Positions 1 to 64,000 of a DNA stretch of 64,000 bases are shown piece by piece (the first letter of the stretch is position 1; every line of letters begins with the position of its first letter). The notes below the pieces were generated by a model. That model was not told where the DNA came from. It made no database searches and worked only from the letters and a program-made list of their open reading frames with translations. The stretch lies in NCBI RefSeq assembly GCF_910592395.1, contig NC_088309.1:11162501-11226500 (forward strand), in the 5' to 3' direction. The translations under genes and the position numbers were made by a program. Source of the stretch: Lineus longissimus. Taxonomy: Eukaryota; Nemertea; Pilidiophora; Heteronemertea; Lineidae.

Positions 1-451
1 TGTTAATATATCACTGTTTAGTTTTTTTACGTTCTTTGATCAGACGAAACGGGTTGATTCTTTGGCTTTTATGAAACTTTCACGACGACTTCTAAACCTA
101 TAGTCCATTACCTACACGCTTCAATTACATGCTAAACCATAGATTCTGCTGATATACGAGTTTATACTATTGTATTTATACTTTGACGTAGTCCGGGACG
201 CTATTAGCTTACCTACTGCACTGTTATAGCCTCTTTGACGCGTTATTCGACCTCATGTCCTGTGCCGGTTATTTTGATGACAGCACTTACCGTAATTATC
301 GTTAACTATCAAAAAGAGCTCTGGTCAGTTCACTCATCGAAGATAGTCTCGAGAAACAATTGATAGGTTTTGGAAGAAAAAAACCCGTCATCAAAATCCG
401 AGCATGGACATACAGTATGTAATATAATATGTTCTTTCTTATAAAAGATAC
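1..451. other. no gene seen; intron of PCYT2
   Basis: This stretch lies 3' of the last PCYT2 exon in the window (minus strand). The next PCYT2 exon, which should carry the second HxGH motif, was looked for on the minus strand and not found, so it probably lies beyond the window edge. Nothing else is recognised. Confidence 0.5.
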
Positions 452-7355
<6,904 letters not shown>

Positions 7356-7462
7356 TACTATTCACCAGCTGAATGAAACTGTCCGTCCGATCAGAAGTGT
7401 ACTGGTATCCTATATACATAAAAGTGACTCTTAGCTGATCTTATAATAGGACAGGTGGTCCT

Positions 7463-7565
7463 ATCACAGGCACATGGAAATAAGAGCGCAATACACTCCC
7501 CCACTGACAACATGTTGGGGGGGGGGGGGGTGTATTGCGCTCTTATTTCCATTATGTGCCTGTGA
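7463..7565. mobile_element. hairpin element with poly-G loop
   Basis: Arms 7463-7501 and 7524-7565 are reverse complements (cacaggcacatggaaataag on the left) around a G14 run. It lies about 110 bp 5' of the PCYT2 start codon, so it may sit in or beside the promoter. Foldback MITE. Confidence 0.75.
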
Positions 7566-7798
7566 TACTATAACAACTGAAAACCCGGCATGCAGGCTGT
7601 TACGTGGCGACGGTATAAAAATCGAAATGCTTTTTCTGTTTTTTACTTATAAAGCATACTAGCACACAGCAAGTGGTCAAACATGAATTATAGTACATGT
7701 AGCAACCTCGGACACTGAATTCCATTATCTGAGGTATCAGAGGCATGGCCTGGCCAGGCATTCAATGAATTAACATTTCACTCTCGTGGACATTCATG

Positions 7799-7896
7799 TT
7801 TTGAGAAAAATCATGCCGATCCACCGTCGTTGTGCGTATATCCATGGAGACTTTAGGACCGATATTCACTGCCGATAAGTCGGCATGAGAAAAATG
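7799..7896. repeat. short inverted-repeat family, copy 1
   Basis: A ~98 bp unit with inverted ends (gaaaaatcatgccgatc and gtcggcatgagaaaaat) and a core reading gcatggagactttagga-like. A diverged copy in the same orientation lies at 58975-59070, 51 kb away. Confidence 0.6.
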
Positions 7897-8299
7897 GGTC
7901 GGGTCTAACTTCTGATTTTTTAATGGAAAAGGAAAATGGAGTGTTGCCATCAATATACTAGTATGGGCTTAACGCTAAGTTAAGTTAAGGCCAATGTTTG
8001 GACAAAATTTGTTTCGAACAAGCTCATGAACTTTGCCGTTTTGAATAATATCGAGAGGAACTTGGCCTACAGGTACAATGGCCACACCCTCGAAATTCCA
8101 GAGTCAGTCGTATCCTCCTCCCCTCGCACACGTTACTGGGCTTGGTCGGTAGTGCCGAGCGTTGACCGTAAGAGACCTAGCTTCCGGATGCAATGGCCAC
8201 ACCTGAGGTTAACCATCGTAGTGCCATATGGCACCGGTCAGTGTAACATCTGCAAACATTGTTATCACACTGTTCGGGGAAAACAATTGCAACAACTCA

Positions 8300-8529
8300 T
8301 TAGGTAAAGTGGGGTAATTGTAGCCCCTTTTTCAGCTATAATTTTGGTTACGCAAGAGATTTCCAGGCAGATTCACTAAAACCGGCCTGCACATTGTAGT
8401 GGCACCTCTTCCAATTTTACAGCCTGCAATTTAGGGAACTTAATTTAAAACAATGCCTCTGAGAGACAATACAAGACTCGTGGTCAGGGGCTACAAATAC
8501 CCCGTGGCCTGGGGGTATTTGTAGCCCCT
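8300..8529. mobile_element. short TIR element with GGGGTATTTGTAGCCCC-type ends
   Basis: The left end at 8300-8327 and the palindrome 8486-8529 share inverted ggggctacaa-atacccc ends. The palindrome looks like two element ends back to back, so a ~205 bp MITE may abut the left end of the larger segment that follows. Confidence 0.55.
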
Positions 8530-9074
8530 CACTAAAATTTAAAATTGCATGTTTCTTTTATGTATGAGAACATCTATTTCACAGGTTTATGGTCTTTATT
8601 GGAAAAAGCTTTCAATATATTCCAATATAGGTTGACGACGAGATTTTGCTGGTATCAAACGATATTTATTGAACACATTGAGTGATGTTCGATCCAATCA
8701 CTTACCAATGATCTAAACAATATCGTAGCAAATCAGACTGATTTTAAACTTGTATAAAAACACGAAGTTCTACATATCACCTCTGTAGTTGTACATCACA
8801 CCTTGTGTCAGACAACAGCTTGTGATAATCTGAAATGACTGATGGTCTTGTCGTGCGCCATTAAAAACCTTAAGTTCAGTCATGGGTCATGTATCAACCC
8901 CAACTATAGCTGACACCACTTAATGGTAATGCAATGTATCATGAGAAAGCTGCTATCTAGTCAATGGTGTGGCTTTAACGAGAGACACCAGTAACTTTGA
9001 AAATATCAACATTATTTCGAAATAATTTTAGAGAAACTAGTATGAAACCACAAACGTATCATTGTTGGTACATA

Positions 9075-11125
9075 ATTTATTTTATTTATTTATTTATTCG
9101 TACATAATTATAGGTACAATTTGAAAGAAAAAAATGGGTGCAGTGCGGGAATATAGATGTTGGTGCGATGTGCAAACTATGAAAGGCTACATGTACACAG
9201 CCTGTTAATCATAACTTCTCGAAGGACTTTTGCCGTGTCACTTGTTTCGATCAGCTGCCTGATCTGTCCAACCTCACAAAGGTTATGCTTATTTATTCCG
9301 AGCTGATTACACATGACATTAATGTTTTTTCCGACATTAGAACGACTTCCGTTCAGTGCAAGAGTAGCACAAAGTCTAACCAGTTTATTGTCACTCAGAG
9401 CGCTTATGATGAATTTCACTGCTCTAGAGAACAACCGTTTTTCTGGACCCACGTCACGGCATAACATTGGCAGCAAGGCTGAGTGCGTTCTATATGGAAT
9501 GTTGAAAAGTTTTCTAATGCACTTTCTCCAGGTAGTTGAGAATCTTTTCAGAGATCTGGCGGAGAAGTCCCATAAAACGCAACCATATAAACTCAAAACA
9601 TAGGTTTTAAATAACCGATACTTGACCTCCATATAACAATACCCAAAGGTACTAATTATTGCGTTTGTTTTAGCGCACATATTAGACATAGCCTCAGTAA
9701 TCACGACATGTTCAACATTAGGACCAATAATGTCTCCTAAATGATTCGCCCTATCCTCAGCCTCAAGCCGTTTGTTGCGCCACTGTATGAATATATCAAG
9801 TCTTTCTGTGCTAAAGAATAGAAAGTGAGTTTTTATTACATTGAACAGGAGTCTGTATTCTTCCGAGAATTCGTCGCATAACCTCAACATATTGCTAAGA
9901 CCGTGTCGTGTCGGACATATCAAGACAACGTCATCTGCATACGCCAGGGCACCCAGAAATAATTGTCCAGTATAACATCCGGACCCGGATTTCTTTAAGC
10001 TTTGCAACATTTCCTCCGTATATATACTAAAGAGAATGGGTGATAGAACCCCACCCTGTTTAATACGGTTTTTGTATTTACAGTCCTGCTATTAAGAGCG
10101 TCGCGCCATTTAATTTGTATTTGCTGACATGTATACATTGTAGCCAGAAATTTTGCAATTAGAGGACAGCACCCCCTTTTTATAAGAATTTTAAATAACC
10201 GGACATATTTCACCCTATCGAAAGCACGGCTAGCGTCCAAGAGTGTCACGTAAACATTAGTACCATGCGCTAGATAATACTCTACTGCCTCTTTTAAAAC
10301 ACTGAAATGTACATTGAGTGGTCGAGCTTTTTTTCTTGAACCCAATTGAAGGTCAGACGAGCTGAACACTTCATCATTTTTGTCCATCAAGATATGATCT
10401 AACACTTTGCAAAGGACGCTGCTTAACGCGATTCCTCGATAATTGTCGGAGTTACTCAATGATTAACGTTTGTCCTTCGGAATGGATATTATACTAGCCC
10501 TTTTAAATGATTCCAGTATGCATGAGTGAGTTTACATTAGAGTGAACAGAGTCGCAAGCTGGTCATAGAGTACATCTGTGCCATGAATGAGATGATCACT
10601 GTAAAGTGTTTGTTCACCGTCGTGTTTCCCTTTTTTAAACTTCCTTATAGCCGATCGCACATCCTCGGCTGAAATGGTGTGCTCCTTACAACTACATCTT
10701 CCACTTTTACAAAATTGTTCAATATCCTCGTCTAAATCACTAACAATCCTTCTCATCTGATCTTCATCATAAGCGACTGATGAGTACAATTCTGCGTATT
10801 TATCCGCAAACCTTTCTGCTATCGACCTTGCGTCCATCGCATCGTCAATTCTAACCGCGAAGCTTTTCGTCTTCCGTTTGCCCTGACTGATCATTTTCCA
10901 GAAGTCCTTGTCATTTTGTTCTATGTATGCCATAGCGAGTCTATTACTGTCTGACACCTTATTTTTCTGTTTTACCATTTTTATAGCATGGTGATACCGT
11001 GTCCTAGTGGTCTTACGAATTTCAAACACGACCCCTTGCCTTTGGGATTCCCCTGCTTTCCATATGTTGTGCCACAGCATAACTCTTTCTCTCAGTCCTC
11101 TAATGTTTTCATTCCAACCAGGCAC
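9075..11125 (-). pseudogene. non-LTR retrotransposon reverse transcriptase remnant
   Basis: On the minus strand, 11125-10532 encodes the region upstream of RT, 10459-9995 the finger/palm region (NYRGIALSSV, LLDASRAFD) and 10010-9177 the catalytic block with AYADDVV plus thumb and C-terminal region. Frames are broken at about 10460-10530 and about 10060, so no intact ORF remains. A ttta-rich run at 9079-9102, read on the minus strand as (AATA)n, looks like the 3' tail. No endonuclease domain was seen, so it is 5'-truncated. Clade not assigned. Confidence 0.8.
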
Positions 11126-11396
11126 TGGCTGACTGGTTTTTCTTGACGGTTTGCCCTTAACAGGAAAACATTAAGGGTTAACATTGTATCTAAATCGGAT
11201 AGATTTATGATCAAATAATACAATTCGGGTATAAAGAATTTAAAACAAGAGCAACGCAGGGCGTGGCATATTCCCAGGTGAGCACATTGCGTTGGTGTAT
11301 TAGGAAAGTAAAGTGTTTTTCAGACAACCCCGGGCAGCTGGTGTCATAGCTGACTGGGTTAAGTTGACATCGTGAAAGAGTTATTGGTCTGTAATG

Positions 11397-11810
11397 CCCG
11401 CTGTACACGTTATCTTTTTCTATTACTAAAATTCTGTTTATAAAAATCTACGTTATAAAAAGATAAAGTCCCCGATGTACACCACGTAGTAAATTATTTT
11501 CTTTTCGAATATGGCACTCACTGGTCCAATCAGAATACGCGATAATAGAACAATAGTTAACGAACGGTATGATGTCATACAGTAATGACATCGGGCCATT
11601 TCGCAGTAGAAAGTGGACCTCGAGAGTTATATATAAATCCGCTGTAGATGTTGTAATTTTCTATAACCTTCCCATTTATTACTAGAAAATAGGACACGTT
11701 CTATAATCTGAAATATTTCTATTAACAATATTTGGATTTCCCTGCTGTAGATGTTATAATTGTTTATTACAAACTTTTAGTACTAGAAAAAGATAATGTG
11801 TACAGCGGGG
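11397..11810. mobile_element. MITE, ~414 bp
   Basis: Terminal inverted repeats of about 31 bp at 11397-11427 and 11779-11810 (shared cgctgtacac and ttatctttttcta). AT-rich interior with a second pair of related words (gctgtagatgtt) at 11640 and 11742. Non-coding. Confidence 0.75.
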
Positions 11811-12686
11811 ATAAGGCAGGAGTACAATATTGGCAAATAATAATCTAGTGTTGTGCAATACCACTATCTTTTGGTAGATGTGATCTGGTCACATTCACAA
11901 GTACTTTGGTGAGAACGCCGCCCTGGTGGCCATATTACAATCGGAACAAGCCAGTTTTCGAAAGAAACCTTCTTCCGGTCAATTCTATACTATGCTGTTT
12001 CTAATACTGCGTAGTGTCCCAGAAGTGTGGGATTCTTGTATGGCTGATGCAACTGTGCTTCACCTCAGACACTGTGCGGTCCCCGCCAGGTTGTGGGATT
12101 ATTATGGGATGTTCGTTTTGAATTATTAACAGTAGATAGATTAAATATAACCAGCATTCGTGTACTTGGAACAATAAACAACACAGGTTTTGTAAGTTAT
12201 CTTCGCTTTATTTTTTCTCATTGTTCAGCGCATGCGCTAATATTCGGGAGATAAGCGCACCCTGAATATCAGCGTAGTGCGCCTAAATACGCATAAATAC
12301 GGTGCATAACAATTAATAACATGTTGCATAATCCAAAACTATTTATGTTGTGATACTCAAGAGTCACCTCTTTCATATCCATGCTTGGGTTGGCTGAATA
12401 ATTCAATAGTTACCGGATATGAATCAAAAACATTGCCAGGGGCTACAATTAGACCGGGGCTACAAATACCCCATTTTACCTTATATCAAAATGTTCGCCG
12501 TGTGTCAGTGTCAAAGCCTCGGGAGACATTGCATCATGGCGGGGCGACATTTGGCATGTTACCCTCCATGGCGAACAAAGTTTATACAAAATTACCTCTT
12601 ATTATCCAGGAACAGTCATGCAGGGTCTGATGCTATTAAACACTCTTAAAATTAAATATCAAAAATAAGTATTACTACTAGTACTA

Positions 12687-12848
12687 GGTTAGTTGCTATT
12701 GCACAAACTGTGAAATTAGTTGTTTTAACTATCAAAATAGTAATTCTAAACAATTATCATGGTATAATTCTTACTACTTTTTTTAGTTGCAACAGCTATA
12801 AATAATGGTTAGCCTTTTTCTAATTTCACCGTTGGTGCAATAGCAACC
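12687..12848. mobile_element. MITE, ~160 bp
   Basis: Inverted ends 12687-12719 and 12820-12848 (gttgctattgcac / gtgcaatagcaac). AT-rich, non-coding. Confidence 0.7.
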
Positions 12849-12884
12849 GCCAAATTAGTTGTTTTTACTCATAAGTTTTAAGAA

Positions 12885-14880
12885 TGAAGTCTAGGAACAG
12901 TCATCCAGGGCCAGATGCAATAGTCTAGGAGCAGTCATCCAGGGTCATATAATATTATAGTCTAGGAACAGTCATCTAGACCCTGATGCTACCATAGTCT
13001 AGGAACAGTCATCCGGGGTCATATAATATCATAGTCTAGGAGCAGTCATTCCGACCCAGATGCTACCATAGTCTAGGAACAGTCATCCAGGGTCATAATC
13101 ATAGTCTAGGAACTGTCATCCAGACCCTAATGCTACCATAGTCTAGGAACTGTCATCCAGGGTCATATAATATTATAGTTATAACAGCCATCCAGACACT
13201 GATGCTACCATAGTCTAGGAACAGTCATCCAGGGTCATAATCATAGCCTAGGAACTGTCATCCAGACCCTAATGCTACCATAGTCTAGGAACTGTCATCC
13301 AGGGTCATATAATATTATAGTTATAACAGCCATCCAGACACTGATGCTACTAAGTCTAGGAACAGTCATCCAGGGTCATATAATATCATAGTCTAGGAAC
13401 TGTCATCCAGGGTCTGATGCTACCATAGTCTAGGAACAGTCATCCAGGGTCTGATGCAATAGTCTTGGAGCAGTCATCCAGGGTCATATAATATTATAGT
13501 CTAGGAACAGTCATCTAGACCCTGATGCTACCATAGTCTAGGAACAGTCATCCAGGGTCATATAATATCATAGTCTTGGAGCAGTCATCCCAACCCTGAT
13601 GCTACCATAGTCTAGGAACAGTCATCCAGGGTCTGATGCAATAGTCTAGGAACTGTCATCCAGGGTCATATAATATTATAGTCTAGGAACAGTCATCTAG
13701 ACTCTGATGCTACCATAGTCTTGGAGCAGTCATCCAGGGTCATATAATATTATAGTCTAGGAACAGTCATCTAGACCATGATGCTACCATAGTCTAGGAA
13801 CAGTCATCCAGGGTCATATAATATCATAGTCTTACATACATACATACATACATAACGATACTGCAATAGGCTTTTAGCCTGTAGCAGGTTTTTTCTTCAA
13901 TACTTTTGTTTGCGTGGGCATGGCGGGGTGTGTACGGAATTTGATGATTGATCTAGGTTCTGTGCTGTAGAGTTCGGATTTGTAATGAGTGTCAATCATA
14001 TTTTTAAATTGGTTTAGCGAGTTGGCATTCACTGCTTGTTCTGGCAAGTTATTCCACGGATCTATGATTCTGTCGGTAAAAAAGTACTTTCGGATATCTA
14101 GTTTGGCTCTTGGTTTATTTAACTTATACGAATGACCTCTGGTTTGATAGGTGACATCGACAGGTTGGGTTAGATTAAGTCCATCTATGTTGTAGTAACC
14201 ATGGGTGATCTTGTAGGTTTCTATTAAGTCCCCTCGAAGTCTTCTATAGGATAAACTCGGGAGTCCTAGTTTGCAGAGTCTCTCCTCGTAACTGATGTCT
14301 CTTAATCCCGGGATTAACTTTGTTGCTCGTCTTTGTACGTTTTCCAGTGCGGTTATGTTTTTCTTCAGGTGGGGGGCCCAGATGACATTTGCGTATTCGA
14401 GGTGTGGCCTTACCAGACTTTTAGCAGTCATCCCAACCCTGATGCTACCATAGTCTAGGAACAGTCATCCAGGGTCTGATGCAATAGTCTAGGAACTGTC
14501 ATCCATGGTCATATAATATTATAGTCTAGCAACAGTCATCCAGACCATGATGCTACCATAATATAGGAACAGTCATCCAGGGTCTGATACTATCATAGTC
14601 TAGGAAAACTCACCCAGGCCCTGATACAATTACAATCTAGGAAGAGCCATCCATGGTTTAATAGGATTAGGAATAGACATCCAAGGTCTAATAATATCAT
14701 AGCCTAGGGATAGTCATCAAAGGTCTAATACTATTATAGTCTAGGAACTGTCATCCTGGATCCGATGCTATTATAGTCTAGGAACAGTCATCCAGGGTCA
14801 AATACTGGCAGTCACCAAGGGTCTGATGCTATTAATATATAGTCTAGGCACAGTCATCTAGGGTTTAAATAGTCTAGAAA
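12885..14880. repeat. minisatellite, 37-43 bp units of two alternating types
   Basis: About 40 copies of tagtctaggaacagtcatcc followed either by agggtcatataatat or by agaccctgatgctacc. The two variants alternate in a higher-order pattern. The array is interrupted at 13831-14431 by a non-LTR insertion and decays towards 14880. Spacers are diverged and there is no dyad, so it is not CRISPR. Confidence 0.9.
13831..14431 (-). pseudogene. 5'-truncated non-LTR retrotransposon, C-terminal RT fragment
   Basis: The minus-strand ORF 14431-13874 (185 codons) encodes the C-terminal region found after RT in CR1/jockey-like elements (RPHLEYANVIWAPH, VQRRATKLIPGL, DPWNNLP). It is followed by a short 3' UTR and a (TATG)n tail at 13832-13852. 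It is inserted inside the minisatellite. Comparison with flanking units shows that the target had tagtcttggagcagtcatcc; two bases (gg) are lost at the junction and no target-site duplication is seen. Confidence 0.85.
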
Positions 14881-15597
14881 CAGTCCTTATATTTCCAAAG
14901 GGTTCACTGGATCACTTGCTCAAAACGTTAGGGTTCATATCAGCAAACTGACATCAATCCAGTTTTCTGACTCGTGTCCGTCCATGTTCTTAAACTAATA
15001 AAAGTAAAACACCTATCATTTGTTGCATTCTGGAACAAAAAAATAAATGTTTTGGCACAAATCATATTTATTAGTTATATTTATTTATTATTTATTATTT
15101 ATGTAAATGTATATACATATACAATCAAAAGCTTAGGACAATTTTTCATCACAAGTAAAAAAAAGTTATAGACAATTTGATCATCTGATACAAAATACAT
15201 GTACTGAATAAGCAGCTGTACATGTGCACATTTTTTGAGATGACCCCCAGAGTCAGAGGGCATCTAGCTAGTGACAGCCACAAAGCACACCCAACAAGAC
15301 CTGAACCAGGTCTTAATAGATACAATAATTGTGTGAAACTGTCATACAATGAGAAACTGCAAGCATTTACAAATTCTAGCTCACCCCTGGACACTACTCT
15401 AGATATTTACAACGTAGACTTTGCAGGGGTGGCAACCCCCCCCCCCCAGGAAGACACCACATGTGTGTTTTTGGGCATGATATTGGCTGAAAAAATTTTA
15501 AAATTATATTTTGGCCCCTCAGACATGCCCCTCTTGCCCCCCCCGACCCCAGACCAAAAAGCTAGCTATCCCCGGCTGTGTACTGATTGGCTACTGC
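14881..15597. other. intergenic, no gene seen
   Basis: AT-rich sequence with short ORFs of no recognised family. It includes a C8-9 run at 15440 and a CCCC-rich patch at 15538. Confidence 0.5.
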
Positions 15598-15765
15598 TAC
15601 AGTAGACTCTACCATAGCAGACACCTCTCTATTAGTGACACCTTCTCTATCAAGGACAAAATTGGTTGTTTCCATTCAATTTGACCTCTCTAATCAGGAC
15701 ACCTCTCTATTAAGGATGGCACTTGTCAGTACCATGGGTGTCTTTAATAGAGGGGTTCTACTGTA
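15598..15765 (-). mobile_element. CAGTRGAACC MITE family, copy 1
   Basis: Starts ctacagtagactct and ends ggttctactgta, giving TA-flanked CAGTAGAA-type inverted ends. It contains the family's repeated ctctctattaaggaca words and the attggttgtttccattcaat core, in reverse orientation relative to the copies at 35458 and 37099. Confidence 0.85.
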
Positions 15766-15945
15766 CTTGATAGAACAGGGTTTTAAAGGCGTGAGTGCCA
15801 GCCACAAGGATTCTGAGGATATAACTTACCATAAAAGGTGACTGATTACTAAAATGTGTAGTGACCTAGAAGGAGAATCTTCAATGGGTTTTAATGGATA
15901 CTGAATCTTAGAAGTCGAGACTCTCGATGACCTAGTTGATGACCT

Positions 15946-18900
15946 CTAAGGAAACTTTGAGTCAAATATCTGATTAGTCAATATCTCTTTGTTAAACCAG
16001 TCCAGTTTATCTTTCTCACCTCCAAAATGAAAACAACCAAGGTCTATATCTTCTGTGATTACTTTGTAAAGGCGGGCCTCCACTTTCACACAGCCGCTAA
16101 AGTGACTCAGATCAGCCGATAAGTTGTAGAAACGTAAGCAAAGGCTGACGTAGTCTTTGAAATGCGGCACACCAAAGCAGACTGGTGGAGGATTCTTTGC
16201 TGAAAATAAATAATAATGACATAAATTTCGGCATTTGGAGGATCCCAATGAGAGTCACTTGACCTTGCCCACCACTTCTATTAGACATCTAAAATTCGTC
16301 AGGTCAGGTTGGACTACCTAGGGGGTGCTTGCAGGTTAGACTTCTAATTACTAGTAGCCTCTGAACTAGTGCATCTGTTAGATCAGGCTCAGGTCAGGTC
16401 AGGACAGATAATACCAGAATGGCTGCAGGTTGCCCACAGGTTGGACTACTTGCCACTGGAATCCTGTAACCAGTGCCACCTGTACCAGGGGGGAGATTGG
16501 CCTCTTTAGCCCTGATCGGCAACCAGTCTAGGAGAAGGAAAACTCTGATATGACACCAAAATTGCTAAAGACAGAAATGCTGGGCCATGGAAACATGGCG
16601 CCCAACCACGGCATTACGCATCTCAACACTAAATGATGGTCAAAACTAAGAAAAATCAACATGGTGCTCGGCCAGTGGAGTCCCACCAGGCTGGAAGAGT
16701 GCCCGGCCCCAAGCCTCGAAGGGGTCCACCCCAAGCTCCTGGAGGAACGCCTGCCCCATCCCGAGGAGCCAGGAGACGAGTGCAGATGATGAATACTTGC
16801 CAAAAAAGGTGGTGGCACACAACCTCCATCCCTGATCTAGCATTCGTCACAAATGACCTGTTTGCCAGAACAACGAGAACTGTACTAAAGGGAAAGCAAT
16901 TGGGAGGAAGTGACCACTGTAAGCCAATCAAGCTCTTCATTAACCTCGACTACAAACCCTCACCATCAAGTAGACTCCCAAGATGGAACTTCTGAAAAGC
17001 TGACTGGGACACCTTTGCTGCTGAGACCGAACAATATACAGAACACACCTTAGTTTCCTAGCTAGGAAACTAAGACCCTGGATACAATGAAACTTTAGTC
17101 GCACTTCCACCTATCAAATCCCTGTGTCTTTTGCGCTTACACCTATGAATTGCCGTGTCTAAATAGACCCGTGTGTCAAATCCCCGTGTATATTAGCCCC
17201 ATCGAGCTCGATGGGGCTAATCAAGGGCTAATTTAGACCCGTGTTCAACACGGGTTTTTTGATAGGTGGAATCTGAATAGACACGGCAATTGCAAGTTCT
17301 AAGATCCGGCGACAGATGGCGCGGTGTAGTTGCCTCAGTATTGCGCCCCCTCCAACTGGAAAGAAACACAGGAGAGCTCCCTACCTACAGCGCACCTGTT
17401 GCCGGGGCTATTAACCATCTAACACAACTGATAGGTGTAAGTGCGCCGGTTTTTTGACACACGGCGAAGACACGGGTCTTGAAAAAACACGGGGTTTTAT
17501 GATAGGTGGAACTACGACTTAAGACCCACTAGGAAAATGATGAAATATAGGAGGTTCCTATAATTCCTTCTTCTCATGTCTAACAGCAATGCACCAAAGT
17601 TGAGATGAACCCTTCCACTGCTGTTTGGTCAAATAATTAACCAAAGCTGAGATGGTGGTGGTTGAGGCGGGAGGGCTGGGAGGGGGTGGGGGTAGTATTG
17701 CCCCTTAGCTATCCCTAAACACTTCCACTTAGTTTCCTAGCTAGGAAACTAAGACCTGGATACTATGAAACTAAGACCCTGTATAATTTATCAATATTCA
17801 GCAAATCTATCTCATTGATGGATTCTCCATCATTTCCTAACCAGCAGTTGAAGTGTTTAGGGATAGCTAAGGGGCAAAACCCCCCCCCCCCCCCCTCCCC
17901 CCAACCCAACCCAACCACATGTTGTTGCTGGACATAATGTAAATATTATCAGTTTCATGGAGATGGCAATTGCTTTACTGTTGTTTAGAGCACCTGTACA
18001 AAGTTGCTGCCGAAGCTGAACAAAACTGAAGTGAAGTCTAATTTAAAGGGACAATATAGGCAGCAGCTAGGCAGGCAAGATAATATTACACGAAGTCGCC
18101 AATAAGGGTCTCTCACATCTCACAGTATGTCGAAATGATTCACAGTTGTACGAAGAATATATTTAGAGCTGAATCTGTCACCTGTCACCTGAAGATGGCC
18201 AAATTAGCCCCTCTGCTCCTGCCTATAGTCCCCCTTTAAAATGTGTCAAATTATGGTTATAACACTCAATCCAAAGAAATTCATTTTGGAGAACAATGGA
18301 CTTTAGACATCACCAGATTTTCCCTGTGCACGGTAGATACTGGTACATGTACTTTAATTCAGACACGTTGTCTTATGGTGGATATCATTGACCAATGCAA
18401 ATGAGCAGCATATCTTAAGTACCATAGAAATAAGGAGTAAATTCAACTGAGTCAACAGTTTTATGAGAATGGTGGGCTTGCTTGTCAGAACTCAGATTAT
18501 CATTGCATTTTTGTGAGATCAATAAATATTTACATCTGACAGCTGACAGAAATAAGGTATAACCTTGGGAAAGCTCATTTAGTAATACGGTATCCATAAC
18601 ATCACTACTATAATGAACGTAGAGCTGAAATAGTTTGTCACACATCTCCTCCGTCAGTTCAGATCGGATGACCTCGAAACTTTTCCTGAAAGTCGTGGTT
18701 GATATGGAGATGGTCCTCGCCGGGTTAAATGGGTAAACTTTGCAGCGATCTCGGAGAAATAGCATTTTTTGTTCTTTCTATATATGGGCATACTCATTAA
18801 CATAAGGGGCCATTTCAGCAGGTCTGAATTTGCATATGGGGCCATCTATTAAATCAAAAGTGTGGGATTATAAGAAAATAAGCCGGGAAAGTATTGGGGC

Positions 18901-21496
18901 CACTATATGATTAAAACATTCATCCATCTCCGCAATTTTTCCCCCTTTATTTTGGTCATACTCTTTCACCTTACGTTGTTAATCGCTCTTAATTTTTCGA
19001 AGTAGCCTATGGGAATTCATCACTTGATACACGTCACATAATAACAAAACCGCCTCACCGACCCAAGCACTGGGCGCAAAGTAGCGCACAGCTCCCTATA
19101 TCAATACCCGGGGCAAATATATAATATAAAATCCCGATAAACATTTCTTTACTGCAGTAAAAACAGGCTAACCACTGCAGATTAACAAGTAAGTGAGTGT
19201 TCCGGAACGAGTGGAGTCCGTGCGGAGGGTGTCAAAAAAACCCTAGGCGAACTACTTCCTCCGTCTGGTGCTGCCACCCACTATGCTCGCGGCATTTGTT
19301 GTACTTGTATTTTCACGCCATTGCCTCTTCACCATTTGCGAAATAGTTCGTCAAAATAACTCGAGACCACTTTGAAGAGTGGTGGAGCACCCAGATTCTC
19401 CCAATCATCAAAATCAAGACAACATCACATTCACAACCCCCAGACATATCATTTCATTTCACCCAAATTGCCCCAACCCCACAGTAAGCCAACACCCTAA
19501 AACAACCCGCGCCACGGGTATTATGCTAGTTGTGACTAATACCGATAGAAATCAAATTGCGGCTGTTCATTTAGTACATGCGGTATCCATAACATTGTGA
19601 TGATCAGAACTAACCCAGGGACTGTTTATTTGATTAGCAGAACCTTTGGGCCATTCATTTGGTACATATTCATAAAAATATGATTATCAGAAATAAGCTA
19701 GGGACTGTTCATTTTGTACCTATCCATATGTTTTAGATGTTCATTTTATTGATCATATCCATATCATTGCGATTGTCAGAGACAATAACCTACTTGGTAA
19801 CATATCTATAGCCTATTGACATTATCAATCAGTTCAATAAGCAGACGCATCCAATATGTTGTAAACACAAGCTGGTATGACATTGAAACAAATAAAACAA
19901 TTCAGTTGAGAGAACCATTGACTGTATTCAAATCAAGTTCTTAGAAGTTTGTGCACATCTGGACCTCCACACGTAAGCCCTTAATCAGCTTTCAAATTTT
20001 TCCCAAACAGTTATTCACAACTTTCAATAGACGGAACTGCAATGTATAATGACGGATTCAGGTTCCCTAAGATTACTGTTAGGTAATGTAACATGGATTT
20101 TAAAGTGAGGACGGTGTGGGGATTTGCCCACCAGTCCATATGAGCAGATCATGCCGGAATTCGTCAACTTGAATTTTTTCTGTTAAAGCTACCAAGCATT
20201 CCCCTCGCCCCATCCTATGGAATAGATACACCAGAATTCACAGCCTTACCAGAAACCTTTTCTTTGAAGATGACGTTTCCATCTAAGGTGAAGGTCAATA
20301 AAATACCATACTCGTCTGGAAGATAGGTCAGGTTCACACAGCCTGGAAGTAATAGGCATAGGGACAGAATATACTGAGGCAGATCTTCAGCCACACATGT
20401 AGCCTTTAAAATTGTTTGTTTATCATGTTTATCTTACCGGTACTATAATGAAATGGCCAGGGCCATTGTGCTCACCTCATGTGGAGGAAAGATGGATAAA
20501 GAGCATGGTATTGTGTCATGTAGTGTTAGGTTTGATGTAGGTCCAAGCAATTACAATTTCCCCAAAATGGCCAATTTACAGTACATTCGACCTCTGTGAC
20601 CTTGAAAAGTAGGTCAAATCAAAGAAGACCCGAGTGACACATTGAATGGTTGTTAGAATTAGATCTACCTATGATATAAAATTGGTGCCAATCGGGCAAG
20701 TCATTACTAGGAATAATGGCATTTTGAAGAATTTAGGATTTGGCCCCCTCCCTGCAGGCCAAACGGCAAATCAGATCGCACCAAACTTCAGTACCTGAGA
20801 TCACCTGACCAAGGGGTACATGTGTACTTAATTTGTGATCAATAGTCATTGCAGTTAAGAAACGTGCCATAGTTACGGCCTGACGGCGAATTTATGCCAT
20901 TTGACCTCTGTGACCTTGACAAGAAGGTCAAATTAAAAACATGTGTGACATATACTGTATCGTGGTTAGATGTACCCATGATATCAAATTGGTGGCAATC
21001 GGGCAAGAAGTTAAGGAATAATCACATTTTTAAGGTTTTTAGATTTTGCCCCCTGGTGGTCAAGTGGTGAATCATATTGGACCAAACTTTGGTCCCTGAG
21101 ATCACCTGACTAAGGGGTAAATGTGTACCAAATTTGGTATCAATAGTCATTGCAGTTTAGAAACGTGCCATCGTTACATCCTAACGGCCGATTTACACCA
21201 TTTGACTTCTGTGACCTTGAAAAGGAGGTCAAATCAAAAACCCGGAGGATATATGATGCACCTTTGCTAGAAGTACCTACCATATTTTTTTCAAAATTTC
21301 CCGACTACTATTAAGGGAGATATTGCATATTTTCACTTTTAACATTTGGCCCCCTGGTGGCCAAACCATGAAACGAATCGGACCGAAACTTGGTCTCCAA
21401 GGTGTCATTACATAAGGGTACATGTGTACTAAGTTTCAACTCAATAGCTCTAACAGTTACGAAACGTGCCCTGCTAACGGACGACGGACGACGACG

Positions 21497-21558
<62 letters not shown>

Positions 21559-22671
21559 ACGACGGACGCCACGGTATGGGATAAGCTCACCTCTGCTAAG
21601 AGGTGAGCTAAAAAGTATAACTACCAAACACCTTTTTCACATCATGAACAGTAGTTTGAAATCACTACCCAATTGCAAAACAAAATTTTCTGAAACCTGT
21701 CATTTATAGTATTATAGCAGTGTACAACATTTTTACTCAACAAAGAGGAACCTTCAGAACTAAAAATCCAGATGGCAGCACCAGTACTAAAAGGTACACT
21801 TCCAGTGCATTTTTCATTAATTAAAATTAAAGTTTTGTTGATTTTTTCCCTAGAACTCATCAAAATATAATTAACGACTAACAAAATAACATCTTTGGTG
21901 CTATTTCCCTATGTAGAGTAATTAAGGGATGAAATATTCAATAATCATTGACCCGGGAATTGGCTTTCTCATTACAACCATGGTCCACTTGCCTGCAGGG
22001 CCCCCTACTGGCAGGTTTTGTTGGGCCGGTTCCTCATTATAAATTTTCACATAAAAAGTTCAATGAATGTTGGCCTTTAAAATTCATGTCAGTCCAGCTC
22101 GAGTCCTCTTTATATAAGGCCATTCAAAATTAATTTTTAGATTTACGTCACTCAGATCTGAAAAATTTGGTGGGGAGGGGAATTTGTTTTTTACTTTTTG
22201 ACATTTTGAAATCTGTGTCCTCCTCAGTTCGAAAAAGATGAAAGAACCTTCCACTCTAGGCTATTCCCGCAATGCGGCGTCGGTATACTATTGCGTACTA
22301 CATCTAACGGGAGTTGGATATTTTGGCTAGTAAATGGTCATATAAGCACTGTACCGAAGCTATCCCTATGAGGAGTTGTGCCAGTAGGGCCATAAAAAAG
22401 GTTTCCAATGGGCTTCAAGACCGAACTAATACAAAAAAACGTTTTTTTTAAAATTTAGCAAAAAACAAAAAAATATTGGGCCGGAGGCAAAAACCGGGGC
22501 GGGCGGTTACGTAAATCTAAAAATTAATTTTGAATGGCCTAAAGACCTTACCAGTGTCGTCGATGTGGACCTTTGGCATATCTAGATAAGCACAACAACC
22601 ACAGTCATAATTAGTGCACTTGCATCCAGATCCAGATGATGACCTTATCAATGGTTTGGATGCTGATGTGT
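15946..22671 (-). CDS. DUF4773-domain protein, three 3' exons (5' end not found)
   Basis: Minus-strand exons 22552-22671, 20250-20342 and 15946-16199 have GT-AG borders and matching phase 1 junctions, and end in a stop at 15946. The joined reading carries the full cysteine pattern of DUF4773: GCKCTNYDCGCC, then GCVNLTYLPDEYGILLTFTL, then SAKNPPPVCFGVP, a CLRFYNL strand, GCVKVEARL and DIDLGCF. DUF4773 proteins are typically small secreted, cysteine-rich proteins of invertebrates; their function is unknown. An exon with a signal peptide is expected further 5' (beyond 22671) but I could not identify it. Both introns are filled with transposon debris, and a MITE begins 11 bp inside the intron after the 22552 donor. 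Family assignment is from the motif pattern, without a database search. Confidence 0.78.
16633..17050 (+). pseudogene. non-LTR endonuclease-end fragment
   Basis: The plus-strand reading has SIPDLAFVTND, LGGSDHCKPI and LPRWNF, the C-terminal end of an AP-type endonuclease and linker of jockey-like elements. A TGA follows LPRWNF at about 16993 and similarity continues to about 17050. Only a fragment, inside the DUF4773 intron. Confidence 0.65.
17093..17523. mobile_element. MITE with nested inverted repeats, ~430 bp
   Basis: Terminal inverted repeats lie at 17093-17118 and 17497-17523 (ccacctatca core). Inside are further inverted pairs: 17134-17150 with 17428-17446 (acacctat/ataggtgt), 17148-17163 with 17276-17292 (aattgccgtgtct) and a central perfect palindrome around gagctc at 17190-17221. 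Non-coding. A short palindrome with ttcctagctaggaa just outside (17054) recurs at 17741. Confidence 0.8.
17701..17879. mobile_element. MITE, ~180 bp, flanked by G and C runs
   Basis: Inverted ends 17701-17725 and 17850-17879 (ccccttagctatccctaaac). The G-rich left flank and C15 right flank extend the symmetry. It contains a ttcctagctaggaa palindrome. Confidence 0.75.
18042..18239 (+). mobile_element. TTAA-flanked MITE family, copy 1
   Basis: Begins tttaaagggacaatataggc and ends tatagtccccctttaaa, so TTAA lies at both ends as for piggyBac-type insertion. Other copies are at 48318-48538 and, inverted, 57203-57426. Confidence 0.8.
18240..20249. other. DUF4773 intron, no further exon recognised
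   Basis: Holds degenerate ~85 bp direct repeats at 19561-19800 (gttcattt...gtacat...ttatcagaa). A minus-strand ORF at 18415-18765 was considered and not called. Confidence 0.4.
20455..21615. repeat. ~300 bp tandem repeat block ending in (GAC)n
   Basis: Three diverged units of about 300 bp (phase points 20589, 20898, 21199), each with gacctctgtgaccttga, caatcgggcaag, gccccctggtgg and agaaacgtgcc. They are followed by an ~80 bp GAC/ACG microsatellite at 21480-21565. The outer ends are inverted (gctcacctc at 20470; gaggtgagc at 21600). It looks like a dispersed element with internal amplification. Confidence 0.75.
22117..22540. mobile_element. MITE with perfect 32 bp TIRs
   Basis: 22117-22148 and 22509-22540 are exact reverse complements (aggccattcaaaattaattt...). 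Non-coding interior. The right end is 11 bp inside the DUF4773 intron, next to the donor of the 22552-22671 exon. Confidence 0.9.
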
Positions 22672-23410
22672 CTGAAGGGAAGAAGAAAATGCAGGATATT
22701 TATTACTGGTGCTTTAGCACTAAAAGTAGAACACAAGAATTGCAAAAAGCAGAAAGTCAACAACTCGTCATCCAAAAACAAAGCAAGGTATGGCCGGCAA
22801 GGAAAGATGGGGTTGGACATAGCACGACAAGGCAGTTGTCTTCGAGTTAGATGTGGGGTCTTGCATTGTCTTGGCTACATTTGAGTCTTGACTCTAGTAA
22901 TAGGTGTTTTCGAAGAAGACGAATCAAAGCCATAACAAATCAAATGCGCACACTCGGAACACGTCATAAGCAACTTTGGACTTGGGAGTTGGACAATGCC
23001 TTAAGCCACTGTGTCCCTTTGTTCCAGGCAAACCGCATGGCTGGTCAAACAGACTTCTTCGAAAAGGTTGATAAATGCGGTAAGAGGGGTCCGACCGGCA
23101 CTACTGCAGGATCCCTTACAAAATGACCATCACTTCCAAAATGTTCTATAGCTAACCCGAACCAAAACCTCTCTTTGAAGCATTTGTCAGGGATTCTGCA
23201 ATCAAGCCGTCTGACCTAATTGAGGGAGTAATAATGTGAATACAAACAGTTTTGAGATGGCCCCTAAAAACCTGCTATGCGCTATGCTTGCTTTTTGCAG
23301 TGGACACAGGCCGAGGGATTTGGCCCAAGTCAACAAGTGCAAATTAGGACAAAGGTATTCTATCAATAGAATGACTAGCCTCAAATCGCTCCCAGGGGAC
23401 CCTGTCACTC

Positions 23411-23455
23411 ACTGACAGCCGACAGCTGACAGCTGACAGTTGACAGCTGACATTA
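23411..23455. repeat. GACAGCT microsatellite
   Basis: Five to six copies of gacagctgaca-type units in tandem. Confidence 0.8.
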
Positions 23456-23799
23456 ACACGAAACTGTAAAAAGTGTAAGTCAAGTGCAAGTTCACTTCAG
23501 TTCAAGTGTAAATGTTAGAGCAGAGCATCACACATGCAGTGTGGACTGTTCCAATACTATAATAGCCCGGTATTTATCATCTGTACGTACTTCTATCAAG
23601 TAAGATATCTTGGGAAAGTGTTCGGGTCACCGACAAGCCCGATACAAGAGGGTTCACAACAAAAATAACACAAAGTGTGAAAAGGCAAAACGACAACATT
23701 GTTAGGTTATTTCTGACATCACCTTAATCAGGAAATTGCGGTCGTTTTGCTCCATGACCTTTTCGCCCCAGTCGTTTCGCTCCAAATCGAAGTCGTTTC

Positions 23800-26010
23800 G
23801 CAAATGTTGCTGTTGCTTGGGCGATTCTGACTTTTATCTCTTGAGTTGATGTACCGTCTCTGTTGAGGATGGACCCTAGGTATTAGAAATGGTTCACAAT
23901 TTTGTGGAGTACCCTGTACTGCACTGTTGGCCTGTTACCCTGTGCTACATTGTTGCTGAATTCCATACCATATAGGGGCCACTGCTTCTTTCGACCCGGG
24001 TAGAGAGATCTTGGTGTTCTCCTCCGTCAACTGTCATCAAGTTGATGTCGTCTGCAAAGCGCGGGTTGCAGACTGGTCTGCCTCCAATGGAAATTGATGA
24101 TTCAAAGTTTGTCAGCGCCTCCTGCATGATGTTTTCCAGGAATACGTTGAAGAGTGCAGGGGAAAGGAGACATCCTTGTCGGACTCCGACCGTCGTTCCG
24201 ACGTCGCAGAGTTGGTTGTTCTGGAGGACTTGCACTTGCATACAGTTCTTTGATTATTCTGACCAGGGGTTCATCGATGTTGTAATCCCTCATGACCTTC
24301 AAAAGGCCCTCGTGCCATACGCGGTCGAAAGCCTTCTTGAAATCAATGAAGTTGTGATGTGGTTCCCTCTGGTGGCCCAGGTGTTTTTCGTTGAAGATTT
24401 GTTCGGTTTTGCTTCTTCCACTCCTGAAGCCGGCCTGTTCCTCTGATAGTATCTCCTCGACTTTGGGTTTGAGAGGATGATGCGTAACATGACCTTGCTG
24501 GGGTGGCTGATGAGACTTATGGTGAGGGATTGTGTCCATTCCTTCGGTCATTCCTTTTGTTCCCAAATCTTCTGGCAAAGTGCGGTCATGACCTTCACCA
24601 TTGCAGGGCCACCGTGTTTCAGGAGTTCACCGGGGCCGTTGTCCGGTCCGGGAGATTTCCCTATTTTCAAGGTTCGGATAGCTTCCTTGATCTCTTGAGG
24701 TAGGATCTGGTCGCCACTGCTGTCTTCAGGTTGTCTTGGCTGGTTGTTGTTTAGGAGGATGGAAGCATCTGACTTAAGCTCGTAGTTGTACAGATCTTGG
24801 CAGTATTCTGTCCACCGTTCGAGGATAGCGCTCTCTTCGGTAAGGAGGCAGCCGCTTTTATCTTCTATGACGGCTGCCTTCTGCTGATGTGGCTTACTAG
24901 TCAGTTTCTTCGGGGTGTCGTAGGCTTTCTTGCTGTCGTCTTTGGTTAGTCCTTCCTAAATGATGTCGCACTGCTTGGAAATCCAGTTTTCCTCGGCTTT
25001 CTTCATTTCTGACCGGATGGTGTTGTTGACAGTACGGTGCTGTCCTGCAGCCTCTGCATCTTCAGCTTCTTTTCCTTCTTTAGTTCTCTTCTTTTGTCAC
25101 AGAGGTCTAGAATGTCATCTGGGATCCAGGGTTTTTTTTCTTTTTCCTCGGTTTTCCAAGCACCTTTGCTGCAGTTTCGTGCAAGACTTTTTTGATTTCT
25201 TCCGTGAGGGTGTTGATATCGTTCTGGAGGAGATTCAAAGCTGCGAACTTGCCACCAATCTGTGCCTCAAAACTTGCAGGAACGGCTGGATCTTGCAATT
25301 TCCTGACGTCGTATAATAGCAAATCCGTGGGCTCTTCTCCTTTTGTTGTCTTCTCAGCTTGAGCTTCAACGTGAGCAAGACCATTTCGTGGTCGCTGCCG
25401 ACATCAGCCCCTGGAAAGGTCCTTGTTTGAGCCATGTTGATGCTCGATTTGAAGCGGCCTGGGGTAAGGATGAAGTCGATCTGGTTGTGCACTTTGCCGT
25501 TGGGTGAGTGCGATGTTGCGCGCCTCGATGGTTTGTGAGGATGGAGTGGTTTCTGGCTCCATGCGAATTCAAGAAGTCTGTGAGGAAGTCTTTCCTATTC
25601 GTTCTCTGCAGAGTGCTTCCTATTTCTCCGTAGAAGGTTTCAATTTGCTCATCATCATAGTCAGTTGTTGAGCGTAGACTTGGATGATGGTGCTGTAATT
25701 GGGTCTGGCTGCAATGCGGATGGATATGATTCTGCTGCTAACTGGAGTGCAGCTGATGACGGCGGAGTTAATCCTACTTACATCCACTATGAAGGCCACT
25801 ACATGCTGGTGTTTAGTGTCATCTCCGCTGTACCAGATTGTGTGTCCTTCGTCTGTTTGTGTCTCGCCAAATCCCGTCCATCTTACTTCAGCTAATCCTA
25901 GGATGTCCCAGTCATAGCGACCTAGCTCATGGGTGTGTCATTTGATCTTTCCTGCGGCGTAGAGCGTTCGGACATTCCACATCCCAATTATTATGCTTTC
26001 CTTGTGGAGG
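23800..26010 (-). pseudogene. RTE-like non-LTR retrotransposon remnant (endonuclease + RT)
   Basis: Read on the minus strand, it begins near 26000 with the endonuclease start (GMWNVRTLYAAG), continues with GHTIWYSGDD, the QIDFIL...RTFPGADVGSDHE endonuclease end (about 25490-25380), LSEEQAGFRSGRS (about 24470), FIDFKKAFDRVWHEGL and GVRQGCLLSPALFN, and ends at an altered catalytic box RFADDIN near 24060. Several frameshifts and stops break it. The thumb and 3' end are missing. The motif style resembles RTE-type elements; the clade is inferred. Confidence 0.82.
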
Positions 26011-26732
26011 CTGATGTTATGTTGTGTGCCAGAAGCTTTTTTTTCAACGCATCCACTGGACGCTTAATCGTCCATTGAGGCCTGATCAACTAGCATTGGC
26101 TTGGAGATTTCGGCACACTCTTGACGCTATTAGAAAACTTATGTGGTACCAATGATGCCAGCAATGGCCGGCGGATTTGCACTTAAGTTAGAGTCGATTC
26201 TCTTTGGAGTCAAGTCTGCATACCTCATTTATCGTATTCAGTGATATAGCTCACTGTGATTTAGAGGATGGACTTGGGTGAGGGATTTATGTGACCTGGA
26301 GGATAATGTGCCTATTCGCTTCTTTCCTGTCCTATATACATGTATGTAGAATGGCTGGGATAGTTTATCGTATTGATCCACTGTGATTAAAAGAGAGAAC
26401 TTGGGTGTGGGATTTAGGTGACAAGGAGGAAAATGCACCTATTCGCCTCCATGCGCCTCCTCGTGTAGCAAGAGACTAAATGCTGATCACTAATAACGAT
26501 TTCCGCAAGTTTTGTGAGGTGGTTTTGGACATGTCTAGGAAATTCTACAATTACACGCAGTTTTGGTGACATATTCGTTGCAGTCTGAAATCAGTGGGTA
26601 CTTGAGTTTGTAAGGTTCGGGTTCAGGGATTTTCAAGATAAAAATGATATTGATAATAATGATGTACATGAATGAATAAAAAAGGTAAATGAAGAGAAAA
26701 AACGTTGTGGATATACGGAGAGTCGTAAATTA

Positions 26733-27260
26733 AAGTGATGAACAAGAAAAGCCAATGCTAGCAACTCAGGTCTCAATGGACGATTTAGCGTCCATTGGAT
26801 GCTTTGGGAGAAGACAGTTATTTCACAATCAGTCGTACGATTTAGAAGTCCATTGGGCAGCCCTCGCCTAAAGTGATGAAAAAGAGAAGCCAATGCTAGC
26901 TGATCCAAGCTGATCAGGCCTCAATGAACGATGGGGAGTTTGGCGGTGGATCAGTGCTTTTGGAGAAGACAGTTTATTTCTCAATCAGTCGTACGGACGA
27001 TTTAGTGTCCATTGGACGGCCCTCGCCTAAAGTGATGAACAAGAAAAGCTAATGCTAGCTGATCCAAGCTGATCAGGCCTCAATGAACGATGGGGAGTTT
27101 GGCGGTGGATCAGTGCTTTGGGAGAAGATAGTTTATTTCTCTATCAGTCGTACGGACGATTTAGCGTCCTTTGGACGACCCTCGTCTATGATATGGACAA
27201 GAAAAGCCAATGCTAGTAGGTCAGGCCTCAATGGACCAGAGCCGGGCGTCCAGTGGATGC
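26733..27260. repeat. tandem array, 137-161 bp unit, about four copies
   Basis: Units start near 26733, 26870, 27029 and 27190, each with aagaaaagccaatgctagc, ggcctcaatg, cgatttagcgtccattgga and gggagaagacagttt. A related inverted fragment is at 26045-26105. Confidence 0.8.
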
Positions 27261-27648
27261 TTGCACCCGACGGTTACTAAGTCGGGCGCCCGAGTAACAA
27301 ATTTAGTTAAGTTTAGTTTAGTTTAACAAAGTTAGTAAATATAAAAATTTATTTCATCGCCATTCCCAGCTACCGTAAACTTCCGATAGTCAACAACAAA
27401 TCACTTTTATACATTATATATAGATATAAGACTTATACATTATATATAGATACAAGACTTCCCCAATGACATGCCCTGTGCCCAAGAGATCCAGTTAATC
27501 GGATCAGTGGAATGATTCAACGTATCTTCCCGTTCTTTGTCGTATAACCTCACTACTCAAAAATATTATATATAGGCCTATAGTAGAAAGCGATTTGGTA
27601 CCTCGGGCTTTCTCCATTGCTTCAAAACCATCCCCTAAGACCCAAGGA
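27261..27648. other. upstream of spatacsin, no gene seen
   Basis: AT-rich. It includes a 28 bp direct duplication (ttatacattatatatagata) at 27408-27462. Confidence 0.5.
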
Positions 27649-27747
27649 GCGAAACGACTACGATTTGGAGCGAAACGATTTGGAGCGAAACAACTGGGGG
27701 CGAAAAGGTCATGAAGCGAAACGAACGGGCACCTTCTCAGGTGTCAC

Positions 27748-30700
27748 ATGACGTTCAAAATGGCGGACGTTGTTGACAGAGTTGTGACAGAAATTACTCT
27801 GCAAACTTTTTCTGCAAATGTAGAACCGGGATTGTTTCAGGATTTGATATGTGATCCATATAGAAGTAGAATAGCCGCTTTATCGAAAGATAATAAAATT
27901 TTTATCATACCATCAAGAAAAAGTGTAATAACAAGCGCCAAAAGGTATAAAAATATCCATCCGGTTATTGGATTGTTAGTTATTTGCATGTCCTGTGTCC
28001 GAGAAAAGGTTTTTAAATGATCTAAAGACAGACATTTATCTCGTCAGGCCTGCCATTCAGAACAGGACTGTCATTTTAAACTCTGTCTGATTTGGTTTCA
28101 AGAGACAAAATCGTCAGCGGTCAACCATCAAACCAAAAAAATTCCCTTCCTCATACACTATACATGCAGTGAGTTGTCATAATTATATTCCACATACAGC
28201 ATGCAATAGTCACTTCACACACCAGTCAGAGAAAGTCACTGCTGGCCAAGACAAACCTAAATATAGGCACAACGAACAAAAGAACATGTGGTATACGACC
28301 ATGTGGTATTTTGTTTGCTGCTTGTTTGTTTTGGCCAGCAGTGGCTTCCTCCGCCTGGTATGACTATGAGGGTATCTTTTCAGTAGGGGCCTTACCACTG
28401 GGGGTCAAGGTCAGTGAAAGCATGTCAACACCCTCTCTAAGAAACAACGATGATTTTGGTTCCTAACTGGCCGTGAGCATTCAAATTGACCTCTGACTAG
28501 TTTAGATACCAATCCATTAAGGACAGCATCTTTCAGTTCCAGTGTTGTCCTTGTTGCTTAAAATTAGTCATTGATTTTTCAGGTGCCAATGGTGTTCTCC
28601 GTGCAAAGCTGGAAGAAATGTCTCTTCTCTTGCGGTTATTCATCAGGATGACAGTATTGCACAATACCTACTGGAGTTCGATGCCAAAGAAGAAAACGCT
28701 AAACCTACTAAAGTTAACAGACTTTCATTTCCTGCCTTAGACGAAATCCTTCGTGAGAGAGAAATAGGTGAATGAACTTTCTGACCTCCTAAATAATAGT
28801 GACAACTGCAGCCCTGACCTCGCCGATCCCTGGTTCTGAGGTGACCAGGGCATCGCCTAGTGCCAGTGCTTTGCTTGTTGTGTTTAAAACAGTTCTGGCA
28901 AGATCTTGCCAGATTTACCTCGTACCTAGGGTAAGATAAGTGCAAAAGTAAGGCAGCCTAAGTATTAGAGAGTCAACTTGGGGATGAGATTGATGGTCGT
29001 GATCCCTGAACCCGAAAAATACAAACTGAAGTACACACTAATTCGAGGTGCTCAAGGTGGGAAACTGCGAAGGATGGTTTCAATTTGGGCAAAGATAATT
29101 GAGGTAGTCAAATACAGTCGTGAAAACTTTGAGGCAGTCCTGGTCAGTAAAAAAACAATCCATGTATAGCTGCTGCTATTTTTCATTGTACCTTGTTTAT
29201 GCCTTTATCTTTCAGAAATAACAAAAGATCAGGTGAACATCTCGTTTCTCAAATGTAAGGAAACTGAAATCTGGATTTTGATCAACAACACTATAATTGT
29301 CAAACTGGACTCCAGTAAGGAAAATGAAGTGAAGGTCTCATGCACTTATGAACTGGATCATGGACCACTGCCTCCAACACTCATGGATGTGGCTGAAGAG
29401 TTTGTGGTTTTCATGCAACTGGAATATCTATGTATCCTTTAATACTGCCATTTAAAGTGTTCTTGTCCAGCAAAGGAAATATTCACATGAGCCAATTTTC
29501 GTGGATTGTGAATTGAATCCCCTACTTCTTGTTCCATCAATAATATGTAAGGTGACCCAGTTTAACAAGAAACCCATGGAAATCGTCCTTCAAAATGTGT
29601 GCCGCAAAAAGAGGGCCTGGTTGTTAGAAAGCGTGTTAGCTTATGACATGTTGACATGTTGTTTCATGTACATCGATGCACATGTAACAACATGTCAGCA
29701 TGATGTTACATGTATAAGCTAACATGCTTTCTAACAACCGGACCCTGGACTGTGAATGTTGGTAAATGTCAGTTTTGGGTGGCACAATATTTTCATCTGG
29801 GTGTCAATGTGAAAAAGTACGAAATTTTACAGCACGAAATTTGACTACATAACGTTACCTTAACATTTTCTCAGATTTCTATCACTACCCGAGTGGAAGA
29901 CGTGTCGCTAAGTTCAATACAAGACCTTACTTGAAGGAACAGGATACGAATTGTGTGAAACTCTTCAGTATATCCCCTGATCTTAAGACGCTTTGCATCC
30001 TGACTGAAAATGGCTCACTCTTGTACATTTCATTCGACACCAGTAGCTCAGGTCTGACATTGGGAAAATCAACAAGGAGCCGACCAGGTAGTGTCCATAC
30101 CGGTTCTGACCTTCAGGGTCGGTCAGCTATTACAGCCACTGGTGTCTGGAAGAGTCAGGTGGATAATATGCTTCACCTGAGTCGGCAAAAACACCGAGGG
30201 ATATCTTTGAGTGCGTCCGATTGGAAATATGACAGGCGTAGTAGAGTTTCTGCTCTTCAAACAAAATTAGGGCATTCGCTGTCCAAGTCAACTTTGGCTA
30301 GTTCAAGACAATCAGAGGACAGTGAGGCTCCAGTTACCAAAGGGGACTTCTTCATTGCTGACTTAAAGGAGACGGTTGCTGGACATGATGTCAATCGTAT
30401 GTGCTGCGGAAACACTTACGTTAGCCTGTTAATGAGAGATCTTGAAGAGGAGATTGAAACATTGCTTGTGTATGAATACACCACTGATGAAATGAAGAAA
30501 TACAGGTAAGTATGGCTAAGTCCCCATCGCGCCTCAACTACATATGGTAGATCCTCTCTATTAAGGACACCCTCTTGACTGAACTGCCGTCCTTAAGAGA
30601 GAGGTGTCCTGATTATGGAGGTCAAATTGAAAGGCAACAACCTATTTAGGACCAAAACTAGTGTCCTTAATTGAGAGGTTGTCCTTAGTAGAGAGGTTGT

Positions 30701-33700
30701 CCTTGATAGAGAGGTGTCCGCTAAGACAGGTTCCACTGTCATAGTATTTAAACAGTCACAGTTGGAGCTTTACTTCATCGTCTTCCTGCCAACTAGGATG
30801 TTGACAGACCTTGAATTTTTAAAACCAATACTAACAGTCCATTCATTAATTTGAAGCCAAGTCTATACCAATACTCTGTGCCGTTATCAACATTTCAAAG
30901 TTCCCCACTTTCCACCTTCCCCAACAGTGGCCGATCATAAAAAATCACAGCCACATCTTCTTCTTCTTAGAATCAAACGGCAAATCAGACGTCTTCTACA
31001 ATTTCAGATGTACGATGTCGGAAAGTCGGATAATTTTTAGTGAAGCGTCTCATCCTCACTTGGTGCTAGAATCAACTAGACTTTTAGCAGTTTCCCTCTC
31101 GGCAGAGCAAGAACAGATTATTAATAAGGTAAGGTAAAAAATGAAAAGAAAAGTTACTGGACCATAGAGAGTCTACCTGCATTCAACACCATGGACATGG
31201 AAGGGTTATTTTTTAGTGAATTGTGCGGGAATAAGTATTAACCGTGCACTCTTATCAAAATCATACCAATAAACTTCTTAGATTCAACACCAGACTGAAG
31301 TGTTTTTATCCGTCAAATTATATTGGGTCAGGTTTGATTGTGACCATGAGACACGATGCTGTACTTGATCAAACGAGCGTTACTTCAACACTTTCGTTCA
31401 GATACAGTGGAACCCCTCTATTATGGACACCCTAGGGACTGACTAGTGCTGTCCTTAATAGAGAGGTGGCCTTATTAGAGAGGTCAATTTGAATGGAAAC
31501 AACCAATTTGGGACCAAAACTAGTGTCCTTAATAGAAAGGGTGTCCTTAATAGAGAGGTGTCCGCTAAAGGGAGGTTCTACTATATATTCTGTCAAAATT
31601 TGACTGTGTTTTTGACACTCCTTCTCATCCTCTATCTTTAGATGATGATTCATGACTCAGCTAGTCTAGCAGATCAAGTTTGCTGCCTGAATTCATGGGA
31701 CAGGTGCGCGATACCAGTTCATACTCTAGAAGTTGGTCTAAAACATCGACAACTGGATACTGTGGCATTCTTCCTCAAAACCAGAGAAAGCGGTATAAAA
31801 TCTTTTCTTCTGCCATATAAGGTGTTAGCTCGTCATGGCACAGGCATCGATGTGTCCGGCATCTTGGTATACCACCAACACACCTCAGTCTGTGCGGTGA
31901 TGTTGTTTCGCCAGACTATTATAGGGTATTGGCATGCCAACAGGTGGCACTGATTTTCACTATGGCATGCATGAAGATGACGTTAAAACACAGAAAAATT
32001 GACGTCCATAAAGTTGGATGGGCAGGAAGTTTGGAAATCGACGACAAAAAAGGGCAGGTGAACTGAGAAAAATTGCAAGGTGAGCACCTTCTGTGATAGA
32101 AAATGCATTGGCTGCCGTAGAAAAACAAAGCCAGGTAGCTCTTTTAGAGTGGCAGACCGATGTGCCTTTCTATTTTAATCAAGCAGAATTACTAAAAGCT
32201 CATCTCTCGATTGATATAATCAATAATTCCAATCCAGCTTTTTCAAGAACTTCCAACACCGAGCTGACGTCTGCTGATCCACCCTGGACTGACCTTGATC
32301 TTCTCCAGCTGACCTCCTCAATCACCTTGTTGACAACCAGCATACAGGAAAACATCCACGACCATGGCTCAAAACAGTTCGCTGAACAGTTGCTACACAT
32401 TACCTTGAATCACCTTCATAAGCTCCTACAAAGTGTCACTACCCTCCTTCCCAAGGATCATCAAAGTCAAACCCGCCTTGAAGGAGAGAAGTTCGAGGCT
32501 ATCACATCGCTCGTTGCTAAACTCAGTGCCTCAATTTTACACTTGAGGAAATTCCTGAAACACCCTCATCTTGACTCTACCAAGTTTGTTACGGTGGAAA
32601 AGGTTGACCGAGCAAAAAGTGAACCCGGACATCAGAAGGTCATCGTTTGGAAGTCGTCCTCACCCAAGGTATGTTTCAGACTGACTCTTCAAAAGCTGAA
32701 AAATTGCACTAATGTTGTGGCGAAAAACATTGTCTAATTAGCACAAGTCTGAAAATGCTAACAGTCTTGAACCTCTCCATGTACCATTTCTATGTAGTTC
32801 GTTCCATAGTCTGTCCATTTTGAGCAGGAAACTTTTGTCACTGCATGCCTCCATTTAGTATGTATGAATCTTCAGGACGTATTTTTGACGTCCTTGGACA
32901 TGAGCAATCACTTGAGGTTGTAGGATGCATAGCCTTCAGCCATTTCATTTGGCAGATAGCATTGGTAAAGACACCTCAATTGTGTGAGCTTTCATTGCTT
33001 ATATTTTCTCTGATTTCAGGACATAGTTGAAGATGCCCTGCTCACTAATTGCCTTCCTATAGCCCAGGCATTCCTGTGGAAACATCACGGCCAGGAGTTC
33101 GCATCAAAAGATTACTTCACCAGTGTTGGCCTCTGCTCAGTCACCAAACATCTCCAGCAGGAAAACTTGTCTAAGGCCTGTAAGATCTTGGCTAATTTGG
33201 TGAGTGCTCTCCCCAAGAAAATGCAGCTTAGGCACTTCATGACTGCACGATGAGGTGTCATTGTGATGTGCCACTGGACGAATGAGTCCATATTGAGACG
33301 TGTTTACTCGTTCAGAGTAAAACATTGAAGCAAAGAGAACCAAGCTTTTATCATTAGAATTCACTCTCAGACATATTAAACTGTCTTTAGCCAGTCTGTA
33401 CATTTCGACGTTTTAGAGCCTGTCAATTCTCCTTCTCCAGGGCTTTGTTGTGAATGGTAAACTAAAGGATATCTGCCGACACACTTCAGATAAAGACCTG
33501 AGGTCATATTTGGTCAGTGTATTGACAAGCCAGTCGACATGGACACAAGAGGAGAGCACGATGGTTGACTATCTGACTGAAGTTGAAGCAGTCTATGGGA
33601 CAGAATCAGTATCTCCGCAAAGGTATGCTTTCTGAAACATTTCAAGTGGGACTAAAGGCAGATGCTATTTTGATAGAGGGGTCTAAATAAAGTCATTTTT

Positions 33701-36082
33701 TACCCACCAGTAGACCTCAATAAAAGGGCTGAATTGGCATTTTATTGGTAACTGCAGTTTGCAAGATTGTAAAAAAACCAATTAGCTAATGTTGCTGTTT
33801 ATCATCTTTACTGTTTTCACTTCCTACATCATTTCATGTTTTGTGACTTATCATTGTCAGTATAATCACTCTTATTTCCAGCTTCATGGAAGACCCATTG
33901 AATCTGAAGACCATCTTGGATGAGTCTGGTGTTGCCCCGTTCATTCCGCTACCCGAGGCTGGGGAAACAATTAGACCTGTCCCCATCCTGTTGGAATGGA
34001 CTCGGCACTGGGACAAGGAGACAGTCAACAGGATCATTCTTGATAAGACACTTCCCTTTGGGGGTGAGTGGTACACATAGTCTCAATCTACAGTGGAACC
34101 TCTCTCATAGTAGTAGAAATGAAAGCCTAGCAATGAAGCCTAAAATATCAAATACTCAGTCAACGTAAGCCTCAATTTAGCAAAACAGTGCATTTAAAAG
34201 ATATGTTAAAGCAAGGCTAGAATTTTACACAATTTTATCATTAATTTCCTTTGCTTTGCCCAGTCAGGTCCTCAATAATTCCTATTTTCCATTTGGCCTG
34301 ACCTAACATAAATTGCATTCTAGATATCAGCCAATGTCAAACCGTCAGCAAGGAAACAGTCTGGAAATACCTGGCAACTTACAATCGACAGAATGAGTTG
34401 ATGAACTGGGTCAGAGCTGCATTCCCTCTCACGGATGAAGCCTCATCTGATCCTGGGTGGCCATATTGTTTACCCGTAACCATGGAGATGATTGATTGCT
34501 TGGAAGAGTGTTCGGAGTTTGTGAGGGAGAATATTTTGGATGAATTGGCGAGGTAACACAAACTTTTATCTCCTGCTGTTTTTTCTCATAAAATACACCG
34601 CAGATAGGGATTTGTGGTGTTTTTATTTGCGGGCGGACTGCGCTTTAACGCTGGCATGGCACACAAGTGGGAAAACGGCGCGGGAAACAGCTATACATCT
34701 TGTAGTGGGGTGTCATCAGAACCCAGTCTAATTTATCGCGTGTAAGTTCCGGCCTCATGTGCAATACCAGTATGATTCCCTTGATTATCATGGTAATCTA
34801 TCATTTAAGCATTTAAGCATTTTCTAATTTGTTCAGAAAATGGTTCTTGGGTTGCGTGCGTACGCAAGACTATATACCCCCTCCCCCCCTCCCCCCTCAG
34901 TGCCTACGTGCCTAATGGATGCTCCCTAAGACCTTTGAATATAACATCAAATTGAGATTCCTCGCACCTGCTGCCCATGCCAAGGCAAGCAGGGGAACCA
35001 ATCCAAGGCCATGGGGAAACTTGAGTATCTCTTTTTTGAACTACCCCACTTTGCTTAAAGACAGCATCAGTTCTCCCAATTGGCACCCGACTGTAGTTGT
35101 ACCCTATCAAACACTCACTGCCACAGTAGAAGAAGACAGATTTTATCAAATGATACCATTTCTAACTCAGGAGAGGTGTGTTCTGCAACGATGAACTCCA
35201 CGACTTCAACAAGATGTTACGGCGGCTGAAACAGGTCCAAAGCATCATGAAAGTCGATGGCCCCATGAAGTCCAAACACTCCCGGGTCTCCATTGATGAC
35301 TACCACGGAAACACCATAGAGTATCTGGTCGGGAATGAACTGATCCCAGCTCTGTACCTTTATTTGGACTTTTATGGGTAAGCCATGTGATGTATTCTAT
35401 TCACTTTGCCGGCGCTCCTAATGATATAGGCCTAACATTTGGAAGTTTTGTGCTATATACAGTAGAACCTCCCTATTACGGACACCGTCTGTACTGACAA
35501 GTGCTGTCCTTAATAGCAAGGTGTTCTTATTTGAGAGATCAAATTGAATGGAAACAACCAATTTGGGACCAAACCTAGTGTCCTTAATTGAGAGGTTGTC
35601 CTCAATAGAGAGGTGTCCGCTAAGGGAGGTTCTACTGTACCAGTCTGCAAAGGTTTTTTTGTGGTTTTATATGTTATCAGGTGTTCACACTAAAAGACTT
35701 CTTGCAACTACCTTTGCATCACCTATGTATATTTCATCACTTTGCTGTTCATTTCTTTAGATAGAGCAACAGCACTAAATAGTCCTGTCATTGCAATGAT
35801 TACATTGTGATTAAAGTCTTTCTAAATTTTAGCATTGATAAAGATCAAGTGGAACATCTTCTCTCTTCAAACAACTTCAATATTCCTTGGGTCCAGATGA
35901 TGTTGAGATTCAGAGATTTAGCCAGGGGTTCAACCGACTCCTCGAAGATGTTGGCTGCAAGTTCCGCAAATGCTGGCCTGATGACTGGTATGGCAGACGT
36001 CAATGTCCATGAGATGATCAAACAGGGACTGTTCATTCCTGCCCTTGCCACCTTATTCTACCAGCCGATCGACTTGAGAAAG
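27748..36082 (+). CDS. SPG11: spatacsin exons 1-13 (N-terminal half)
   Basis: Exons: 27748-27944, 28583-28767, 29216-29431, 29875-30505, 31008-31128, 31642-31792, 32100-32668, 33020-33199, 33441-33622, 33882-34063, 34324-34552, 35171-35377, 35833-36082. All junctions were checked for phase. For exon 5 the acceptor at 31007 (acaatttcag) keeps frame, while an upstream ttcttag at 30970 would introduce a stop. Exon 6 ends at 31792 (gtataa donor), which joins in phase with exon 7. Exon 12 joins as LARRGVFCNDELHDF, closely following vertebrate spatacsin. Confidence 0.88.
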
Positions 36083-39000
36083 GTGAGAATTGATGATGAC
36101 AATAGACAGGCTTGGTTTATGAATTGTTGTATAGTAATTGTAAAACCTTTCTTATGAGTAGCACTGTAATGTGTAATTCTTGGAATTAAGCGTGCGGGAT
36201 TATTGGAATTGGGTTCAGATAAGATACTGGTGGATAATCGTGGAAAATTCCCACGGTCAACTTATAATCCTCCATTCTCCCCAGCGTGATCAATTACGTG
36301 ATCAATTACGTCAGCATTGATGCGGCTCCTCATTGGATGGAGACGCATCAGCGTTGCCCCCTGATTGGTGCAGACAAAGCTGCACGTGGATACAAAACAA
36401 CTGTCTGCATGCTCTCGGCAGAGAGAGAGAGAGAGAGTTAGTTATCAGAGTGATTACAGTTATTCCAGTCTCCCGAGTATTTCTAGTCACGTGCACGAAT
36501 CGTCATCCCGACGAACTATTTTATCAATTATGACTTTGGTGTGTTAAATCTTGTGAAGCAGTTTTAGAATAAAGGATCGGGACGTTAGAAGGCAAATTCA
36601 GGACTTCTTACTTTTGTAACCTGTGGAAATACAACAGAATAGCCAAATTTGTAATCGAAACTTTATGATTTGATGCGTGACGCAAACACTGTCACTGTGA
36701 CCTAGGGCAAGTTACTCTCTTCTTTGAATCCGATGTCAAAGTTAGACTCTTGTTTGTTGTGCCGATGCCAGTACCAGGCCAAGCAAAACACTACATCTGC
36801 AATCTATTAGATGAGAAATACAGTGGAACCTCCCTTAGCCAACACCTCTTAATGAAGGACACTAGTTTTGGTTCCAAATTGGTTGTTTCCATTCAATTTG
36901 ACCTCTCTAGTCAGGACACCTCTCTATCAAGGACAGCACTTTTCAATCCCAAGGGTGTCCTTAATAGAGAGGTTCTACTGTACATGTTGCTTGCGATGAA
37001 CACTATCCTCAGCCTGACAATGAATCTCTATGCAAATAGCCGTAACAACTGTGGCGATATACAACAAAGTGATGCCCGACACAAGAATGTAGAAGAACTA
37101 CAGTAGAACCTCTCTATTAAGGACACTCTTTGGACTGACAAGTGCTGTCCTTAATAGAGAGGTGTCCTGATTAGAGAGGTCAAATTGAATGTAAACAACC
37201 GATTTGGGACCAAACGTAGTGTCCTTGTGTTCTTAATAGAGAGGTGTCCATTAAGGGAGGTTCCACTGTATAAGGTAGTGACAAGAGGCAATGGTTCCAA
37301 GAATGGATCTATTTTTCAGATTCTTACTGATGGAATCCAGCACGATATGCTCGGGAACCTAACAAGTGAGGACCTCAAAGAAGCCTGCGCTGGTTTCCCC
37401 AAGCTACAGGCTGCATTGTTTCCATCGGAGCTCTCATGTGGTATGATCGAACAGGATATCACGGTCTATAATCTATTACAGGTGAGTGATTTTAAGCCTC
37501 TCCAGATTAAACATCTTTGAAGGGTTACGCCTTTCGTAATTACTTGTGGTCCAGTTAAATAGAAATTCATTAATACACAATGCTGTAGTGCAGTTATTGT
37601 GAATACAAATTTGTTTAAACTTTGTATATTTGTATATCAGTCTACACAACGGCAAATTTATATTTAGTTGGTATGTATTTTTGCAATTGGACATTTTGAA
37701 ATTCAATTACAAATTCAATTGATTTTAGCGAACGGCGTTGGCCTTTAAAGTCAGAAGACATATGATCGCCATTGTTGCCGAAAATTTCATCAGAAATAAT
37801 GTTGTGACGTAAATGGCAATAATGAAAAACATGGTGATGATTTTTCTTCTTATCTTATTGTCCTGTAACTACTTTGCAAAGTCGTCTTCAAAATGTGACT
37901 TTTGTGGGCTGTGAAAACGTTGCCCCAAACTTCCTACAATGGTAGGCCTGGAAAAGCACAAATAATCCCCTTGTCGTATCAAATGGAAACACATTATTAA
38001 GCCCCTTTTCTTGTCCAAATAAGGTATGTAATTCGGTCCTTCTTTTTCCAGGGAAATGCGTCATTTGACCCGACTCATTTGTATGGATGGAAACAACTGA
38101 ACCCTGGTGCCAGCGAAGGTAACCTTTTCAAACAAGGCTTTGATTACACTCGCGGGAGGGGGGGGGTTATGGTGGCATAGATGCTAGTGTCCAGGACTCT
38201 GCACAGGGAGGTTCTTGGTTCAAAGCCCATCATTGGCAGTTAGTTCTTTCCTGTTTTCCCTCTCTATAAAGGACACTAGTTTTGATCCCAAACTGGTTGT
38301 TTCCATTCAATTTGACCTCTAATCAGGACACCTCTAATCAGGACACCTCTCTAATCAGGACACCTCTCTAATCAGAACACCTATGCTAGTGTCCAGGACT
38401 CTTCTTGGTTCAAAGCCCATCATTGGTAGTTAGTTCTTTCCTGTTTTCCCTCTCTATTAAGGACACTAGTTTTGGTCCCAAACTGGTTGCTTCCATTCAA
38501 TTTGACCTCTAATCAGGACACCTCTCTAATCAGAACACCTCTCTATTAAGGACACTTCTCTATTAAGGACAGCACTTCCCTCAGTCCTGAGGGTGTCCTT
38601 AATAGAGAGGTTCTACTGTACTTTATTTCAGTGGTGAACCTGCCGCATTTCGCCGACCCTGAGATGCAGGCCAAGTATAGTCACCATGAAGTACTGCAGC
38701 CTAGTTACTACTTAACGCACGGGAGACCATCATTTGCTTTCACCACGTTTATATCATCCCTTCTTGAGAACAGTAGCAAGACTCTAGGGAAAAAGAGGTA
38801 AAAGTCCATTGGCGAAAAATGCAGCCATTAATACCATGAAAGGTAACGTCAAATAACTACTGGGTCCGGTTGTTAGAAAGCATGTTAGCTCATATCATCA
38901 TGCTGACATGTTGCTATAGGTGCATTGATCATGCTGACATGTTGCTATAGGTGCATTGATCATGCTGACATGTTGCTATAGGTGCATTGATGTACATGAA

Positions 39001-42000
39001 ACAACATGTCAACATGATGTTATAAGCTGACATGCTTTCTAACAACCGGGCCCTGGATTGAAAAAAGAAACTAATAGAACGTTTCGAATAGCATCCGCCA
39101 TTCCTCATCAGCTGATCTACTGCTGTTGTTGTTGTCGTTGTTTGGTGCGGGAACTTTCGGAAGTATGTCTCGAGTGGGCGGGGTCCCAGGTGCGTGAAAG
39201 TTCCACTCGTCTTGATAACGACAACAGCAGTAGATCAGCTGACTAGGAATGGCGGATGCTATTCGAAACGTTCTGTAAGTTTCTTTCTCAATCCAGTAGT
39301 TATTTCCTTTCATGGAATTACTATGATACCTGGATGACTAATCTTCACAAGGCAGCCAAGAGTTGATAACAAAATACTTGATACAGTGCCTCATTACTGG
39401 CATGCTTCTATTCGCCCAATGACATTGACATTTAAGAAAGGGAAATGAACAGAAAGGACATTTTTACGAATTAGAGAACAACCATGCTGCGATACTTGAA
39501 TAAGTATTGCTAACGTGAGTGGTGCATTGAGAGGGCCTTGGAGCCGAATAAATCAAAAAAGCTTATCGTTTCCATACACAAGTGATGGCCTTTGACAACT
39601 TGTCAAGAAATCATCTATGTCCAATGTAACCCCTCTGGTGCTCACTGTAAAAATTTTCCATCACAAAGTGTAAGTTTTATGTCACAAGATACTGCAAACA
39701 GTTTAAAACATTGTTTTTACCGCAGAATTTCCCATGCAAGTATGAAGGCTCACATCCTGGCCATAAAGAACTTCACCAAACCAGTGATCAGTAGTTCCTG
39801 CGTGGCGTACATTGAAATGCTGGGGCGTGATGGCACCCTGCTGCGAGTCTGCCTGTACGCCGCATCAGCCATATATAGCTACAGGTTACGGGGGATGACA
39901 GGGACATTTGAAGAGCGGAAGGAGACGGAGCGGCTCCATGAGCAAGGAACGAGTAAGTTTGGGGTTCCGCCTTCTCTCGGTGTTAATTCTATTGAGCATT
40001 AGCTTTAATTGGTCCTCTGTTCTGAGTTAATTTTTAATTGGATTGTAGGTGTGATTGTTTCTGCCACTGACTATAGGAAGAGGACATGCTCCGAAGTTGG
40101 TATTTTCTGTCATCGTATGTTGATCAGGGAGTGTTTCCTGTGTGTACAAAGTAGGATACAGGAACTGTTGGAGTAGTCTTTTACATGTAAGAGGGCTCAG
40201 TCCCATGGACATTACAGTCCTACTTACAGTCTGGGGGCAGTATCCTCCTGTATCCATCTTGATCCTTATTTTGAACCACTGGCCTTTCTATTTTGAAATC
40301 ATATCCTCTTTACAGCTGATCTCCTGATGTCTGCATTGAGATGTAGGAAGAAATACTTTCCTGTTGTCCTTGAAGAACTTGAGCGAGCTACTCTGTATAT
40401 GATAGAACGAGACAGTCTCAAACAGTAAGTGAAATCTTTGCCAGTGAAAAATCTAAATACAACATAATGATATTATTCTGTATTACATGTATAGGAGTTC
40501 TGTCTTAGATCAGAATCAAGGATGCTGGTGTTGTGATGTAGTTCTGTCAAAAGCTTTTGCAAATGATGAATTTGTTTCAATTTCAGGTCATCATTTGAAG
40601 CAAGTCTGCGTTGGCAGCCTGTGCTACTCCTGTGCCGCCTTAGCAAGCTCCGCTACAGTACTCTCTACCTGCAGCAGTGTGCCAAGGTTGACAACTGGTT
40701 GCAGTTCATGGCATTTGCCCAGCTTCATCAGTATTCCAGTGATCAGGTAGGTGATAATACATCATGACATGAAGCAGCATTTATGAAGTGCTGTGCAGTA
40801 AAATGTGCAACAAAAGCATCTCTCATCTGGCCATGAAACCAGGGATCGCTGAGTTTGATGTTGAGTGCAGGTCGATTATCAATTCTTGTTGCAGGTCGCT
40901 GCGATTATCAATTCTTGTTGCAGGTCACTGTGATTATCAATTCTTGTTGCAGGTCGATTATCAATTCTTGTTGCAGGTCACTGTGATTATCATTATCAAT
41001 TCTTGTTGCAGGTCACTGTGATTATCAATTCTTGTTGCAGTTTGCTGCATTTATCAATTCTTGTTGCAGGTCACTGCGATTATCAATTCTTGTTGCAGGT
41101 CACTGTGATTATCAATTCTTGTTGCAGGTCGCTGTGATTATCAATTCTTGTTGCAGGTCGCTGCGATTATCAATTCTTGTTGCAGGTCGCTGTGATGCAT
41201 TACTGGCTGACTTTAATTGCAGTGTACTGCCCATTTGACTGATGTTTGTGAGGTATCTAACCTGTCCATTGTATTTAAGCTCTTTGAGATCCTGCACCTC
41301 TTCCCGAGTACCCAGCTCCAGGAACACCTGCACTATGTCATATCGAGTGCAAATGTCTCGTCTCGACTGTCACCGCAGCCCTCTACCAAGATTGACATGA
41401 GGAAGAGTTCATCGTTCATACAGCGCCATTCAGAACTAGTCACGAAAGTGCTAGGCGTCTCCAAGAGTAAAGAAAGGGGTAAGTTGTTACAGTGGAACCT
41501 CTCTTAGCGGACACCTCTCTATTAAGGACAGTAGTTTTAGTCCCAAATTGGTTATTTCTATTCAATTTGACCTCTCTAATCAGGACACCTCTCTATTAAG
41601 AGCACTTGTCAGTCCCAAGGGTGTCCTTAACAGAGAGGTTCTACTGAGTTTCATTCCTCTCAGCAATAAAAACTTGTGCAAATAAGGTCATCAACATGGT
41701 GGTACAGCAGCGATGTAAAAACTGGGCAAAAAGTGGGCAAAAAGTCATGCCAATGTCGATGTCTGTAGGTTAGTGATGTTAAAGGGGTACACCGTTCATA
41801 ATTACTTGTGATCCAATTAAATAGAATTTGTTGGAAATTGGGATTTATAGTACATGTATTTGTATATCTGTGTATACAAAGGCAATGCTAAAAATTATAT
41901 TCAGTATGTATTTACACAATTGAAAGTATTCAAATTCAATTACAAATTCAAAAATTTTAACGAATGGCGTAGGCCTTTTAACACTAGCACAGCCAATATT

Positions 42001-43956
42001 AATTTGATGAATGTCTCAGACAAGGCTTCCAGACAACACGTCACAGTCTCCCTCTGTACAGATTTGTTTACAGTATTTTTGTGTGCATGTAGATGCACAA
42101 TGTATCCTTTATCTTGTACTGACTGTTTTAGACCTGACCAGTGAAGAAGAAGACACGTCAAGCATGTCCACACCAGAACCAGTGGAGAGTGCCCGGACCT
42201 CCCCTGTGATCATCAACAGAGAAGCTGTTCCAGACAACCTGTTTGCTGTCCTATTTATCTGCCAAGCTACACTTGTGCCGTGGATTAGTCTCCTCAAACA
42301 CAGCCTAGTCTTGAAGAATCCTATCTTGGCAATTTTGGCTGCATGTTTCAAGGTATGTATATATATATATTTATTTATTAAAGTGTCACCATTACGTACA
42401 ATAATGCCAGCCTATGAAGGCTTACGAGACACTATAACATCATCAAACTCTTTTAAATCATGGCTGCTGCCTCTTCATTGACAACCATCCCGGCCCCACC
42501 GATTTATTCCCAACTTGACTCTCCCAAGCCCAAACACTGCTGACCCACCCAAGAACCGACCCCGAGCCCCCAGCTCAGAATCGGTCTTCCAGTACAGGTA
42601 CACCTATGATGCAATGTTGTAAATTGAGATGGAAGTCTGGCATCACTACACTTTAGACTGGCCAAGTACCTTGATGCATTGAACCCCAAGCATCTGCATG
42701 TACAATTACAAAATATGTCGATCTGTGTGCCAGTCCCACTTGTTAGGCCTATCATAGTTCAGCAAACAATCCAAGGCATTTTAAAAGCAAAGCACTGAAG
42801 CACAAGAGGATGGTCTAGGCACAGAGACCAAAAATGTTTTAAAAATATGTATCACCTCTTTGCTGGTGGCCCAGAATTATTTTCCTTCACACAAAGGATA
42901 CACAATAGAATTCTATTGTGCAAGGGAAAACCTTTCTGGGCCACCCTGTAGAATGCATTGTTTGAAACCCAGCATACTCCACTCCACTGCATTCTTGAAA
43001 TCCTTTGGTACCCAGGGTGATGCACTGGAGATTCTTCAGGGCAAGTCTCTGTCAAAAACCACAGTAGGTGTGCTAGAGGAAAGGTTCTAACTTCAAAGCT
43101 ATTCTTTCCCTTCTTCTGCTAGGAATGCAACCTTCTTGATGCCCTGACGACGTGGCTGATTTGTTCAGCTGACGATGAGACGTATGAATCGTACATCAAG
43201 GGCGAGAAGACATCGTGGACACTTTCAGAACTTCAGGAATTGATCACCACTCTGTTACATAAGAGACACGTCACGAGTCTTGCCAAGGGTTTCTCTATAT
43301 TTCAAAAGGTGGGGCTCATGCATCTACTTGTGTGCTTTGTTCAAGTATGAGAGGAAAATATTGCTCTCTTGATAAAAACAACTTAAGAGCAACCTCCACT
43401 ACATGTGACAATCTGAATGTTTTAATTTAAGCACTTACATGTACATGTACATGTATATGAAATATTAAAGAGATTTTTTGATATTTTTTACAGGGTTCAA
43501 TATTGGTGCCATTGCTGATGTTCTGCAAGTTTGTGTGCCACAGAGATTTCCAGAATGCCAAAAAATGTCTAATCGGTTTCAAAGAGTGCATTCTACAAAG
43601 CAAGGAGATGGTGAGTATCTGACACTTTTAGGTCCGACACTTATAGGTTATTCAGAGTTTGGAATTAAAGAGTGTCTCGAGAGCCAAATCTGGCCGGCCC
43701 TTTAATTAGGGGCGACGCCAAAATAAACAAGCTTTACTTTGACTGTGAGAGGCATTTTACTCTCTCTCTCTATTTCTAGGTGCACTCCACGGTCCTCACT
43801 CCATCCAGTATTGGTAGCCTTGAATGGGAGCTGAGCACGTCACGACTCATCATACTTGAGCTTCTGAAGACAACCACATCCACAACAGATATTTCCTGGG
43901 TGCTAACAGCCTTACATGATACCAGTGTTATTCTTTCCCTCAAGATTGACCGTAAG

Positions 43957-43992
<36 letters not shown>

Positions 43993-46900
43993 TTACTAGA
44001 GCCACAAGAAAACACAACCAATACAAATAGTGTAAGCCTTTAAAGGGTAACTCGTGTCAAATTTCACCATATAATGTTTTAGCTGTTTTTGACAAATGAC
44101 TACGTCACTTTCTCATAAATCGGTAAGGTTTTCGAATCGAAATGCACATTTTCTAGAAATTGATGGTTTAATCCCGCCCGGACGGCTCGCTTCGATGCCG
44201 TTTTCGTTGATGACGTCACAACATGAACATTTTCGCGGTCGCGGTGGTTTACATTCAGCGCTTTTATAATAAATCTAATCAAAAATGGAAAATTTGAGCT
44301 TTACATTTGTGATCAACAATTAAAAACAGACGTATTTCCGCAAAGTTGTAAATCACATCATAGTATCACTTTAAGCATTTCTTGTGTGCTACTTAGCATG
44401 GATGCCAATATGGTTATTGGCTCTGTGACTCCATGAGTCCATCACAGGCTGTTCACGTCCCTTGCTTATGTAGGGTCCTTTGCTTGCCCTGCAACGGGCA
44501 CCAGACACAAGGAGGGAATCCTTTTCTTTGCATTTCTTTGGCTTCCCTGACCTGTCTACATCAGGGGTTGTACTCTACAGGGTTGCCCAGAATTATTTTC
44601 CCTTGCTCAATAGAATTCAATTGTGTATCCATTGTGTGAGGGAAAATAATTCTGGGCCACCCTGTATATAACTGGCAAATTTTCTATGAAATGCTGACTT
44701 GTGGTGCTACTATCGTATCACAGGCCGTGAAATGATGCCATGCCATGAACTTAAGTTTTGCTTGAAAGACCTGATATACCAGTATCAAATTTCTGACGTA
44801 CTCCTGTGATTTCAACAGACTATTGGCCTTTTCAGAGCCAGACCTTCACCGTCTGCAGAGCCTGTACACCATAGCCACTGAATGCAGCATCAGTCCTCAG
44901 TGTGGTCGGCTGGCTGACCCAGACACTTATGAAGAAGAGTGCCAGTCCATGATCTCGCTACTTATTGACAAGGAGAGGTTTGATGATGCCAGGAGATTTG
45001 CTGTGGTGGCCGGCATTGATACCGTCAATATTACCATGAAACAAGTGGAGAGAAATCTTGCTCGTGTCTGCGGTTTCACTCTGTGGGAATCTGAAGAGGG
45101 AAGGATTCAATTTTGGAATGAATGCAGCACAACATTTACCAGTAACAGAGTTCCGCCTGGCATTGCTGCGGCATTCTTTCAGGTAAAACTGCCAGTTGTC
45201 TTTAAGATAAGCAGTAACTAACATACTCTTCTGTGCAGACACTGTCAATTATCAGGAGGAGATTACCAGATTAGTATTTGCTGTATGGCCTTATAGATGT
45301 CTCTACTATCTCACAGTACATCAGCAATATCTATGCTTGTATGAGGACTCTTTTAAGTCAAACAAGACCCAGTTCCAGTTATCTTGACACCACCCATGTT
45401 GGACCCCCTAGCTTCTGCCTATTTGTCCCCCTTAAGTACTTGATTTGTCCTAGAGAAAATAACTCCAAAGGATTTTATGTGATAGGATGTTGGTAGGCAT
45501 GGTCATTTCATTGAGACGTCTTTCTTTCCTAACCAAGGCAGTCTCTTTTTCAGGAGCAGTCCAGTCAGCAGTGCAGCCATATAGAGAATGTCAGTCTCCT
45601 GCAACTGGCCTATGACTGGTTATGTAGGGATGAGCAAAGCCCTGGCGCGGTTAGAGATGAAGTGCAGATGGCAATATGGAAATATAAGATACAGATAGAG
45701 ATTGAAAAGCAGGAGGTATGTGCTTCAACTTAACAGTTAACTACTTTGTACACAGATATGAAATGGACATCCCTTGGGCAACCCTCTTGGAGTTTTATTT
45801 GTGTGTTGTACTTCAGGACAATTTTCCTGAAGGTCCAGTTTCCTTATATTTATGATTGTTTTGCAGAAAAAGTCTCCCACCATCTTGCAATATGACAGTG
45901 TGATGCAGACGCACCATATCCCAATCTTCGAGAAATCAAAGAAGGCCGAGAGGTCAGAGTTGTTGATCTATGGCAAGATGCCACGGGACGTCTCGGATGA
46001 CGGTGGAAGCACTGTTCTCACAAGTCACGAAATTCTGGCTCTTGACTCGCTACTTGGTACCATGTTAGATCAAGGAAAGATATCAGAAGCTTGCAAAATG
46101 GCGGCAGAGTTTTCACACTACAGTCAGGACCTTGCAATAATTCTTGTAAGTCAGGTTGTAATTTTTGTTGCAATAGGATGCTGCGGTTCTCATTATGAGA
46201 TAGAGTAGACTAAATATCGGGTTTTCTGAAATTATCACAGTTTTAAGTTCGCTTTTGACAGTGCATTCCAAAAATCACAAAAACAACGCACTCACAAATT
46301 TTCACAGTTGGCGGTAATACAGACATTGACATTGATGAAACTGGAAGAACATCCCCATCCCCTGGTTTTGCGTGAAGTGCACCGAGCTGTCTTGCGTTAT
46401 TTCAGACCTGCATCCGTCTAGCTCAGCAAGTCGTCACTCCTGACAACATCGACGAGTCCATGAAGAAGCTGTCGGCCGGAAGCAAACTGACCATGTTCAT
46501 GAGAAAACGTGCTCTTTCAAACGTGGGGATCCCAAGAAATCCAGGCAGTATGTGTTAAATAGTCCTTAAAACTTTATTCTAATTCTTAGAGGATTTACTT
46601 TTACTTAGGAGAGACCATATTGAGTTACCGTACCTTAATATAATGGGCCATATCACATAATGATGGAGACAATTATCTTTTAACTATCAAATACAGTGCC
46701 AGTTCTGCTATTGTTACATGGACTAAAGCATGAGCACTCTGGTCCTGCCAGAGGGCACAGTTTAATAATCTGGGTGGTACGTGAATATGTTGTGCCAGGA
46801 TTGTCAACAGATACTGGGTATGACTTAAAGTTAAAATGTTTTTTTCAGGCCAAAGTTTAAGCACTGCTTTCGGTACAAGTTCTCCCGTCGACCAATCGCT

Positions 46901-49900
46901 GAACAATACTGATGAGGACGTCACCAAGCACACAATAGCAACAATGGAAAAGCTTTTAGATCACTGTTGTCATGGCAACCAGCCATGCTCCAGGGTCATC
47001 ACTGCCTTTAAAATTGCTCAGGTAAATCCTCATTCTTTCAAGCTGCTATCTGTTGTCTGAATGGGACTTGATCACAATCTACAGTAAGACCTCTCAAAGG
47101 ACACCCTCGGGACTGACAAGTGCTGTCCTTAATAGACAGGTGTCCTGATTAGAGAGGTCAAATTGAATAGAAACAACCAATGTGGGACTAAAACTACTGT
47201 CCTTAATAGAGAGGTTGTCCTTAATGGAGAGGTGTCCGCTAAGAGAGGTTCCACTGTAGTAAATTTGTTCATGCATGGCCCTACAACGTAGACTGTGGTA
47301 AGAGCTGACCAATAGTTCAGCATCAAAACCTCCTTGGAGTAGGCCCCACCAAGGTACCCCTTGAGCCAAGTAGAATACACATCCATTTGGCTTGATCTTC
47401 AGTAAAAGAGACCGTTAAAATGGTCTTCCTGTAATGAACCCTCAATTCTTGAAGTTCCTTAGTGAAACTTTACAAATGTTTGTCAATTACATATTTTCAG
47501 ATGCTGAAACACAGGCGTTATGAAGACGTCATCAATGAAGAGGAATATGCCTTGCTCAAAACCATCTTGATGTGTGACCACTCAGATAAGTTCCTCCTCG
47601 CCCGTGACTACATAGTGACGAACAGACTTTCCGACGTGGAAGTCGCCGGGTTTCTGTGTGACATCATCACGCATTCTCTGGCGGTCATCACAAACCAAGG
47701 TATAGCAAGCTGCCATATATTTGCACCCCTTTATTATTGCGATTTGCAAACACCTTGGAAAATTTGGTGATAACGAAGCTTCCCTTAATTTTTTCTCTTT
47801 CAAAAGTAGGACTACAACTCTGTTTTGTCATGGGTCACTTTGAAAACCACCCTTATCATATCGGTACTTCTATTGCATAGAAGAGTTTTTTCGGTTATTT
47901 TAACCAATGTTACTTATAAAAGCTGTTGAGTTTTATTCCATAAACATTTTTTCCTCGAGGTGTCATTTCCTAGTTTCTCCTTCTTGACCTTCCAGAACCA
48001 GAAGTAGCAAAGGCAACAAGTTCGAGCGAATTAGTTTTCAATCCCTTGGAAGATGCCAGTGTTTTTACCTGTTTCATCAAGCTCTGTTCAGATCCCTCGG
48101 TGCTTGGCAACCGTCTGTTGGAGGCAGCTGCGGCGATGTCTAATGACACTGTCACCACGACACAACAACAAGGAGGTAGGTGGTACTTCGTCATCAAAAC
48201 ATTATAGTCCCTTCAGAGAATTCTGCTCATTTGAGAGTAACGATCCAGGTGTAGAATTGCCCGCTTACCCAAAAGCTATTTTAAACTAGGATGATTTCAG
48301 TTCATCTGGTCATCTTTTAAAGGGACAATATAGGCAGCGGCTAGGCAGGCAAGATAAAGTTACACGAGGTCGCCAAAGAGGGTCTCTCACATCTCGCAGC
48401 ATGTCGAAATGATTGACGCTTGTACGAGGAATATATTTAGTGCTGGATCTGACATGACCCAGGGCCCTTGCTGTGTATATTAGTCACCTGGAGATGGCCA
48501 AATTAGCCCCTCTGCTCCTGCCTGTTGTCCCCCTTTTAAGTTGGTGCCAGACAAACTGTCGGGCACCAACTCACACCTGGCAGTCAAATCACAATTTGGT
48601 GCCATACAGTGAGCTTCACCCCTTCCCCGCCTATTTTCAGACTAGCATCACTATTTAGTCATTCATTTACTTATTCGATGATCACGATGAGTTGATTTCA
48701 TTTCAGCTCTCACAATGGAGGTAGAACTCCTAGTCAGGTCACACGAGTGTCACACCATTGCCTGTAATATGGAGGGCATCGCCAGTGTTCTCAGGACAGC
48801 CCGACAGCTCACCAGCAACCTCGCACAGGCAGAAGAATTTACTCTTATGGTAAGGTCTGTCAGTGAGAAGCTGCTTGTCCAAAGTTACATGAATTTCATA
48901 AACATCTACTGCGTCGAAGTTGGGGCCTCTGTGCCATAATTGGTGTTATGGGAAATGGGGTTGATACAAATATGTGACCCGTCACAGCAAAACCAGACAC
49001 ATGTCGCACAGAAGATGAGCCTAAATGACACCAGGAGATAATGGAAGAAATTGATGTGCTCGTATTTCACAAAAGGCAGACAATAGAGAAATGAATAAAC
49101 AGTCCATCTCAACCTGCCAAGCTCAGAGCAACATGCGCCTGGTTTTGCTGTGACGGGTCACATTTATGCACAACACTTGAAAGAAAACTCAGTAGAACTG
49201 AAAAGCTTCAAACTGCTTGGAATCGATTTGTCACCGGCTCGGCACGAGATGATTTTCTATGGCCTGAAAGCTCTCGACAGCACGAGATGATGTTGAGAGG
49301 TTTAGGCAGTAGAAAATCATCTCGTGCTGATCCGGTGACTCGAACCGGTCACTCAGTCGGTTTTCTTATTGTATATAGCTCCCTTCCCAGACACTGAAGG
49401 ACCCACTCTCTATCAAGGACACTTGTTTTGGTCCCACCTTTGGTTGTTTTCATGCAGTTTGGCACCGCTTTTTAATTTCAGATACGGTTGTTGACGGGGA
49501 TTGGTCGATTTAATGAGATGACGTACATCTTTGATCTGCTGAAGTATCACCATCAGTTTGAGTTGCTCTTTAGGAAGGGAATGGAAAAGGTACAGCTTAA
49601 ATCGAAACAATTTGATCAATTAAAAGATGGTCACGATGGCCATTTGTGTAAACATGATGCTTGAATGATGGAATCCAAACAGGCGTACACAGCAGTCATT
49701 AGATTTTAATTGAGAAAACACAAAGTAATGTTGATTTTTGTAATGTGTGCTCTTTAAAAAGTCCTATGAACTTTTTAGGAGGCATCCCTGTTCCATTATA
49801 CCCACTCCCCTCCCAACTTGTTTTCTTTTTTTAGGAAAATAAACTCAAGCTGGCTGTCCTGGACTATCTGAAACGATTTCATCCAACTGACAACGATACC

Positions 49901-51326
49901 TACACAATGGTGTCTTTGCACTTTACAATGTACAGAGAAATTGCACAGATGTTGGAGGAAAATGCTGTCAAGCTGCTCGACTCCCTAAAGAACAAGCCAT
50001 TAGGTAAGCAAGGGCGTCTGAGACTTTGGCGAATGTCCCCTTGATAGATGGACATGCACCAGTGTTGCAATCACCAGCTCAGAAATGTCAATGTCAATGT
50101 CACCTCCTCCAGTTTCTAAGGAAGTGAACGCGAGTGAAGTCTCCGCCTAGTCCTAGTGGAAACTCTTCCTAAACATCTGCAAACTTCATGGGGACAGTCT
50201 CCTTCTTGATCATACAGCTTATCAGTGAATAATTATCTTGATTAAGCACTCGATCTCGGCCAGTTCATGAGCACAACTGTCTTCGAGAGGCATCTTAAAA
50301 ACTATCACTTTGCTTGCTCTAACATCTTATTGTATTGTGAAGCGATGTTGACCACATTTTTGGGGAATCGCAGTCATTCATGTTACAGCTCAATATAAAT
50401 CCTGTTACAGATTCCAGCAGTGATACCCAGTCAAAACTCAAGGACATCCAGCAGTACTTCTGCGATGCTGCTGAGAGTTATATCAAACAAGAATGCCTGA
50501 GGCATGCGCAGCACTGCATCAGACAGGCGCGGTTGGTCTCCTTGCAGCTTCACCTCATCAGCTCTGGAACCACTGTCCTGAACCTAGACTCGGACGGCTT
50601 GACCAAGTTCATCACAAATCATGGAAAGTTCTTCGAGGTAGATCAGGCTGATCATTAGGAAAACTGGCAGTTCCCAGAGTTGAAGAACCATCCTTCCCCC
50701 ACTGGCTGACCAGGTGAAACCTGACCAAGCAACATATCTAAGCTATTTGTGAATGAAAACAGAAAAAGCTGATTGTGATATTTTGAATTCATTCCAGTTA
50801 TGAAAATAGAAAGCATAAGCCAAACAATAGGTCTCGATTTTGTTCTTTCAGGCGTTTATTGTTGCAGAGGCATATCACAGAAAGTCCGACTGGGCAGCTG
50901 CGGTATGCCAACAAGTGGCCATCAATGGAGACTTTACTTACCTAAAAGATCTCAAGTCGTTTATACATCTAACCCCGAATCTTTTGGCGGAAATAGTGGA
51001 CAGGTATGTATGGGACACAAAACGATGTCACCTCATTCTCAGAATTGAAAGTGGATGTGACAAGGTCACAGCTAGCTAGGATACTGGGACATTCGTGCGT
51101 GCATTCTAATCTCATGATTGTGATATCTCCTCTCATTTGTTTCAGGTTTAAGAGGGAAGCCAACAAACCAAGCCAAGGTAACAACAACATGAAGAGAATC
51201 CTGAGTTATTGTCGAGACATCCAGATGAAATATAAACTGGCTACTTCACTTGGATTGACTGATGTGGTCATGGAAATGTACAAGGGCGATGGCAGTGCTT
51301 ATCTTAATGACACAGTGTCTGCATAA
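27748..51326 (+). CDS. SPG11: spatacsin
   Basis: Spatacsin is a very large cytosolic/endolysosomal scaffold that works with spastizin (ZFYVE26) and the AP-5 adaptor in lysosome recycling; human SPG11 loss causes hereditary spastic paraplegia. Here 37 exons with GT-AG borders give about 2,536 codons (human protein about 2,440). The order of conserved blocks matches the family along the whole length: N-terminal beta-rich region, SASLADQVCCLN...RQLDTVAFFLK, the long alpha-solenoid, RLLTGIGRFNEMTYIFDLL, HAQHCIRQARLVSLQLHL, AEAYHRKSDWA and the final MKRILSYCRDIQMKYKLA block of the Spatacsin C-terminal domain. The first ATG is 27748; ATG 27760 has the better context (caaaATGGCGGAC) and is probably used. 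One junction (43951 to 44819) is out of phase by one base. Exon coordinates are in the three block entries. Confidence 0.93.
27753..27768 (+). promoter_or_regulatory. TISU/YY1-like start element of spatacsin
   Basis: The sequence caaaATGGCGGAC around ATG 27760 matches the SAASATGGCGGC element, which couples a short 5' UTR to accurate initiation and overlaps a YY1 site. It favours ATG 27760 over 27748. The match is visible; its function here is inferred. Confidence 0.5.
28236..28346. mobile_element. small inverted-repeat element, spatacsin intron 1
   Basis: Arms cactgctggccaagacaaac (28236) and gtttgttttggccagcagtg (28324) are nearly perfect reverse complements with an ~70 bp loop. Confidence 0.6.
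29611..29748. mobile_element. foldback MITE with TTGTTAGAAAGC ends, copy 1
   Basis: A near-perfect palindrome: ggttgttagaaagcgtgtta at the left and its complement ending ctttctaacaacc at the right. The second copy is at 38862-39056. Spatacsin intron 3. Confidence 0.85.
30547..30740 (+). mobile_element. CAGTRGAACC MITE family, copy 2
   Basis: A diverged left end (ggtagatcctctctattaag) and right end ggttccactgtc. It begins about 40 bp after spatacsin exon 4. Confidence 0.8.
31403..31587 (+). mobile_element. CAGTRGAACC MITE family, copy 3
   Basis: Starts tacagtggaacccctctatt and ends ggaggttctactata. It lies in spatacsin intron 5, about 55 bp before exon 6. Confidence 0.85.
35458..35639 (+). 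mobile_element. CAGTRGAACC MITE family, copy 4
   Basis: A complete copy: tacagtagaacctccctatt to ggaggttctactgta, with the full internal order of repeated taatagagaggtgtcc words. Spatacsin intron 12. Confidence 0.9.
36425..36438. repeat. GA microsatellite
   Basis: A short (ga)n run in spatacsin intron 13. The surrounding 36.09-36.8 kb holds no recognised exon. Confidence 0.7.
36819..36982 (-). mobile_element. CAGTRGAACC MITE family, copy 5
   Basis: Complete copy in reverse orientation, tacagtggaacctcccttag to aggttctactgta. It lies in the same intron as copy 6. Confidence 0.9.
37099..37272 (+). mobile_element. CAGTRGAACC MITE family, copy 6, abutting an exon
   Basis: Complete copy, tacagtagaacctctctatt to ggttccactgta. 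Its right end is 2-3 bp from the acceptor AG (37273-37274) of spatacsin exon 14, so the 3' splice-site region of that intron is transposon sequence. Confidence 0.9.
37275..43951 (+). CDS. SPG11: spatacsin exons 14-24 (central solenoid)
   Basis: Exons: 37275-37481, 38052-38118, 38632-38797, 39726-39952, 40316-40424, 40587-40746, 41280-41478 (or from 41223), 42132-42352, 43123-43308, 43494-43610, 43780-43951. Recognisable blocks are FDPTHLYGWKQLNPG, VNLPHFADPEMQAKY, THGRPSFAF and LQQCAKVDNWLQFM. Exon 20 has two in-phase acceptors; the upstream one (ttaattgcag) would add 19 residues. Exons 14 and 16 begin immediately after transposon ends. Confidence 0.85.
37515..37752 (+). mobile_element. AAGGNTACRCC MITE family, copy 1
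   Basis: Left end aagggttacgcctttcgtaa, right end gaacggcgttggcctttaaa; the ends are inverted repeats. Other copies are at 41778-41985 and 56735-57143. Confidence 0.75.
38190..38622 (-). mobile_element. CAGTRGAACC MITE family, copy 7, rearranged, abutting an exon
   Basis: Contains a ~198 bp tandem duplication: the words gttcttggttcaaagcccatc and ttttccctctctat occur at about 38210 and 38403. The interior has several copies of taatcaggacacctctc. The right end ggttctactgta stops 10 bp before the acceptor of spatacsin exon 16. Confidence 0.8.
38862..39056. mobile_element. foldback MITE with TTGTTAGAAAGC ends, copy 2
   Basis: Same ends as 29611-29748, expanded internally by three copies of the ~34 bp unit catgctgacatgttgctata. 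It lies end to end with the next foldback. Confidence 0.85.
39053..39297. mobile_element. long foldback element, arms ~105 bp
   Basis: 39053-39165 and 39190-39297 are reverse complements at about 90% (acgtttcgaatagcatccgc in the left arm). The spacer is about 25 bp. Spatacsin intron 16. No coding content. Confidence 0.85.
40866..41190 (+). repeat. minisatellite of 3'-splice-site-like 29 bp units
   Basis: Eleven copies of caattcttgttgcag, nearly all followed by gtc, with a basic period of 29 bp (one 24 bp and one 35 bp unit). It lies in spatacsin intron 19, ending 33 bp before one possible exon 20 acceptor (ttaattgcag at 41222). Confidence 0.9.
41488..41647 (-). mobile_element. CAGTRGAACC MITE family, copy 8
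   Basis: Starts tacagtggaacctctcttag only 10 bp into spatacsin intron 20, and ends aggttctactga. Reverse orientation. Confidence 0.88.
41778..41985 (+). mobile_element. AAGGNTACRCC MITE family, copy 2
   Basis: Ttaaaggggtacaccgttcat at the left and aacgaatggcgtaggcctttta at the right; inverted ends and TTAA-like borders. Spatacsin intron 20. Confidence 0.75.
42866..42955. mobile_element. short mariner-like MITE, copy 1
   Basis: A hairpin with ends ggtggcccagaattatttt and tttctgggccaccctgta and a caatagaattctattg centre. The sister copy is 44576-44668. Ends of this kind resemble Tc1/mariner termini. Confidence 0.75.
43954..43987. repeat. CT microsatellite after spatacsin exon 24 donor
   Basis: (ct)n of about 15 units starting 3-5 bp after the GT donor of exon 24. 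Confidence 0.85.
44039..44374. mobile_element. TTAA-bordered MITE candidate, ~336 bp
   Basis: Begins tttaaagggtaactcgtgtc and ends catagtatcactttaag; the ends are weakly inverted and carry TTAA. It has no ORF. Spatacsin intron 24. Confidence 0.5.
44576..44668. mobile_element. short mariner-like MITE, copy 2
   Basis: Tacagggttgcccagaattat at the left, ataattctgggccaccctgta at the right, with a TA at each border. Hairpin. Confidence 0.8.
44819..51326 (+). CDS. SPG11: spatacsin exons 25-37 (C-terminal domain)
   Basis: Exons: 44819-45182, 45554-45715, 45867-46145, 46406-46547, 46849-47021, 47501-47699, 47996-48175, 48707-48849, 49482-49589, 49835-50003, 50411-50637, 50852-51003, 51146-51326. 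All junctions inside this block keep frame. This is the best-conserved part, and the TAA at 51324-51326 falls where family members end. Confidence 0.9.
47080..47258 (+). mobile_element. CAGTRGAACC MITE family, copy 9
   Basis: Complete copy, tacagtaagacctctcaaag to gaggttccactgta. Spatacsin intron 29. Confidence 0.88.
48318..48538 (+). mobile_element. TTAA-flanked MITE family, copy 2
   Basis: Ttttaaagggacaatatagg to tgcctgttgtccccctttta. Same orientation as 18042-18239 and clearly homologous throughout. Spatacsin intron 31. Confidence 0.85.
48546..48608. repeat. small hairpin, gttggtgccag
   Basis: Gttggtgccagacaaactgt is followed by its near complement gggcaccaac, and ttggtgcc recurs 40 bp on. 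Confidence 0.5.
48971..49164. mobile_element. MITE, ~194 bp, TIR ~25 bp
   Basis: Tgtgacccgtcacagcaaaac at the left and ggttttgctgtgacgggtcac at the right. Spatacsin intron 32. Confidence 0.8.
49231..49338. mobile_element. inverted-repeat element, ~108 bp
   Basis: Arms tcaccggctcggcacgagat (49231) and atctcgtgctgatccggtga (49319). The short cacgagatgatg word recurs between them. Confidence 0.7.
49402..49470 (-). mobile_element. CAGTRGAACC MITE family, copy 10, fragment
   Basis: Only ctctctatcaaggacacttg to cagtttggcacc remains, 11 bp before the acceptor of spatacsin exon 33. Confidence 0.7.
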
Positions 51327-51354
51327 AAGAAAATGAGGGCCGCGAGGACACTTT

Positions 51355-51605
51355 CTCTGCATGAGAGGATGTGCTCAGTTCAAGGACAGATCTCTGTATA
51401 AAAGCATCTGCCTATTCATGGACAGTCTCTGCATGAGAGGATGTGCTCAGTTCAAGGACACATCTCTGTATAAAAGCATCTGCCTATACAAGGACAGTCT
51501 CTGCATGAGAGGATGTGCTCAGTTCAAGGACACATCTCTGTATAAAAGCATCTGCCTATTCAGGGACAGTCTCTGCATGAGAGGATGTGCTCATTTCAAG
51601 GACTA
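51355..51605 (+). repeat. 72 bp tandem repeat in spatacsin 3' UTR
   Basis: Three full units and a partial one, each beginning ctctgcatgagaggatgtgc. Degenerate units continue to about 51720. It starts 29 bp after the stop codon. Confidence 0.9.
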
Positions 51606-52086
51606 TGATGCATGAAATGATGTGCTCATCTCATGAACAGTCTGCATTAGTAGTGGTGCTCATCTCGAGAACGGTCTCTTTATCATGCGCCCCATGATAC
51701 CATGTGTTTATCTCAAGAGTTTCTAGACTCAGACTTGTAGCTTGCTTAACTGATCCTGACATGTGTACAATAGAGAAACTCGGAAAAGAATTATCAACTG
51801 CATATTCCTGACACATAGGAAGATATAAATAAAGACTCGCAAATGCTTGCTTTATCTTAAATTCCATGTAGATTTACACTAGGCCTTTCTGAACAAAACT
51901 GAAGTAAAAGCATTTGCTAGACTTTATTCATATCAGCCATTGCCTGCAGTACATATGAGTTGTTGCACCTCCTAATGAAGAGTGAGATAAAAAGTTGTGA
52001 TATTGAAATATTTTGATATTGAAATGGTGCTAGTACAAATGATGTTGAAAAGTTAATTACTATCACATGTAATATTTTCTTTTGTG

Positions 52087-52092
52087 AATAAA
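52087..52092 (+). terminator. likely polyadenylation signal of spatacsin
   Basis: AATAAA at 52087; another candidate is at about 51827. No termination-specific element can be proven. Confidence 0.45.
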
Positions 52093-52109
52093 GAATTCAA
52101 TCAAATTCA

Positions 52110-52679
52110 TAAGAAACCACGACTTTTTATGTTATTAGACTTGTTGTCCCATTTAGTTCAGACGGTTGAGTTGAAGTTTATTTTGGCCATCAACAAATGT
52201 AGTCGCCAGATGATTGTCTCCCTGGTTTATTTATGGTCGATTGTGACTTGTTTGTCATAGTTGTTGGGTTTTTTTCTTGTGGACGTCGACGGTTGTGCCA
52301 ATCCTTTGATTGTAACAGGTGGGTCCAGCTTCTAAGAGGGTTGTCAGGTTTTTTTATTGGAGAGCCCAGCATCATGAGCCCATCATGTCACTATCAGTTG
52401 ATTGACAGATTTGACTCAAATTGGCTAATTGGTTGGCAGGTGCTTGTTGGTCTTGTGGGATTTATGTATTATAGACTAATAAAGTTTCGAAAAATGGGTT
52501 TTTTAATGAATAATTATCTCAAATTTAGTTTCATCTATTCATTTTAAATATAATTTGACAGTATCAGTATCCGAGTTGAGGTGAAACGCATGAAAAGAAG
52601 ACTTGGCCTAACTCAATTTATTAATTATTTATTTGTTGAGACCAGTCCAAACCCGGAAGTGGTTGCGAATGTAAACAAC
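52110..52679. other. intergenic between spatacsin and the ASB-like gene
   Basis: AT-rich. No gene or repeat recognised. It should contain the promoter of the downstream gene. Confidence 0.4.
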
Positions 52680-52733
52680 ATGGCGGACAGTCCGCAGCGT
52701 TTTGGCAAAATGTCAGAAATTATGATGGCATAG
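52676..52733 (+). promoter_or_regulatory. upstream ORF with TISU-like start, ASB-like gene
   Basis: AacaacATGGCGGAC fits the TISU/YY1 element almost completely. Its ATG (52680) opens a 17-codon ORF stopping at 52731-52733, 11 bp before the ATG (52745) that leads into the spliced ankyrin frame. It is either a translated uORF or a sign that the main start is reached by reinitiation or an alternative 5' exon. Confidence 0.5.
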
Positions 52734-52744
52734 CGTGATAAAAC

Positions 52745-55700
52745 ATGTATTCTCGTATGCGGTGAGTACAGAAGAGTCTGTCTTATACTGAGGTTGAGAT
52801 GTCGTCAATATATTTAGTTGTCCTAAAGAATACTTTGCTTTGGGGCGAAAGAAACCAGGCATATGGCATATAATATATCATCCGAATCCATGCAATAGGC
52901 CTATCATGGTTGACATGAATAATTTTGCGTGATACCCTACGTACAAGCTCTGCTGTGTTGTGTAGGCCTAGTACCTGAGTGTGGCCCACTGCATGCCACA
53001 TTGTCTGTGTGATTGCCAGTTGGGAACCACTCATAGTCATAGTAAGCAGTATGTCATGATCAGCCAACCAATCTATAAACTCATCCCAAATAATATATCG
53101 GTACACATCAGACTCATGTATCTCTCCTTGTTTAATATAGCGTAGAAAGATTGGGCAACAAAGCCCAGTTACCTCCAGCATGTTCAACACCAGTGAAAAG
53201 CATACTTGGTCCTGCCCCAACATCAACGAGCCTGTCTGATGGCTTGAAGGGTGAAAGTCTCGTAGATAAGTAAGTATTTTCATGCTTTGTTTCAGAGTCA
53301 TAGGCCCTAGTAAATATTGAAATTGACCTGAAAAATTGTGTATTTGGCTCTAGGGGATACTATATAAACTGATACAGTGTAGACTTAACCACCTAAAAAA
53401 AGTATCTTCTCAATAACAATCAATCAGACGCGACCAAAATTATATTTCTTTTTCATCCTTTCTTAATCCCTTACACTACAGCATCTACTTGGCAGTGAAA
53501 GGCAACCGCGTCAGCGAACTTCTTCAACTTCTTCAAGAGAAAAAACTGGGGGACAAGGTCAAGTTATGGATCTTGATGCTGTCTGCTCGTTACGGCAGGG
53601 TTCATTTTGCCCAGGCAATGGTTGAGGCAGGGCTTGGTCTAGATCTTCAAGACGTCAACGGAAACACGGCAGTCCTACTCGCAGCTCAATACGGCCATAC
53701 AAACATGGTGAACTATCTTGTGAAAACAAAGTGTAACCCGAGCGTCAAGAACAAAATATCGCGGGAGGCTCTTCATATGGCTTGTGAACGAGGGCATCCG
53801 GACTGTGTCAAGATTTTGCTGGGTGTGGTCGAAGACATCAATGCAGTTGATGGGACAAAAGAACCACCGATTGTTCTTGCTGCACGCCACGGCCACCACG
53901 ATGTCGCCAGAGTCCTCATTGATGCAAAATGTGATATCGAGAACCCGAGCCAAATGGACCAGAATCAGAGACGGGCGATTCACTTCGCCTCCGTCTCTGG
54001 GTATGACGAGTTTTTGGATGTGCTGTTGCAGGCTGGGGCTGATCCGGATGTTCCAGACAGGGCAGGAAATTCTCCTCTTCTCCTTGGTGCAACGTGAGTG
54101 TATATCCTTTGGGGAATTCAAATTAGCTCCACGGTCGTGCAAGTTGAATCAAAATTTCCAGATTTTCATCAGGTGCATCTTGGTTACTGCTCGGTCTCAA
54201 TGGTTACTTATCATTGTGCATCATTACCGGATACAAAATCTCGAAATTTCATTCCGTCTTCTGCTGATTGTGGTGTTTATTTGAAAAAGGCCTCGAATGA
54301 GTATTCAGCAGTGACATTGTATTTTCTTAGGCTTGGTGTCTGCAGCAGCGGTACCAGCGCAGTGGAAGGGAGTCAGCCTCATGATCAGGAGGTCGTGGGT
54401 TCGACTCCCGGCCCAGTCACTGCTAAGTATGGTGATCTTTTATGTAGCTGTTCATGTTTCTATTGTATGAGATATATTGTAGATACAGCACTGATCTGGT
54501 AGTTTCCAATTCTTGAATATACCAAATCTGTTTATAGAAATGTTCTATCTGCAATTCTAAGCATGGATTTTCATCTTATATATTTTCAGGTGGGGCCATA
54601 GTGCAGTAGTGAGGTCGTTACTGAAGTGCAAAGTGGATGTGAACAGGAAAAACACCCTCGGTTTGTGTGCTGTGATAATGACATCTGCCGAAGGACACCG
54701 TGAAATTCTTCGCCAACTGCTCGATGCTGGTGCTGATCCAGATGCTGTGAATCATATGAGAGATCCTGCAATATTAGTCGCGTGTCAAAACAGCAATACT
54801 GACTGTGCCGAAGTGCTAATAGAAAACGGCTGCGATATGGATTTATATGATGAAAAACATGGGAGGACAGCTCTAACCTGGGCTATCGACAATGGACTGA
54901 AGGAACTAGCCAAGAAAATGATTGAGAAGGGTGCAGACGTCGACGCTGGTCGAACAGGCTCTCCACTTGAGGCAGCGTGCAAAAAGGAAGATGAAGGAAC
55001 TGTTGACCTGCTTCTCGGCAAAGGTGCCGATGTGAATAAGAGGTTACTCCCTGAAGAAACAACCGCAGTGATGTTTGCGCTCGAGACCGGCAACGTTGAG
55101 ATATGCAGGAAGTTATTGAATGCTGGAGCTGATCCGAATCTTCCAACGATATATCGTGTGACGTGTTTGATGCTTGGCACGGACCGCTCGGGTGCCGAGG
55201 TCACAAGACTGTTGCTGGAGAAGGGTGCAGATGTTAATTATAAGGGCTTTCAGGGCTATTCTGTGATGTTCGCAGATGAGGTTGATGTCGTGCGTGAACT
55301 CCTTGCTGGGGGTGGTAATATTAACCAGCAGGACGATGCTGGAAATACACCTCTGATCCGAGCAGCGACATACACTCTTAAAGGCCTGGTTAAATTCTTG
55401 ATTAAAAACAACGCCAACGTGAACATCAAAGGTATGTCCTACACCGCCTGCGAACAAGCCCTCATTGAAGATCAGGGTTATGACATTGCCAAAATGTTGA
55501 TCAAGGCTGGGTGCGATTTGAGTTTCCTGCAGCGCTGGGAGAGGACTTGTTATCCCAAGACTCTGGAAGACAGGTTGGAACGGATTGAGTGGCTGAAGGA
55601 ACAAGCAAAGCTTCCACCGAGCCTGACCCACTGCTGTAGGAAGTCTATTCTCAATGCACTTGCGACAAACATCCCAAAGAAAATCGATGAGCTCAATTTG

Positions 55701-55895
55701 CCCAAAAATTTGAAAGACTATCTTCATTATGTCGACTTGGATGAGGATGAGAATGGGAAAGCTGACGGTGAAGGAAGTGATGATGATAGTGATAATGACG
55801 ATAGTGGGGATGATGGTGACAATAATGGTGATGATGATGGTGATGCTGGAGAAGATGCTTCTTCTGATGAGGCTGGGGAAGAAGGTACTAGATAA
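52745..55895 (+). CDS. ankyrin-repeat/SOCS-box protein (ASB-like) with acidic tail
   Basis: Exons 52745-52761, 53141-53269, 53482-54093, 54590-55895; all GT-AG, phases match; 687 aa. ASB proteins are substrate receptors of Cullin5-Elongin B/C ubiquitin ligases. About residues 50-560 are ankyrin repeats (NGNTAVLLAAQYGHTNMVNYLV, LLDAGADPDAVN, LLLEKGADVNYKG and others). Residues 597-636 fit a SOCS box: BC box SLTHCCRKSI (SLxxxCxxxI), then a Cul5-type stretch LNLPKNLKDYL. The last ~50 residues are mostly Asp/Glu/Gly/Asn. The start is chosen because exons 1-2 join in frame; an upstream ORF precedes it. An alternative donor at 55884 joins in frame to an exon at 58575-58642. No vertebrate ASB subfamily is assigned. 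Confidence 0.85.
54333..54424 (+). mobile_element. tRNA-derived SINE head
   Basis: Contains a polymerase III A-box-like cagcgcagtgg (54355) and a perfect B box ggttcgactcc (54398), 43 bp apart, with tRNA-like aggtcgtgggttcgactccc. No complete cloverleaf was drawn, so a SINE rather than a functional tRNA gene. It lies in the ASB-like gene's last intron. Confidence 0.65.
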
Positions 55896-56170
55896 CATCA
55901 CATGTCATCATCTGCTATCGCTTCCGAATACACTGCCATAACACATTAGTTAGAAGCATGCTTTGGGACTTTGTAACATACATGTACATGTATATACACT
56001 GACATGACTTTTGCTAGTGTGCATCATATGAATCTTGCTTTGGGACTTTGTAACATACATGTAGAGACACTTAACAGACTTTTGCCAGAATGTCATCTGA
56101 ATCTATTTTTGAATTTGTTCAGATGACATGTTTTTGCCCTGGGTTTTGGTCGGAATTGTCATATTCTAAT

Positions 56171-56354
56171 TACAGTAGAACCTCTCTATCAAGGACACCC
56201 TCTGGACTGACAATTGCTGTCCTTAATAGAGAGGTGTCCTGATCAGAGAGGTCAAATTGAATGGAAACCACCAATTAGGGACCAAAACTAGTGTCCTTGA
56301 TAGAGAAGTTGTCCTTAGTAGAGAGGTGTCTGCTAAGGGAGGTTCCATTGTATA
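56171..56354 (+). mobile_element. CAGTRGAACC MITE family, copy 11
   Basis: Tacagtagaacctctctatc to ggaggttccattgta; complete. Downstream of the ASB-like exon 4. Confidence 0.9.
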
Positions 56355-56734
56355 ATGTTGAGACGGCAGCACCTGAACATTCGGATGGAGGGTGGGGTTA
56401 TAAGGCTGTGTTATGTGTCGTGAGACAGAGATATGCTAAGCGAGACAAAACACTTAAGTCAAATCACAGTTCTGCATATACAGTTATCTATGTGACGAGT
56501 GTTCATTCATAACTGTCATAACTATGCTTTGTAAATAATAATACAGTGCAGCTTATTGGTGAATAGAGATGTCTTTCAATCGATAGCCTCGATAAAAGAA
56601 ATGTGGGTCAGTGGATTAATGTGGGCAGATTTGATCGATTTTACAATAATTTTTTTCTATTCATCCTTTTGTAATCAGGCCTGGTCGTTGCTATTTAGAG
56701 TGCACACCCACTTAGCATTTAGTGTGTCAAGGAT

Positions 56735-57143
56735 ACGCTGTTTGTAATTACTTGTCAGGTCGTCCAGTAAAATAGAAATCCACTAATACACAATGCCGTA
56801 GTGCAGTTATTATGAATATGGATTTATTGAAAAATTGTATTGGTAGAACAGTAGAACCTTTCTATTAAGGACACCCCTAGGACTTACTAATGCTGTCCTT
56901 AATAGAGGTGTCCTGATTAGAGAGGTCAAATTGAAAACAACCAATTTGGGACCAAAACTAGTGTCCTTAGAGAGGTTGTCCTTAATAGAGAGATGTCCGC
57001 TAAGGGAGGTTCCACTGTATTTGTCTATCTGTCTACACAATGGCACTGTTGAAATTTATATTTAGTATGTATTTTTGCAATTGGACATTTTAAAATTCAA
57101 TTACAAATTCAAAATTTTTTACGAACGGCGTTGGCCTTTAAAA
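56735..57143 (+). mobile_element. AAGGNTACRCC MITE family, copy 3, split by another MITE
   Basis: Left half aaggatacgctgtttgtaat to about 56847, right half 57020-57143 ending gaacggcgttggcctttaa. The CAGTRGAACC element 56848-57019 is nested inside. Confidence 0.8.
56848..57019 (+). mobile_element. CAGTRGAACC MITE family, copy 12, nested
   Basis: Acagtagaacctttctatta to aggttccactgta, inserted in the element at 56735-57143. Confidence 0.88.
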
Positions 57144-57202
57144 GTAGATTAGCACTTCAAAAGCTCTTGTACAAGCTTTGGTAATCATAACGAATTATAA
57201 CT

Positions 57203-57426
57203 TAAAGGGGGGACTATAGGCAGGAGCAGAGGGGCTAATTTGGCCATCTTCAGGTGACTGATATACACCATATTAAGGGCCCTGGGTCATTTTAGATTCA
57301 GCACCAAATTAATTCCTTGTACAAGCGTGACTCATTTCGACGTACTGTGAGATGTGAGAGACCCCTATTGGCGACTTTGTGTAACTTTATCTTGCCTGCC
57401 TAGCTGCTGCCTATATTGTCCCTTTA
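57203..57426 (-). mobile_element. TTAA-flanked MITE family, copy 3
   Basis: Inverted copy: cttaaaggggggactatagg at the left, ctgcctatattgtccctttaa at the right. Confidence 0.85.
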
Positions 57427-57899
57427 AGATTTGTATATTTTAAATGTTTTATAAAATATGTGCCATAAAACTTAACTATATATGATATTTAGAGCTAACC
57501 ATAGCCTGCTCAATCGAAAGAGAGATGCCAAAATATTTATGATTTATTGTTGTACGATTCACTGTGGTACTACTTCAAACATTTGTGCTATTTTGTTTCG
57601 ATAAATTTTCTTTGGACTACATGTTGATTTAGGCAGCAATTAATACTAACATTCCTTTTTCACGAATTAGACATGCATTGTTAACAACTATTTCAACCTA
57701 GTGCTTTAGCTAGAGCTTCCATTAAATACACTTTACATACTTTTAGTTGTGCAGCTTTTTTATCGTATGAAATTTGTGTTCAAGCTAGAGACAAGCAGAG
57801 AGATGCTTGTAATGATGGCCTATGATGCAGGTCAAAATGCTCTCATAATCAGTGTGGTGAAAATAGTTGGAGATATACTGTAGTAGCCAATCTGATTAA

Positions 57900-58490
57900 G
57901 TCAGGTTAAAAGACATAACCAGAATGTTGTCTCAATCGGGCTGTGTTAATGAAAGACACAGGCAGGAATGATGTCACAATCAGTCTGTGGCCTAGAGACG
58001 GGGAGAAATTCGATCCCTGCCAACTTTCTGGGGACATGAGGTAACAGCTGAAAATGTCTCAGCAAGTCTGAAAATATCTGGAGACACAGGCTGAAATTGA
58101 CAGAGACCGACATTCACAATCAACCGGGCTACTATTATTGGGAGACCTGGCTGAGCAGTCTCAGCCTTTTTGATAATACTGTTTGAGAGAGCACATATAT
58201 CGGCCTGACTGGGAGACCAAGGCTTAAAAGGTATGTGGAATGCTGTGTCAAGCAGTCTGATAATATTGAGAGACGCCGGTTTATATTCTGTCACAATCAA
58301 CTTGTTTGGGTCGAGTTCTTTTGAGACACAGGCAGGTCATAGCTTGGCAGCTACGAAGCTGACAATCACTTGCCTGAGCACAACCCTTGAATATCTGAAG
58401 GGGACACAACCGACAAGGGTGGGAAGACCATATATATCGTATCATGATCAGTCTCTATGCTTGGGACCACGCCGCACCATAATCTGATTC
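57900..58490. repeat. degenerate tandem repeats, gagacacaggcagg words
   Basis: Several 60-75 bp units with variants of atcagtctg and gggagaccnaggc. Strongly diverged. Confidence 0.4.
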
Positions 58491-58574
58491 TGACTAGAGT
58501 ATGAATAATATTCTGACTAGAGTATGAATAATAATGAGCCTGATGTCTTACTCTTGTCTCTTGTTATTTTTCAG

Positions 58575-58642
58575 CAAACCTTGAAGAAATGATGGGCTAT
58601 CTGCAACTGATGCAGCAACTTCAGCGTCTCCAACAAGAATAA
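58575..58642 (+). CDS. possible alternative last exon of the ASB-like gene
   Basis: After ttatttttcag, the reading ANLEEMMGYLQLMQQLQRLQ, then QE and stop follows. It joins in frame to a donor inside exon 4 (gaag|gtacta, 55884), replacing the last three residues with a 22-residue Gln/Leu-rich, probably helical tail (706 aa in total). The donor is weak-to-moderate. It is supported by phase and open frame only. Confidence 0.45.
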
Positions 58643-59600
58643 TCGAATCATCAACCTAGGCGCACATGCATGGAACAGTGGACGCCGGCGCACCCTTTAT
58701 ACTGTCAAAGTCGGCCAGGAGCCGTCCCGCTCTCGAGATGGCTACATTCTTACATCATGCATTGTATGATAGCGACAGCTCCTAGACGGCTTCACAGTAA
58801 TGGAAAGTTCTTGAAAACTATTACTAATGGATCCTTTCAACATTGTTGGGAAGAATGAGTCCCTCTGAACAAATGAAACTATGCAAAATCCTTGTTCTTC
58901 TTGAGCTTCTTAGGGCTGACATTCTTCTTTTGGGTCGACACTTCTTTGTTTCTTGGAGAGAGGTGCATGCCCTGGAAAATCTCATGCCGATCTAACAACG
59001 TTGTGCATATTAGCATGGAGACTTTAGGATTGATGTTCACCGCCGGTTGATAGTAGGCATGGAAAATCTTTGCTCGCTGATGGAAGGGCCAAGGGAGGCG
59101 CCTAACAGAGGGACTGCAAGGAGGCACGGGAAGGATGATATAAGTTTGATTTCATTTGCTACAGCGGGTTATTTTAGGAAATCTCAACGTCCCCCTGAAC
59201 ATCTCTGATGAATGTTTGCCCTCGACCTATCACTATGCCTAGTTTTCTGAATGTCAATTTTTATCTTCGCAAGTGCCCATCACTTTTTTCCATCGTCGGT
59301 CTATTATGGGCCAATAGGTAGCTTTAGTGATGGAACATTGGACGTTTGGGCACAGCTACAGCCGGGAGCAACAGAAACAGAGTGTTGAGCAGAGAATGCG
59401 TACACTCCTGAGGCAGTCCTTCATCATCCGATGCCAAACATAGCCTTCCTATATATTTGGAAAGTAGAGGGACGATTCATATCCAATGCGTCCCGAAGTG
59501 TACTAGTGACAATATTCTTGCACTTGCTCACAGTATATTCTATTCCACCACGGTCATGATGCACACTATATAGAACTAAAGAAATAAGTAGTATATATTC
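58643..59600. other. intergenic, no gene seen
   Basis: Contains the second copy of the short inverted-repeat family at 58975-59070 (first copy 7799-7896). Otherwise nothing recognised. Confidence 0.45.
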
Positions 59601-59616
59601 ATAGAAAATTGAGATT

Positions 59617-59628
59617 TTTATTTTTATT
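59617..59628 (-). terminator. likely polyadenylation signals of the FAAH-like gene
   Basis: Two adjacent TTTATT words on the plus strand, AATAAA on the minus strand, about 225 bp past the stop codon. Confidence 0.4.
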
Positions 59629-59851
59629 TGCCATTTGCGCACTGAAGCTGAGACCAACAGAAAAGATATTAGTGAGGTTTAGATTGAAAACATATACATT
59701 TTGTACGTATTAAACATCAAATTCAACAGTGAAAAGCAGGATCAATACGTCACCGAATGGCTACTGGTAATCAAGCATGAGATGAGCCCGGCCATTACAC
59801 TGGCATTTAGGTGACTAACTGAGTAGAGTAACCAGTATATATTAGTTTTTA

Positions 59852-61654
59852 TCACTTGCTCGAAAACTGACCTATTTCATCCTGAAGTTCCTTCATGACC
59901 CTCAAACACACTTCACCTCTCCAAGGGAGACTGACACACTGCACATTGACAGGCAGATTCTCGGAACCACTTGCAAATCTCCGGACCAGTTTCGATATCA
60001 GATCGGTAGCAGGGTAACTAGTCTCCAATTCCTCATCATCTGCGGCCGTCACCCGGGTTATAGGGATAGACCCTGCTGGAAAATCCACCAGATTGTACAG
60101 GGCCGGGTAGGAGGACATCGCCCTGCTTGAGACCTCGTTCGAAAGTGCTGGGGTTGCGAAACCAGGACAGATGACAGCATCCAGCTCTGAATCCTGCCAC
60201 TTCAATAGAAATTCCTCCTTGTAGTCGTCGATCATACCAGACAGAACCCAGTAATCGTAAATACTCCCAAGTCTCAGTCCCGCGGACAACATTTTCGAGA
60301 CTGTAGGACACTGTGGACGGAGCATGTTGGAAATGATCTTCCGAACGAATTCTGGAATCATCAGGCGATAATACAGCTGTCCTGCCGAGCTGTCGATCTT
60401 GTCATGACGGATCTCCTCGAAGAAACTCCTGCCGTGGTCGCCGATCATGGCATTCACGAACAGTACCTCCATGGCGTATTTCACCCTGGGTGGTTGCCAA
60501 GGCACAAGGGTGTGCCCTTGTCTTTCCAACGCCTTCTTGGCGAGCTCCACTGCCCTGACACATGCTGGAACTGGTTGAACATAGCCATCGTGAATGTAAT
60601 AACCGATGCGTAATTTTCTATTGTCCTCAAAAAGTCCTGTGTTGAATGGCAATGGCGGGATAGCGAGATCAGCTGCAAATAACTCTGGACCAAGGAGAGA
60701 CCTAGTAGCCATTACGAGTGCTTTCACATCCCTTGCCAAAGGACCTATGGATGTGAAGATTTGGGGTGGAATCTTGGAGGATGCATGAATCCCTGATCTA
60801 CTGAGGCGAAGACCTGTTGGCTTGAAGCTAGCGATACCACACATACTCGCTGGGATACGAATTCCACCGCAGACGTCAGTCCCGAATCCTAAACAGGAGC
60901 CACCCACACTGATCAACGCGCCTTCTCCCCCAGCAGCACCACCCGGTGTCCTGCTAACATCAAGAGGGTTAACTGTCCTCCCGAAGATGGGGTTACTGCA
61001 TTGGTAACTGAGAACGACCTGTGGTACATTTGTCTTCATGAACGGCACAGCGCCTAGCTTTTTCAGCAAGTGAACAACAAGACAGTCCTTTGAGCAGACG
61101 TCACCAGCATATTTGGAAGCACCTGATGTCGAGACGTATCCCTTGATGGGTAGGCACTCTTCTAAACTCACTGGAATCCCGTGCAAGGGACCAAGAGGGA
61201 CATCGCTACGGTCACATTCTAAAGCTACTGCCTCAGCCCCAGAAATTGGCTCAGTGACACAATTGATCTCAGTGTCTACGTCAAGGGCTTTCCACTGAAA
61301 CGCGTGCAGTACGTCCACTGCTTTCAGTTGCTGTGATTGAAGTTTCTCTACCAGTTCTTCGAAAGATTGACAGAGAATATGCTCCCATTTCGCCTTAGAA
61401 TTCATCTTGGCCAAATTGTCTCGCAACACCGTTTTTGAATCTCGCGCCATTTCTGACTTCAGCGTGCGCATCGTGTAAAGCCTGTACCATTGGTACAGGT
61501 AGTTTGCGCACTGTCCTAGACACACAGCGCCAATGGTCCCCACGGTACAGGACAGAACCCAATGTTCCTTCCAAAATACCTCGCTTGAGAGTTTCTTTGT
61601 CACGTATCTTGAGCCATACTTGAGCACGAGCTCATCCACGTCATATTTACCCAT
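59852..61654 (-). CDS. FAAH-family protein lacking the catalytic triad (predicted pseudoenzyme)
   Basis: A single 600-codon exon, the usual length of FAAH1 (about 579 in mammals). FAAH hydrolyses anandamide and other N-acylethanolamines at internal membranes. The N-terminal membrane helix is at about residues 34-54; the amidase-signature core follows. Conserved blocks are LGPLHGIPVSL, TPGG..GGEGALI, GGSCLGFGTD, CGIASFKPTGLRLS, LDAVICPGFATPA and the C-terminal VQCVSLPWRGEVCLRVMKEL. The triad (rat Lys142, Ser217, Ser241) maps to Glu165 (codon at 61162-61160), Ala240 (60937-60935) and Gly264 (60865-60863), with identical 75- and 24-residue spacing. Ser218 is Ala241, and an oxyanion-hole Gly is Cys262. 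Amidase activity by the family mechanism is therefore not expected. The frame is intact and the neighbouring blocks are conserved, which argues against a dead pseudogene. Head to head with a FABP gene. Confidence 0.93.
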   Translation of the reverse strand: MGKYDVDELVLKYGSRYVTKKLSSEVFWKEHWVLSCTVGTIGAVCLGQCANYLYQWYRLYTMRTLKSEMARDSKTVLRDNLAKMNSKAKWEHILCQSFEELVEKLQSQQLKAVDVLHAFQWKALDVDTEINCVTEPISGAEAVALECDRSDVPLGPLHGIPVSLEECLPIKGYVSTSGASKYAGDVCSKDCLVVHLLKKLGAVPFMKTNVPQVVLSYQCSNPIFGRTVNPLDVSRTPGGAAGGEGALISVGGSCLGFGTDVCGGIRIPASMCGIASFKPTGLRLSRSGIHASSKIPPQIFTSIGPLARDVKALVMATRSLLGPELFAADLAIPPLPFNTGLFEDNRKLRIGYYIHDGYVQPVPACVRAVELAKKALERQGHTLVPWQPPRVKYAMEVLFVNAMIGDHGRSFFEEIRHDKIDSSAGQLYYRLMIPEFVRKIISNMLRPQCPTVSKMLSAGLRLGSIYDYWVLSGMIDDYKEEFLLKWQDSELDAVICPGFATPALSNEVSSRAMSSYPALYNLVDFPAGSIPITRVTAADDEELETSYPATDLISKLVRRFASGSENLPVNVQCVSLPWRGEVCLRVMKELQDEIGQFSSK

Positions 61655-61978
61655 TCTGCTGAGCCAAGCAGCGGCTATTTCTCCAAGTATTCTTTACGGT
61701 TATATATATTCTACATTTAGAAAGCCAAATAAAGTTTATTGTGATCGTAGTTTGTCAGATATTGACCTTTTTTAACAGTTTTTTACCACAAAATAAAATT
61801 TTTCCTTTTCGTGGGCGCAGCCATTTTTAGATCACGTGCCTGCCTGATAGCTTGCCTTGTGATAAATTCATACAGGAAACATGTACATTAATGATCTAGA
61901 ACCAGTCACACCGGTTAATTTTCATCAATCTCAGGTTTTGTTTTTGCCGTTCTGTACTTGTCACGAATATCTGCCGAA
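61655..61978. promoter_or_regulatory. shared (bidirectional) upstream region of FAAH-like and FABP genes
   Basis: Only 324 bp separate the two start codons on opposite strands. It includes a palindromic E-box CACGTG at 61833-61838 and an adjacent gcagccattttt word (YY1-like). Core promoter positions cannot be set from sequence alone. Confidence 0.6.
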
Positions 61979-63802
61979 ATGAATGACTTCCAAGGAACCT
62001 GGATTCTCGAGAGTACAGATAACTTCGATGGGTATATGAGGAAGTTAGGTAAGAATGGTTGATTTATTTGCAAATGATACAAAAATCTGTTTTTCCACCC
62101 AGTCCCATGCATGATGCAGGTGCTTGTCACATGTGCGGCATTCACAATGCCTGGCACATTGCCAACATTCAAGTCCTGGAGTTGTTCTCTTCTATTTCTA
62201 ATCCATCTAAACCACAACATGATGTCGTCACTGTGCATAGCTTTGGTACCTGCTACGGCGTTCATCATGACAACTTGACGTAGGCCAACTGGACGAACAA
62301 AAATCGAAGACAACATGATGACAGATGATGAACTAGCGGAGGGATTGATTCATTTTTGTCTGGAATAAATAAACAAAAAATATTTGGAACTTGTCTTCTA
62401 TTTTACATAAATAATGTAGCCATTACGAACGTTGCACGATATTTAATCATCGTGGGAAGATTTTGTGTATTGATGGGAATTGTCATGACCATGTAACTGA
62501 AGAATGCGTAACAATGTGATGCAATTTACACTTGCACTTGCACTGTTGCAGTCAAAAAGTCCCCTTGTGTTGGTTTGTTCTTCTTTTATGATTTTGATGA
62601 TATAACCTACACAAATGTAGCCTCAAATTCTAAAAAATATGAAAACTACAAAAATTGCCCTTGCAATAATTACAATTGCAGGTGCACTCCTCGAAACTCG
62701 TGCACTGTGATAACTAATATGGTTACCAAACAACAAATTGTTCACACTGCCAAAAACATGCTGGTTTTTCTAATTGAAGTTAGGGAAGGGCAGGTGTGAG
62801 CTTGGGGGTCAGACTTGTAGTCTCCATATACCACCAATTGGGTTATGTTTGTCTACAGAAGAGACACTTATTGTTCACTTTGCAGAGATGTGGAGCACAC
62901 GTGAGTAGGATTCAGTTGGAAGTTTCACTATACAAGACTTAAAATAGAACACCATGGTCACAATGATGACTCAGTTCAGTGGCCTCCCTCCATAAATAGC
63001 TCTCACTCTCAGGCTATTGCATTGAATTGAATTGAATGATCAGGATTACATGATTATACATTCTCAAAAGCTATGTAATGCTCTCAGTCTTATGTAAGCA
63101 ACCCACTCAATTTTTTTGTGTGCCGAGTTATTTTTGCCTCATAAAATTCTTTCTTGTTTTTCCAACATTTTGAGTCGCCTTGCCTCCACCATCCTGACTC
63201 AATCTCATGCGTTTGCCACTATCAAAACCTTGCGGGTCAAGATGTGCCTCCATGCACAAAATCATACTTATGTACCTTATATAGTTCTCGAATCATATTC
63301 CACAATAAAATTGTTCACAGCCCTTTGATTAATGGTATGTTGTCCCTAAACTGTTGATGCCAGCCATGTTCTGCTAACCAGAAGACTGTTCTGTTCTTCT
63401 TTCGGGTGAGGGGGGGGCTGTCTGGTGGTGGTGGTGGGGAGGGGGGAATCCCTGGTGGTGGTGGGGGGGAATCCCTGGTGGTGGTGGGGGGGAATCCATT
63501 GATAGATGAAACATGGCTTGTTTTGCTTCAAGTATTAAATTTTGAAATGCTCACTTAAAAAATTACATTATTACTACATAAAGCAATTTCATGGTGACCT
63601 CTGCATTTCCAAAACAGGTGTGAACTTCATTATGCGAAAGCTTGGCAACCTGGCGAAACCCACCCAAGAGATCAAGGTCAACGATGAGGGAGAAATTTAC
63701 ATCAAAACAATCACTAGTAGCACCATCGGTAAATGGTCGGAGCTCACTTTCAAATTGGACCAGGAGTTTGATGAAAAGACAATAGATGGGAGACAAGTCA
63801 AG
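61979..63802 (+). CDS. fatty-acid-binding protein, exons 1-2 (partial)
   Basis: Exon 1 is 61979-62048 and exon 2 is 63618-63802; the phase 1 and phase 0 junctions are those typical of FABP genes. Exon 1 reads MNDFQGTWILESTDNFDGYM, the classic FABP start (F.GTW.L..S.NFD.YM). Exon 2 reads NLAKPTQEIKVNDEGEIYIK, followed by SELTFKLDQEFDEKTIDGR. FABPs are ~130-aa cytosolic ten-stranded beta-barrels that carry long-chain fatty acids and related lipids, in mammals including N-acylethanolamines. Exon 2 is about four codons longer than usual, with extra residues near SSTIGKW. Exons 3 and 4, with the C-terminal Arg-x-Tyr ligand contacts, lie beyond the window. The subtype cannot be assigned. Confidence 0.93.
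62049..63617. other. FABP intron 1, no further gene
   Basis: AT-rich; it contains a G-rich repeat at 63405-63495 (three copies of ggggggaatccctggtggtg-like units). A minus-strand ORF of 133 codons overlapping exon 1 and the start of this intron (61915-62316) has no recognised features. Confidence 0.5.
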
Positions 63803-64000
63803 GTGAGGGATTTTTTTCCCCCCTCCCCATCCCCCCAAATCCCCTTCAATTCCAACAGATGTGACATATTTTTTTTAAAGTGTCACCATGGTTCTGAGAG
63901 ATACATGTATTTTCACTGGTCGTGGCAATGTGATGAAAATGAAATGCACTGCAGTTTTATAGACTAAAGAAATATTGATTTAGCCCCGAGATGAATGATG

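Follow-up and report, generated by a model that had tools for sequence, protein, structure and literature searches.

Can a member of the FAAH family that has lost all its catalytic residues be retained as a protein, and what would such a protein do? The question is raised by a locus in a 64,000-nucleotide stretch of Lineus longissimus DNA (contig NC_088309.1, positions 11,162,501 to 11,226,500), called the window here. It touches upon an existing dispute. The idea of an inactive FAAH acting as an anandamide carrier was proposed for FLAT and then challenged (PMC3817039), and the movement of anandamide through cells is likewise disputed. A full-length FAAH relative without catalytic residues, situated beside the gene of a carrier protein, would make the question testable without leftover hydrolysis.

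The gene in question is an intronless open frame of 600 codons on the minus strand (59852..61654; ATG at 61654, stop at 59852). The sequence-only reading had reported this frame with no strand given, and the frame is borne out; the plus-strand reading of 59852-61654 contains many stops. Its product had also been taken for a FAAH homologue of the amidase-signature family. This assignment holds, as the Pfam Amidase profile PF01425 matches the ORF over its full length (profile 1-445 of 445, E 1.6e-87), and the identity to the FAAH sequence of 1mt5, which we take to be rat FAAH, is 42% in the alignment. The solved structures nearest to it by sequence are FAAH1 entries (4hbp and 1mt5, E about 1e-123), the animal FAAHs in this comparison being PDB sequences only. 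With NCBIfam, the protein matched 26 families, and among the 25 listed all matches lay under their cut-offs. A second FAAH-like copy was not found within the window, where the best tblastn row besides the gene itself had an E of 1.1.

At the catalytic positions, alignment to FAAH places Glu165 (codon GAA, 61160..61162, minus strand) at Lys142, Ala240 and Ala241 (GCT GCT, 60932..60937, minus strand) at Ser217 and Ser218, and Gly264 (GGA) at Ser241. Every one of these residues had been read correctly, and the spacing of the catalytic positions, 75 and 99 residues, is equal to that of FAAH. The Lys-Ser-Ser triad is thus absent, with Glu165, Ala240 and Gly264 in its place. The ORF is an enzyme-family homologue without catalytic residues, which is how a pseudoenzyme is defined, and with it the amidase signature family gains a clean case in which the whole triad is gone. 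The ORF is not classed as a FAAH enzyme, since the triad was looked for and is absent; the protein is probably unable to hydrolyse amides. An assembly or sequencing error is ruled out by inference, since the changes affect four separate codons and leave the frame open.

How rare these replacements are was seen in 29 reference amidases, composed of the 16 references described below and 13 further amidases from viral contigs. Ser241 is found in 29/29, whereas Ser217 and Ser218 are found in 28/29, with Thr instead in a single sequence for each position. The lysine is likewise found in 29/29, a count biased in its favour because one pattern in each of two of the three source scans for viral amidases demands Lys. 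The change is not restricted to the triad. The oxyanion hole of FAAH is made up of Ile238-Gly239-Gly240-Ser241 (PMC4481349). This Ile-Gly-Gly-Ser stretch has become Val-Cys-Gly-Gly in the ORF, a change that was absent from the earlier list of substitutions; the oxyanion glycine Gly239 is replaced by Cys262, and Cys262-Gly263-Gly264, at Gly239-Gly240-Ser241 (oxyanion hole and nucleophile), occupies 60863..60871 on the minus strand. Since a cysteine precedes the nucleophile position by two residues and a glutamate stands at the lysine, it can be asked if the chemistry has changed instead of vanishing, with Cys262, Glu165 or another residue of the emptied pocket serving a new reaction. However, none of the 29 reference amidases (0/29) has Cys at the Gly239 column, which is occupied by G, A, V or L, and all 29 keep Lys and Ser241. 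Such a change of chemistry is considered very improbable.

Conservation in the rest of the protein was judged from an alignment of 16 references, namely the FAAH sequence and 15 prokaryotic amidases. The latter were found by tblastn with the window protein as query, which makes no demand for catalytic residues in its matches, and were hand-picked among the 60 matches listed, 1170 records having matched in all. There are 22 columns invariant in these references, of which the ORF keeps 18 and loses four, and the four are exactly K142, S217, S218 and S241. The chance that four random losses among 22 columns land on the four catalytic ones is 1 in 7315. When each of the 16 references was left out in turn, 0 to 7 losses per sequence were counted, with zero at the four catalytic columns by construction; the maximum of 7 belongs to the animal FAAH set against otherwise prokaryotic sequences. 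A further 19 columns are conserved in 15/16 references, and the ORF differs at 7 of them. Six of these are lineage differences, because FAAH itself is the odd one there; the remaining one, Trp208 of FAAH, is Leu231 in the ORF and is a loss of its own. In the 29-reference set, the strictly invariant columns number only 8, and two of these, K142 and S241, are lost in the ORF.

This pattern has to be weighed against a simpler account, in which the locus is a pseudogene or retrocopy of recent origin: a copy free of introns that has lost its catalytic residues and is drifting, with no stop gained so far. Mammalian FAAH has many introns and the FAAH-like ORF has none, which is in keeping with a retrocopy, and a single genome underlies the comparison. 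On the other hand, the loss of exactly the four catalytic columns out of 22 has a low neutral probability. In a neutral simulation, which started from the present gene and introduced point mutations at random (2000 runs per level, no indels), 2% substitutions left the frame open in 0.26 of runs, 5% in 0.04 and 10% in 0.0015. Retention of the 18 columns together with a change in three or more of the four catalytic codons was seen in at most 0.001 of runs at any level. Against drift also stands the GC content of the ORF, which varies by codon position (0.544/0.426/0.527), and the gene is flanked by candidate signals of its own: an AT-rich, TATA-like stretch that precedes the ATG by 46 bases (61700..61711, minus strand) and an AATAAA hexamer, resembling a polyadenylation signal, 224 bases past the stop (59623..59628, minus strand), both of putative function. 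Moreover, no pair among the direct repeats listed for 57500-64000 resembles a target-site duplication flanking the gene, although decay could have erased an old one. A neutral pseudogene is disfavoured by the 18/22 column pattern and by the simulation, and we regard this account as quite improbable. The loss pattern and the open frame, in the one genome at hand, argue for lost catalysis with continued constraint elsewhere. The earlier proposal of a pseudoenzyme is therefore upheld in this respect: a complete and selective loss of catalytic residues within an open frame agrees with a 'pseudoenzyme' and only poorly with a 'decaying pseudogene'.

If the protein is retained, its shape becomes important. 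A structure model built from 14 sequences reached a pLDDT of 67 and a pTM of 0.69; it is weak (pLDDT <50) across residues 396-469, and 185/600 residues lie below 50. A single-sequence model was discarded at a pLDDT of 31. In Foldseek, the best 24 rows obtained with the predicted model are FAAH entries (E 6.6e-42 to 1.4e-39), while VIA-align gives Z up to 48.6 for some other amidases, over fewer residues, and about 41-42 for FAAH. The protein presumably adopts the FAAH fold and may retain a pocket for lipids. Support for a folded, lipid-holding pseudoenzyme is also drawn from PDB titles, because Ser-to-Ala mutants of related amidases still fold and hold ligand: malonamidase E2 S131A with malonamate (1o9o) and hydrazidase S179A with substrate (5h6s), the substituted residues being, we assume, the catalytic serines.

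The way into the pocket is another matter. In FAAH, Phe432 and Trp531 form the gating paddle, and Asp403 and Arg486 belong to the access channel (PMC4481349). Here, Phe432 is replaced by Met, Trp531 by Ile and Asp403 by Gln, and Arg486 is kept, so that one of the four is retained; identity is as low as 26% over the part aligned with FAAH 401-450. Owing to these changes in the paddle and at Asp403, and to the 26% match, the lipid preference may differ or be lost. Towards the N-terminus, the most hydrophobic 19-residue stretch covers codons 32-50 (61505..61561, minus strand; mean Kyte-Doolittle 1.47), where model confidence is low. It is a possible membrane helix, by which the protein would be anchored.

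What is new at this locus is a divergent FABP gene, whose start codon lies 324 bp from that of the FAAH-like ORF. The gene is on the plus strand, head to head with the ORF. Exon 1 spans 61979..62048 (ATG at 61979; GTAAGA after 62048) and exon 2 spans 63618..63802 (AG before 63618, GTGAGG after 63802), and the two join in frame to give 85 residues; later exons would fall outside the window. These exons match PF00061 (E 2.2e-9, 38.1 bits against a cut-off of 23), which places the product in the lipocalin/FABP domain family, and their best solved match in the PDB is ReP1-NCXSQ (E 2.7e-20). The stretch between the divergent start codons (61655..61978) is a putative bidirectional promoter. A sigma-70 promoter scan was set aside as a bacterial test. 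Mammalian FABPs are described as carrying anandamide to FAAH (PMC3976407), and an invertebrate example is the FAAH activity of mussel haemocytes, which is inhibited by URB597 (PMC8125337). The neighbour resembles the cytosolic FABPs in carrying PF00061; it differs from them in being known from exons 1 and 2 only. Its presence, unknown to the sequence-only reading, favours a role in lipid handling for the FAAH-like protein, though the head-to-head spacing of the two genes may be coincidental.

Taken with the catalytic losses, this neighbourhood leads to the reading preferred here, to which we assign a probability of about 0.45: the ORF would encode a retained, full-length, FAAH-derived pseudoenzyme that binds lipids of the N-acylethanolamine type without hydrolysing them and shares them with a co-expressed FABP. 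In such a scheme, the FAAH-like gene would be expressed together with the FABP gene. The protein, having the FAAH fold with its lipid pocket, would sit anchored at the membrane and there bind or hold N-acylethanolamines or fatty acid amides. The bound lipids would then be exchanged with the FABP instead of being degraded.

The main rival gives the retained protein another task. FAAH is a homodimer, and a catalytically dead relative could pair with an active FAAH encoded in the same genome, altering its activity, location or stability by protein contact and binding little lipid of its own. The loss of the catalytic residues with the other invariant columns kept would be expected of such a regulator as well, and active myotubularin phosphatases are regulated by inactive partners (PMC11314389). 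The FABP neighbour, however, points to lipid handling instead, and regulation by pairing is held to be somewhat unlikely.

The lipid-binding pseudoenzyme can also be imagined in a more elaborate form, in which one short bidirectional promoter drives both the FABP and a dedicated non-hydrolysing FAAH, and the two form a module for storing N-acylethanolamines or channelling them between the membrane and the FABP. This extension is unlikely as it stands. If true, it would mean that a gene of its own encodes a counterpart to FLAT in its claimed role. FLAT (FAAH-like anandamide transporter) is a mammalian FAAH-1 splice form lacking residues 9-76, for which binding and transport of anandamide without hydrolysis were proposed; Leung et al. 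reported that FLAT has a residual activity, abolished by mutation of the catalytic serine, and that it is not expressed in the tissues they examined (PMC3817039). As a FAAH-derived, putatively non-hydrolysing binder, the ORF comes closest in idea to FLAT. The latter is a truncated splice form, whereas the ORF is a separate full-length gene in which the catalytic residues themselves are lost.

In comparison with FAAH proper, the full amidase domain, the identity to 1mt5 and the predicted fold are shared, and perhaps an N-terminal membrane helix, but all catalytic residues, one oxyanion glycine, the paddle residues and Asp403 are replaced. A precedent exists in plant Toc64 and its mitochondrial relative, amidase-signature proteins of organelle protein-import complexes that 'most probably lack enzymatic activity' (PMC8393822). 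Both are, however, plant import proteins and not of the FAAH type, and they are likened to the ORF by description alone. In the openly licensed literature searched, no FAAH-type or amidase-signature pseudoenzyme was found in print; where FAAH papers of that literature name pseudoenzymes, in the portions of text available, these are other proteins. Similarly, a head-to-head arrangement of FAAH and FABP genes was not found there, as judged by titles and the beginnings of abstracts.

Relatives were also sought elsewhere. None was confirmed in bacterial and archaeal genome contigs, nor in viral contigs, for which the query was the window protein or A1, and the altered motif PGGAAGGEGA had 0 matches in viral contigs. 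In the amidase-motif scans, a relative was present in 0/240 of the stretches listed (ORFs of at least 300 residues, phmmer E 1e-5). The gene region, compared with plasmids at the nucleotide level, gave no match. Twenty phage records matched with identity <60% and were left out of the analysis.

The remainder of the window holds several other features; scans of the whole window with Rfam and for tRNAs returned nothing. An exon encoding a spatacsin C-terminus lies at 50341-50655 on the plus strand (PF14649, E 2e-20). Judged by eye, plus-strand ORF pieces from about 29 kb onwards may belong to the same spatacsin-like gene; two of them, at 29853-30506 and 32084-32734, matched no Pfam family. Further along the plus strand is an ASB-type gene with ankyrin repeats followed by a SOCS box (53417-54094 and 54561-55892), which, like the spatacsin-like exon, indicates animal DNA. 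Reverse transcriptase fragments of retroelements (RVT_1) are present on the minus strand at 9180-10088 and 24105-24626. Similar ORF pieces, SGTSLSGHLSIKD and related ones, recur on both strands, for example at 35421-35666 (minus), 41455-41682 (plus), 47097-47414 (minus) and 56813-57055 (minus), and probably constitute a dispersed repeat family; tandem units of 17-18 bases recur near some of them. A minisatellite with a 37-base unit is seen at 12888-13832, in about 26 copies, and again at 14425-14796, in 10 copies.
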